The notes under the pieces: generated by a model
Told to the model about the DNA's origin: nothing
Seen by the model: only the letters and a program-made list of their open reading frames with translations
The model's database searches: none
Source of the DNA: Thozetella sp. PMI_491
Taxonomy: Eukaryota; Ascomycota; Sordariomycetes; Chaetosphaeriales; Chaetosphaeriaceae
Direction: 5' to 3'
NCBI GenBank assembly: GCA_021432635.1
Contig: MU270077.1
Location: 333,531-397,530 of the forward strand
DNA: 64,000 bases
Made by a program: the position numbers and the translations under genes
Part shown: one piece after another, positions 1 through 64,000 of the stretch
Numbering within the stretch: position 1 is the stretch's first letter
How the letters are laid out: every line of letters starts with the position of its first letter

Positions 1-2
1 TT

Positions 3-2183
3 GGACTTGTTGGCGTAGCACCTGAAGCGTCCATATACATGTATCGTGTGTTTTCCTGTGCCGGCGGCGCCAGTGATGATGTACTCCTGGAGGCTATGAA
101 CCGTGCAGCAGCGGACGGTGTCAGCGTCATTAGTATGTCGCTGGGCGAGGTCGTCTACTGGCAGACGAACGACGTGTTCAGTGAGGTCACCAAAGCCCTG
201 AACGAACGGGACATCTCGCTGGTCATGGCGGCAGGTAACTCCGGTCAAGGCGGGCCCTTGATGGCATCTGCGCCCGCCATCAACCCCGGGGTCATCTCGG
301 TTGGCTCAATCAACAGTCACCAGTACCCAACGTGCTACAATGGCCATGACACGATGGGCGAGTCCATCCGGTACTGCAGTGTTCTCCCGCTGCCTGACAA
401 CGGACTGGACGGCATCGCGTGCGAGATACCCACCCTCAATCAGATCGGTGACCCGGCTTGGTACGCGGCCATCGAGGCCAAGTACTCCGACATGAGCAAG
501 GTCGTCTTCGTCTACTCGGAGGTTTACGGCTCGATCGCTTGGATTAACAGCCACCCTGCCAACGTGCGCAACATGTTCATCTACCAGGACCCAGACGAGA
601 CTGACGTCGACCCCGACCCCCCAACACCCTATGGCCAAGGCTGGGACGAATATTTTCTCACCTGGAATGACGGTCAAAAGATCTTGGCCGGGAAGGCAAG
701 CCAGGGCGATGCATACCGGCTCATATTCACGAACCAGTCGGCGGTCGGGGCCGCCCACCAAAGTGGCGGGTACATGAGCTTGTTTAGCGAATATGGACCT
801 ACGCAAGAAGGCTCCCTCAAGCCGACGCTCAGTGCGCCGGGACGGTGGATTCTCTCGACTTGGCCTGTGTTCGACGGCCAGGCCCCCGGGAGCTACGCTG
901 TCATATCGGGCACGAGCATGGCGACTCCCCACGTCGCGGGCTGCGTCGCCCTCATCCGATCCCGCTTCCCAGATATGTCAGCAGCGGAAGTGTTCCGCCT
1001 CGTGCAGAGCACATCCAGGCCGCTAGTGCTATACTCTGAAGCAAATGGGCCTAACCCGCAGGGGTTGCTCGACACGGTCGCCCATCAAGGCGCGGGGATG
1101 CTTCGATGCGAGGTGGCTATCCGTTCGGCGGAGAAGTCGGCGCTGTCCGTCTCGGAGTTCACCCTCGGTGCCGGCGATTCCAAATCACTCAAGCTGACGC
1201 AGACCATCGTCATCGAGAACAAGAGTGGCGCGCCCAAAACTTACCAATTGAGTCACCAGCCGGCTGGCGCCATCGATCGGATGCCATACTTTCCCAGCTG
1301 GCCTGATACTACTTATGGGTTTGGCCCACCAACAGCCGGCTTCACTTGGATCCCGTGGGACTTGACGTACAGCTCCGGCGCGGATGTTTCTTTCGACTCC
1401 CCCTCCGGCGAAACCTCCTTCACTGTTGACGCCGGCGCAAAATCGTCTGTGAACGTTACCGTTGCGCTCCCTCCGGATGCGAACCCCGACAAGCTTCCTA
1501 TTTACAGTGGATTCGTAACAATCCGTGCATCCTGTGAGCGGTACACTGTACCATACAATGGCTTGCTTACCCCCTCCGACGTCCTTGACCACTCAAACGC
1601 CTGGTACCCGGCATCTGCGACGAACCCCCCAGCCCCGGAGTTGAATCTGCCATGGTTTCCAATGATCACCAGTAGGTTTTCCAACGTGCGCAACAATGAC
1701 ATCGCCACCTACACCGGGGCGACGTCTCAGGACTACCCCGCGTTCTGGATGGTCGTCCGGCGACCCTCTTACTACATTCGCGTTGACGCCGTCCCGGTCG
1801 ACACGCCTTTCATCCCCGTTACTTATGGATACGATGTGAAGGCGCCCCTACCGCAAAATGTCAGCTTGGTGAAGCCGCCATTGGACATCGACCAGCTGGA
1901 CAAATTTGTAGACGTCCAGTCTTATGGCAGCATCCTTCAGTTTGCACCTTCCGAGACGGCGCCAGTACCCATTGACCCGAGCCGGTATATTCGCACTCCC
2001 GAGGGCATGCTGAATGGTTGGGGCTGGTGGGACGGTTACCTGTACTTGGCCAACGGCACCACGTACTCGGCGCCGAACGGTGACTATCGTCTCTTGATAC
2101 GGGCTTTGAAGAGTGCGGAGGATACAACACAGGCGGCGAGTTATGATAGCTGGCTAAGCCCAGTTGTGAGGCTCAGCCGGTGA
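3..2183 (+). CDS. Secreted subtilisin-like serine protease (S8, Vpr-like), 5' end outside the window
   Basis: The frame is open from position 3 and reads GVAPEASIYMYRVF, the segment that normally follows the catalytic Asp and His of fungal Vpr-type subtilases, so the true start and those two residues lie left of the window. The ATG at 39 is internal. The oxyanion Asn is in MAAGNSG (Asn codon 237-239) and the nucleophile Ser in GTSMATPHVAG (codon 915-917), so the visible half looks active. A PA-like insertion lies between them, and about 400 residues after the Ser form beta-rich Fn3-like domains ending at TGA 2183. It should act outside the cell as an endopeptidase. No break is visible. It is a useful active comparison for the related but catalytically altered gene at 40947. 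Confidence 0.92.
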   Translation, partial: GLVGVAPEASIYMYRVFSCAGGASDDVLLEAMNRAAADGVSVISMSLGEVVYWQTNDVFSEVTKALNERDISLVMAAGNSGQGGPLMASAPAINPGVISVGSINSHQYPTCYNGHDTMGESIRYCSVLPLPDNGLDGIACEIPTLNQIGDPAWYAAIEAKYSDMSKVVFVYSEVYGSIAWINSHPANVRNMFIYQDPDETDVDPDPPTPYGQGWDEYFLTWNDGQKILAGKASQGDAYRLIFTNQSAVGAAHQSGGYMSLFSEYGPTQEGSLKPTLSAPGRWILSTWPVFDGQAPGSYAVISGTSMATPHVAGCVALIRSRFPDMSAAEVFRLVQSTSRPLVLYSEANGPNPQGLLDTVAHQGAGMLRCEVAIRSAEKSALSVSEFTLGAGDSKSLKLTQTIVIENKSGAPKTYQLSHQPAGAIDRMPYFPSWPDTTYGFGPPTAGFTWIPWDLTYSSGADVSFDSPSGETSFTVDAGAKSSVNVTVALPPDANPDKLPIYSGFVTIRASCERYTVPYNGLLTPSDVLDHSNAWYPASATNPPAPELNLPWFPMITSRFSNVRNNDIATYTGATSQDYPAFWMVVRRPSYYIRVDAVPVDTPFIPVTYGYDVKAPLPQNVSLVKPPLDIDQLDKFVDVQSYGSILQFAPSETAPVPIDPSRYIRTPEGMLNGWGWWDGYLYLANGTTYSAPNGDYRLLIRALKSAEDTTQAASYDSWLSPVVRLSR

Positions 2184-2428
2184 TACCATACCATATAGAC
2201 ACCGGCCATGTGAAATAGGTTCATATTATTTAGCGTATGTAGCCTGGTAGCCAGCCTGTTAGCAAACCGTCAGTACCATGCACGGTTACGTGTAACTAAT
2301 AGTCATCCCGACTTCCATACTTATAGGCCGTGGGGAACTAGCTACATCCAACGGACGCGCTCATTAAACTTCCTCCAACCTGACTACCCTCACATACAAT
2401 TCGTCAATCACCCATCGCCACGCAAGCA

Positions 2429-2986
2429 TTACTGTAGATCTCGAGCTTTCTCGACACTGAGGAGGATTGATAGCCTCTGGAGTTTGTCTTGCATTTGCTG
2501 AAGAAGATATTCCACTTCGGCCCGGACCAGTTCAGTATCTACCCCGACATGAGCAGCAACCTCTTGTTGGAGGGCAAGCCCCGTCACTGGATAGATTAGC
2601 AGCTTAATAACGCCGCTGGGCTGGCGTCCTTCCCATATCCCTATGATCGTGATGACGTTAGCGAGCTCAAAATGTGATTTATCCCTGGTACCGATGGTGC
2701 CAGTATTGGACAAGGTTACCGGATGGAAAAGAGAGGTGGGAAGCTTACAGGGAGTCCTGGCGATGCTAGGACTTGGTGTGGGGATGAATTGCGGAGGATT
2801 CGAAACTGCAGCATTGCCTGTTGACGGCATACCAAATTGATATTGCTTATTCGAAGACAATGTGGGATGCTCCGCCGGTGCGGAGAAGTGGAAACCGGAG
2901 GCATGGGCAGGCTCGGCCGAGACGTCTTCGGCGATTGCTGAGTTAGCGCCGGTGCCCGCAGGGGGGTTAAACGGATTCTGCTCCAT
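2429..2986 (-). CDS. Hypothetical protein with one in-frame intron
   Basis: I do not recognise the family. The frame is open throughout, but an intron is likely at 2641-2748: donor GTAAGC, branch GCTAACG, acceptor CATAG, length 108 nt. Because 108 is a multiple of three, an intronless reading hides it. Spliced, the protein is 149 aa. The first half is rich in Pro, Ala, Ser and Asn and looks disordered. The second half, after a TPWIWEG junction, is predicted helical and ends in a leucine- and glutamine-rich segment suggestive of a coiled coil. Start ATG 2986-2984 is the first in frame. There is no signal peptide or membrane segment. It converges with the upstream subtilase (246 bp between stops). 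Confidence 0.55.
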   Translation of the reverse strand: MEQNPFNPPAGTGANSAIAEDVSAEPAHASGFHFSAPAEHPTLSSNKQYQFGMPSTGNAAVSNPPQFIPTPSPSIARTPCKLPTSLFHPVTLSNTGTIGTRDKSHFELANVITIIGIWEGRQPSGVIKLLIYPVTGLALQQEVAAHVGVDTELVRAEVEYLLQQMQDKLQRLSILLSVEKARDLQ

Positions 2987-5521
2987 TCTCCAAAGTAGAG
3001 TGAAGCGAAGTAGGCAGTCTGCTAAGACAGACAGCTTAAGAAAAGAGAGTGAAGAGACAGACCTCCATGGGAAAGGAGCGGGGCTCTCAAGATCATATTG
3101 CTTTGTCCGGGACAGGGAGTCGACAAGAAAGGATCTAAGAGTCGACGGAGAGATCGCCGACGGAGTCCAAAGAGAAACGGATCGTATTCCGATTGAATAA
3201 GGCTACCTTAGGCACGCCTCATATTTCATGGGTAGCCAACGCCGTTGTTTGCTTTTGCTGTCTTGCCTTGGCATCTGCGGGAAGCCGTAGCAGAATTGCT
3301 GTTCCCGGTTAGCCCACGACCTCGCCCCTGTCAGCAGCCAATGATACCCCCCTATGGGCGATTGTTTGTTGTCAGTGTCTTGTGCGTCCGACTGGCCGCA
3401 GTACAGCGGCCACCGTTTCGTACGCTTTTTTGGACTAGTTCACTCTGAGCGTTATCAAGAGGGAAGAACTTCCAAATCTCCTTCGTGTTATCGCGTCAGC
3501 CCTTATCTTACCCCACCACTGATATACGGAATACTTGGACGCCTTTTTCTCTTTTCGTTTGTTCTTTGTGTCCATGAAGCTAGCCTATAATGATTATCTG
3601 TATGCATTGTTCCCATGCTCAATTTCATAAACCATCACTCAAACCTCCTTGAGTTACCGACCCGAAGCATTGCCATTCGGCTTATCTATTTGACTGTAGC
3701 TAGGTCGGTGCTGGGGCCACAGATTGTTGTCGTAGAGAGGGCACAAATGCTCCAATCTTCAAACACTTGCCCGTATATTCTCTCCTGCGTGATTCCCGCC
3801 TAGGAGTGCCCCGGTAATGCGGCTGCGTACAGCTAGTACGGCATCCCGCATGGCCCCCTTAAGGTCCCCCCAACAAGCGAGGGTTCTATACATACGGTAG
3901 ATAAAAACATGCCTCCCTACCTATCAAAACAAACGGGTCTACTCTATACCGACCGTAGTAAATGAATCCCGGAGATTTAGAAGCGTTCCATCTTATTCTT
4001 AAGGTGGCTACCAAACACCAGGTTTTATTAGCCGCCCTCCACCTAACCAATGCAGTTTCTCAGCAACTTCAAGCGAGGCTAAATGATCTACCTCTGACGG
4101 CTTTCTAGAAAACCCAGCACAATCAGGCAAGAATTTCTTAGTCGCTGATCATCCTAGAAGAAGCAGGCTGACGATGGTTAGGTATACTTTCACAACCGAG
4201 CTGTATCAAACTGAACCACTAACTAATATTCAAACTGTATGCATATGGATAGTCTTAATCAAGCAATATAGAAGGTCTAAGGCCTTTAACACAATGTATG
4301 GAGCTTCCGCATTCACACTCACCTTGACATTAAACTTAAATACTTACCGAGATATTCATACCTCGGTTGCCTAGTAACCCATCGGTATTTAACAGCAAGG
4401 ATAGGTGGCATCTTAGACAACAGGAAGAGCCATTGACATATGCTTCTAGTGGCATGGTTTTGTGACAGAAGAATCTAGGCGTCTCTGGAGTTCACGAGAC
4501 TAGATTAGATTGGTCCGCCGTAGTTCAGCATCGGTCTTGCCCGTTGCCTGGACCATCACCCCCGGGACTCACCACAGGGACCCAACCAGTTCGGGCGCCA
4601 GACCCAGAAGGCTGGGTCCAGAATCTGTCTACCGCCTGGAATCTTGGCTCAATACCTTGCACGCAGCGTATGAGGCCGCCGAAGCCAAGTCATGAAGCCA
4701 AGTGTAGCCGCAGTCGAAACCTGCAGCCAAGGAAGCATTTGTTTCTCTCTTGTTCGCACCACCGACTAATCTCCTGCGTCCTCGGCATTCCTGCATCGGA
4801 CCCCGATTCTATTGAGACATCCGCAGCAGGAGAAGCTAAATGCTTGTCGCCGTCGCAGAATGCCGCTTTTTGCAGCGCCGCATGACAGGCAGGTTCGGCA
4901 GCCAAGAGCTCATGACGTCTGAGGCTACTCCTATGCTAGAGGATCTGCGCTGGTTTTGGTTCCATGTCAATGCGACGAGGAAAGAATAACCGCATTCTCC
5001 GAACTCTGACATGAGGCGCCAAGCCAGACTGCTAGGGTCGCCGTGTCGGGAGTGTTTCAGAGCCCACCAGAGAGCAGTCTCAAGACGTTCTCTACTACGA
5101 CTATTAATTGAATGTGTTCTTCTCTCATCGCGTGCGCAATATTGCAATTACTCGCTATGTCGACGCAGATTAAGCTGTTCTTTTCCTGACTCGTTTGGAC
5201 AACCGACATCAGACCATTGCTCGAGCGACTCCACCCACCACAGCAAACATTGAGTCCAAGGCACAGGTACGAGAACAACCCTTGTAGCTAGCCGGTCCAG
5301 AGCACAGGAATATAGCCATGGCAAGGCGACCCCTGGAACATCTTTCCTGTTGTCAAAGCCTTGGCACGCCATAGGGTTCCACGAATATTTTCCACAGCAC
5401 CCAAGCACGCGACCAACATCCGGCCTTGGCGAAGCAAAATGCTGAACTATGCAATAGTTTCTACCCGTAACTACAACAAAATAAAAGGGTCTGGAGTCCC
5501 CGTCTCTTAGCTTTGCCCACC
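2987..5521. other. Intergenic, no gene recognised
   Basis: Contains the promoters of the flanking, divergent genes. Only short frames occur, the cleanest being a 48-codon ATG frame at 3962-4108 that matches nothing I know. No RNA gene or mobile element was recognised. Confidence 0.5.
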
Positions 5522-5953
5522 ATGCTGTCCAACCGTCGCTCCACAATGATCACCCCGTCAAACCGGGCGTCATCCTTCCAGATCACCCCACTCCCGGCTG
5601 TAAGCGATCCGGACACCGAGCCGCGTTCCAAGGCGCCCTCGGTCATCACTTCTACCACAACAGATATCCCTGGATACCGCGTGGTACGGGCCGTCGGCAG
5701 CGTGTACGGTGTGACAACCCGCGCCCGCAAGGACACCAAATCGTTCATTAAAGCCGCCATCTGGGGCGCCGAGGTTCGGAGCCTGACGCATATGCTCTAC
5801 CAGGCAAGAGACCAGGCGACAGAGCGTATGGTCATGGACTGCATCTCCCGCGGCGGAAACGCGATTATTGGACTGGCATTTACGGAGACCGAGGCCATCG
5901 GTGTAGTGCAGATCTCGGTGCAAGGCACAGCAGTCTACGCGGAGCGTGCATGA
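5522..5953 (+). CDS. YbjQ/UPF0145-like protein
   Basis: The 143-aa product matches the bacterial-type YbjQ (DUF74, UPF0145) fold: ITSTTTDIPGYRVVRAVGSVYG near residues 40-65, then RSLTHMLYQARDQATERM and SRGGNAIIGLAF, ending VQGTAVYAE. The family forms small pentameric, putatively metal-binding domains of unsettled function. ATG 5522 sits in a good context (CCACCATGC), and an A/T-rich ATAAAAG lies about 40 bp before it. The first 40 residues are a low-complexity extension not usual in bacterial members. The gene is intronless, cytosolic by appearance, and isolated from other genes. Confidence 0.8.
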   Translation: MLSNRRSTMITPSNRASSFQITPLPAVSDPDTEPRSKAPSVITSTTTDIPGYRVVRAVGSVYGVTTRARKDTKSFIKAAIWGAEVRSLTHMLYQARDQATERMVMDCISRGGNAIIGLAFTETEAIGVVQISVQGTAVYAERA

Positions 5954-6852
5954 GCGGTCAGGGGTAATATGGTGCATTTGGCAGTATCATGAATGTTTGC
6001 ATGTCAGCTCCGGAATCATCCTGGGAACTGCGAATATACCTGCTTTACAGGGTGATAAGCTAAAAGCCCTTCCCGCCACCGCGGCGCCTTGTCTCTCGCT
6101 GTTGGAATTATGCGGGGCACAGGCGAAGCCCTGATTGCTTCCCATCAAGCAAACCCTTTTCCTCATCGAATGCGTGGCCCGAATAGCAGTGACAAATGAA
6201 CTTTTGCCATAGCAGTCAACTGCCAGACACAAAGGTTCTGTCTCTGTGGCCCAGCGCCGAAGCAGCGACGGTACGCTTAATTGCACCACTACGCCCATCA
6301 GGGACTCGGTCTTTTATGCCTTGGTCAGATTTGGAAGAAAGGCTACGCATGGTGAATCGATTGCCACACAAGACCAGAAACGTCCCTTATCTTTTTAACG
6401 ACCACCCAGGTTGGGCCAATGAGCTCAAGGGCGCCGAACACCTCTGAGGCTACGCTCTCAGACCAACGTTCAGGGAGTTGGGGGAACGAATGATAACAAA
6501 CCTCACTGTTCTTGACCTCAGCAAGAGGTTTTGTTAGTATGGGAGAAGATGAGAGGTGTATGGTCGTTTGGTGCGGAGGATTGCTCCCGTTCGAGACTTA
6601 GTTCTGTTTACTCATTCGTTTGAGTTGACTTGCGGCCGCGTGAGAAGGCATCAACTAATGTAATTATTGCTGCCGAGGCAACGCCACCGAATAAACTTAT
6701 TTCATTTACCTTGCACCAGCCGTTAAGTTACGCATTCAAGTAGAGAATTATAAGCTGCGCAGCATTTTGCGACATCTGACCCCAGTCTAAGTAGCCTCTA
6801 TGAGCAGCGCGTACGCCCGCCATCTATGGACAAGAAACGCCCTTCCAATGGC
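5954..6852. other. Intergenic, convergent gene ends
   Basis: Lies between two convergent genes. Short frames only; I see no motif, RNA or repeat here. Confidence 0.5.
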
Positions 6853-7368
6853 TCACACAGTTGCCGCCAGCCCAGCCAGGCAGGCAGTAACAAAGAGAGC
6901 TGCCCGCCCAAGATTAAAAAGACCCCAGCGAGAAACAAGATACTCCGCCCTCTCTTCCTTTGGTCCAGTCTCCACCAGCTCCTTCTCAGCGCCTAATCGA
7001 CCCAATTCTTCTACCTTAAGGAGCAGCTTCCGATTTGTCGGCATGATGACAGCAAGTGTGTAGGGGATGCAACCGACGCACAGGATGCCGGCAAGGAAGT
7101 ACAATTTTCCTGCTGCACCCGCGCTCATGCCAAAGCAGTAGGCGAGATAAAAGTAAGCTGCTGCGGCCGCCTGGCTGGCGCTGAGCAGGATGTGTCGGCC
7201 GTTGTCGAATGTACGCTCCCATTGCTGCACCATGAGAGCTGGGGGTGACTCCAGCACGCGTGGGATCACGAAGACGGACAGCCCGAGAGAGGCTCCGCTC
7301 AGCGTGCAAGAGATAAAAAGGGCCGCTGCCTGGACGGTCCGGAGGGAGACTGGCTTGATGTCTCCCAT
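6853..7368 (-). CDS. DUF1772 (anthrone oxygenase-like) membrane protein
   Basis: A 171-aa intronless protein with four hydrophobic segments (about residues 8-30, 55-78, 86-108 and 148-170) and the DUF1772 layout: SGASLGLSVFVIP in the first segment, a basic PTNRKLL turn after the third, and a final WGLFNLGRA helix. Some family members are anthrone oxygenases in polyketide pathways (for example HypC-type proteins), but most are uncharacterised. No polyketide synthase is in this window, so the substrate cannot be inferred. ATG 7368-7366 (CCATGGGAG) is the first Met. Confidence 0.8.
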   Translation of the reverse strand: MGDIKPVSLRTVQAAALFISCTLSGASLGLSVFVIPRVLESPPALMVQQWERTFDNGRHILLSASQAAAAAYFYLAYCFGMSAGAAGKLYFLAGILCVGCIPYTLAVIMPTNRKLLLKVEELGRLGAEKELVETGPKEERAEYLVSRWGLFNLGRAALFVTACLAGLAATV

Positions 7369-9682
7369 GGCGCGGGGATGGTGGTTAGTAAAGTAGACCT
7401 GTGGAGGAGCGTGATGAAGTAGAATATTCGTATCTTCCGGGCTTTAAAGGTGGTTCCCGAGAGCTGTGTTGAGAGCACAAAGCGCAAGCCAGGGTTTGAG
7501 AAGCCCTCCAGATTATAACCTCTCTTGGCGCTCAGTTTTTCTCGGCCTTGCCCCGGGACTAAACCGCCTAATCCTGTAAAATAACCAGGGCGAGATGTAT
7601 GAATGTCAATAGAAATTGGTAGTAGGACCGGCAGGTGAGGAATCCGGACCGCCAATCAAGGCGAAATGTTGGTTCCTCTTGCAGCCGGGTATCTTTCCAA
7701 TAAGCGGGTAAAGCTGAGAGTGTCTTGGAACGGGGACATGCGGCGCCACCTTGGTTGTTATTTTCGAGCAGCAAAGTGCTCTCAGGCTATCTCTCCGGCG
7801 TTGGTCGCTCTCCTGCATCCGCTAATTCCAAATCACCAGTAGTCGCAATTGTAGGACATTTTGTGTATATTCAGTGTCACGTATGTCTTCGATAAAGCCT
7901 ATGAACGACACTTGCCCCACAAGCTAGAAGGCAAGGGGAAGATCTTTGATGCACCCTTGAGCTTAGACATGATGGGACCGCCGTATGCCGAACTTATGCT
8001 TAAAATTCCAAGGCTCGTCGCGTCTTTCATCCTGCAGCCAGCTTGATGTTGCCGCTCGCGCTTCCTTGAGGAGGATGTCTGGTTTGGTCTACGTGGGTAT
8101 AATACGTCACAAGAGATAAGGAGCAAAAATTGGATGATAATAATCTGCATTTAATGATATCTTTGAGATGACAATATGACGTGTTTGTTGAAACGCGGCA
8201 TGCACGACGCTTTCTATTGGAAGCTCTAAAACGGGATCCTTCCGCGGACCACGCGGGTGCCAACCTGGGCTTTCCCGCTCCTATATTAGCCATACAGTTC
8301 CTCTTTTGGCTCAGGTGTTGATCGATTGCCATAACTGGCTCCCGAGATCTCGGTGAGGCATCCCCCCAGGCCTTCTCCCCGTGAGCCCTCTTCTATTCTT
8401 TCTTGCCCGACGAGCGTGCGCTAGGGTGCCATTTACTACCCCCCCGATGATACGCCTACGGAAGCCCGCCGTTTATCAACCTTAATAACAGAGCCAAAAT
8501 GGCTATGCAGTAACGTGGCAAACACGCCATTCACCCTAATACCCGCCGCCCCTTTACCAGATACAAACGGACCATATCGTCCCATCATGCATGCCGAGTA
8601 TTAATCCCGTGGTGTTAATTCCCCCTAGTTTTTTTTTTTGCTACGCCATGCAAGGCTTAGCCAATCCGCAAATCACCCGCGGTGGCTTCCTCAGGCACAG
8701 CTCAGCGGAAGCACGACGTTGCTCCCCGCATATTAGGTCCCAGCGCTTCGGTTCTGTACCTAAGCAGCCTGTTGTTCCGGAAGCCTGTACAAACAGTGAA
8801 GTAGGCTGTTAGTTGGTTGAGTACGGAAATTAGCACTAAGCGCCTCGGCTTGCTTAGAATAGCAATTGTCAATACTTCGATGTGTTGTGGTGGTGTGTAT
8901 GCGGCTCGTGCACCTGCAGTTGTTACGGCTTATGCACCTGACAGACATAGTGCTTTAGGTTAGCTCAGGTACATACGTTACCCGTACAAACGCCAGATGC
9001 ATGCTCGGGCTGGCCGAGCGAGCCCACCCCATCACCAGTCATCGGATCTATACACCTCGATTTGGCCATATGGGCGATACGATCGTAACACTGTCGCTAG
9101 GAGGTTTTACGTGCGTACCAAAAGAAATGCAGAATTGATTGTTACCTCTCGGCAGGTTGGATGTTCCACTAGCATTGTGAGCCAGGCGCGGGAATCATCT
9201 TCAATTCTATCAGACTGTTTCGGTAATAGTCTATATTTTCTAATAATAGTCCAAGGGTAGATCTGCATCGGATGCCTCTCTTTCTCGGCGGCGGGCTTAT
9301 TTACTCGATCGGCCGCACCGATGTGGCTTTTGAATTCTGCTTTGCAGCTCACTGCGTTCGCGTGTGTAGCCCCGCCCCCTTCGTATCAGTGACGTACTGT
9401 ACCTAGTCACTCGTAAATGCTCAGCCGTTCCCCTACCTATCATAGGTCGCCCAACCTGGTTCGCTCGGCCCTGCATGGTGGCTGCGCCACATCGCATCCG
9501 AAGAGTAGCAGATACTACGATATATATCTCAAACATTGACGCCAAGAAACTATGCATACACGACCTTCACCCACATTCTTCACGATAATGGGACCTAAGC
9601 ACACTCCTTTCTAGTGTACCCTCAAATACGACGAAAACGAGACACTCTATGCGCTTCCCACATCCCGCCAATCAATCGCCTG
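7369..9682. other. Intergenic, no gene recognised
   Basis: A 2.3-kb stretch holding the divergent promoters of the DUF1772 gene and the Zn2Cys6 gene. All frames are short and lack recognisable motifs on either strand. I see no tRNA, repeat array or transposase. Confidence 0.5.
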
Positions 9683-11525
9683 ATGACTCGGAAAAACAAG
9701 TGCGATGCCTGCAGGAAGGCTAAAATCAAGGTCTGCAGATTACCAAAAGCTAAGACATGCCTTAATGTATAGCAGCTAGTAACGAATACCATAGTGCGAT
9801 GAAGCTCGGCCCCGCTGTTCGCAATGCCTCTACCGTGGGAAGACGTGCACTCACAACTGGGCCCTCCGGGACCTTGCGTTCGTCCAAGTCACCGGCGAGA
9901 TTGTCGACGGCGTAACGAACCTTGGGCTCGAGGCTCAAGAACAGATGTCGAGTGTAGACCCGGTTGCGGTCTCGCCCAGGTCAAAGGTTAGGCTTCCGCG
10001 CGGGACGCTCCCGCCGCCAACGAACTCAATCAAAATAGTGGGAAATGATATCTTTTACCGGCGCTCTAAGGGTTCGTCACTGCTAGCTAGGTGGGTGTCG
10101 ATAATTGTAGCTGGCGAGGGCATCCCTCGCGAGTCCTTCCAGGGCTACGGAGACTGGATGATCTACATCCCACAGTACATTGGGAACAGTCGGCCCATTG
10201 ATGACGCGGTGACGTGCCTCATTGACTGCAGAGTAGTCCTACTAAACCCGACTGAGAAGAACCGTCAAGCTGTACGGGCATCCAACAGAGCAGCCGTCAG
10301 CAGCATTGCAGCTATTTTGGAAGCCGGCCCACAGTTCTGCTCAGGCGACGTCCTACTCGCCATTCAGACGCTATACCTAGTTGAAGTATGTACCTGAAGC
10401 GCAGCTACGTGGCTCCTTCGACACCTGATCAGCGTTAACTAACTGTATTTCAGTCGATGCTGAAGCATATAGCCACCGCGATAATACACGTCACGGGTTT
10501 GCTAGCGCTTCTCAAGCAGTACGACAAGCGACTGAAGGCATCGAGCATAAACGATGACCTGATCAGCAGGCAAATTTTCATGTACAATGCGAGCTCGGGG
10601 GTATAGTGCCCTCATGCCCACTTGATCGCATGGCCACAGTTTCGGTCACTAACAGGCTCGCAAATAGGTTCTCCCTGCATTGATTTCCGGCAAGAACCAT
10701 GAACTCGATGATCCAGAGTGGCTTAGTTACTCACTGCCGCCACTCTCAGCACCCGGAATCCCGGATGCTATCTTACAAGCAGCAGCATCAAATACCACCC
10801 AAGCCTGCATTCTAATTCCACGCCTAGCAGCACTCATCCACCGACTCGCCGCATCACCCGCCGACTTAGATCTCGAGCAGGCGGCTCTCGACGTGGCTCA
10901 GAAGATGCTTTCATTGCGACTGGACGACAGGCTCTTGTCGGAACCCTTCTCTTCTGGGCAGTTCCACTATAAGACGACCACACTTTCGAGCGTTAGCGAC
11001 CTCGTCCCCATGTCATACGACTTCGAGGCGGGGCGCCTGGTCATGCTCTTCCGGTCTTGTTGGCTTGGCCGCCTTCTGGTCTGCGGTTTGGTTGATACGC
11101 TCATGGAAACATCGGATCTCGCAGCCAGATCCATCGACGCGACTGAAGTGCATGCGGAAGACGTTCGCATGGCCACGAACGCCCTCATGTCGACGCAGAG
11201 CGCTCTCGTCCCGAGTACTAGAGGGGACTTGATTGCTCAACGGATCCAGGACAACGTATTTCTCTCTATGCTTATCCCAAGTTATGGCACGTGGGAACGA
11301 GCCGAGAGGCGTGCCCGGGCGTCCGCGACGGGCGGCCATGAAGAGTTGGTGGGCGGAGCTCCGCGGGCGTCCCTTCTAAAGCAGCTAACATTTGACTACG
11401 TCCACGTGTTCCAGGAAAGATGTGGGAACCCCCAAAACACCAAGGAACAACTAAAGGATATTGTTGGCTTCTTGACCGCGCGTCCTACTGGGCTCAAAGT
11501 CGTTTTGGTCAACAGGGACCTGTAG
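9683..11525 (+). CDS. Zn(II)2Cys6 transcription factor, 4 exons
   Basis: Exons 9683-9730, 9795-10385, 10454-10600 and 10668-11525 give 547 aa. The first intron (64 nt) splits the zinc cluster; once joined, residues 7-34 show Cys7, 10, 17, 24, 27 and 34 with C-x2-C-x6-C-x6-C-x2-C-x6-C spacing and the basic loop RKAKIK. Introns 2 and 3 have TAACTAAC and CACTAAC branch points. The remainder is helical, with a DLISRQIF segment and a long C-terminal regulatory domain without a recognisable fungal_trans signature. It should bind CGG half-sites in the nucleus. The nearest possible targets are the aminotransferase and dehydrogenase that follow; that link is inference. Confidence 0.85.
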
Positions 11526-12658
11526 CGTGGTAGGCTGCCTGGGCAGACATCGGAGAGACATTAGACAGACATTGGTGTGATTTGCGGAAAAGATGCAGTT
11601 TGGGTATGGCCCAAGCTGTAAGATAGATTGTATTCCCATCCATCCAATATCTTGCGCTTGCCTTATAGCGTGTAAATACTATAACATGGCAAAGATGCGC
11701 GACTGCACTGCGCATTCCCACCCATCTATGACGTCCTCTTGGCGCGCGTTTTCATCTGCAACCCCGATAAATGGTATTTATCTACCAAATACTAGAGGTG
11801 AATATGGGTATCTTTTCGATCAGTTCGACAGTGAACATCGCCACGGAAGTCCAGCTACGGATCCGAGAGCCAAGGCATGCGTCCCTCGCAATGTCTCCGT
11901 TGGACATGTTGTCAAGGACAGGAAGACGGACAACGCCTATTATAGTAAAATAGTCCCCCTTGGAGCCTCCATAATTTCTATAAGGCTGGGCCATGGAGTA
12001 TGGTGAGCCGTCTTTCGTCGAAGAGATCGAACATGTTTACCGTGGCATGTAGTTGCCAGCACGGGCTTATCGCGTCGACGAATCGGCCAAGGCTTCCACG
12101 GTAAGCTAGGCCAAAACAAGAAGTTTGACTCGCACTCCCCCGGCCTCGGCGGCCAAAAGACCGGCGCAAAGACCAACCTCCAAAGCCGCCCGCTCTTTTG
12201 CCGCCTAGTCCCGACAACGGGGTCGAGCCCAATTGCTGAAGTCGCCGTCGCCCCACCAAGGACCGTGTTTGTTGCCACTAATTCCTGGATAGGAAATTCT
12301 ACTCGCACCACGTCCCTTTCAGCATAGTATTGACTGAATGGTGGGCAAAGAGATGATGCTGATGGACCTTTCCATGTGGCTGTTCAAAGTCCGAAATCGT
12401 GAGATCACCGGCCCGGGATGCTGCTCCCTCCCGGATTCACGCCGCAGTCGGGATAGACAAGAACCATAAAGCTAGGCCATTCGCATACTACTTGCCATCA
12501 TCCTGCTAGTGTAGATTTCAGACTCCTGCAAGACTCCAGATACCCGACATCGAGTCTCGTCTAGCTGATTGCTACCGGTCTACTGTCTCGTAATAATCAG
12601 CCACCGCTTCCTCCACTCGACTACTACTACAGCACTAACGTGGTGCCCAGTCGCAACC
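11526..12658. other. Intergenic and aminotransferase promoter
   Basis: Separates two genes read in the same direction. No convincing coding frame, RNA or repeat is visible; the C/T-rich stretch just before 12659 is typical of a fungal leader. Confidence 0.45.
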
Positions 12659-13987
12659 ATGAAGTCCGCCATCCTCCACCGTTCTTTACAAAAGTCGTAC
12701 CCAACCGCAGTCGGCGGAGAGGGCGTATATATCCTTACAGATAAGGGCAACAAAGTACTAGACGGCAGCTGCGGTGCTGCCGTGTCCAGCCTCGGACATG
12801 GCAACAAAGAAATCATCGAGGCGATTGTCGAGCAGACGCGCAAGCTTTGCTTCGCTCATACCTCTTTCTTCACATCAGATCCTGCAGAGGAGCTTGCCGC
12901 GTATCTCGTCAAGCAGAGCGGTCCGGGGAGCTTCTCCAAAGTGCTCTACACCTGCTCTGGGTCCGAGGCTGTGGAGACGGCTCTCAAGATCGCCCGCCAG
13001 TATCACGTCTTCAAAGGCGATGTCGGCCGAGTGAATTTCATCGGCCGGTTTCACTCGTATCATGGCAATACCGTAGGGGCCATGTCGGCCGGCAACAACC
13101 CCTCCCGTCGCGAGACATTCGAGCCCATGCTGAGTTCCGCGTTTCACCATGTCAGCCGGTGTTTCTACAGCAAAGACGGCGAGGGTCTAAGTGAGCAAGA
13201 ATACGAGGACCGCCTCATCGCGGAGCTGAAAGACAAGATTGCCAATCTCGGCCCCGAGACCATCGCCGCGGTAATCATGGAGCCCGTCGGCGGCGCGACC
13301 ATGGGCGCAGTAGCTGCCACGGCGACCTACCTGCCCCGCGTGAAAGCCCTGTGCCAGGAGCATGGCATCCTCACTATCTGGGACGAGGTCATGTGCGGTA
13401 TGGGCCGAGTTGGGTCCTACCACGCATGGCAGAGTCTCGGCGGCGCTGTTCCGGATCTACAGACGATAGGCAAGGGCCTGGGCGCCGGATACCAGCCGCT
13501 ATCCGCCATTCTGATCGGCCAGAACGTATTCGACAGTTTCGAAGAGGGCTCAGCAGGGCCTAAGAAGTTCATTAACGGCCACACCTTCCAGGGCCATCCC
13601 ATCGCCTGCGCTGCCGCCCTGAAGGTACAGACCATCGTCCACCGAGACAAGCTTATCGACAATGTTGTCCAGAGGGGATTGCAGCTGGAGGCAGCGCTGA
13701 AGGCCGGCCTTCCACCTCAGTTTTCTGCGCTCGGGGGGACCCTGCGTGGAATGGGGCTCTTTCGGTGCGTGGACTTTGGGTCAATGGCATCGGCTGCTGG
13801 CGGGGCGGTGGCACAAGAAGTCGCGGACGAGTCGTTTCGGCGAGGCGCTGCTGTCTACACCTGCTCCAACGTGGTCGACGCCGTGCTTTTCGCGCCTCCA
13901 TTCATCATCTCCGAGGATGAGATGGCGAGGCTCGTGGAGATATTCTTGGAAGCTCTTACGGCTGTCTTGGAAAGACGGCGGAAATGA
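12659..13987 (+). CDS. Class III PLP-dependent aminotransferase
   Basis: A 442-aa intronless protein of normal length for class III (omega-amino acid/ornithine-type) aminotransferases. Features: LDGSCGAAVSSLGHG (35-48), the phosphate-cup CSGSEAVETALK (99-110), HSYHGNT (132-138), WDEVMCGMGR with the PLP-pyridine Asp242, and the Schiff-base Lys272 in TIGKGLGAGYQP, followed by HTFQGHP. It should transfer an amino group between an omega- or alpha-amino donor and a keto acid or aldehyde; the exact donor cannot be read. ATG 12659 (CAACCATGAAG) is chosen because the frame upstream has no Met. It converges on a dehydrogenase and is flanked by two Zn2Cys6 genes. Confidence 0.93.
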   Translation: MKSAILHRSLQKSYPTAVGGEGVYILTDKGNKVLDGSCGAAVSSLGHGNKEIIEAIVEQTRKLCFAHTSFFTSDPAEELAAYLVKQSGPGSFSKVLYTCSGSEAVETALKIARQYHVFKGDVGRVNFIGRFHSYHGNTVGAMSAGNNPSRRETFEPMLSSAFHHVSRCFYSKDGEGLSEQEYEDRLIAELKDKIANLGPETIAAVIMEPVGGATMGAVAATATYLPRVKALCQEHGILTIWDEVMCGMGRVGSYHAWQSLGGAVPDLQTIGKGLGAGYQPLSAILIGQNVFDSFEEGSAGPKKFINGHTFQGHPIACAAALKVQTIVHRDKLIDNVVQRGLQLEAALKAGLPPQFSALGGTLRGMGLFRCVDFGSMASAAGGAVAQEVADESFRRGAAVYTCSNVVDAVLFAPPFIISEDEMARLVEIFLEALTAVLERRRK

Positions 13988-14341
13988 TGCTGGGCTTTAA
14001 AATGGGATGCATGCTGTAAAGAGCGAAGTCTGTTGGATCATGTAGCCGATGACGGTCAGCACTCCATCGTTTAATTGTTTTATTAAGGTGGACTAGGCAG
14101 AATTTTGTATGTTTATCTATGCCCATCAATCAATTTCTACTTCGGCTTGCCCTTTCCTACCCAAGAGGAGCGTGATCCTGCGCACCTAAGGATATCCTTA
14201 CGCTCCTCACCGCCGAGAGCAAATGGGTTAAAGGAACCCTCCTTTTCTATCTAACCCGAATACCGATATACTTATAAGTAAACGGTTTTATGCCCTCAAG
14301 GATCCCACAGCGCGTCATACGTCTGCTTGTACTCGATTGCT
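13988..14341. other. Convergent 3' region
   Basis: 354 bp shared by the 3' ends of the aminotransferase and the dehydrogenase. Nothing else is seen. Confidence 0.5.
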
Positions 14342-15248
14342 CTAGTTCCCGGTGATGCCGCCACTCACTGAGATTGTCTGGCCTGTCACCCACCGGCTCA
14401 GCTCAGATGTGAGGAGAAGAACAGCGTCTGCGATATCTTCGGCCCGACCCTCTCGTTCCTCTGCTCTAGTCAAGGGTATGAGACGGCTGTGAATGGCTTC
14501 TTGGATATGGGGAGGAAGGCTCTCCGTCTTGACAGGACCAGGCATCACAGTGTTGATCGTGATGCCAAATCCTCTCCCGAGCTACACCACCGAATATCAG
14601 TCATGCTCTATTAGAAGAGAATAAATAATACAAATGCGTACCTGCATAGATGAAGCGAACGAAATGGTGTCCAGGGACGCCTTCCCCGCAGCATAGACTG
14701 GGCTCATGGGAGTGCCCATTTTGGAAGCAATTGACCCGATGTTGATGATGCGCCCTCCACGCGGCATCTTGGGCACGACTTGCTGAATCATAAAGATTGG
14801 GCCGTAAAGGGCGGTCCCCATTAGAGTATCAATGCTCTCCTTGGTCTCCTCAAGCAGCATCTTGGACGCGCCAGCAGCGGCATTATTCACTGGGCGGGGC
14901 ATCCCTGTCGTCAGCGATTGATGTCGTCGGAAAAAGTTACGGAGGATACTTACCAAGGATGTCAATCTTGTCGGTCTGGAACGCCGCAAGGGTGTCGTTG
15001 ACGAGTTTAGCAGCTCCTTCGGGTGTAGAGATGTCGACTTGGACCACCGTCGCTTTGCCTCCCACCTCTTCAACCTTCCTAGCCACCGCAGCGGCACGCG
15101 GGGCAACCGAGTCAGAGACATGGTTGATGGTGACGCTTGCCCCGTTACGAGCAAGGGCCAGTGCGATGGCCGCGCCTATGCCGTTCTCGCGTCCAGAGCC
15201 TGTGACAATGGCCACCTTACCGGCAAGGGAGAGAGTATCAGGAGCCAT
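14342..15248 (-). CDS. Short-chain dehydrogenase/reductase, 3 exons
   Basis: Exons 15248-14954, 14889-14642 and 14581-14342 give 260 aa, standard for classical SDRs. The dinucleotide loop is TGSGRENGIG (16-25), the NNAA motif is at 100-103 (restored exactly by the acceptor at 14890), and the catalytic set is Ser151, Tyr164 and Lys168 (YAAGK). After the active site come MPGPVKTES and a C-terminal GQTISVSGG typical of ketoacyl-reductase-like SDRs. It should oxidise or reduce an alcohol/ketone with NAD(P)(H) in the cytosol. It could act on the carbonyl chemistry of the adjoining aminotransferase, but that is inference from proximity. Confidence 0.9.
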
Positions 15249-15886
15249 GATGCAAAATATTATTGGGAATATGGTCTAAGCTTTGTAACAAAAAGGACAT
15301 GTGAATGTGAGCATGATGGTTCACAGGGACTCAACCCAACAAGGAGGCTCGGCAGACTCTTTATACTCGTAGCCGTGACGGCAGCGGAGCTCGGTCTTGT
15401 CGTAACGCCGTGCGTGGGATAATCGAGTTTCAAGCCTAGCTGTTTCTAATCATGGCTCAGGATCCAGCCATTGGCGCTTCTACGGACTGATTCACTCAAT
15501 TTTCTGCGTCCCCGGCTTGAATTGGGTGAGAACTACAGCAATGCCGGTACTGAAGCTGGTACCTTGACTATACCTAAAATGGAAAAATGTGATCCCTGTC
15601 TGCAGCAGCCGAAAATGGAAAGGTATGGGTTGATCCCCACGGCCTAGTCCGAGAGATGACTCCCAGCGAAAGGTGAATCGCGCCTTGGATTTGGACGGGT
15701 TCTGATGCCCGCTTTCGAAAGACCACGCATCAGCAAGGGAATTGAATTGAGGTATTATGGTTTGCCAGATCATTCGCGGTTCGTCTGGTGCTCATCACGC
15801 TCTGTGGGCGTGTATATCTGACCCAATCTTCCATCACCAACGCCAATACCTAATATTTCTATCCGAAACACATAACGATGGTGTTG
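15249..15886. other. Dehydrogenase promoter and regulator 3' end
   Basis: 638 bp without a convincing coding frame, RNA or repeat. Confidence 0.45.
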
Positions 15887-17808
15887 TCATATAAGCAATA
15901 GCAATCCGTCTTTCACAAGATCAATCGGCTGGGCGGCCCCAGATGCCCCTCTATTCGCCTCCCCACAGCCGTCCATGCTGCTCCACCATGTGTCAAACGC
16001 GGCCGTCAGAGCCTCGCGCGTCTTGGATGGGTATTGTGCCGTCAGCTCGCAGCTCTTAGCACGCACACGGGCTCGCTGCTGACCATCGATGCACTCGAAG
16101 GCTGCTACGTACAGCGGCAGCGAGAGGGACGAGTCGGGTCCGCAACCGAGGGGAAGCCGGTCCATAAGATCCAGCAGCGTGGCGACCGCCATTTGGACCC
16201 GGCGCGAGTCCTGGGCATCTGCAAACACGCGGCGCTGGAGGAGCAGCACCACGCTCCAGTAATAGCACTGGCACAACTTATCGAGGTATTCTGGTGCTGG
16301 CGCCCGGTCTTGGTCAAAAAAGGAGCGGCGCGCTAAGTGGTGCAAACTGGCCTCCAAGGCGTAAGCCTGGACCGCAATCTCAGCGTCGGATACGCCATCC
16401 TCGCGGTCAGCAGCGAGATGCGCGACTTTGGCTAGTAATGACATGAGCCATCGCGAGCAGCCTGTCGTCTCAGCGAAGCTGGGCTCTGTATCGGCTGGGG
16501 CGTCCTCGTCGTCAAACACCCAGAACGACAACGGCAAACACGGCCTCCGATGCCAATAGATGGCGCTGTAAACATCGATCGAGGTCATGCGCTGGATTAG
16601 GACGGTGCTCACAGGCAGTGTCGGCCGCTCCCGGACATAGCCCAGGTCCTTGAACAGCTGCATGGCGAACCGAATGTGCACCGGCATCTGCTGGCTACCG
16701 TTCGCCATCTCTACGGTCAGCTGAAGCAGGATGGTGGCGAGTGCGTCGCGCTTCAAGCACTGTATCTCGCTGCTCTGGTCTTGAGGATTTGGACCTCCCA
16801 GGGCTCGGATGGTGCCGCGGAGGGTTGCTAGTGCCTGAGACTGTCGCTGGAGGGCGACCGTGGAAGGGATGCAGCCACGCAGATGCATGTAGGTGCTGGA
16901 GATGGATATGATGGTGTCCATCAACACGGGAGTCGACAACGCGAGTGCGGCGAGCTGTCGATATCCATTCTCGTTACCATCCCACGCAGGTATGATGGAC
17001 GAGACACTGCGAACAACTAGTAAAAGTTAGCTTTGCGACGTGGTGTAATGCGACATTCTACAAAGCGCTAGAAATGAACGTACAGTAAGTGTAGGCGAGA
17101 TGTTCCCCAACCGTCTTCCACGCATGAGTCCCAACCTCGCGGTGGATGGTGTCCCTCAAAGCCCATAGCTCGAACGCCGTGGCGGACGGGACCAAGGAGC
17201 TACCGACGATAATGATATCCGGGGTGGTGTTTTCACAGCTGGTAAATGTTTCGGGAGGATTTAGACTCGCTTTCACTGGCATCTCGCTTCGGGAGAGCTC
17301 AACGACATCGTCCACGACCCCGTCGCTCTCCGTTATCGGGGATCCACTTGAGCCAGGTGGAGCTGTATATGGCAGGCTGCGCTTTGCATGCTCGTTGTAT
17401 GTATCGATGCCGAGGGGCCACAATGCGTCTATTAGGGATGCAACATGCCGGCGGGCCTCCCTGGCGTCAGGAGCAAAAGAGCTCGGCAGATTACGGAGGT
17501 CGTTATCTTCATGAGCTGCTTCTTCTGGTGACGCATTGACTGCCGCGTCCCGGGCTTCTCGTCGCTGACGAGGGGCGCGCGGTAGCTGCGGTCCATCGGC
17601 CCACCTCAACTTCTTCCCATAGTCGCAGTCCTTGCCGAGACGAGCGCACCGACCGCAGCGAGGACGGGCCTCGTCGCACTTCCGATGCTGGTTCAGGCAG
17701 AACACACATGCTTGGGATTAGAGGTTAGCCATGCCATCGTCTCTCTGTCGTCATGCTCGTAGCTTCTGGCGGCTGCTCACCTCCTCTCGACCGCTTCGGG
17801 CCTGCCAT
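15887..17808 (-). CDS. Zn(II)2Cys6 transcription factor, 3 exons
   Basis: Exons 17808-17781, 17710-17062 and 17006-15887 give 598 aa. The first exon codes only nine residues (MAGPKRSRG); the first intron (70 nt, GTGAGC...CAAG) precedes the zinc cluster, whose Cys11, 14, 21, 28, 31 and 38 keep C-x2-C-x6-C-x6-C-x2-C-x6-C spacing, with a basic QHRKCDEARPRC loop. The second intron (55 nt) uses GTAGAA and the branch AGCTAAC. The long C-terminal part (YRQLAALALSTPVLMDTI onward) matches the helical fungal_trans_2 regulatory domain. It reads in the same direction as the dehydrogenase, with its own promoter. Confidence 0.85.
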
Positions 17809-18441
17809 GTCCCCCGTATGATTTCCCGAAGCAAGTCGCAGTGGCGGGGCGCCTGTAGCCCAGTGGACGAGGGGACGAGGTGGAACCACCGGGACTTAAA
17901 TGAGGGGATTACAGTGGACTTGTCCCACGTGACCGTGCTGCGCTCGCCATGAAGTCTTATCTCGATCCCAGTCGGTCGGAGTCAGTGGGGGAAAGGAAAA
18001 AACAAGGAAGCTAAGGGCCGCTAGGGGCAACCCAAGAGTTAGGGCGCCGCCGTGCCTGCACGGTTGGCTCTTTGTCCGCGGGAGCGTCCGCCAGCTGCTC
18101 CTTGGGATTGCAGTCTGCAATAACGAATGCTTCATTTTCTGCCGATATAAAGAAATGCCCTCCTCTTTTTGCTTTGAAAGCAGCTTAAAGAGCGAGAACA
18201 ACAATGGGTTGAAGGCACCTAAGTAATAGACGCAATACCAGCAAGTATCACAGAAATAGTGGGAAACTGGACACGGGAACTCATGCATGTGGTCTGTAAG
18301 ACAGGGATGCTTGCGCTTTTATGCATTAATTTGTTATATATACACGCTTGGGCCCTATTCCGGGCCCTTTAATAGGGCTACACTGCTCCAGCGTGTCTCC
18401 CTATTGTATCCTAGGCGTGCGCCAACTTCAGAATAATGAGT
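17809..18441. other. Intergenic
   Basis: Holds the regulator's promoter and the 3' flank of the surface protein gene. No further feature recognised. Confidence 0.45.
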
Positions 18442-19410
18442 CTAGCTTGACCCCAGCTCATGGTACGATCGCTCTCCAGTGTACAGTTCCTGCGCAGCTT
18501 GGGGCGGGGGCACAGCATGCGACTGCCCTTGTGGTTGGTGGTATGTGTGCTTGAGCTCGTGTGGGGCGGACTCAGGTGTGGAATAAGGAGGGGCAGCAGC
18601 TGCCGAGACGGGCGTCACTCCAGGCTGGATTGGCGTGCCAGCAGCCGGAGGCATATAGGTAGTGTCTGGCGACTTGGACGTCATAGCCTGGGCTACTTCC
18701 GGGCTTGGCTGTTCCCGACGGCGTCGCAGCAGCATGAAGACGGCTGTGGCGATGAGGAAGCCAGCGGCCGCGCAGCCGATACCGATGCCGGCGGCGGCGC
18801 CGGCGGAGAGACCCGACTTGGAACTGCTATCGTCCGAGCTCGTCACACCGGTAGAAGCGGCCCCGGACGATGTGCTGGTGGTGGCACCGGCGGTCGTGGC
18901 GGGCAGCTTGCTGACGACGGTGAAGGTCGGGCTGCTGACGGTCGAGGTCGGGAAGGAGGTCCCCGTTAGGGTGTTGGGGCTCCAGAAGATGTCGATTTGC
19001 CAAGGGCCGCCAACCGCAACTACGTTTCCGCCCACTCCCTTCCAGCTCGGTCCTCCGAAGAAAGCACCGCCCGGGTTTGACATCTCGTACGAGGTACATT
19101 TCGAATTATCGTTGTAGGCAAGGCAAGCCGCTTCTGTAGGGCAGTATCAGTAGATGTAGCACGGGAACAATGGGTCGGTCCTCTTACGCCAGACAATCAT
19201 GTTCTGGGTCTCGCTGTATGCCTGGACATTGATGATGTTGCCGGTCAGGTTTGTCCAGTAGAAGGGGGACGGCTCGTCCAGGCCGAACTGGGCCGGGAAG
19301 GCCTTGTCGCCATCCGTAGGGAATCCATTCATGCCAGGAGCGCTCGCCACGTAGATGGGGTTGGCAGCCCAGGCGCCGCTGCTGAGCAGCAGCAGCTTCC
19401 ACACGTACAT
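18442..19410 (-). CDS. Single-pass surface protein with Ser/Thr-rich stalk (Mid2/WSC-like architecture)
   Basis: Exons 19410-19188 and 19133-18442 (54-nt intron, GTAAGA...CTACAG) give 304 aa. Residues 1-16 are a signal peptide ending in GAWA. A small ectodomain with Cys78 and Cys87 in ACLAYNDNSKC follows, then a Ser/Thr-rich stretch (about 130-180), one Gly/Ala-rich transmembrane helix (185-210), a LLRRRRE stop-transfer and a Pro-rich cytosolic tail. This is the layout of fungal cell-wall stress sensors, but I see no full WSC domain, so the role is inferred from shape only. The ATG lies only about 30 bp from a poly-G tract and an assembly gap, so promoter and leader are not reliably known. 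Confidence 0.75.
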
Positions 19411-19440
19411 TTTGACGGGAGGGCGGAGGAGAGAGGCCGT

Positions 19441-19731
19441 GGGGGGGGGGGGGGGNNNNNNNNNNNNNNNNNNNNNNNNNNNNNNNNNNNNNNNNNNNNN
19501 NNNNNNNNNNNNNNNNNNNNNNNNNNNNNNNNNNNNNNNNNNNNNNNNNNNNNNNNNNNNNNNNNNNNNNNNNNNNGGGCACACCACTCCCCGAGCGGGC
19601 GCCGTCGGGTTTTATCAGGGGATCTACCTATGCAATATCCCAGAACGGGGGGGGGGGGGGGGGGCACACCACTCCCCGAGCGGGCGCCGTCGGGTTTTAT
19701 CAGGGGATCTACCTATGCAATATCCCAGAAC
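19441..19731. repeat. Poly-G tracts and 85-bp direct duplication around an assembly gap
   Basis: A G-run at 19441-19455 abuts 121 undetermined bases (19456-19576). Next come a 70-bp unit (19577-19646), an 18-G run (19647-19664) and an identical second unit ending at 19731, so the period is 85 bp. The gap may hide more copies, or the duplication may be an artefact of joining reads at a G-run. Confidence 0.85.
19456..19576. other. Assembly gap (121 N)
   Basis: A run of undetermined bases in the promoter of the surface protein gene; its real length is unknown. Confidence 0.99.
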
Positions 19732-21919
19732 AGGGCATGTTACGTGTCGAGCCCACCCACCCAACCTACCGAGTGCAGGCCATCCCGCCGGAGGATCCAC
19801 TCTAGACGAGAATCCGGTGCAAGATCCCGCGACTAATTGTCGGATTCAGAAGCGATGACCCGGTATCCTAGAGCAAGGGTGCAGCCAGCCAAGCCAGCCT
19901 TGCCAGCTTAACTACTACTAGCGGCGGTTGACAGGGCTGAGATGGACGCCCTCGGGCCAAAAACAACCAGACTAAGCGGCCGCCCACTGGCTCGAGGCTT
20001 GCGCGTCGCATTGTAGTGTGCGCGAGTGAAGAGTCAGAACTGCAATAGGGGAGCCGGCAGGTGGCGATTCAGATAGATGCCACTGCCCAATCCTCGTGCG
20101 ACAGGTAGGAATGCGAGGTTTTTAAATAAGGATGCTCAAGTTCCAACGCTCATCCAGTTCCACAGCCTTAAACGTCGGGCGAGTCAGGTTGCGGAGCGGG
20201 GGTCCAGAGGGACGAGGTCCTAGAGGAACCGCCCCCAACCGCCTGAGAAAGCTGCACCACCCACTCGCCGGTCGTGCAGCGAATGATCGATTGATGCAAC
20301 CAATTGCGGGCCGGCGTGGGGATGCGCAATAAGCGCTAGGAGCCTGTAGCAAACGGTGGTCGAGGATCGCCCCGGTCATTTCTAGTTGAGGAAAACAGTA
20401 CGACCTACTAGCATTACTGGTAGAAAGACGAGTAGTTAAGGGGGGAAAAAAAAAGAAGAAAAAAAGGCGATTACCCCATGAGATATTCCGTACTGCGTAT
20501 GCACCAGGTCATTCGGTACCTAGTTAACAGTACCTAATTATCGCAACCCCGAAAGAGCAGCTAATGAGCAGCAGCGGAAACAGCCGCACTGGGCGAAGAG
20601 CTGCGCGACCGTGAATGGACTGCATTGTAGCCGCCCACAGCTCGGCTGTTGAACGACGTCATATATGCTGCTGCATACCTACCTAGTTCAGCTCAGTCGT
20701 AGTGGTCTTGGCCACCATCACCATGCTTCTGCCAAGGGTCGTATTGCCCAGTACCTCGCGTCCAACAAATACCCACCTACCTAACAGGTCGACCACCAAG
20801 CCGTAGCTGGCATAGCTGGAGTAGATACTTTCCATAGGATTCGAACTTTCCCAAGCGGCGCCTTCGACTCTACTTTTCTTGATTAGGTCGTCCATTCTAG
20901 TACCAATTCCTGTCGCCCTGCGCCACCACAGCCGACCCAAGGGCCTGGCGCGCCTTCCGCCCCCGGTTCGGCAGGCCCCGCCTGATCATCTTGCCCTATT
21001 TGGCGAAACGTGCGAGGTTGTGGGATCGCTTGGAAACGGGTTTCCCACGCGCGAGTGACCCCAACGCCGGATGGAATCTCGGCTCGGCAACTTCCGCGAT
21101 CTATCCGAGTCCAGGATATATATGTAAATCCCCCGTCCATTCCGGTATTCATACCCGTCTGCCGCCCTCGAGGATAGCCGTATCGTGCTAAACATGAAGG
21201 GCTCAGTCGAGAAGTGCTGCGTGAAGACTACAGAAAGGGGCCGTTCCATGGGTCAGCAAGCCGTCTGGGCGAACTCGAAGACGCCTAGCTTACGCCAGCG
21301 TAAGCTTCCACTCCCAGGGTTCTACTTGGAAGCATCACCGAGTATAAGACAGCTCATGCAGATAAAGCTTGTGAAGACTGGGCCGACACTGACCTAAGAG
21401 ATTGGAGGGTAAAGCCCACGAGTCGATCTATTCAAGCGATCCGGCCGCGTACACTAGGCCTTCACGATCGCGTGCATCGCGCGATTTTCTACTGGAGTGC
21501 TTCATTTATCAAATTTAGATGTCAATTCTAACAAAGTAACCCCCGATCCCCAGCGCATAGGTTGCCCTGGGCAGCTGAACGAAGGCATGGGGGATGATGA
21601 TTAGTACCCAAACATACTCCGATGACCGGCTACTGAAATACAATATTACGACAGGTCTTGAGGGCTCCTCCATTAGATGGTAAATGGCTGGATAGTAAGC
21701 CAAGTTTCCACCTTAGGCATCAATGATGTTGTTGGTATCAGGTCGACATATCCCCTGCTGTGGAACAATGCAGTGCTGCCCAAGGCAATCTGCGTTGTAG
21801 ATTTATTTCGTCGCTGGTGGACCAAAAAGCTAGACTCAGACGACCTCCGTTGAAATTTCTGCCTCATTGAACTTCTGAACCACCTCCTCTGCTATTTGCG
21901 TCGACAGATACTATTAGAA
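19732..21919. other. Intergenic, no gene recognised
   Basis: 2.2 kb of short frames on both strands without motifs. An A-rich tract lies at about 20440-20466. A GGATTCGAAC string at about 20829 was tested as a tRNA T-arm and fails. Confidence 0.5.
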
Positions 21920-23298
21920 ATGACTAGTCTAGCCCACAAGATCGACCCGGATGGAGACGTTATTTTAATTCTCCAGAATCCAGACGCTCCATTTGCGGTG
22001 TGGGACGGCATGGAGGGGCCAGGTCCTGCTGCGGTCCCCTCGCCTTTCGAAACTCCGTTTCTTGCAAAGATAATACGCCGAAAGCTGAGAGGCAAGAAAG
22101 CAAGGAAGCAGGCGAATGCGATCACGCCCTCATTTTGGTCACTCGACCCGGGTAAGGATCCACAACCGCTTCTAGTCGACGAGTTTCCCACCGATGACGA
22201 GCTCAGCTCGGTTGATATTTTGGAGCCGCCAGAAGAGCCTCTGCAAGCAGAAGAGGCTGTCCCGGAGGAAGAGGCTGCACCTGATCTACCACCGGAGGCA
22301 TGGCCCGCCCCTGAAGATATCAATGCCCCTGTGGCCGGGGATCAAATCCCCGCTGCCCTTGATGAGCAACTTGGCAGCAAGACGGCGGGCTCAGTAGCTC
22401 CATGTGAGGACTCAGAAGTGGAAATACGCATGCTACTCTCTTCGAAGCACTTGATCCTCGCCTCCTCATATTTCAGGAGCATTCTAAAAGGCTCTTGGAA
22501 GGAAACCGCCATTTCAGCGGGTGAATACATTGAGATAACTGCAGCTGAGTGGGATACCGAAGCGCTACTGATCGTGATGAACATAATCCATGGCCACGTT
22601 CGGAGAGTACCTAGATCTATCAGCCTGGAGATGCTTGCTAAGATTGCAGTCTTGGTTGACTATTACAAATGCTACGAAGTGGTGGAGTTATTTTCAGATT
22701 GCTGGATCGAGAGTCTGGTGAAACAGCAGCTGCTTCCTCAGGAGCACGACAGAGACCTGGTTTTGTGGCTTACCGTGGCCTGGGTTTTCTCCCAGGACAC
22801 ACTGTTTACAAATGTCAGCAAACTGGCTATGGAAACGAGCCGGGGGCCGATTGAAACACTGGGCCTGCCGATTCCGCAACAAATAATAAGTAGGCACGTC
22901 CGAGATGCTTGGGGATCGTGCCGATAAAGCTAATTCAATTTGCAGAAGCCATTGACCAGCGGAGGCAAGATGTCGTCGCCCGAATCATCAACGAGCTCCA
23001 CAACCTTCTCTTGTACCTCTATTATCGAACAGAGTGCTCTTTTGAGTGCAATTCCACATTGACCGGGGCGCTTACCAAGCAAATGTATGTGAAAGGCCTT
23101 CTCAACCCGAAGCCGGAAAGACCTCTGCTTGGGTACAGCGTCGCCGAGATAACAAGGACTGTGCGTGAGTTCAAGTCACCTAGCTGGGAAAGGAACGCGT
23201 ATTCCCGACACCAATGCACCCTCAACGCCTTCTTGGACTCGACGGTTTGTAGCTTCATGGATGCCATGGACGGCTTAAACCAGGGTTACTTTCCATGA
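21920..23298 (+). CDS. BTB/POZ-domain protein, 2 exons
   Basis: Exons 21920-22889 and 22946-23298 (56-nt intron, GTAGGC donor, AAGCTAATTC branch region, TTTGCAG acceptor) give 440 aa. Residues 9-28 (IDPDGDVILILQNPDAPFAV) form the first BTB strand pair, and SSKHLILASSYFRSILKGSWKE (about 174-195) is the core helix pair. They are separated by about 130 residues rich in Glu, Pro and Asp, an insertion seen in many fungal BTB proteins. A helical C-terminal domain follows. BTB proteins usually dimerise or serve as cullin-3 adaptors; no Kelch or zinc-finger partner domain is present. ATG 21920 is the first Met. Confidence 0.85.
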
Positions 23299-23653
23299 GT
23301 GACATCCTTGATCGTAGTTATTACGCAAGCATGGTGCGTCCTCAGTTGCGACCGCTACTTCTTAGCTGGTGGAATCTACACAATTAAAGGACGGTCAAAT
23401 CTTTATAATCTGTGCGTTCTGGGGAATATCCTGTTCGTATAGCTCGCACCGTCCGCGTCCGCTAAGTGTAGATCTGAAAAGCCACCGTCCGCTCGGCTGG
23501 ATAGGCCCGAGCCCCACCGTCCGCCATCGGCAGACTCGGCTAAGCCAATCTCCGCGTCGGTCCGAGTATACCGACCACCGTCCGCAGGCCAGCCCTGTGA
23601 AGGAGGTCAGGTCTAAGTGCGTTCCACCATGAAGGCTGCTCGACACAAATGCA
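23299..23653. other. Intergenic upstream of the monooxygenase TATA box
   Basis: 355 bp with no recognised feature. Confidence 0.4.
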
Positions 23654-23660
23654 TATATAA
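23654..23660 (+). promoter_or_regulatory. TATA box of the FAD monooxygenase
   Basis: TATATAA lies 204 bp before the main ATG. Transcription starting 30-40 bp downstream would place the whole tandem repeat in the leader. Confidence 0.5.
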
Positions 23661-23699
23661 GTATGTTTCCATCTTGGGAGTGCAAAAAGCGAGAGGACC

Positions 23700-23864
23700 A
23701 TGACTAACTCCATCATCTCTACACCATCATCTCTACATCATCATCTCTACATCATCATCTCTACATCATCATCTCTACATCATCATCTCTACATCATCAT
23801 CTCTACATCATCATCTCTACGCCATCCTCACACAATTTACGAAGAACTCTTAGTACTTAGCTAA
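23700..23864 (+). CDS. Upstream ORF (54 codons) built on the 14-bp repeat
   Basis: An ATG with A at -3 (ACCATGA) at 23700 opens a 54-codon frame that runs through the whole repeat and ends at TAA 23862-23864, whose last A is also the first base of the monooxygenase ATG (TAATG). Because the unit is 14 bp and has no stop in any forward frame, the peptide repeats every 14 residues (SSLHHHLYIIISTS). The arrangement suggests control by termination and reinitiation. Translation is not proven. Confidence 0.5.
   Translation: MTNSIISTPSSLHHHLYIIISTSSSLHHHLYIIISTSSSLRHPHTIYEELLVLS
23711..23822 (+). repeat. Minisatellite: eight 14-bp units
   Basis: Unit CATCATCTCTACAT repeated eight times without gaps; the first unit ends in AC and the last in GC, and the inner six are identical. 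It lies in the probable transcribed leader of the FAD monooxygenase. Confidence 0.95.
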
Positions 23865-25414
23865 TGCAATATCCCACATCAAGCGAGATGTCGGAGACGA
23901 TATACGACGTGGTGATTGCAGGCGCTGGCCCGGTTGGGCTCGTACTCGCCTCCGAGCTCCGCCTTGCCAACATCAATGTACTGGTCCTAGAGGCAGCCAA
24001 AGACCCGGAGCACTTCATGAAGCGCCATCCATTTGGTGCGCGTGGGCTGACACCCGCCATTGCCGAAGCTCTGGAGTACCGTGGCATGCTCGCCGAGATA
24101 CTCAAAGACAACCCCGTCAAAATGCCCCCGGTTCCAGGGGCACAGCCTGGCAGGCTGGGCGGCCACTTTGCCGGTATCGCTTTCGAGTATGACAAAATTG
24201 ACACCTCCAAATGGGATTACCGCCTTCCCGGCCCGTTCGAATCTTACCTGTTGGTCGAGATGGAACACCTCGAAAAGGCCCTGGCTCGTCACGCCATCGC
24301 TAACGGCGTCGAGATCCGACGTGGCATTAGCGTTCAAGGCTTTGATCAGTCTGACGACATGGTCACCATCCGCGCCGGTGACCAGACTTTCCGTGCGCGG
24401 TGGCTTGTGGGCTGTGACGGCGGTCGTAGCTCCGTACGCAAAGCAACCGGAATCGAGTTTGTCGGCACGGATCCTGAACTCACCGGCTATTCAGCGCAGA
24501 TAGTCCTCGCCAACCCGGAAGTGCTGGCTCCGGGCAAGAATAACACTCCCTTCGGCATGTTCCAGATGCATCCCGGCCACCTCATCATGGCGGACTTTGA
24601 CGGAGGCAAATACCACCGCAGCGAATCCCTCGCCCTCGAGCACGTCCAAGCTGTACTGCGGCGCATCTCGAGCACAGACGTGACGATCCAGTCTATAGAT
24701 GCCATTAGCACGTGGACAGACCGTGCAGCCCAGGCAGCGACGTACCGAAAGGGGCGCGTCCTGCTCGCCGGCGACGCGGCACATATCCACTCTCCGTTAG
24801 GAGGCCAGGGGCTCAATCTCGGATTTGGCGATGCCCTCAACCTGAGCTGGAAGCTCGCCGCAACCATCCACGGGTGGGCACCTGAGAGTCTCCTTGACAC
24901 CTATTCAGAAGAGAGGCACCGGGTTGGGGAGAGGGTTCTGGACTGGTCCCGAGCCCAGGTTGCCCTCATCAAGCCGAGTCCCGCCTCCCGGGCAATGCAT
25001 GCAATTCTACGCGACGTCATCGCCACAGGCGATGGCGCCACTTACTTCACGGAAAGAGTGTGGGGTGTGACGACGCGGTACAACCTCGGCGACGACAGCC
25101 AGCATCCTCTTGTTGGACGCATGGTGCCCAATTTTGAGTTGGTCGACGGCAAGACAACGCTCAGCGACCTCTTCCGCGAGCACAAGGGGTTCCTCCTCGA
25201 CTTCAACTCCAGTCCAAAGCTGCAGGAAATGTCCAAGAGGTGGAGTGAGCGGCTTCAGTATGTCATGGGCGAAGCAAAAGAGCAGCTGGGATTGGGCTCT
25301 CTATTAGTCCGCCCGGATGGGATTGTCGCGTGGGCTTGCGATAAGGGGGAGCCAAACCTCGACGAGGTCACGGCAGCCGCGTCGCGTTGGTTCGGGTGTG
25401 AAAAGCAGGTATGA
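23864..25414 (+). CDS. FAD-dependent aromatic monooxygenase (PHBH/RdmE-like)
   Basis: A 516-aa intronless flavoprotein. Rossmann GAGPVG lies at 20-25 (DVVIAGAGPVGLVLASEL), the DG motif in LVGCDGGRSSVRK, and the GD motif in LLAGDAAHIHSPLGGQGLNLG, the order for group A hydroxylases. The C-terminal 130 residues match the thioredoxin-like domain of phenol/polyketide hydroxylases. It should hydroxylate an aromatic or polyketide-like ring using NAD(P)H and O2 in the cytosol. The first ATG (23864) has a poor context and overlaps an upstream ORF stop; Met9 (ATG 23888, G at -3) begins MSETIYDVV and may be the main start. Neighbours do not define a pathway. Confidence 0.92.
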   Translation: MQYPTSSEMSETIYDVVIAGAGPVGLVLASELRLANINVLVLEAAKDPEHFMKRHPFGARGLTPAIAEALEYRGMLAEILKDNPVKMPPVPGAQPGRLGGHFAGIAFEYDKIDTSKWDYRLPGPFESYLLVEMEHLEKALARHAIANGVEIRRGISVQGFDQSDDMVTIRAGDQTFRARWLVGCDGGRSSVRKATGIEFVGTDPELTGYSAQIVLANPEVLAPGKNNTPFGMFQMHPGHLIMADFDGGKYHRSESLALEHVQAVLRRISSTDVTIQSIDAISTWTDRAAQAATYRKGRVLLAGDAAHIHSPLGGQGLNLGFGDALNLSWKLAATIHGWAPESLLDTYSEERHRVGERVLDWSRAQVALIKPSPASRAMHAILRDVIATGDGATYFTERVWGVTTRYNLGDDSQHPLVGRMVPNFELVDGKTTLSDLFREHKGFLLDFNSSPKLQEMSKRWSERLQYVMGEAKEQLGLGSLLVRPDGIVAWACDKGEPNLDEVTAAASRWFGCEKQV

Positions 25415-25913
25415 AGTAATACCAAACTTGAGCCGAGCGTCTTATGAGGCTAGAGAGGACGCATAAGCGTGATTTATGGTATAAATTCGGGAGGAATTAC
25501 ACATAGAAAGACCTGGCTCCACTGCTAATTTGCTATGCGCCTTCTGACCATTTCATGGGCGAAAGATAGACCAGGATAGAAAAATCTCTACTTTTCTGTA
25601 CTCTTACTTTGCCTTCTCTTGTTCTTTGTACACAAACAAAAGGAAGGAGCTGGTCGACCAAATAAACAAAGGTATATCTGCGTGCATTAATTATACCAAA
25701 CACTACTGTGCCGCAGCTAAGGGTGCTACTACGTTCTTGGCATCCCAGAAGCGAAACGGAAATAGCTGGTTTTCGGTAACCAGGATTAGGGATAACGACC
25801 TAACCAACACTTGGCAAATTTTCCCCCTCGTGCTCAATCTCGAAACACTTCACGACATTCGCTAGTCTACCTGGCGGCGCAAGATAAACCTGCGTTCCCA
25901 GTAATCAGCAATA
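25415..25913. other. Intergenic, A/T-rich
   Basis: 499 bp. A 79-codon open frame (25626-25865) has no motif and an A/T-biased composition, so I do not call it a gene. Confidence 0.45.
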
Positions 25914-28424
25914 ATGCGAGTCCGGTGGTCGGCGTTGCTATTGCTCCCCTTTTTGCGCACATTGGCTGAGGCATTGGACAATTTGGCAGAGCCAGACCAA
26001 CATCCCATGGAACCAGTCGGCGCTCAGCCTGCAGACCAACAGCGCCCTATCGCAATGCCGCCCCTTGGTCTGCTAGGACTGCAGAAAGGATGTGCTCTCT
26101 GCCAGGGCATCGTTGAGATGTTCCAGACTCAGGTGGAGGAACCCTACACGGCCACTATTGAGATCCAGCCGGGCTCTGCGGAAGCGAGCTGCGATCTCCA
26201 CCAGCCCCTTCGGCTGGCCCATGAAAGAGAACTCGACCAAGACGGACGGGAACAGGAGACGATGAAAGCTCAAGTGCGGAAGGCACCGTTCGACCCACGC
26301 ATGAGCATCCGTTTCTCTACCTCCGACCGAGACGTTCTATTGGAGCTCGCCCGCAAACCCGGGTCCGAGACAGGCGGCTCCCCGGGCGAAGGGTGGCTTG
26401 GTGCCTCTGAATGGATCAACTTGGAGATGCTCAAGAAGTGGGTGAGCACATGCATGGTTGATCATTTCAATAGGTGCGAGCGCAGCCCCTTCGTTGGTGG
26501 TCATGAGTTACAGCGGCCAGCTTATCTTATCGACGCTGTAGAGGGCCGCCTTGTCGATACCTCCACTCTCCAAGACAACCCTCTATCGTACATAACCCTG
26601 AGTTATGTTCATGGAGCCGCTGATGGCCGAGGTTATCTCGCGGCAACGAAGGAGAACATCGATAGCCTGCAGAAGGCAGGCGCTTTCTTTGACAGCACTA
26701 TCGCCTCAGATATGGCACCTACATTCCGAGATGCGCTCGAGCTTGTGCGGCTGCTGGAATACCGATATATCTGGATACCTGCCCTCTGTGTTGTCCAAAA
26801 TGACTTCGAAAGCCAAGCCGCCGAGGCTGAAAAATTGCGAGGCATCTTGCTCGGCGGGGTCGTCGCGATTACCCAAGTCTGGGATGTGGATGGCAGCCAA
26901 GGCATACGCGGTATCAAGGAGCTGACCAATCCGCAGCCCAGGAACCCAAGCAATAAGTTGTACCCGTGGAGTGAAGTGGTACGTTTGGACTCTTATATGT
27001 TGCCTCCAGGGAAGCGACGCGACAGCGGTCTGGGGCCGAGCTTTGCCCAGCAGATCCGGAATCTGCAAGAAACCGTCTTGCCACGTCGGCAGCTTCGGTT
27101 TTACCATGACCACGTCGAATGGCGTTGCAACACCTGTTGGATCCGAGAGGAAACAGGTGGCTCTTGTGAATGCAACCCTATCCGCGTCAAGTGTCCCAAG
27201 GCCGCCTTCCCGAGGCTTAATTATGGCGAGGTCATGCTCCCGTATCGCCCACCACACTGGAGCGATGCCTTGGCACTGCCATGGTTCTCTGTCGATCACT
27301 ACTTCCAGGCTCTCCGCTATATGGCTGGATATGACCCTTCTGGTTCCGGTGATGTCCTCGAGGCCGCCGCTAATATTTCCTCGGCCCTCGGACTCCGCCC
27401 ACAGGCACCATTTATCTGCGGGATGCCTGAGGAGCGGCTGGATATAGCATTGCTCTTTGCCGCCCTCGGAGACGGTCATAACAGCCCCGAACGACGACAG
27501 GCCGGGCCGTCATCGCAGCCGGAGCTCCCATGGCCAAGTTGGTCTTGGGCTGGGTGGACCGGTGGTGTGGTACTGGATCCGTCCCAAAACGGTGACGACT
27601 ATTTCGAGCCCAACCAACAGGGGGACATCATTCCGATCGTCGAGTGGTATGCCAGTGACTCTCCCAGTCCAGATGCGCCCCAGCGCCGACTGGAAACCCG
27701 TCTTTGGGACGACCTCAAGCAGCGATTCCAGCACAGTTCTCGCGAAAGCGTCCCCGCCGGCTGGACGCGAGAGCAGAACCCCTGGATGGCTGACATTCCC
27801 CGCCCCAGATCAAGGAACGCAGGGGCTTCCGGGTTTGACGAGACTCTGGTGTACAAGCACAAGTCTGGACCGGACATGGATTTTGTCTATCCTATTCCCA
27901 TCCGAATGCCCGGGAGTGCAAATCCCCGCATGACTGTCGAGAGGTTTCTCAAGGGCAAGGTCGAGAGGGTATTTGTCTATATCCGATTCCGGGACTACAT
28001 GTCATACTATCATAACCAGCCTTATACCGTCTGGAGTGAAAACGGCCGCCACGTTGGTAGTCTACAGGCAACAAGATACAACGATCTAACCCGCCTGTTC
28101 AACATATCTATTCAGCCACAGTTCACGGCACCGCGTCTAAGCATGATGGGCCAGCAAAATAACAGCGACCACCCGCCACTGGATACGCAGGTCAAGATCG
28201 AGCTCGTCGCTCTCTCCAAGGCTTCTCTTGTGTGGAAATCGGACCTACCTTCAATAAAACCCGATGGTGTGACCCCTTACAACGGAAATGACTATGAAGC
28301 GTACTACAATGTCATGTGGATCGAGTGGGCGGATGGGGTTGCCTGCCGGAAAGGTATTGGGCATGTGACTGAGGCGTACTGGGACGAGCTGATACCGGAG
28401 ACCATCGACTTGGTACTGGGGTGA
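25914..28424 (+). CDS. HET-domain protein with signal-like N-terminus and altered core
   Basis: An intronless 836-aa protein. The HET (heterokaryon incompatibility) order is clear: WINLEMLKKWVSTC (167-180), PLSYITLSYVHG (223-234), MAPTFRDALELVRLLEYRYIWI (267-288) leading to ALCVVQND, then a PSWSWAG-like motif further on (WPSWSWAGW). Yet the usual SYCWG reads SYVHG, and the usual WIDSLCIIQ reads WIPALCVVQ. The N-terminus (MRVRWSALLLLPFLRTLAEA) looks like a signal peptide or membrane anchor, unusual for HET proteins, which act inside the cell in non-self recognition. Later Mets (32, 48) could be alternative starts without that segment. The frame is intact over 2.5 kb. Confidence 0.85.
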   Translation: MRVRWSALLLLPFLRTLAEALDNLAEPDQHPMEPVGAQPADQQRPIAMPPLGLLGLQKGCALCQGIVEMFQTQVEEPYTATIEIQPGSAEASCDLHQPLRLAHERELDQDGREQETMKAQVRKAPFDPRMSIRFSTSDRDVLLELARKPGSETGGSPGEGWLGASEWINLEMLKKWVSTCMVDHFNRCERSPFVGGHELQRPAYLIDAVEGRLVDTSTLQDNPLSYITLSYVHGAADGRGYLAATKENIDSLQKAGAFFDSTIASDMAPTFRDALELVRLLEYRYIWIPALCVVQNDFESQAAEAEKLRGILLGGVVAITQVWDVDGSQGIRGIKELTNPQPRNPSNKLYPWSEVVRLDSYMLPPGKRRDSGLGPSFAQQIRNLQETVLPRRQLRFYHDHVEWRCNTCWIREETGGSCECNPIRVKCPKAAFPRLNYGEVMLPYRPPHWSDALALPWFSVDHYFQALRYMAGYDPSGSGDVLEAAANISSALGLRPQAPFICGMPEERLDIALLFAALGDGHNSPERRQAGPSSQPELPWPSWSWAGWTGGVVLDPSQNGDDYFEPNQQGDIIPIVEWYASDSPSPDAPQRRLETRLWDDLKQRFQHSSRESVPAGWTREQNPWMADIPRPRSRNAGASGFDETLVYKHKSGPDMDFVYPIPIRMPGSANPRMTVERFLKGKVERVFVYIRFRDYMSYYHNQPYTVWSENGRHVGSLQATRYNDLTRLFNISIQPQFTAPRLSMMGQQNNSDHPPLDTQVKIELVALSKASLVWKSDLPSIKPDGVTPYNGNDYEAYYNVMWIEWADGVACRKGIGHVTEAYWDELIPETIDLVLG

Positions 28425-28810
28425 GAGGCCCTTATATTGTAGTCGTTACTTGTCTCGTAGTCTACCCTATTCTACAAAATTTCCTAGCTCTATGCTCTGT
28501 ACGAAACAAGTAGGTAAGCAGCGCTTGCCTTGTACCCGTTTGAGCTGATAGGCGGTTTGAGTAAGTTCCTTCTTTGGTACGATCCGTGAAACTACTCCCT
28601 TATCTATCTCTGTCTGGGTATGGCACGTACCTATCCTCGAAATGGAAAGCTGGTGGAGGCGACTGCGCCCCTTGGATACGTGAGTCATCCGCTAGGATCC
28701 TTCTATATGATAGGACCTCCCCCTCCCCAACGTTTCCTAGACCACATATCATTCCACCCGATTTATCGTTTGCTCCTCGAAATCTTTAGAGTCCGGCACT
28801 TATTTTCGCA
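28425..28810. other. Intergenic
   Basis: 386 bp between genes on the same strand; no feature recognised. Confidence 0.45.
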
Positions 28811-29380
28811 ATGCCGCAGTATATTTACATCAACGGCTTCCCCGGCGTGGGTAAGTTGACGATAGCGAAGGAACTCGAGTCTCTCATCCCAGACTCCAAG
28901 ATTTACCACAACCATTTGATCATCGACCCCATTGCTCCTCTGATCAGCCGAAACTCTCCGGACTATGTGAGCATACGTACAGGTTTACGACGTCACATCC
29001 TCGATATCATTTCAACAGCCGAAGAGACAAAACACACAACTTGGATCTTTACGGATTGTCGAACTGCAGATTCCGTGGGCGCTGAGGCTGCTGGAGATTA
29101 CAAAACCGCCTCTCACCAGCGGGGTGTTCCTTTCATTTCGGTTGTGCTTATTTGTGATGTCGAGGAGAATGCCCAAAGAATGGCGGGCAGAGTGCGTGGG
29201 GTTGAGACGAGCACGAAGTTGGCCGACCTGGACGTGCTACGGACGATTCGGAAGGAGATGCAGCTTTATACGTTTGGAGAGCCGGATGAATTGCAACTAG
29301 ACGTCACGCAACTGACTGCGGCCGAAGCGGCCCGACATATACTCGAGCATATAGCGAAGGTAGTTGGTGCTTCTAGCTAA
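28811..29380 (+). CDS. P-loop kinase-like protein
   Basis: A 189-aa intronless protein opening with a beta-strand and Walker A, YINGFPGVGKLT (P-loop 9-16, Lys15). The second strand holds TTWIFTDCRTADS, and a basic RMAGRVRG segment resembles a lid. This is the layout of small AAA_33/adenylate-kinase-like phosphotransferases, some of which phosphorylate antibiotics or nucleosides. The substrate is unknown. ATG 28811 lies just before the Walker A strand, which fits the family. Confidence 0.75.
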   Translation: MPQYIYINGFPGVGKLTIAKELESLIPDSKIYHNHLIIDPIAPLISRNSPDYVSIRTGLRRHILDIISTAEETKHTTWIFTDCRTADSVGAEAAGDYKTASHQRGVPFISVVLICDVEENAQRMAGRVRGVETSTKLADLDVLRTIRKEMQLYTFGEPDELQLDVTQLTAAEAARHILEHIAKVVGASS

Positions 29381-29865
29381 GCGCCGGCGAGGCAATGTCG
29401 TATGGTATGGACGCGGTGAAGGTAAGGCTACCTTCTTTACTAGATGTTCTAAGTGGCACCAAAAAGCTAATGACATTTAGACCCCATTTCTAACCGATTT
29501 CTTCGTGTCTTGGGCTCTTCCCCTGGTGTCTTTCCTCTTTGCTTTTTGTCATGTGAAGACTTCAAAATCCCATCGAAACCGCCCAGGAGGATGACGCGAA
29601 CAAAGCCGTGGACAACGGCCGGGGGGTGACATCCGAGTAATCTGTTCTGAATTCGATGATTTATAGATCGTATGCTTATGTCTATAATGGGAAGGAGCCT
29701 GGAGCTATGACTATGAAAACCATGGATTGGATCACTTCTATGAAGCGTTTTGGCCGCGATGCACGAATGAGGCTTCTCATCTAGTATCCCGGACACGAGT
29801 TCAGGAAGCCAAAAACGCCTGTTCGTCCATGCTCAAATAAAGTCTAATCGTTGGTCTCAATTCTC
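29381..29865. other. Convergent intergenic region
   Basis: 485 bp between convergent genes; nothing recognised. Confidence 0.45.
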
Positions 29866-31217
29866 TTAGCGGGCATGGGTCAACTCTTCTTGTGAAGTAA
29901 ATCCCGCTCCGGGAGACGGGTGCGACTCCATGCTGTTGCCGTCTTTGCTGTCCATGACGTCCTTATCATCTGCCTCATTCCAAGCCTCAATTACTGTTTC
30001 TACTGTCCCGCCGTTCTTTCGAGGGCCAGCCGATACGGTTGTCTGGTCCACCGTCGTCTTCTTCGTGATGCTATCTAGTCGTAGGCTGGGGCGGATGTTG
30101 TGGCTGCGACTATATTTGTTTGATGACTTTTCTGTCTCTCCGGTCGAGTCTGCCACTGTGACCCAGTGAAGAACGAGGGTAGTGAAGAGAACTATAGCTG
30201 CCGGTCAGTCCTGGAATGTTTCGACAATCAAATGGAGACAGGTGTGGCACCAACGTTCGATATTGCAGAAAGTGAAGCACATCCAACCAGGCTCTCCATT
30301 GAGAACCATCATTAGAACGATATTGGCCACGACCGAGGTCAATGTGGCGACAGAGCCGATGAATGTTCTGATGGCCATTCTCTTCAACCTGGGGTTATTG
30401 TTATACGAGTGAAGGTCTGTGCCAGGCGGGTCAGCATGAGCGTGATGCTTAAAGCGATGGACGTCCTTACTGCGAATAGGAATTAGGAAAGTCGCTGTTA
30501 GGTATACATTGACGACCACATCGAAAATAACCAGAGGGAGCAGCACCACTCGTTCCATTCCGATGATGCACATGCCATCTTCACGAATGTAACTAATGCG
30601 CTTGACGAAGTTGGCAATAGCTACTCCGGCATAAGGCACTAGGGATGTGAGTAAATATGCAACTGGGATTACGGGATGGCACCTACAGAGCATGCCAAAG
30701 CAGTTGAAGAGGTACACCTTGTCCTTCAAGCGGCTAAGTCCGCGCCCCCGGACGATGTGCTAAAACTGGATCAGTATGACTCAATGCCGATTCCGAGAGC
30801 AGCTCCTTACCGCCTTCTCCACAAGGAACAAGTATACCAAGATCTTGGAGGAGAGGTAAAACGAGAGGCCTGGGTGGTTTCTATGTCAGTGATGCAACCG
30901 AGGTAGGCAACGAGGTCCATCTTACAGACGAGAATGCCTGCTTGGCAGATGGTCGAAGACGTGTTGATGCCAACATTGTTTATCAATGCTGTTGATATGA
31001 CGAACAGTAGCGAGTCCGTGTAGATGAAGAGTAGAAGCCAGTAGGACAACGGGAGGGATCGCCAGGAACGGATGTTCTGCACTCGGCGGGTGCCACAGAT
31101 CGAGAGAGCGGCGAGGGATACCAAGTTCAAGAACAATGTTCCGACCCTGTTCGCCACAGGGAGCGCCTGTCCCACGATGTCCTCGTCCCTCAGAAGGATT
31201 TCCCGGATGACAGCCAT
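29866..31217 (-). CDS. Seven-pass (GPCR-like) fungal membrane protein, 6 exons
   Basis: Exons 31217-30926, 30869-30811, 30759-30687, 30638-30471, 30416-30255 and 30191-29866 give 359 aa. Introns are 48-63 nt and all GT-AG; the fifth donor (GTTGGT) is weak. Hydrophobic segments run through LSYWLLLFIYTDSLLFV, LSSKILVYLFLVEKA, CFGMLLPYAGVAIAN, VVLLPLVIFDVVVNVYL, FIGSVATLTSVVANIVLMM and LFTTLVLHWVTV, plus one near the N-terminus. Between TM3 and TM4 is the HIVRGRGLSRLKDK loop, as in a Pezizomycotina-specific integral membrane family that I recognise but whose function is unknown. The C-terminal 100 residues are a polar cytosolic tail rich in Ser, Thr and Lys. Confidence 0.8.
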
Positions 31218-32681
31218 CTCGAAGGACACGTTACCAACAGTCGGCTCGGGTGCAGCAACGTTCCGCCAGACAGAAAAAATTATCTACACATCCTGCCTCG
31301 TGTCTCCAGGGGCGCTTTAAAGGAACCAGTTTCCCTTGCCCATTAGCAGGGGCGATGCAGCCAAGCGGGACATCCGAGTCTAGGCGGCGCCTTAGAGTTT
31401 GGATGCGTCACCCTTTGGACCAAGCCCAGGGACTCTAACATGGGCTAGGCTTGAGGCGAACGACGGCGGCAGAATAGTATCCAAAGGGGTGGTTCGCCCT
31501 TACGCCGGCTGCATCTGGATTCGTCACGGGCCAATCGGGCTTGTCCGCGGCGCCGGAAACCCTGTTCGCGGCTTCTGGGCCGGAAGCCGTCGCCTTGCTA
31601 AGACGGGGCCCGTACGCCACAAGTCAGTAGTCCACACGGGTACCTCAGTCCCGGTCCCGCGAGACGCAGCCGCTTCCACAATCGAACAGGAACTAGATCA
31701 GCTTGATCCGTCCGACGGGAGGGGCGCTGGGCATCCCGTCGGGGGCTTCCAGGCTCGGGCTGGTCCTCACGGCGGGCCTGGAGCATCCCCAGGCTGCCAT
31801 AATGCCTCCTTCGCGGACCGGAGACGCCAGAGACTAGCGCTGCTATGTCCCTTTGTGGGCGATTCTTGGGTACGAGATCTCGCCATAGACCTCTCCGACC
31901 GGGACTAGAGGCAATACTGATCTGCAATTGTTCTTTTGTCACTGACAATTCTCCCGCGCATCTCGTCGTTACAATGGAGTAGCGGTCCTAGATTGGCGAC
32001 CTCCAGTGCATCACAGGTCCGTGCGTCTCACGACAAAGGCTGCCAGCTGATTTAATTCCCTCGCCAGTTCCACCCTCTCTAAGCTAGGGACGGGACTACC
32101 GGGATGGAGGCGCCAGCAGCCCGACATTCGCCGTTGTGCCAAGGGCGACCCATATATGCCTTCAGCGTTTGTCGTGTCCTTATATTTGTTACGCGTGCCC
32201 TCCGCTATGCCGGCACACGATGATCAGCCAATTGTTCTACATCAACCTCGGTGAAAGATGCTGCTTCGTGAGAAGCTGGTGGATTGGATGCGGGCGCCAT
32301 GAACGGTCGTGAGAGGGGCAACGACGCACCAAGCTAAGTGTCTATGCAGATAGCGTACTTAGGCCGTACGCTACACAGTTAGTATGCTGTGCACCTCCCG
32401 ACCCGGGCTTTTGTCAATAGCTTCACCCCAGATCGCGATGGCGGGCACGGACGGATCGTCACCAAGGCGATAGCAGCGACGCGGGATTTCGGCAGAGGGA
32501 GCTGTCGCCTACTGGTCGGTTCATCTCGCTCGGACTGTCAGGGGCGAAGGACGACACTAGTAAGGATAGTGTCCTGAGCAACGGTGTGATCGGCAAATCT
32601 CAGACCTTGTAGAGATATCTAGGCCGAAAACTAATACAAATGAGAGCGCACTATCCCATGGCATTGCGCAGCCACAAGATC
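31218..32681. other. Intergenic with a GC-rich block
   Basis: 1.46 kb. The part at about 31330-31920 is GC-rich and open for 170 codons on the plus strand (31399-31908) and 116 on the minus, but neither product resembles a known protein. I see no transposase motif or terminal repeats that I can confirm. Confidence 0.4.
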
Positions 32682-34468
32682 TTAGAGCTTTGAGAGTCGC
32701 AACTGTTTGCGGTCCGAGCCCGAACCCTCGCCTCCTGCTTTCTTCTCGCTGTCCTTGGCTCCAAGACTCCTGCGGTAGGCCTCCACAGTCTGAACAATCC
32801 TCTTCAAACCTTCGTCGAGGTAGATCTTCTGGTGTGCAAACACAATGCGAAACCACCCCGGTACGTCGCTGCCGAACGCTGCACCGCTTGCAAGGAACAC
32901 CTTGTTCCTGAGCAAGGCTTTATTTAGGTCTCGCTCCAGCACCCACAGCTCGCTTTCGGGCGCCCCCGAGTCTCTGTTTACTCGAAGGGGAGCAAAGAGG
33001 TCGGCCCAGATGAAGAAGCCAGCATTACTCTCCTTTACGTACGGGATATGATGGCTCTCCAAGAATCGAATGGCTATATGGTAGTTTTCTGCTAGCCTGC
33101 TTTGATTGGTCTCGATAAACTGCTCGATGAAGGTGCTATCGGACAGGATCGCGGAAGCGACTCGGTCGGCGAGAGCGGATGGGCAAGATTGATAGGAGTT
33201 TGTCTCTAAGGCTTGCAGGAAGGGCTTGTTTGCCTGGCTGATGATGCACCCTAACCTGATCCCGTTTGAACCGAAGTCCTAGAATGATGTGAGCGCAGTC
33301 GTGGTACAGGGCCTAAATGAGGTTCCTCCTGAAGAGAAAGTCTAACCTTACTCATGCCCCAGAGAACGTGGACCAGGCTGGGATCGATAATACCGTCGGT
33401 TTCGAGTGATAAAATCGACGTAAATCCCGGGGCATTGGGGAAATCCTCGTTTTTCCAAACGGAGAGAGCGTAAATCTCGTCGCTGATCAAATGGATATTG
33501 TGCTTCTGGCAAAACCGCAGATACGCCTCTAGCACTTCTGTCGTGTAGCAGCGGCCTGGTCATGGTGTCAGTTCGGATTCTATCATGAGATGTTTGGCAA
33601 CCACCGTGCAGCGTACCGAGCGGGTTGTGGGGGTTGCAGAGGATCAGTGCGCGGACTAGAATAGACCTGTCTCGCGCGTTGTTGAGAGCCTTCTCGTAGG
33701 CGTCGAGTGCTTCGATGCCGAAAGGATCAACACCATCGAACGACACCTCAACTAGCTGTGCCCTTCGTAGTTGGTTACGTGTTAGCAATGGGGACGAGAC
33801 AATAGAGCCACGAGGCCAGCGTTTCGAGGTTACATCTCTTACCCGGCTCTGGAACAGACATCCTCAGGAAAGCCGCCGTAGTACGGACGCCCTAGCAAGA
33901 TACCATCACCCGGGTCGCACAGGGCGAAGGTGCAGGCCTCGATGGCAGGACCGACTCCAGAGGTGATGGCGACATACTCCTTGAGCACCGGGCGGACAGG
34001 GTTGAAGTAGCGGTTCATGAACTTTGCAACCAGCCCCCGCAGATGATGACTTCCGGAAAAGCCGTCGCCGTACGTCAACGAGTGGCTGTTAATATTGAAC
34101 TGGGTACGAGAATATTAGACAAATTTTGGTGTCCCTCCGCATTTCGGAGCTCCCCGCAGAACCGCCATCCGTAGCTCGGCGGGCGGCGACACTGCTGAGA
34201 TACGGGGAGAGGAGGGGCAGCGCTCACCGACTTGGTCATGTAGTCCACGAGCTCCGCGTGCATCAAAGTCTGGGAGACATGGAAGTTAGCTGGTGATATC
34301 CTTATGAGAGGTTTCACGTACATTTTCAGCAACCCCTAGGCTGAGGTAGCCTCCGGGGTTGGACTGAGGCTCCCACAGATCGCACACCACATCTAGCATA
34401 GGCGGCTTGCAAGACGGGTCAGAATAGCCTCTGCCACGAACAGACAGGTTGTCGACGTTGTCGGCCAT
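32682..34468 (-). CDS. Class I/II aminotransferase (ACC-synthase-like), 6 exons
   Basis: Exons 34468-34322, 34269-34228, 34099-33843, 33762-33617, 33555-33347 and 33278-32682 give 465 aa. The fold I PLP signature is complete: LTYGDGFSGSHHLR near the N-terminus, ITSGVGPAIEACTFAL, LCNPHNPLGRCY, HLISDEIYAL with the PLP-binding Asp and Tyr, and Lys267 in WGMSKDFGSNGIRLG (the exon 5/6 junction falls right after Lys267). FIWADLF and WFRIVFA with the carboxylate-binding Arg follow. Fungal members often sit in secondary metabolism, where they act as aminotransferases or C-S lyases; true ethylene-precursor synthesis cannot be assumed. Confidence 0.9.
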
Positions 34469-35931
34469 GATCGCAAGAGCTGGCAATGTCTCCTAGACGG
34501 CGGGTGGTGTGTGAGCGGGTAAAGGGTTTGTAGCAGTCGGGCGCGCGAATGGGAGGGGCGCGCCCTATGCATGATCGGGTACCAAGATAAAGTCCATTCT
34601 CGGCATGTGGAGACCACAACGTCACTGATCAACGCATTGCTCTTGGGAGAAGAATGGCAAGCGTTGCGATGGCCAACCAAAGCCCCTCGAAGTCGCATTT
34701 ATTCACTCTTCCCCAAGCACCTGAATAGCTTATCCCGAGAACGGGACCCTCAGGGATAAATTGTAACGGCAATCCAAGTCTGCAATTGGCTTGGTCCGCT
34801 GGTATAACTGTACCATCGTGACGTATAACTCTCTGATCTGCAGTAGGCTGGTTATAAAGGGTATGAGGTATGTACCCCTTTGGGACATCAGATCTGACTG
34901 GCTATCAGGAGTACGGCCGTCGCAGAGATTCCAGACATTGGTGTCTGCACGGATACTGCGTAAAATACACGGTCGCCGAGAGTAAGTCCGGATAAGTAAT
35001 TTACCTTATGCGGGCTCCCAGGATAAATACTAGAATCTAGCCAAGACATGTGCTGCATTTCTTCTATTTTCTGTAAGTCGTAACTTACAATGCGCCTCGG
35101 CTCATCCAACTTTCCGAACCAAGGGTGGAAGCGGCGTCTCGCTCTCGCGCCTATCTGCAGGGCCTAGCTAGGCCTCGCGCCTCGCGGTTGCAGTCAAAAG
35201 ACCGATTCAACTATTACCTACCAACCAGCCAACCAACCAACCAACCAACAAATGCATAGATAAACCGGCCAACCCGAAGCCGTACCTGCCCTTTCTTCAT
35301 GCCGGAAACAATGTACGACCAGCCCCTTCATTCGATGCTGAGCCTTCCACCCCGCAGCATCGGTGGTGCCGGGCTTTGACATCCACTGCAGCAGACGGCA
35401 GAGTCTGTTGCGGAAGTGTGAACCCTCTATAATGTGAGCCGGGGGCCCGGACTGACGGGGCTCCGCTCTCCGACCCATTGTCGTGACGAGTTGGTATCGA
35501 TCGCAAATGTTATGGCTCATCTTCGCCTCTAGCAGCCGCCTCGGTAGCTCCGTAGCCAGCCAAGCACCGGCCTGTCCGCCATTATTGCCCTGCCTAAGAC
35601 ACACCACCGCGACGAAGTGAGGCAGCGTTCCAGCCATCAATGAGAATGACGCAACGTCGGGTTTCCGGGCATTCGAGCCCCGTGCTGGTGAAAGTCACTG
35701 GTAGGTCCGCCAAGGTTTTATTGCAAGCAACTACAGTCCATTTCATTCTTAATGATTTAATGGCAAAACATCGTGGCGTAGAGCATGCTTTCTGGGTGCT
35801 GCTTTGGGGCGACCTCAGGTATATTCCAAAACAGCTGTTGACTCCCCAACATTGCTCAACGTCTACCTACGCCCCACGCGCATCTGAGCTACTTACTGGC
35901 GAAAAATAGTTTGACCTCGACTTTATAGCCA
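34469..35931. other. Intergenic
   Basis: 1.46 kb with no recognised gene. It contains a short (CCAA)n tract. Confidence 0.45.
35221..35251. repeat. (CCAA)n microsatellite
   Basis: About seven CCAA units with one CCAG interruption, in intergenic DNA. Confidence 0.9.
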
Positions 35932-36252
35932 ATGTGCAAGTTCGAGCGAATCAGTTACAGCTGTGGACACGTCGGAGCCCTTCGCCGGGTATACCGTTCC
36001 TGCGAGGCCAACCGACGATGGATTGAGGGTAGATGTCGATTTAACAGTCGCTTGCATCGTGTCGCGCTCATCAGAACTTTCCGAAGATGCCGATTCTGTG
36101 AAGAATTCCATGATTATATCAACTGCAACGACCTCAACACCAGCTGTGGTTATCGAACCACTGCTTCTGCTCTTAGCGAATACCCCATGCGTGGCTGGCT
36201 TTATGTAAGACCTGCATATGAAGCATCAAGCTCTACAAAACGGCAAGGCTGA
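35932..36252 (+). CDS. Small Cys-rich hypothetical protein
   Basis: A 106-codon ATG frame starting MCKFERISYSCGH, then Cys at about 24, 34, 53, 56, 65 and 72, including RCRFCEE. Many short fungal proteins begin MC...CGH with later Cys pairs that may bind zinc; this resembles that group but I cannot name a family. No signal peptide, no neighbour within 500 bp, and the C-terminal third looks less coding. It could be a real small gene, a fragment, or chance. Confidence 0.35.
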   Translation: MCKFERISYSCGHVGALRRVYRSCEANRRWIEGRCRFNSRLHRVALIRTFRRCRFCEEFHDYINCNDLNTSCGYRTTASALSEYPMRGWLYVRPAYEASSSTKRQG

Positions 36253-36765
36253 TGATCGCTCAAATACTATAGTAAAATGGATTTAGCACAAAAGACTCCC
36301 AGAGCTTAGAGAAAGCCAGTCGCGCTTCAAATATGCAAGAGGTATCCATCAGTCGGGTAGAAAGCTACGCTCTGGAGCGTAGAGAAGGGTCACGAGTTTT
36401 ACTTTTCGATTGTAGTTTTAATTGCGATTATTAGACGTGCTGGTAATAGATTTAAACGAGATATAGGTTGTGTACCTAGTGTGTTGTTCTACTTGTAGGT
36501 AGTCTTTGTTCAGAGGCTCAGAGGTCAAGTGTCGGGGCAAGTGATGAAAATACTACTGGCGAGCTGGGTGGAGTACTATCCAGAAGAGTTACACCGGCTA
36601 GTAATTATCCCGGATCTATAGAACTTGACATATTTCCTCTCCAAGTACCGCTTCCATCCGTCTCCATTATGGCAGTGACAAGAAAATTTTCAACAGCGCA
36701 GCATAGTTCGGGGACCTATAACTTAGTTAGAACTACTCGGGAACCGCTGCAGGTTCGTTGGGGAA
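36253..36765. other. Intergenic
   Basis: 513 bp downstream of the sedolisin; A/T-rich, nothing recognised. Confidence 0.45.
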
Positions 36766-39201
36766 TCAAACTAACCCTAAGCCCGTAACGGGATCCCAGC
36801 CGGGTGCTGCTGAGAACCCGGGGGTTCCACACCCTGGGTTTGAGCCAACCGTGATGTCGCTGAACACTTCAGGGTGTGCGTACTACAACCACGTTGTCAG
36901 CTTGCGGCGCGGATGGATAGTGGCCAGGAACGCTCTTACCAAAGTAGGATTGATGAAGCCTACAGGACTTTTATTAACAGCAAGCCGCTCCTCGTTGATG
37001 CGAGTGACGATCGAGGCCCAGATTGGTGCGGATAAAGAAGTACCGCCGATGAGGCCGAAAGACTGAGCGAACACGATGAGATAGTTGGCCCCAACAGCGG
37101 ATACGTCAGGATATCCACGCCCGCTGATATTGTATACGCCGCTGCCGGGGTTGGAGGACAGGTCGGTAGTGTTGGAGTAGCCTGGAAATGGTATCTCCAC
37201 CGTGTCGAAGTATCCTTGAACGGCGCTCGCTTGGTAGTCAGCCCTCGGAAAGACGTTAGAGAAGCCGCCCCCGGAGGGGAATTGCGTGGTTGCGACCTCG
37301 TTCCATTTGCACTTGGGCGCATTGGAGGTCGTATAAGCATCCAGCTCCGTCGAACCGACCGCCAGCACGTAAGGGCAGGTGGCAAGGAAGGACGGGTTGA
37401 AGATTGTGCTATCCTCGCCCTCGCACCCTGTCGGGTTGGGATCTCCCGGGAAGCTGGCCACCCCGTCGTCCCCAGAAGAAGTGACAATGGTGGTACCCTG
37501 CATAGCCAGCTTCATCGCCTCGCTGCACTGGCGCTGGACGTAATATGGCGGATAATCAGCCTCAGCCCCGCCATACGAGATGGAAATTACGTTAGTCGCT
37601 TCGTAAACGCCGCACATGGTGGTCCCCTGGTACCCATACGAGTCGGGATAAGAGGGATCAAGACATTCTTCAACCTTGCAGTCGCCTGTCTCACCAAAGG
37701 CGCTATAGGTACAATAGCTGCCGTCGATAGCGTCGAAGAAAGCTAATTGAATGGTTAGCCATCCTGATTCGCGGGTGCAGGTAGGCTAGGCGGGTTGGAC
37801 TACTTACTATTGTAGAATCCCTTGTAAGGCGAGTTTGCCTCAGTCTGGCTGCGCTCAATGTATTGATCATCGTTCTGGTACATTACAACTTTTTGGGGCC
37901 AGATTAGGGGCCAGACAGCCTGCACATCGAGAGCTGCTTCGGTCCCAAGCTGGTCCAGAGTCATACCAGCGCCGATTGCACCGTTGATGTTATCCTCTTT
38001 AGGATATGTGCCTCTCGGTATTTCCCTATAAAAGGCTGTTAACATCGGCGTATCTACTTTTTACACCGAACACACTTACGGGTAGACATTTGTCCAATAG
38101 GTATCAAGGTCCCTGGGCGAGTAGTGCTGGTTGAGGGCCGAAAAGATGCCCAATTCGTTGCCCTGCGTAGCCGTGGTGCCTTTCGGCAACCGGTATTGGT
38201 CTACTAGAATTAGCAAGCAGTCTCTTATGACTCCACATTGTCGACAGCATGAAGTCCACTTACTTCGAATGCAGACCGGGGTCACTATTTGGTCACACAT
38301 GCTGCTATTGTATTGCGTGTCCCCATCGGAACTCTGGCGTTGAAAGCTATCAGGCAGCAGCGTAAAGCCGGTATTGCTGGCCTTGACTCGCCTTTTGGAT
38401 GACTTAGAGCTGGGGGATCGCTCCTGATTGGAGCCGGGCTCCGGGTTGCGTGGCCGAAGGCGGATTCCCGGCGTTATGTAGTCGATGTGCTCCGTGATGT
38501 GGGATGGGATGTGATATTGATCACAAGCCACCTCTAAAGAGCCCGTCTCGATGTGCTCGAACACGAAGTAGTCGGCATACAGGATACCTTCAACCTCTTC
38601 AACTGAAGCATCAAACTGGACCCACTACACGCCAACCCAGCACCGGGGCCTTAAATCAGAGAGCGTCCTAGCTAGAGGGCGTACCAATGGGCCCGACATA
38701 CCTGCTTGTTTACAGAGTGGGAGAGACGATCCTTGGAGATGCCCCCCTCCACGAGCCAGTTCATTACCGACTCGACCTGAGACGAAGGCGGAGCGAAGAA
38801 TTCGATCACCTCTTCCGCACTCAGGTGCTTGCCATAGCTTGGCGAGTTGGGGTTGGAACTGTGGAATGTTAGTATAGAGAAAGACCCAAGGTGTGAACGG
38901 AAGGCAGGAGGATTTGCAGCCCTCATCAGGTATGCATGCAGACTTACATTTCCATCAGCTTTTCATGACCGTCTCGGAGGTTTCTCTGCCTCAGCCCTAC
39001 CCTCATGGGCAAGACAGTATCGCGAGGCGCCTTCTGTCTCTTGTCCCATTTGGAGACCCAATGGTCTGGTTGCCGCTCATGGAGAACATGAGTATCCGGC
39101 AGCTGGCGCTTTTGAAGGTGACCCTCCGCATTGGCCGAAGCGCCAAAGACGGCGGCAATGTGACCGCCGGCCAGCACGGCCGACAGATATCGGAACAGCA
39201 T
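36766..39201 (-). CDS. Sedolisin (S53, tripeptidyl-peptidase-like), 7 exons
   Basis: Exons 39201-38948, 38858-38702, 38624-38264, 38200-38080, 38025-37808, 37742-36940 and 36882-36766 give 676 aa. A signal peptide (to about residue 23) is followed by a prodomain with DHWVSKWDK, DTVLPMRVGL and SPSYGKHLS. The Ser-Glu-Asp set is Glu327 and Asp331 (GTEAALD), oxyanion Asp462 (TSSGDDG) and Ser606 (GGTSLSAP). The Ca site is coded by the last exon (SDIT...GWDPVTG). It should cleave peptides at acid pH outside the cell. Odd points: a 50-residue basic, Ser-rich linker (SSKSSKRRVKAS) between prodomain and catalytic domain, a plausible processing site, and a stop right after VTGLG, so the usual TPNF tail is missing. 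Confidence 0.92.
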
Positions 39202-40946
39202 GAGACAGAATCTCAAGTCGCAGTTCCTCCTAGGCAGAAGCTGAGACAGGGCACAGCGTCATCGACGGCCGGACGCTAGGCGATGCCACGAAACTCCAAG
39301 TATAAAGGTGGCAGACAATGGAGAACAAATCTGGCCGTCGTGTCGGGTGCTCTCTGCAACGGGCGGATTGGCTGTCGTTCCGGCCAAACCGCGGGGAGGC
39401 TCTCAGCTAAGGGATCATGTCCCTGTCGTACTGGATTCCGAATGGGCTCAGTGCATCGATGCTACTGATTGCCTTCCTCATTCGTGACAGTAAGCCCTGG
39501 GCCGTTATCGTTCGCTTCATGGCTCTCAGAGAACCTATAGCGCCGATCACCGGGGGCACTAATGCCCTGTATTAGGAAGGTTGGAGAGCCGGCGACGGCG
39601 GCCAAGGCTGCAGTTTCAGGTACAAACGGCGCAAGGGAACACGTCTGTGCGGGAAGAGGGCTTCGTCGAGCTGCGCTAGAAGCCGCCGCTATGTCGGATC
39701 CATGGTAGCATCCTGGGCAGCTCAAGAGCGAAACCGCGTGATTATACCGCAAACGAACATCGCAATGGCTAGTGGTGGCACGCCGAAATTAATTTACGCA
39801 ATGTAACCCTAGGGGCGAGATCTATGGTGATGGTGTATAAGAGAGTGAGCCCTGTGGCATCCCTTATCGTCGTAGCGTATGCAGCCACTCATTAGCGAGA
39901 CAGGTTTTCGGGTCGGAATGTCGGGCCCGCTGCCATCGTAAATGTGCCCTGTCCTCCCTTCTGAGGCGATTGCCTAAAGTATGTATGTACCAAGCAACCA
40001 AAAGTTTGGTCCAAAACTGCACAACAAGAAAGCACACCCTCTTTCATAATTCGCAGCATCGAGCAAATGATGAGTGCAGTAGCATAACACGAGCAAGCAA
40101 GTGAGCAGGTAGAATAACACCTACTGGAAACTGAGCCAGTCCAGCTCAAAAATATGCGAGAGGGAACTGCTCGGATATCCTGCCGAGCGGCGAGCCTAGT
40201 CGGTTTCGGTACAAGTGCCGCCTCGGAGAGAAGAACTTAAACGTGTGGGGGTCGCAACCCCAGGACGAGAATAGAAACGCGTCTTGGCGTCTTACCACGG
40301 ACGCGATGTGGTGGTAGCCCATCCACGTTGACAGGGACCCCGCGACCAGGCCAAAGCCAGGCCTATGACAACTTCCTCTTCCGGGCCGCGCAAGCCCTGG
40401 AGCTAGCCATCTTCACCACGGCCTTCCCATGCAGGTTGGGCACAAGAAGGCCTGCATGGCCCGTGGGCGACTATTGACGCCCTTGGAGGTGATCCCTTAC
40501 CACACTCGCATGCTCGCTAAAGCTACGGGAAATTGGCGGCAGATCGGTACCCTTTATTTACAGGCAGGATTACCGATTTCTATGCCGCCGCACCCAAATC
40601 AACCCCCCCTGACGACGTCACTTAATGCGGAAGGTGTGCCTACTGCATCGGATGCCTGCATGCTAACACCCATAACCTTCCGGGATGTGTTTGTCTCGGC
40701 CCTACCAGTGAGCTCTGACCTGGGTCGGAAATGTCGGCTAGCATTTTATAATAGCGATCTAATATCTCCGAGCGCAGCTCGGCTGGCAGCTTAGGAAGCC
40801 GCACGCGCAGAGCCAGCAAGCTGCTGAGTCGACCACAGGGGCAGTTGCATGTCAAGCCGGAGACCTCCTTGGTCTCGAGCTTTCGCAGTCTCAGCCCCAA
40901 GTCTAGGTCCAAGGTAGCTACAGCCTACGATCTGAGCGTCGTTGCA
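39202..40946. other. Divergent intergenic region
   Basis: 1.75 kb between the sedolisin and the pseudo-subtilase, read away from each other. A possible exon or relic lies at 40640-40912 (minus). The plus-strand stretch at about 40330-40470 also has coding-like composition but no recognised family. Confidence 0.4.
40640..40912 (-). pseudogene. Possible orphan exon or gene relic
   Basis: A minus-strand frame without an ATG codes a basic, leucine-rich segment: a CNCPCGR cluster, then LPKLPAELRSEILDRYYKML, which resembles an F-box-like LPxEL start. It is bounded by stops upstream and has no visible partner exons. It lies 35 bp from the next gene's start on the other strand. Either a relic or chance. 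Confidence 0.2.
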
Positions 40947-43900
40947 ATGCGTGCTGTCGGCCTCGCGCTCGCCTTCGCTCACGCAGCCAGCGCTCTTGCT
41001 GTGCAGAACCGCCCCGATGCCTTCGTGGCTTCGCCCGAGCTCTCGGGCAGGTCGGGCGGGTCGAAACGCTTCATCCTCGAGGTGGCACCGGTATGATGGA
41101 CCAGAATCGCGAAACCACTGATGAGTGCTAATGCGCATGGCAAAGGGTGCATCGTTGGGAGATCTCCTCGCCCAAGTCCGCTCAGTCGAGGGTACGACGG
41201 TTACCAAGATCTTTGACTCGCCGGTCTTCTCCGGGGTCAGTGTTGACGCCGCGGATGGGGACATCCACTCTCTCCAGTCGTTCACGGCGGCTGCAAATGT
41301 ATGGCCATCTAGGAGCGTCTCGCTCGGTGTAAGGGATCCCTTGGACTCCTACGCCGCGGCCATCGGTAGCCCCAACTACTCGGTCCACGGCATGACCGGG
41401 GCCGACAAGCTTCATGCGACAGGACTTTCGGGCAAGGGCGTCCAGATCGCCTTGATAGGCACCGGTGCGGACTACACGCATCCTGCCGTGAGCTCCCCGA
41501 TATACTTCTTCTACTAGGAGACCATCTGACTTAGAGCCAGCTTGGGGGGTGCTTTGGGCCGGGTTGCAAGATCGTTGGCGGCTATGACTTTGCCGGAGAT
41601 GGTTGTGAGTCATTAGGCTCCGCTCCACGTCGATTATCGTAGTCTCTTTACTGATTTCTGTAGGCTGGCCACTGATCGGCTGTCGAAAATCTACTGACGC
41701 GGATCCCATGGACACCAACGGCCGCGGAACCCAGGCAGCTGGTGTTCTTGTAGGCGCCGATGATGCATCTGGGTATGAGTCCTATCTATCGATTCAACAG
41801 GTTGATCCTTTACTTATTTCTCTAGTTTCTCCGGCGTTGCACCCGAGGCTACCGTCTATGTCTACAAAGTTGTCGCCTCAGATGTACGTTGCAATTCCGC
41901 CTGGCATCTCCCTTTGGTGGCCCCATCCCCAGTGCGGCTCAGTGTGGCGTGCTAACTATACCTTCCATTTCAGACTATTATTCACCCGCCAGGCTTCGGC
42001 GTCGTCGCGTCACCTGTAAGTTTGAGATTTAATACTTCTACTGCGTGGCGTTGGGTTCTTGCCATGCATCGATATTCGCAGGAGCTAATTCGAGCCTTGC
42101 CGTAGCCATCAACAGACGACGAGACGTTGATTGAAGCTTTCTTGAAGGCATATGATGACGGGGTGAGTCTTAAACCCATGCTTGCGGAACGCCACGCTCA
42201 CAGCGCTCCAGGCGGACATTATTAGCTGTGCCCCTATCAGCGTCAGTGGCTATGCCAACGACGCGCTCTCTACCGTCGCATCACGGCTTGTGGATGAGGG
42301 TGTTCTGGTGGCAATCGGTGTTGGCGAGTCGTCCAACTATGGCCCTTACTATTCTTACACCGGCACCTCGGGGAAGAAGGTGTTGGCCGTCACTTCTGTT
42401 CAGGCGGATGTCACTCCCCAGTCCGCCTTCCCGGCGGCGCTGCATCTCAATGGCGCCTCCAGCAATGTCCGAATCGGGTTTAACAGCTGGGGCTCCATTC
42501 CTATGCCCAGCACACTCGTGGACTTTCCAATTGTGCCTCTGACCATGAACACAGCTATCACCGACGATGCCTGTGGCCAAGTTAGCGGAGACTTCTCCAA
42601 CTCGATTCCTCTGGTGCGGCTGGGAGGTTGCGATGCTATCCTGAAGCAGGCGAATCTCGAGGCGGCTGGTGCTCAGTATATGATATTCTACCCGAACAGT
42701 ACAGTAGTGCAATACGAAGGTCTGAACTTCGATGGCACCGCGGCGTACGTCATCTCGCACACCTCTGGCGAGGGCATTGTCAACGCATATATAGCCGGCG
42801 GGACCGTCACTGGAGATTTCTCAGCCGATCCCAACACGTACAAAGTTGCAGGGCCGGTCACGGACGGCACGGGCGGCACCCCAGATACCGCCGGCAACTG
42901 GGGTCCGTTGAACGATCTCAGCATCAAGCCGGACGTTGCTGCACCAGGCTCGAACATCTGGGCGCCAACTCTTAACCATGATTGGTACTACACGCTGTAC
43001 GGCTCCGAGGTGGCTTCCGCATACATCGCCGGGATTGCAGCCTTATATATCGAACGGTTCGGTGGACGCAAGACCAACCCCAACTTCAACGCTACCGAGC
43101 TTGCCATGCGCATTATGTCTAGCGGATCGCCCCTCCCGTACTTTGACATGAGAACTTACACATTAACTTCGGACATTGCTCCAGTAGCGCAAGTGGGTTG
43201 CGGAATGGTTAATGCGACCAATGTGTTGAGCTATACCACCTCGCTCTCATTTGCCAAATTCGAGCTCAACGATACGCACCACTTCGAGCGATACCACAAG
43301 GTGGACATCACAAACAACGCCGATGTGGATGCGACATACACCTTTGGAGTGCTCCCTGGCGTGGGACTCGAAACTTGGCTCACGAGTGCCGATCGAATTG
43401 CGCGGCAAGACGAGTTAACGCCTATTGACCTCCAGCCCGACATCCATATGCCATCGGGGACGTTTAAGCTCTCGCCTGGTGAGACCAAAACAGCAGAGTG
43501 AGTGGACCCGCAGTTTGCTTGAACCCAGACCAGAATTGGTAACTGACTCCTCTTAGATTCGACTTTACGCAGCCAGATTACTCTGGAATTCTGCCTCTGT
43601 ACGGCGGCACCGTTCTTATCAACTCGAGTCTTGGAGAGTCGCTCTCGGTTCCATATCTCGGTATATCATACTCACATATCAAATTTAATCGTGCCAAGGT
43701 GTCTAACAGTGAGCACGACAGGCCTTGCAGCGAATCTGCACGACTCTTTCGAGGCTATATTTACCACTGGGTATCCTTACATCACGTCCGGGATGTATAA
43801 TGACAGAGGCAGCGACGGAGACTCGTACGTGACCTTCATATGTCAGACAAAAATCGAATAAGCTAACTTCTAGGATATAGCTGGTCTTTTGACCTTTCAT

Positions 43901-44413
43901 TTTCAGCACAGTCGTTCCCGAAGCTGAATGTCATGTTCAGATGGGGTACTGATGAGCTACGTTGGGATGTATGTGATGCTCCTGCTCCAATAATACCACA
44001 AATCCCAGAAGTCATCAAACTAAACCGCGGTACAGATCTTCGATTCTACCTACAGCGAATCGGAATGGGTTTACCCACCTATGGTAGGCCAGAACAAATA
44101 TGTCGGGAGCGCCACCTACTGGCACTTCTCCCAGTTCGCCTATTATTACGACCCGGATGCTATCCTGATTGCTTCGAACATCTCAGCCTTCCCACTCACC
44201 GGTGTTTCCCGTGGCTATGCTCTTAGCCCATTCATCCATACCAACACTCCTCCAGATGTACGGCAATGGTGGTGGCTCGGAAGCCTCGCCGACGGGACAG
44301 TCATTCCAGCCGGCAAGTATGTGATGCGAGTTGCTGCACTCCGCCCCTTTGGCGACCGTACGAGATCTAGTGACTGGGATGTGTGGACACAGTCATTTGC
44401 AGTTTCTCCATAG
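40947..44413 (+). CDS. Secreted pseudo-subtilase (S8, Vpr-like) with all catalytic residues replaced, 12 exons
   Basis: Exons 40947-41090, 41146-41487, 41541-41604, 41664-41772, 41826-41883, 41974-42015, 42106-42162, 42212-43497, 43557-43660, 43722-43824, 43881-43968 and 44036-44413 give 924 aa. A signal peptide (MRAVGLALAFAHAASALA), an I9-like prodomain, the S8 fold and Fn3-like C-terminal domains are all present, and conserved structural strings such as GGCFGPGCKIVGGYDF and FSGVAPEATVYVYKV align with active Vpr proteases. But Asp of DTG is Gly153 (IGTGADYTHPA), His of HGTH is Arg204 (NGRGTQAAG; the second His is Gln207), the oxyanion Asn is Glu311 (GVGESSNYGP), and Ser of GTSMA is Glu538 (GSEVASAYIAG). 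All introns are GT-AG and no stop interrupts the frame, so it looks like a maintained, non-peptidase protein. Confidence 0.88.
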
Positions 44414-44675
44414 ATGGAGGTAGGCAGGCGTGAAACAAGGTTTAGATCACCATTATAAGTCAAGACGCAGTCGCTAGCGCGTAAAATAGGGCAAATATGA
44501 CGTATTAGATTAATATCCCCGGCAGTGAAGATACCACGGATAACCACCCAGTATTTGATGATGCTTGGGAAGCAATGGAGTGGCGTCAAAGGAGTACCAA
44601 GTACAATGGGGAGCCTTGGCCCCGAATATATCGACAATCTGATCCAGGTGGCTAATTCCATAGTTTTCGGGAAAG

Positions 44676-46362
44676 CTACATGCAGGTAATATCTAGCAAA
44701 GTCTTGTCCAGATTCGTGCAAGTGTAGGATCCGGCCTTCCCACTGGGGGGTACCACGGTGATGTTATGAGCTTGGACATTCTTGCAGACCTAATGCCTTA
44801 GTTAGTCACATGATCATATAGATACCTAAGGGAAAGCAGGTTCTACTTACCGTAGGGCCGCTGCAGACGAGACTTCCGAGTTTCGGGTCGTACTTCTTCG
44901 AAGTCACCCCTGCGAAATCTTTGAACAAGACGTTCTCGATGATAACGTCGGACTGTCACAGTTAGGGAAGAGCACGGGCTTGCATTGAGGAGAAGACTAA
45001 CTGGATACTGGTCGCAGGCCGCCTGGCTTGCGGCAAAGTAGCACTGCGTGAGTGAGATCGCATCTATATTCCCATGCATGTTAGAGCTGAAATTCGCACG
45101 TACGAATGCAGTGCCACGTACTATCATTGTTGCTGATGTTCATGCCTTCATATGTCACATTGTAAACGCGTCCTAGGTATCGAGTTAGCCATCTCGGTAT
45201 ACACAATGACGAGAGATACCACATACCACTACCGCCTCCGCTGGTGGATCCTGTTACGTTAGGAGCTACGCCCGGCCAGACTTTGATGCGTGCCGAGTCG
45301 CTCGCATTCGAGATCGAGATGTTATATACATAGATGTTCTCGATAATGTCAATCTCGCCTTGGTATTGCCCCAGGCTCCCAACAGAAATTCCGTGGGATC
45401 CATTGCAACGCAAGTTCTGGATTAGGACTTGGGTCGAATTCGGCTTGAACGATACGCAGTCTACACGTAGTTAGCACTGGCCTGCTCGTATAGGAAATGC
45501 AACTAACCATCTGTGTTGTTGATGACTGAGTCCTGAATCACAATATTGTCACTCCGGAATGTGTCCCAGCCGTCAGTGTTCTGCTAGGGTTAGCTGTCTC
45601 CGTCCCAGATTCGCGGATAGAATGACCCTATGGTCGCATACCTTGGCCGGGTACGTGGCGTTCAGTTGGACCACATTCAAGTTCATATCCGAGATGACGA
45701 TATCAGAAGAGTTGGCAATCAAATTGAACCAGTTGGGGGGATTCTTCATGTTCAGCCCCGTAATTGAGCCACCGTGCAAGCCATCGGTGCCGAAGAGGAT
45801 TGGTCGAATGACTGAGGAGTTAATCGATGCCGCAGTCCACCACGTCTGCCCGACGCCTGTTCTCGGTTAGAGGTGCGTCAGGATGCATGATGTAACTGAA
45901 CGGCCTACCGTCGATGACACCCTGACCTAGGCCATAGATGTTGACGTCCTCGCCACCAAATCGCCACATCAGGTGCGCGGTCTGGTACGTGTAGGCGAAG
46001 AAGCCGTCTTGCCAGCCATATACGTCATCCTTGAAGACAATTGTTCCTAGAATAGCGAAATCGATGCTCTTTAGGAAAGTCAGATCCAGCTTCGAAGCAA
46101 TCTTCCACTTTCCGCCGGCAGGGAACACGACGGTGCCGCCGTTGTTGCACTCCTTGGCAGCCGAGAGGATGGCGGGAGACGCATCGCCACATATCCGAGG
46201 CACGACGCACACTTTGAGTGGATCGCGTTTGGGACTGGCGGGCAAAGCTTTATATGGCTGCTTGGGGTGGAAAGCTACCGAAGGGCGCTCTGGGGCTTGG
46301 ACAGAGGCTGCACAGCTTGCTCCCACCGAGAGGGCGAGCAACACGGCGTTGCTTAGCTGCAT
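44676..46362 (-). CDS. Exo-polygalacturonase (GH28), 8 exons
   Basis: Exons 46362-45855, 45811-45642, 45580-45508, 45460-45227, 45172-45122, 45063-45002, 44952-44851 and 44789-44676 give 437 aa. A signal peptide (to about Ala18) precedes the beta-helix. GH28 residues are intact: Asp229 (NTDGWD), Asp250/Asp251 (TDDCVSFK), His273 ([13 protein letters not shown]) and Arg308-Ile-Lys310. The [12 protein letters not shown] and FKPN strings mark the exo-acting, galacturonan-trimming group. It should release galacturonic acid from de-esterified pectin. The first intron is only 43 nt with a GTCGGG donor but restores LIRPILFG. It is head to head with a pectin methylesterase, which would make its substrate. 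Confidence 0.93.
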
Positions 46363-47020
46363 GGCGAGAATTGGTCCTGACCGCGGGCAATGGAGGCAAG
46401 TCGGTCAGAGAAGAAGCTTCCTGGAGCAGTACAACCAGCATGTATCCACGGGATGCAACTCTGGGATGGGCGAAGCATGTGACATAAATACGATTGCGTC
46501 CCTTCGGGTGACATTGATCATTACCATTGGAGACAAGCTGAACAGATTCCCGGGTTAGCTTCGCTCCCGGCCTATTGTCTTACACCGAGCTATGACCGCA
46601 TCTGACCAAGCTACTGCATACCACATCGTTAACCGGGCTCTTGACCTGCTGTCCAGGGGGAAGAAGCCGGGGTTGAATTTAGCCTAAGCACGGCAGCAGG
46701 CACCGCCCGCACGCAGTTGGGGTTATTCCAGGGGATCTACAGCGTGCGGGGGAGCTTGACACCTGGTAAATTTTCCAAGAACATGGGGAGCAAGGTAGAT
46801 CAGAGCTTTACCCCAGAAACCCCAACGGCGAACAACTCCATAGTTCAGGAAAAACAAATCGCACCAATCATGTTGCAAGGGCTGATAGGATCACAGCGGG
46901 ACGCAGACTTCCCCTCTGGGAAAGTTACGGCTTGGCCGGCAACATTAAGAAGTCACGGTACGTAGAAGATGGCGATTATTCTTCACGCACTCGCGTATTG
47001 CTTGCCGGGTTATCGTCAAG
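46363..47020. promoter_or_regulatory. Bidirectional promoter, exo-polygalacturonase/pectin methylesterase
   Basis: 658 bp between divergent starts. One CreA-type GCGGGG (about 46747) and one reverse GGCTAA (TTAGCC, 46679-46684) are visible. I found no exact galacturonate-responsive CCNCCAA element. Confidence 0.5.
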
Positions 47021-48190
47021 ATGCAATTCCTTGCCTCACTCGCTACCTTGCTGTCACTGAAGGCCACGTTGGCCGCTCCTGTAGCTGACGCCTCCGCCTT
47101 TACCGACTGCCAGAAGATTCGGAACGCCCCATCATGTGACTGGATCGTCGTTGGCAAGGACCAGCCTTCTGCCCAGTTCAGCACCATCCAGGGTGCCATC
47201 GATTCCCTTCCAAACAATACTACGCCATATCGCATACTCGTGCTGTCTGGTAACTACACAGAGCAGCTCAATGTCACACGCCCCGGCCCCGTCTGGCTGT
47301 TTGGGCAGACAGACCATCCTGATGACCAGACCAAGAACACAGTGACAGTCTACTGGTCATCTGCCAACGGTGCTGGTTCCGGCTTTAACGACAATGCCTA
47401 CACCTCTGTGCTCACTGTTGCCCCAACGTGGAATGCAAGTCTCGTCGGCAGCGGGCCGACGGGCTTCCCCGTGCCGGAAGACACCCCTTTCGGCAACCTC
47501 GACTTTCGCGTATACAATATCGACTTCCGCAACATATTCTCTCAGCAAAGCGCCGGGCCCTCGATGGCACTGTCCGTCAGTCGGGCCAACGCTGGCTTCT
47601 ACCAGTCGGGCTTCTATAGCTACCAAGACACGATATTTATTGGCAAACTTGGAAACGCATTCTTCTTTGGGTCTGACCTCGCAGGGCAGACAGATTTCTT
47701 ATATGGCTTCGGCACGGCCTGGATAGAAAAGTCCAACGTCACTTTGCGGGGCTGTGGCGGCGGCATCACTGCTTGGAAGGGCGCCAACACCACCTTCACA
47801 AATAGATACGGAGTTTACATTGCGAACTCTGTCGTCCGTCCCGAGAACGACACCATTGCGGCCAACAATGTAGGCAAATGTGCGCTGGGCCGGCCGTGGA
47901 ACTCGCTTCACCGGAGCGTCTTCCAGAACACGTATCTGTCCGACGTCGTGCTCCCGGGTGGCTATACAGGATGGGGAACAAACTATCATGCCAATGAGAC
48001 CTTGATGGCGGAGTATCGTGACTACGGCCCTGGTTTCAACCTGACCAGCCGCCAGAACAGTGACGTTACCACTCTGTTGGATTCTGCTGGCGTTGGGCCC
48101 TACCACTGCCCACAGCTCGTCTTTACTGACCAGAACGGCAAGTGTTCCGATTACAAGTGGATTGACCGGCGGTTCTTGCCTACTTGTTAG
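47021..48190 (+). CDS. Pectin methylesterase (CE8)
   Basis: A 389-aa intronless secreted protein: signal peptide ending about Ala19 (SLKATLAAP), then the CE8 beta-helix. Motifs: SGNYTEQL (GxYxE box), YQDTIF with Asp203, GQTDFLYGFG with Asp225, and LGRPW with Arg291, the two Asp and Arg being the catalytic set. The usual QAxAL box reads PSMAL, as in a fungal clade close to this sequence, so the anion-hole Gln is not conserved here. It should hydrolyse methyl esters of homogalacturonan outside the cell, preparing it for the divergent exo-polygalacturonase. Confidence 0.92.
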   Translation: MQFLASLATLLSLKATLAAPVADASAFTDCQKIRNAPSCDWIVVGKDQPSAQFSTIQGAIDSLPNNTTPYRILVLSGNYTEQLNVTRPGPVWLFGQTDHPDDQTKNTVTVYWSSANGAGSGFNDNAYTSVLTVAPTWNASLVGSGPTGFPVPEDTPFGNLDFRVYNIDFRNIFSQQSAGPSMALSVSRANAGFYQSGFYSYQDTIFIGKLGNAFFFGSDLAGQTDFLYGFGTAWIEKSNVTLRGCGGGITAWKGANTTFTNRYGVYIANSVVRPENDTIAANNVGKCALGRPWNSLHRSVFQNTYLSDVVLPGGYTGWGTNYHANETLMAEYRDYGPGFNLTSRQNSDVTTLLDSAGVGPYHCPQLVFTDQNGKCSDYKWIDRRFLPTC

Positions 48191-49200
48191 ACGCATCTTC
48201 AGAATAGACATGCTACTGTGGACAGTCATGATACCGGGGGTTTATGGCTATTATGGAGAGCAAAAGCTAGAAAGGTCTGGAGACTCGAATGTTTCGACAG
48301 ACACTATACTCCGAGACGAATGTTTCACTTAGTTTACATAGCACAAAGTAGCACTAAAACCTGTTACTTGCTAGGCCATCGAGCCGACTTTCTACCGCAG
48401 CCAGTCTAGGGTTTCAGATCTATGTATAGCACAATATATTGTCTAAAGCTTCCCCTCCCTTATCGGTCCCCTTGTCTACTTAGATACATACCATATATGC
48501 AGTGTCACTCTTCAGATGGTCACTCAGCCTCAGAGCGGTAAATCGATACCGGTGGGGCCTTCACAAGCTCCGTATCTGCCCATCGACTAAAGGATACACA
48601 CCTCACGCCCACGCCATTACCCCATGGGGTGAACACAATCTACTCAAGCCTTTAATTCTTTAGCGGCTCTGCTGCCCAAAACTAGGTTTTGCATGAATAA
48701 TCTCCACCCGCTGGTGTTCAACATGATCCCATCGCTGTGGTAAGGCCCGCCGCAGGGGGGTTAGACATTTAGGCTAAACGGAGAGTAAATACGTTACTCG
48801 GGCCATGATTGGTGGAATTCGAAGAGGAGGGATGCACACCCGCGAAGTATGAGTAGGATCTTCGAACCCTTGCACGGTGATTTGGCTTCTCAGGTCGGAC
48901 TATTACCTAGGTGGCTTGTATATTGCTTGCCCGCTTAGTTAGCTCTGTAGATAAGAAGCTTAGCTCGGGCCATGTTCGTATAATCGGTCATGAAGCACTG
49001 TAATTAAGAAAGCGGGGACACCTATCAAGACAGACGGTGGTAGAATGGCAGCACAAGCTCTTGTGGCGAGCAACAAAGTTACAGACCAAAAGAAAATGGC
49101 CCTCCTTTAGGCAAAGAACAAGATTATTACAAAAAGGATAAAATCATTCTTCAGTTTAGTAGATTGTGCACCGTCATTGCAGTTAGGGATACGCATCTAT
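48191..49200. other. Convergent intergenic region
   Basis: 1.0 kb between convergent genes. Short frames only; nothing recognised. Confidence 0.5.
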
Positions 49201-51701
<2,501 letters not shown>

Positions 51702-53614
51702 ATGCCTGACCTGAAGCGTGTTTACAACTGGTAAGTTTTCCTGAATCGAGCATGCGAGCAGCATGGCCTTGCTTGTCTTCTACCATGAGTTTCGGCTTCA
51801 TCATGAAACTGACCCGATGTCCTAAGGTACATCGGCCTTGTGGCCGCAGGGTGCATGGTACTGATGGGCTACGATGCGTCTGTCTTCAACTCTGTCCAAG
51901 TTTCTCCGCACTGGATCGAACACTTTGATAACCCCGTAAGTAATTCGTATCTATCAAGCCCGCCTCTGTACACGAGTTATTATCAGGTAAGAAACTAAAA
52001 GCCGTAAACTCTACAGGACAGCAATACGCTAGGATTGATCAACACTACCTACAGTGTGGGTGGTATTATTGCCGGATGGTTCTTCTCGGGCCCCATAGTG
52101 AGATATTCTCATTCACGATTGTATCCTGAATGCTCCTAACCAACTCGCAGTCAGACATGTTCGGCCGTCGTTGGGGTATGGCATCTGGCTGCATCCTCAC
52201 TGTCATTGCCACCTTCGTGCAGACATTTGCACCGTACCACGGCTTAGGAGCCTTTATCGCCGGTCGTGTAATGATTGGGTTTGGGCAGGGGCTTGCCATC
52301 AGTCAGTGCACTATAAAGAACGCCGCAAAACAAGGCGTGTAGAGCTGACAGGCCGCTTCTTCCAAATAGCTTCTGGGCCAATCTACATCGGCGAGGTTAC
52401 ACCTCCTGACGTCCGCGGCAAACTCATGACCTTCTGGCAGCTCTTCTACTCGGTCGGTTCCTTCGTCGCCTACTGGATCAACTACGCCACAGCCTTGAAT
52501 CGCGACAAGCTGGGCGAGTGGGACTGGAAGATGGTGGTTATCTTCCAGCTGCTTCTTCCCGTCCTCATCGTGGCCCAGCTGCCCTTCATACCCGAGTCAC
52601 CTCGATGGCTGGTCGGCCGAAAGAATAACTTGGAAGCTGCTCGTGTCGCGTTGTCCCGGGTTCGGTCGACGCCTGGAGAAGTGGAGGAAGAGCTTATCAG
52701 CATCCACGAAGCCGTCCAGTACGAAAAAGAGGTTGCCCCCAGCCGGAAGAGCCAGTACCTCGCCCTTGTCAAGGATGCTAGCATCCGGAAGCGCCTTATT
52801 CTTGTTTTCATCATCAATATCGGCCAGCAGTTGAGTGGGCAGGGTACGCTCAACAGCTACTCGTCCACCATCTACAAGAAGGTTTTCTCGAGTGTGGATA
52901 CCATCAACCTCATTAATGCGCTCAATGCTACCTTTGGTATCTTGTTTACTCTCAACGCCGTGTGGACCGTCGATAGGTTTGGACGAAAGTTCCTGTTTAT
53001 AGTCGGCGCCATTGGTATGGCATTCTGCACCATGCTCATTGCCGTCGTGGGCCTGACTACCCCCGACGTGAACGGAGGCAAGACCTACCCCGTCGGCATT
53101 GCCATCGCCTTCTTGGCGTTCCTCTTCATTTTCTTTTACAAGCCATCCTGGGGAGCGACGGTTTGGATTTACACGTCCGAAGTGTTCCCACTGCATGTGC
53201 GTGCTCAGGCGGTCGGCATGTCGGTCCAGATGCAAGGAATCGCAAACACCATTTTCCAACAATTCTTCCCCACATTTTACAACAACTGCGGCCTGTAAGT
53301 TTTTGTCTGCTTGGCCAGCACAGCCCTCACGGCTGCAGAGCCACACTCTCCGCGAGCTACAGCTACTAATGATGCATGGCAGGAAAACCTTTTTCTTCTT
53401 CATGACTACTAACATCCTGCTGGCTGTGTTTGTGTGGTTTTGTCTCCCAGAGACCAAGAAGGTTCCACTAGAGCAGATGGATGTTCTCTTCGGCGGAGTC
53501 AGCCATGTCGAGAAAGGCGCCGACTTGATGGATGGTAAAGCTCCAGCTGTCGAGCTTGCTGAGACGGAAAGGAGGGAGACTGGTCCGGAGACTGTTGCCG
53601 GTAGGAAGGATTAG
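51702..53614 (+). CDS. MFS sugar transporter, 6 exons
   Basis: Exons 51702-51730, 51827-51935, 52017-52097, 52151-52301, 52370-53294 and 53383-53614 give 508 aa with 12 membrane segments. Sugar-porter signatures: GYDASVFNSV in TM1, SDMFGRRWG after TM2, GRVMIGFGQGLAI in TM4, PESPRWLVGR in the central loop, QQLSGQGTLNSYS in TM7, DRFGRK, and PETKKVPLEQMD after TM12. It should import a hexose, pentose or oligosaccharide by proton symport at the plasma membrane. The divergent GH43 gene makes a plant cell-wall sugar the likely cargo; that is inference. Confidence 0.92.
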
Positions 53615-54047
53615 GTAGTGTTGGAGGGCCTCATAATTGGTGTAGACTAGAAGTTTACCATTTCTACTCTACTAGGCTTCCTCCAATCGCACCTTGGACC
53701 GCTCTCTGGACCAACATGCATGCAGGTATAATAGGATATCATGGTAGCATTAAAACCAACCATGCCAGGTAGCAAAGAACGAAGAATGGTCTAACCATTC
53801 ATCCAGAGTACACCCCGCTCGTCATCAAGGAAAGGAAGATAAGACAGTTAGGCAGGTAGAGCCACGGTATATTTTAGAACCGAATTACTTTTTCTCCGCA
53901 AATGCCTTCCCTAACACTCCTACCCAGTGCCCCTGCCCTTTCCAATAAATTAAACGCGGCCTGTAAAGAGTGTAGTAGAAGCAATACTATGTTCTCATCT
54001 CTCAGGAGACGATATAACAACCGCGGGGCGCTTGAAGGCAGGTGTTT
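53615..54047. other. Convergent intergenic region
   Basis: 433 bp; nothing recognised. Confidence 0.45.
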
Positions 54048-55233
54048 TTAAGCACTATCGACAGGAACCGTCTCCTTGCCGACTGCAGCGTTCCAAGCGT
54101 TGATCCTAATGGTCGCCTCCTTACCGGCGGTCTGGTTGTAAGCCAAATTCTCGTAAGGACGGACCTCAATCGTAGACACATCGAACGGCGGGAGCGTGAC
54201 ATCTCCTACCAGCGGGTCGCCCTTCTTGTTGGCCACCTGCGGCTTGGGGCCCGCCTTGCGCTGACCCCTGTTCGTAAGCAAAGTTCGCTTCGATGAGGTG
54301 CAGCCAGCCGCGGGACCCATGCAGACGGCAGGCGAGTCTGGCCAACGGCGGGTGCAAGTACCGCCAGGCGTGATGGCGTTTCCGATGATGGTGCCTTGGT
54401 TGTTCTTGGAGTTGACCAGGCAGCGCCAGGCACCGATGGGGTCGAGACCGCCGGGGTTGACCTTCTCGTAGATGGCGAGAACAGAAACCTGGGCGTAGTC
54501 TTCTTGCGGGGCTGGGCCATATTAGCAATAGGAGAGAAAGAACGAGAGCGCCGAGAGAACGTACAGTTGTTGGCGTAGGGATCCGGTACGCAGGAATCGC
54601 TCGACACAGCGTTGAGGTACGGGGTGGTCGTGCTGTAGACGTGGGCATCGCCGTTCGAGCCGGTCTTCTCGTTGACGAATGCATCGAGGGTGTGGGTCAA
54701 TTCATGGATGAAGACCGAGGGGACGTAGCATGGGCCGTGGAAAGTTGTCACCATGCCACCGGTGCCCGCACTGCAGCCGCTATCAGGCAGGGCAAGGATG
54801 TGCTGCGTCCACTGGCGATCGTGGACCGGCATGCGACCGAAAGCATCTTAAACCCAGGGTTAGAATGCAATTAAGCCGAGGGGAACGTTTGTCTCTTACC
54901 AATCATGTTGATCACCGTCATCTGAGCCTGGTTGTGCCGGCAGATGATAAAGGGCGTCGAGCAGTCGTCGTAGAACACGTTGTACACCTCGATGTCGTAC
55001 GCATTATATGCAGTCCCGGCTACGCGGTCCTTGCAAGCCTGGGGTATCCACCCCCAAGCCCACTTCTCCCAGGTGCTGTGGGTAGGTGCCAGGTGCTGCC
55101 AAAAGACATTATCGACGTGGGGGGAAAGGCCATCACTGAACAGAACGGGCTTGGGGAACTGGGCGAGAGCTCCGCTCCCAAACAGCAGAAGCGACCGGAG
55201 GATCCCGGCTTTGAGACTAAGGTGAACAGACAT
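54048..55233 (-). CDS. con-13-like secreted HExxH protein, 3 exons
   Basis: Exons 55233-54900, 54846-54565 and 54511-54048 give 359 aa. A signal peptide ends about Ala24 (GSGALAQFPKP). The protein matches Neurospora conidiation-specific protein 13 over its length, including AFGRMPVHDRQW and FIHELTHTLDAF. The last holds HELTH (159-163), a zinc-metallopeptidase motif with a possible third ligand at Asp166. Paired Cys (Cys136/Cys151 and others) suggest disulphides. It may be a metallopeptidase active in conidiation; activity is not established for this family as far as I know. A TATA box lies 94 bp before the ATG. Confidence 0.85.
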
Positions 55234-55326
55234 CCTGTCGAGGGATCAAAGGGAATCTAGAGAGGATGAGGTGCCGAACTGGGTGAAGGGTGCTGTCGAT
55301 CTCTTCCTCGAGAAGGGAAAGATGGA

Positions 55327-55335
55327 CTTTATATA
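55327..55335 (-). promoter_or_regulatory. TATA box of the con-13-like gene
   Basis: TATATAAAG read on the minus strand, 94 bp before the start codon. Confidence 0.6.
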
Positions 55336-58319
55336 CCTATTCGACCTGGCTGCCGCCGTGCTAAGGTTTCTAGAGGATGGCCAAGACGAACGATGCCTTC
55401 CTTCACAACGTTGCCTCCGGCCTCTCCTTTGGAATAAGCTTACCCGGCATGAGAACGAGGCATGGGGCATCGAGACATGGGATATTGAGGCATTGGATGC
55501 TAGTTTTCGATCAAGGCATCGACAGTTGTCGTGCCCGCTGCCAGCTGAACCTGTTAGTTACGGTACGACACTGAGCACCACATTCCATCTTTGCGCTAGC
55601 CTCTCATAGTACGAGGCTGCAATACCAAGGAGTTCAATACTAAGCGCCCTGGCTGCGTGGGGAAATCGCTGCCTGTCTTGTCCTCGGAGCTGAGTCTGAT
55701 TGGCCGAATCGCACCATGAGGCCCCTAAGTTTTTCCCCTATTGGCACGCGTGGTAGCATTCCGACTCAAGGCGTCGCTGATGTCATCCAATACTTCTATT
55801 TCTCTGCAGTTCCCATACTAGGCAGCATATGCTATTACCGGTAGTTATTTGTCTTTCGCTTACTTAGCTGGAGCAAGAACTGTTACCTAAAGTATATTTT
55901 GAGGGCATATTAGGATATTGTTGCTCATTTTTCTCTCTCTCGTAACAGCAAATCGGCCCGCTAATTGGAGCAGGATACGATAACCTAGCAACAAGTCGAG
56001 TTACTGTGCCGCAAAGGAGCGGCAATGCAACAATTATTTTTACCGTCTTTGTCAAAGTTGCCGTATAGGAATTATTACAAATTAGCAGGGTTCCCAGTTC
56101 CATTTGTTTAAGCTCGCATCTGAGCCTGCTATTTGGCCTGTCGATTGGCGAAGTCTCAAATTTGGCTGCCTTGCCATTGTGTCTTGTGATGCGGTGAGGG
56201 CGTATTGTGCCCAATGGCAAGCGCCAAGCGAGCGGCAAACCACCTTCGTCAGCCAAGTGATTCCATAAGTGATGGCCGCCACAGTACCACCTAGCTCGCT
56301 CTATTGCATTGTCCTTACTAATCGACTGGATAATGTGTGTATTTAACTGCGGCCAGCCTCGCCGCCGTTCCACCGAAGTGGCGGCGACGGACATGACTCT
56401 GGCTTGGCAACCATTTATCGATTCAGCTTGGAAAAAAAAGCCCATATATGCTGGACCCCCATCAATGTTTCTTTACAACAATGCAGATTGGGTACATTAA
56501 TAACACGAAACCCGCGGTGCTCGATATTGGTCAGGACCTCTAGAAGTAAGGCAACTTCTTCTCGTTTGCTGATGCGGTGGACAAGTGAGACGGTCGACTG
56601 GGTAACTTGGGAGCGCAACCATGCACCGTGTAGCCAAAAGGTTATTCGCTCTCGTCGTTACATCGTATCAGCTGGCAGGTATAGGAGCTGTCTGCTGTTC
56701 TGCGAAGATGGATACAGGGGAAGGGGGTGTCAGTTGCATCCCAGGGCTCACAGATTGTGTCGACTAGAACATGCTATCCATTGGCTAGCCTTCACTAGCA
56801 AGGTTTCACATTAACTGCTGACTCCATCGGGAGTTATCTCAACCGCTTGGCCTGACAAGGTTTACCGTCATAGCATGTGCAGACATGCAAGGCAAGGTAT
56901 GTATGTTGAAGAGATTGGAAGCCCCAGTCCCTATTCCATTATTGGCTGCTTGGAGTACAGGGGTATCGTGATAAGGGAGCATCGGCACGTGATGCTGTGT
57001 GATTCCAGAATCTGCCTTGTGTTGGGCTTTCCAGAGCAGAGCAGAGCAGCCAAAGCTGTACCTATTCCGAAATAGAGAACAGTTGGAAGTCATCCTTCAG
57101 AGCTGAGGCATGCATGCTTGTGCTACGTCGATGGCCAAGCCAAGAGCCCCATTATGCAAACATCTCGTGGCTAAGCTTTTATTTACCGTCTGTGCCATGT
57201 TTGCCAAGACGGACAGCCGACGCCAATGCCGTCAAAGTGGGCCAAGTGCATGCGTCCTCTTGGCCCATTATAAGATTAGCTTTTTGCTTTTTGGCTCTGG
57301 AGATTCCCAACTCCTCCCCGGTTGGGAGTTCGGCCGAACGATCCCGTACTCCGTACCTTATCTGGAAATGAGCGCGATGAAATGGGGAGGGGGAGAACAA
57401 ACGCCACCGACAGCACAGACCACTCCAGCCATGCTTTGATGGTAATTACCGACTAGCCCGGCCTAGGCCCTACGGGGTAGTCGGAGTTTACCTACCTACC
57501 TATACAGACGAAGCCGCATGCCTTACCAAAGCCTAAGTTGCGCTTCGGCGGGAGAGCGGCACGCGACTTCCACCTGCTACATCTGTAACGACTATTGAGC
57601 GTATCCCGTCCGGAATAGAACCTCTAGCGGGGTAGGCCTTCGACCGTTCGAATCATTGAGTCGCTCACCGTCGCCGCCCCCAACTGTGCGACATCAAAAA
57701 AGCCTTCGTGTTTGCCCTGTGTATATCGGGAGCTGACGGGCTGGGCGGCGCGTTGTCGCCCGTGCCCGTGCGCATGAAGAGGAGAGAGAGCCGGTGATGC
57801 AATCTCACGGCATTAGGGGCCTTGGCCGGGCCCCTAGTCGTTACCAAAAGTCCCGCAATGTAGGTACCCCCGGCTGCGCCTTTCAACAAAACAGCAAAAA
57901 CCGCGCCGCTCCTGATAGCGAGAGCAGCAGGTTGGCGGGCTTGAGGGCTGGCGTGCCAGGGCCGCAACAGCTGCTCCGGCCGGAACCCCACAACAAGTAC
58001 CTCCCCCGCTTTACCGGCTTCCGCATTAAGCAGGTGGCCGCTTATCGGCGTCGTCCACCGCGACTCTAGGGTTACAACGAGTGCTTTTGCCCTTGCAGCG
58101 CTTTGCGTCACGGTGGAGGATACGGTCCATGTGGCGATCCGACCTTGCCATTGTGTCCCGCGGAAGCTGGCTGCCTGCCAAGCTAAGCTCATATTATGGC
58201 CGAGCTCCTCGCGAGCTCGACGAGCTGTGCTGGCCAAGCTCCCAGGTCGCTCTGGCTTCCCTCGCCGCAAGCTACTCTGACCAGCTCGACCTCGCCGACA
58301 CACCAGGAACACCGCTGCG
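55336..58319. other. Intergenic, no gene recognised
   Basis: 3.0 kb with divergent promoters at its ends. Short frames throughout; the long minus frame at 57665-58501 overlaps the next gene antisense and has shadow-like composition. TACC tandem pieces occur at about 57491. No tRNA: a GTTCGAATC string at 57647 lacks a cloverleaf. Confidence 0.5.
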
Positions 58320-60892
58320 ATGCAGACCAAGCTCTCGGCTCTCGCCGCCGCCGTCCTGGCTGGCGCCCAGCTCGTCCAGGCCGACTGTGCCGCCGACAAC
58401 TGCCTACGGGCTTTGCGCGCCACGCAGACCCCCGGCCGTCTGGAGGCTGCCCAGTCCTTCTGCTCCAGCTTCACCGCTCCTGCTGCGACGGTGACGGCCA
58501 TCCCCAGCTACGCCGCGTCTGCCTGCGTGCCAAACCAGAATGGAGATACGAACTTCCGCATCTCGAGCGCCTGCTCGTGCCTCCCCACGCCCACAATCGC
58601 ACCTTGTGCGGCTGCGTCGAGCTCCTGGGCTGCCCAGGTTGCGACTGCTCCTCAAGGTGAGCTTTCAATCGCTCCTCAGGCTGAAAGAAAAAAAAAGTAT
58701 TTGCTAATTGGAAACAGCCACGCCTACCGTCCCGGCCACGCTCGCCTACGAGTGCCTCAAGTCGGTTCCCCTAGGCAAGGACGCGGCCATTGCGCTCGTT
58801 GATGCGCTCCCGCCGTATCTCGAGTGGCAGAGTGACGTCAATTACAAGAAAGACCCGCCCGCTGGCTACCCTTTCCCAGGTCCGTGTTGACGCAGCCCGA
58901 GAGAAACGGGCGATTCCCCTTTGATTTTCTGCACTGTACTAACTGGCAGTTTCAAAGGCTATGACATGTTCGCCAATTTGGCCGCAGTCAGGGCCAAGAT
59001 CGTGGCCAACGCATATGAGAGCGAGTACGATTTCCAGGCCGACCTGTTCCTGACCGTTTTCGCGCCCGGGCACGATGGCCACTTCTACTTCTACCCGGAT
59101 GCCCTCACGTCGGCTTTCACGTTCGCCCGCGCGTTTGCCCTTGTGTCAATCAGCGAGGACGGAAAGTCGCTCCCGGTCATCAAGGTGTACGGTGCGTTTT
59201 CCCTCCCCTAATGCCCTATGGTCGTTCCTTGCTAACTCGGCCGCTCCAGACGACGTGATTTCCAGCCCACAGACCGCCAGCGAGCTCACCCACATCAACG
59301 GTGTAGAGGCGGCCAAGTTTGTCGAGGATCTCATGGCCACGGCGACCTACAACCAGGACATGGACGCCGCTTACAACACGGCGTTCTTCTCCCTTGCCAA
59401 CCAGGCCTCCGGCTTCACCGGCTATTTCGAGGCGGTCGGCCGCGTAAACCGCGTCTACCACGGCCCCAACACCACCTTTACATTCGCCAACGGAACCGAG
59501 CTCACGCTGGAAAACAAGGCCCGTGTCATTGGTGATCTGACCGGCGTTGTGGATGGCCCGTCGTTCTACACCAAGTTCTGCAGTGGCTCGGCTGGCGGCG
59601 CCTCCGCGCTCGCCTCCAGCGAGGACGCTCTGACGAACGTGGTCGTGGGCCCGGGCTACCCGGAGCCTGTGCACACCACAGCCGACAGCATTGTCTCGTG
59701 CTACTACCTCAACGGAGAGGGCTACGAGGATGTAGCCGTCATTGCCCTGCTCGCCATGGAGTCGGAGTCCATCCCCGAGTTCCAGTCCGTCGTCCAGGAG
59801 TGTATCGCCAGCGCTGTTGCCGATGGCAAGACGAAGCTCGTCGTGGATCTCCAGGCCAACGGCGGTGGCTACATTCTCCTCGGTTATGATTTCTACCGCG
59901 AACTGTTCCCCCACATCATGGAGGACGGTTTCTCGCGCTGGCCCGAGAACGATGGATTTATGGCCGCCTCGCGGATCGATAGCGACTTGGTCGAGGGCTT
60001 AAACCCCTACACGAGCGACAACGCCGACCTGGTAGGAGACTATGAGTGGTGGTTCAACTACCGGTACGACTACAACATCACCGGCCAGCCCTTCCTGACC
60101 TTCGAGGACAAGTTCGCGCCGCACGTCTACCAGGACACCAAGTACACCAACATCATGCGCTGGAACCTCAACGACAACTTGACCACGACCAACACCACTT
60201 ACGGCATGGGCATCCCGATTGCCGGTTACGGACCTCTCGCCAACTTGACACAGCCATTCGAAGCCGAAAACATCGTGCTCCTGTACGACGGTGTGTGCGC
60301 TTCGACCTGCACCATCGCCTCTGAGATGCTGCGGATCCAGGGCGGCGTCAAGTCTATCGCCATGGGCGGGCGCCCCGTCGAGGGCTCTATCCAGGGTGTG
60401 GGTGGCATCAAGGGCAGCCAGAGCTTGGGAATGTCCAATGTCTACAGCTACATGAGTTACTTCTCCAGCGTTGCCGAGACTGAAGAGCAGAACGCCACTT
60501 TCGCGCGCTACACGACCCTGCCGCTCGAGCGCTCCACGGCGGCCGGCATCAACGCGCGTGACGCGATCCTGCGCGACAACGTTAACGACGGCATCCCCGC
60601 CCAGTACGTCAACGAGCCGGCTGACTGCCGTCTCTACTGGACGGCGCCCATGCTCAGCGACATGACCGAGGTCTGGAAGGCCGCGGCCCACTCCGCCTTC
60701 AGCGGCGGCTCGTGCGCAGCTGGTGGTATCTCAGCCCCGGCTAAGAAGGACCGCAAGCGCGAGGGCGCCGAGACCCCCAAGGTCTTCGCGCCCCGCGTGC
60801 CGGATGAGAAGCGCGCCGAGCTGTTCCAGCGCGCTGAGGCGCAGAACAGCCCCATGTGGAACGCCCGCTACCGCCTCAAGGCGATCCCATAA
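58320..60892 (+). CDS. Secreted S41 (CPAF/tail-specific-like) peptidase, 4 exons
   Basis: Exons 58320-58656, 58718-58879, 58958-59191 and 59250-60892 give 791 aa. A signal peptide (to about Ala21) precedes a Cys-rich, Ser/Thr/Ala-rich N-terminal segment. The S41 core shows GYDMFANLAAVR, KTKLVVDLQANGGG (the NGGG strand) and LYDGVCASTCTIASEML with the nucleophile Ser596. A lysine/arginine-rich tail closes the protein. The third exon uses the acceptor at 58957, which alone keeps phase and restores the FPGYDMF join. It should be an extracellular serine endopeptidase. Fungal relatives of this length are common and largely uncharacterised. Confidence 0.9.
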
Positions 60893-61299
60893 GAGGCACA
60901 CTGTTGGGATGGATGATTCGCCGCAGAGAAGGCTGGAGGAAGAAGTAGTAAAAAAAAAGGGCTTGAGATAGCAGCTCGTATTTAGTCTCAGTAATAAAGA
61001 GTATTGGCTTGCTAATCGTGCATCGAAGTGATTTGAATGTATTTTTTTCCGGAGCCGCTCTACTTTCTACCACGTTTATTTAACTCCTAGATAGGAGTCC
61101 GACACGAGCTGCTCATACCAATTGCCTTAGTTACTGGAGACTATGTATGACATGCGCTACATAATACATTTTGATGGGGAGCACTACGATGTCAATTCAC
61201 TGACATGTGGCGGAAGTAGTTGGGATGTATAAACGCGTTATAATAAATTTTCGTTTAAACCCATGCGGAGCTACTACTTGAATCAATCGCAGCGTAACC
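60893..61299. other. Convergent intergenic region
   Basis: 407 bp; short A-runs only. Confidence 0.45.
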
Positions 61300-63147
61300 C
61301 TAAGCCATCTCCTGGTGCTGTGTCTTGACAACCGACGTAGTCTTTTCCTCGCCTGACTTAAGGTCTTCGAGGGAAAGCTGCTCAACCTGGACTAAGCCGA
61401 ATTTCCGCAGTGGCACACCCTGGTGGAAGAGAACATCGATCTCTTCAAGTGACTTGCCCTTGCACTCGGGTACACAGAAGTAGGTGAAGATGATGGCGCA
61501 AAAGGACATGGAGCCGAAAATAAAGCCCACCTTGGAGCTCAAGTTGGCGTACGGTGCGTACAAAAGATAGGGGATGGTGAAGTTGACGAGGAACTGAAAA
61601 AAAACATTGACGATGGCGCCAGTCCGCTGCGTGACATCGCGCAGCCTTAATGGAGCAATCTCCGTGGTCACAACATATGTTAAAGGTGCCCAGGCGAGAA
61701 TGAAGCCGCAGCCAAAGACAGTGACCATGGCGACGATAGCGATCTTGACCTCGCTAGAAGGGTTGGCTATCAAGCCAAGCCCGCCAACTGTCATGATGGA
61801 CGCGCATTGGATAATGGCGCTGATCAAAAGAAGAGGCCTAGAAATATGTCAGTGAATAACTGTTGATGTCACCGGCCAAAAAAGGAACAGGCGGAAACGG
61901 GAAGAGGGATTAAAAGTGTTGCATACCTTCGGCCGACGTGATCATTGAGATATAGTCCAATGCCCATAGTCACGAGATAGCATGACAAGTTAATAACCGT
62001 CATGTTGAATGGATTGACCGTGCCCAGGCCGGAGATGAAGACTGCACTGTAGGTCGAGACGAAGGCTTGGCCAGTAACTTGCTGGAATATGTTCATGCCG
62101 ATAACCACAGATGTCCGCTTCCGGTTCGCGTGATTGAAGAGTTCCGCGAACTTACCCTGTTCGGGCATGCTGTGCAGACTGATCTGGAGGTTTTCGAACT
62201 CGGTTTCGATCTGGGCGTCGGTCAAGGTACCCTGTCGCAGCTTCTGCAAGCTAGCCCTAGCTTCTTCCGTCCGCTCTTTGGTGAGTAGCCAGCGGGGCGA
62301 CTGTGAATATAATGTGTCAGATTTGGTAAGCGCCGCATTGGGTTTGCTGGGATACTGACTTCCGGAATGAACCAGACCAGGCAGATGATGATGACAGGGA
62401 CAACCAGGAACAGCGATATCGGGATCCTCCAAGCCGCACTCGTAGTCATCGTGCTCGTGCCTCGACAAATACCATTGACAATGAGACCGCCGCTCTGGAT
62501 AAGCAATGCGAATGTTAGTAAGGCCGTGTTCCATGCCTAAGCGTAATACAAGCCCAGGGCTGAGGAGGAAAGGGGGCAACTGACCACGAGGCTGAACTGA
62601 TAGGATCCTACAGTTAAACCGCGAATTTCAGCCGGCATAAGCTCTGACATGAAGATTGGCATCACGGATAGCTCCATTCCAATGTATATGTCTGATTTGG
62701 CGCGCATTAGCTCGGTCATCTCCCGGGACGTTGGGGCTTTGGACGGGTTTGAGAAGGTCACATACAGAAGAGAATTCTCCCTGCCAGAATTTGATCTCGG
62801 GAGGCAGAGCTGATAGTGATGGCGCCTGCAACCAGAGCCCAGCAGCTCATAGTAAAGATGCACATGCGACGGCCCCAGCGCGCACTGGTCAGACTGCCGA
62901 CAACGACTCCCACAGCAAAGCCAATGTAGTTGAGGCTGTCGAACAGAGACAGCCAGTAGGGTTCGAGCGCATACGCTTTGGTCGTGGAGTTATACTGACC
63001 AAAGTCCTTTGCGAAGGCCTGCATGGCCTGGGCGGTGTTGAAGCCCTGGTTGTCGAAGCCATAGTTCAGCGTGGACAGGAAGATGAGCAAAAAGGACCTC
63101 GCGAGGGTCTTGTTGAAGTGCTTGGTGATGTGAGAAAGGAATGCCAT
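61300..63147 (-). CDS. MFS sugar transporter (lactose-permease/hexose-like), 5 exons
   Basis: Exons 63147-62766, 62691-62585, 62494-62360, 62300-61927 and 61837-61300 give 511 aa with 12 membrane segments. Signatures: NYGFDNQGFNTAQ in TM1, ARWGRRMC, AGRILFYIYIGMELS, MPAEIRG, SPRWLLTKERTEEA, NIFQQVTGQAFVSTYS in TM7, DHVGRR, and VPECKGKSLEEID at the end. The NQGF and PAEIRG forms place it near fungal alpha-glucoside, lactose or quinate-like porters rather than the transporter at 51702. It lies next to a GH3 glycosidase read in the same direction. Start ATG is in CCACCATGG. Confidence 0.9.
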
Positions 63148-63815
63148 GGTGGATGTTGAAACTGTATCAGAATGGAATGTGGTGTTGGCAGACACCCTAC
63201 CGAATTCTTTCCAGAAGCCACGCGCTTAACAGGGCAGAACAAGCTGGGGAAGAGTTGGGGTTTGATTCTGGGGTAACGAAGAGAAGTGAGAAATTGATAT
63301 ATGATTTGGTAGTCTGCCGCGTAGCCACTGGCGGCGCTGGATGAAGAACCTAGACAAACTAGTGGTTGAGGCCCCAGTTCGGATGTTCCGAGTTTGGGGA
63401 CCTGGGGAAAGTTACCCTCTCCCCGAATCCTCCCCGGAGCCCCCCAGCGCTGAAACCAGGGCGATAATTGGTGATCGCCTAAGCCAGATTTGAGTGGCTT
63501 CTAGGCTCATACAGTTAGTCTCGGGCGTCTGATGTACGCTACATTGAGCCAACCTAACTTCCTTTGTATTGCTCTCATGACAAACCAAAAAGGCATTTTG
63601 TAATCGTCAGCAACAAGAAGTGAACAAGATCGGGTCCACTAGAGTTATGAGGAATCATATCGTTGTTTAACTAAAAAAAAAAAAACCCGTAGCCTTGGGG
63701 GAAATGTTCATTTATTTAGACTGAAATCGAAGTGGCGCTATCTAGGTACAATGCCTACAACCTGCCCAGCGGTTTCAGGGGGCCACCGCTCATGCCCGGG
63801 CAAGTGCTTGCGATT
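63148..63815. other. Intergenic
   Basis: 668 bp between two minus-strand genes; an A-run at about 63674. Nothing else recognised. Confidence 0.45.
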
Positions 63816-64000
63816 TTATTCCTTACTCAGGTTGCCTGCATAGCGCAACCCGTGACCAAAACGAAATGCCGGTTCTGCTGTATCGTAAGGGACATCTGAC
63901 CGTGACGCTTCCACCGCGCTCATAGAGGATGGAAGGTCGAATGGAAGGCGACCTTCTGGGGCAGCTTTGCCGAGCACCACGTCGAGGAATGCCTCGGAGC
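63816..64000 (-). CDS. GH3 beta-glycosidase, C-terminal end only
   Basis: The minus strand is open from the right edge to a TAA at 63818-63816, coding 60 residues that match the end of GH3 enzymes: FLDVVLGKAAPEGRLPFDLP, then SSMSAVEASRSDVPYDT and FRFGHGLRYAG. These are the GxLPxxLP and FGxGLxY boxes that close the second alpha/beta and Fn3-like domains. The catalytic Asp and the rest of the gene lie beyond the window. It is probably a beta-glucosidase or beta-xylosidase serving the adjoining transporter. Confidence 0.85.
   Translation of the reverse strand, partial: SEAFLDVVLGKAAPEGRLPFDLPSSMSAVEASRSDVPYDTAEPAFRFGHGLRYAGNLSKE

What the first reader, a model, noticed from the sequence alone, without database searches (positions are those of the whole stretch)
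40947..44413. Intact secreted subtilase with all four catalytic positions replaced
Asp to Gly153, His to Arg204, oxyanion Asn to Glu311 and Ser to Glu538, yet signal peptide, prodomain, fold strings, Fn3-like domains, 11 GT-AG introns and an uninterrupted 924-aa frame remain. A decaying gene would be expected to collect stops or bad splice sites. This points to a pseudoenzyme: perhaps an inhibitor, decoy, chaperone or substrate-binding protein for active proteases such as those at 3-2183 and 36766-39201. Two of the four replacements are acidic, so a new ligand or metal site is conceivable.
Basis: partly seen in the sequence, partly recalled or inferred. Interest (0 to 1): 0.82.

Follow-up and report, generated by a model that had tools for sequence, protein, structure and literature searches.

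The report
Fungal secreted subtilase without catalytic residues
A fungus carries an intact gene for a secreted protein-cutting enzyme of the subtilisin type in which the residues needed for cutting have been replaced while the rest of the protein is about as well kept as in a normal-looking relative, so it probably acts by binding rather than by cutting.

Summary
A 12-exon, 924-codon frame (40947-44413, +) has 11 of 11 GT-AG introns and no internal stop. It is a subtilase (Pfam S8 61.6 bits, cut-off 21.8). Asp, His, oxyanion Asn and Ser are Gly153, Arg204, Glu311 and Glu538; the substrate-strand motif SLG is API. In 57 aligned prokaryotic relatives these positions are D in 57, H in 56, N in 54 and S in 54.

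The loss is targeted. Against the relatives' majority residue, outside the active-site blocks this protein and the window's other subtilase (3-2183) have each lost 33 columns that the other keeps; inside, the split is 11 to 1. In 400 neutral-decay runs, losing all four residues always brought at least 7 stops.

Best reading: a maintained, secreted, catalytically dead pseudoprotease, probably with an uncleaved prodomain as in CspC of C. difficile. The rebuilt substrate strand makes a decoy for ordinary subtilisin inhibitors less likely. Its partner is unknown. No fungal orthologue was reachable, so dN/dS was not tested. Two fungal surveys removed such sequences beforehand.

The parts
40947..44413 (+). 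pseudo-subtilase gene, 12 exons, 924 codons plus stop
   Evidence: Pfam PF00082 E 1e-16
40947..41000 (+). likely signal peptide, about residues 1-18 (hydrophobic stretch ending in an ALA cleavage-like motif)
   Evidence: sequence and hydropathy; judged by eye, no signal-peptide program was available
41070..41316 (+). prodomain-like region (about residues 42-105; coordinates approximate and include intron 1)
   Evidence: listed relatives align from residue 21 or later; of 7 conserved columns at residues 42-80 in an 11-relative alignment, 5 kept; no Pfam hit
41458..41460 (+). Gly153 at the catalytic Asp position
   Evidence: Asp in 57 of 57 relatives
41723..41725 (+). Arg204 at the catalytic His position; Gln207 follows at 41732-41734
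   Evidence: His in 56 of 57 relatives
42230..42238 (+). Ala-Pro-Ile in place of Ser-Leu-Gly of the substrate-binding strand
   Evidence: S, L, G each in 31 of 31 rows of the order set and in 3-2183; among all 57 rows S in 55, L in 36, G in 34
42326..42328 (+). Glu311 at the oxyanion Asn position
   Evidence: Asn in 54 of 57 relatives, 2 gaps, 1 Asp; Asn in 3-2183; one solved relative aligns its Asn to Asn314 instead
42548..42706 (+). PA-like insert (about residues 385-437), weak
   Evidence: Pfam PF02225 20.7 bits, below cut-off 23.9
43007..43009 (+). Glu538 at the catalytic Ser position
   Evidence: Ser in 54 of 57 relatives, 2 gaps, 1 Gly; Ser in 3-2183
43289..44413 (+). Fn3-like and C-terminal region, start approximate
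   Evidence: aligned to 3-2183, whose fn3_5 match begins there, up to residue 918; no Pfam hit of its own
3..2183 (+). comparison gene, not part of the finding: subtilase with normal Asn and Ser motifs, its start outside the window

Best explanation
The gene encodes a secreted S8-family pseudoprotease of the Vpr/pyrolisin type. Shown: an intact frame and splice sites, a family-typical fold core, and replacement of the catalytic positions and much of the substrate strand. Inferred: it cannot hydrolyse peptides by the family mechanism and cannot cut off its own prodomain, which would stay attached unless another protease trims it. Inferred: Arg204 sits between Glu538 and Glu311 in the former catalytic pocket and forms a salt-bridge cluster that locks or rebuilds the site. 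Inferred and least certain: it works by binding another extracellular protein, most likely an active protease of the same fungus or a host or cell-wall protein, in a manner comparable to the CspC and CspA pseudoproteases that control germination beside the active CspB in C. difficile.
For: 924 codons without a stop and 11 of 11 GT-AG introns; branch-point motifs in 8 of 11. S8 domain at 61.6 bits; alignment to 3-2183 from residue 222 to 918, E 3e-16. Positions replaced where relatives keep them. Conserved columns (90% level, aligned to both window proteins): this protein keeps 4 of 16 in the blocks and 30 of 51 elsewhere, 3-2183 keeps 15 of 16 and 34 of 51; Fisher p 0.0002 for blocks and 0.54 elsewhere. 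Loss asymmetry 33:33 outside blocks, 11:1 inside. Of 400 neutral runs none was free of stops, minimum 7. GC3 0.629, within the 0.574-0.812 of nine other window frames. CspC is a documented precedent with an unprocessed prodomain (PMC6636752, passages).
Against: No orthologue, transcript or protein evidence; purifying selection after the loss is inferred, not measured. Block limits were set after an earlier column list had been seen. Within this protein alone the contrast of blocks with the rest is weak (p 0.41 and 0.12 at the 80% level, 0.057 and 0.023 at 90%). Relatives are distant: mean identity over residues 222-660 is 23% for this protein and 28% for 3-2183. One solved relative places its oxyanion Asn opposite Asn314 rather than Glu311. 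The fold model of exon 8 was poor (mean pLDDT 46.5), so the pocket geometry rests on general knowledge of subtilisin.
Confidence: 0.62

Rival explanations
1. A recently dead duplicate of an active pyrolisin that has not yet gained stops or splice damage.
For: No expression or orthologue data; pyrolisin genes are commonly duplicated in Sordariomycetes, and survey authors treat genes with unclear triads as pseudogenes (PMC5371821, passages).
Against: All four positions changed, two by double base changes, with no other damage; in 400 neutral runs this state never came without stops (rates assumed). Loss is concentrated in active-site blocks.
Confidence: 0.15
2. A decoy that binds protease inhibitors of a host or competitor and so protects active secreted proteases.
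For: Likely secreted; lies near pectin- and xylan-degrading genes and a sedolisin-type protease. In a beetle, an inactive pseudoenzyme of a secreted pectin-degrading enzyme binds plant inhibitor-like proteins (PMC8213348, abstract and section list).
Against: The strand and motif by which canonical inhibitors dock (SLG, GTSMAxPH; docking recalled) are replaced, whereas a decoy would be expected to keep them.
Confidence: 0.1
3. A different activity: the two acidic residues and Arg form a new ligand, metal or hydrolytic site.
For: Glu311 and Glu538 replace two residues that are neighbours in the subtilisin site (general knowledge of the fold); both need double base changes.
Against: No relative with the same residues among 57; no usable fold model; nothing points to a ligand.
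Confidence: 0.1
4. Sequence or gene-model artefact.
For: One stretch of 121 N in the window, so the assembly is a draft; no transcript supports the model.
Against: Replacements lie inside exons, need at least six base changes, and leave the frame intact.
Confidence: 0.03

Closest known systems
CspC and CspA of Clostridioides difficile (subtilisin-like pseudoproteases)
   Same: Subtilase proteins with lost triad; CspC keeps its prodomain because it does not process it (PMC6636752, passages).
   Different: CspC carries a jelly-roll insert, CspA and CspC are mutated at two of the catalytic residues, and they act in spores; this one is a fungal, likely secreted Vpr/pyrolisin-type protein changed at all three plus the oxyanion position.
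Fungal pyrolisins such as Pr1C of Metarhizium (S8A)
   Same: Pyrolisins usually carry an Fn3-like domain (PMC5371821, passages); this protein aligns along its length with 3-2183, which has one.
   Different: The pyrolisin motifs around Asp, His and Ser are absent here.
8jmw_A, S8 family serine peptidase (best solved relative by sequence)
   Same: Aligned over residues 74-576, E 9.3e-15.
   Different: Has the normal Asp, His and Ser motifs.
Mycosin-like protein in Mycolicibacterium vaccae (L009)
   Same: Open frame with His to Gln, Asn to Asp, Ser to Gly.
   Different: A mycosin (TIGR03921) that keeps the Asp; a separate loss.

Membership tests
Peptidase family S8 (sequence family) | Significant match to the subtilase domain | tested here: met
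   PF00082 61.6 bits, cut-off 21.8
Peptidase family S8 (active peptidase) | Asp, His, Ser triad and oxyanion Asn | tested here: not met
   Gly153, Arg204, Glu538, Glu311; a displaced Asn314 is possible for the last
Fungal pyrolisin group | Asp, His and Ser motifs of the group | tested here: not met
   GTGADY, GRGTQ, GSEVAS; motifs as given in PMC5371821
Fungal pyrolisin group | Fn3-like C-terminal domain | tested here: inconclusive
   Aligned to 3-2183, which has fn3_5, but no Pfam hit of its own
Subtilase pseudoprotease | Subtilase sequence core kept, triad lost, gene intact | tested here: met
Subtilase pseudoprotease | Selective maintenance in orthologues | not testable with these tools
   No fungal collection; no whole genome held for the window; viral contigs gave none
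Subtilase pseudoprotease | No proteolytic activity, prodomain uncleaved | not testable with these tools
   Needs the protein
Csp family | Jelly-roll insert of Csp proteins | not tested
   Only a weak partial match to CspBA by exon 8 (21.9 bits, cut-off 1250)
Sedolisin S53 | Ser-Glu-Asp triad | tested here: not met
   Glu at the Ser position, Arg at the His position; that sedolisins carry Glu there is recalled

The most novel reading that the evidence does not exclude
This represents a conserved but overlooked fungal group of secreted pseudo-subtilases, dropped from surveys by triad filters, in which the catalytic pocket has been rebuilt into a Glu-Arg-Glu site with a new binding or catalytic role.
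Probability: 0.15. Interest if true: 0.75.

Novelty: new variant of a known kind. Interest (0 to 1): 0.45.

Why it matters
Subtilase pseudoproteases with a known role are few (recalled; CspC and CspA are the cases that the searches brought up). Two fungal surveys removed such genes before analysis: one called sequences with unclear triads pseudogenes (993 genes clustered, 904 kept; PMC5371821, passages), the other excluded proteins with two of three catalytic residues replaced (PMC5567314, passages). An intact case with all positions replaced suggests that part of what was discarded may be functional, and that can be tested in existing fungal genomes.

Tried and rejected
Whole genome of the window: none held. 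Relatives in viral contigs: none, with the protein alone and with an alignment. Genome contigs gave 28 loci, all titled as bacterial or archaeal records. Metagenome collection: not used, cap 0. dN/dS: no orthologues; 3-2183 is too distant (23% identity). Fold model of exon 8 alone, 428 aa with a 16-row alignment: mean pLDDT 46.5, not used for any claim and not searched against structures. Rfam on the window: no match at the gathering score. Bacterial-type promoter scan: no more than chance. Repeats of 20 bases or more at 39200-45000: one imperfect direct and two imperfect inverted pairs, not pursued. The test of blocks against elsewhere within this protein alone was weak at the 80% level (p 0.41 on all columns, 0.12 where 3-2183 is aligned) and modest at 90% (0.057 and 0.023); the comparison with 3-2183 carries the argument. 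Rows: of 58 loci, L003 gave no usable frame (350 aa or more, matching, no X) and was dropped. L001 and L029 are the same gene by their positions, so the 57 rows are 56 genes and the order set of 31 rows is 30 genes. A first extraction used only 11 relatives because it read one strand and asked for 500 aa; it was redone. The simulation's mutation and indel rates are assumptions. Literature: 9 searches showed, among the listed titles and abstract starts, no paper on a fungal subtilase pseudoprotease; some searches listed 20 of 24, 44 and 35 papers; the library holds open-licence papers only.

Full report
Gene and model. The window is fungal in kind (Zn2Cys6 and HET domains; short GT-AG introns); the species is not known and no genome is held. 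The gene at 40947-44413 on the + strand has 12 exons, 11 of 11 GT-AG introns and 924 codons without an internal stop. An alternative acceptor in intron 2 gives 926 aa; the 924-aa form is preferred because it reads HPALGG without an insert, closer to the HPDL of the best solved relative. With the 926-aa boundaries, 8 of 11 introns have a CTRAY branch-point motif near the acceptor, against 3.5% per exon window.

Family. Pfam gives Peptidase_S8 at 61.6 bits over residues 144-559. The best solved relative by sequence is the S8 peptidase 8jmw_A, E 9.3e-15 over residues 74-576. The other subtilase in the window, 3-2183, aligns to residues 222-918 with 23% identity and E 3e-16. The protein is thus a Vpr/pyrolisin-type subtilase along its length by alignment, although Pfam sees neither a prodomain nor an Fn3 domain in it. 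The name Vpr/pyrolisin rests on this layout and on PMC5371821 (passages).

The replaced residues. In 57 aligned prokaryotic relatives (56 genes; 57 of 58 loci fetched) the Asp position is D in 57, the His position H in 56, the oxyanion position N in 54 and the Ser position S in 54, with 2 gaps in each of the last two. The one relative with other residues at His, Asn and Ser is L009. Here the four are Gly153, Arg204, Glu311 and Glu538. The second His of HGTH is Gln207; it is less constant in the relatives (H in 35 of 57). The substrate-strand motif SLG, present in 31 of 31 rows of the order set and in 3-2183, is API, and GTSMAxPHV reads GSEVASAYI. The Glu311 assignment has one dissenter: the alignment to 8jmw_A gaps there and puts its Asn opposite Asn314, while the stretch against 3-2183 is ungapped and 7xr8_A agrees with Glu311. 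A displaced oxyanion Asn would not bring back the triad.

Is it decay? Three results say no. First, a simulation of neutral change from a coding sequence of this length reached loss of all four residues at a median of 0.82 changes per site, with a median of 29 stops (minimum 7) and of 136 frame-breaking indels (minimum 12); 0 of 400 runs had no stop (rates assumed). Second, at columns at least 90% conserved in the order set and aligned to both window proteins, this protein keeps 4 of 16 in the active-site blocks and 30 of 51 elsewhere; 3-2183 keeps 15 of 16 and 34 of 51. The block difference has Fisher p 0.0002, the rest 0.54. Third, counting columns where only one of the two departs from the relatives' majority residue, the split (this protein to 3-2183) is 33 to 33 outside the blocks and 11 to 1 inside at the 50% level, 23 to 19 and 11 to 0 at 70%, 10 to 6 and 11 to 0 at 90%. 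The block limits were chosen after a first column list had been seen, and within this protein alone the contrast of blocks with the rest is weak to modest (p 0.41 to 0.02). These results show that the fold core has been kept about as well as in a normal-looking relative. They do not measure selection since the loss, for which orthologues are needed.

Mechanism. With no nucleophile, base or Asp, hydrolysis by the family mechanism is excluded as far as sequence can tell. Self-cleavage of the prodomain needs the same residues, so the prodomain should stay attached, as shown for CspC (PMC6636752, passages). From the general geometry of subtilisin (recalled), Arg204, Glu311 and Glu538 would lie together in the old pocket; a salt-bridge cluster is the simplest guess. 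A fold model of exon 8 was too poor to test this (mean pLDDT 46.5). Because the substrate strand is rebuilt as well, docking of canonical subtilisin inhibitors or of ordinary substrates is unlikely, which counts against the decoy and substrate-binding ideas. A binding or regulatory role towards another extracellular protein is the most likely, at low certainty.

Surroundings. Towards the left lies a sedolisin-type gene on the - strand with its motifs present; towards the right a GH28 gene, a pectinesterase, a GH43 gene and a sugar transporter. This fits a secreted protein of a fungus that feeds on plant material, but no link in function is shown.

Known work. One fungal survey removed sequences with unclear triads as pseudogenes, 993 genes clustered and 904 kept (PMC5371821, passages). 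Another excluded proteins with two of three catalytic residues replaced (PMC5567314, passages). An Aspergillus niger inventory counts one putatively inactive serine protease (PMC7804941, passages). Nine literature searches showed, among the rows listed, no paper on a fungal subtilase pseudoprotease; this covers open-licence papers only.

Verdict. It is a new variant of a known kind.

Noticed in passing
L009, about 2692-4110: A mycosin (TIGR03921, 372 bits) in Mycolicibacterium vaccae with an open frame but His to Gln, oxyanion Asn to Asp and Ser to Gly in the alignment: another likely pseudoprotease.
   Followed up: partly
window 36766-39201, - strand: Sedolisin-type protease with a pro-kumamolisin domain and motifs EAALD, SSGDDG and GTSLSAP present.
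   Followed up: partly
window 45081-53298: Run of plant-cell-wall genes: GH28, pectinesterase, GH43 and a sugar transporter.
   Followed up: no
window 59054-60892, + strand: A 612-codon frame with a CPAF-like PDZ domain (PF23658) and the highest GC3 of the ten frames compared (0.812).
   Followed up: no
window 25905-28424, + strand: An 839-codon frame with a HET domain.
   Followed up: no
window 19456-19576: A stretch of 121 N, so the assembly has a gap here.
   Followed up: no
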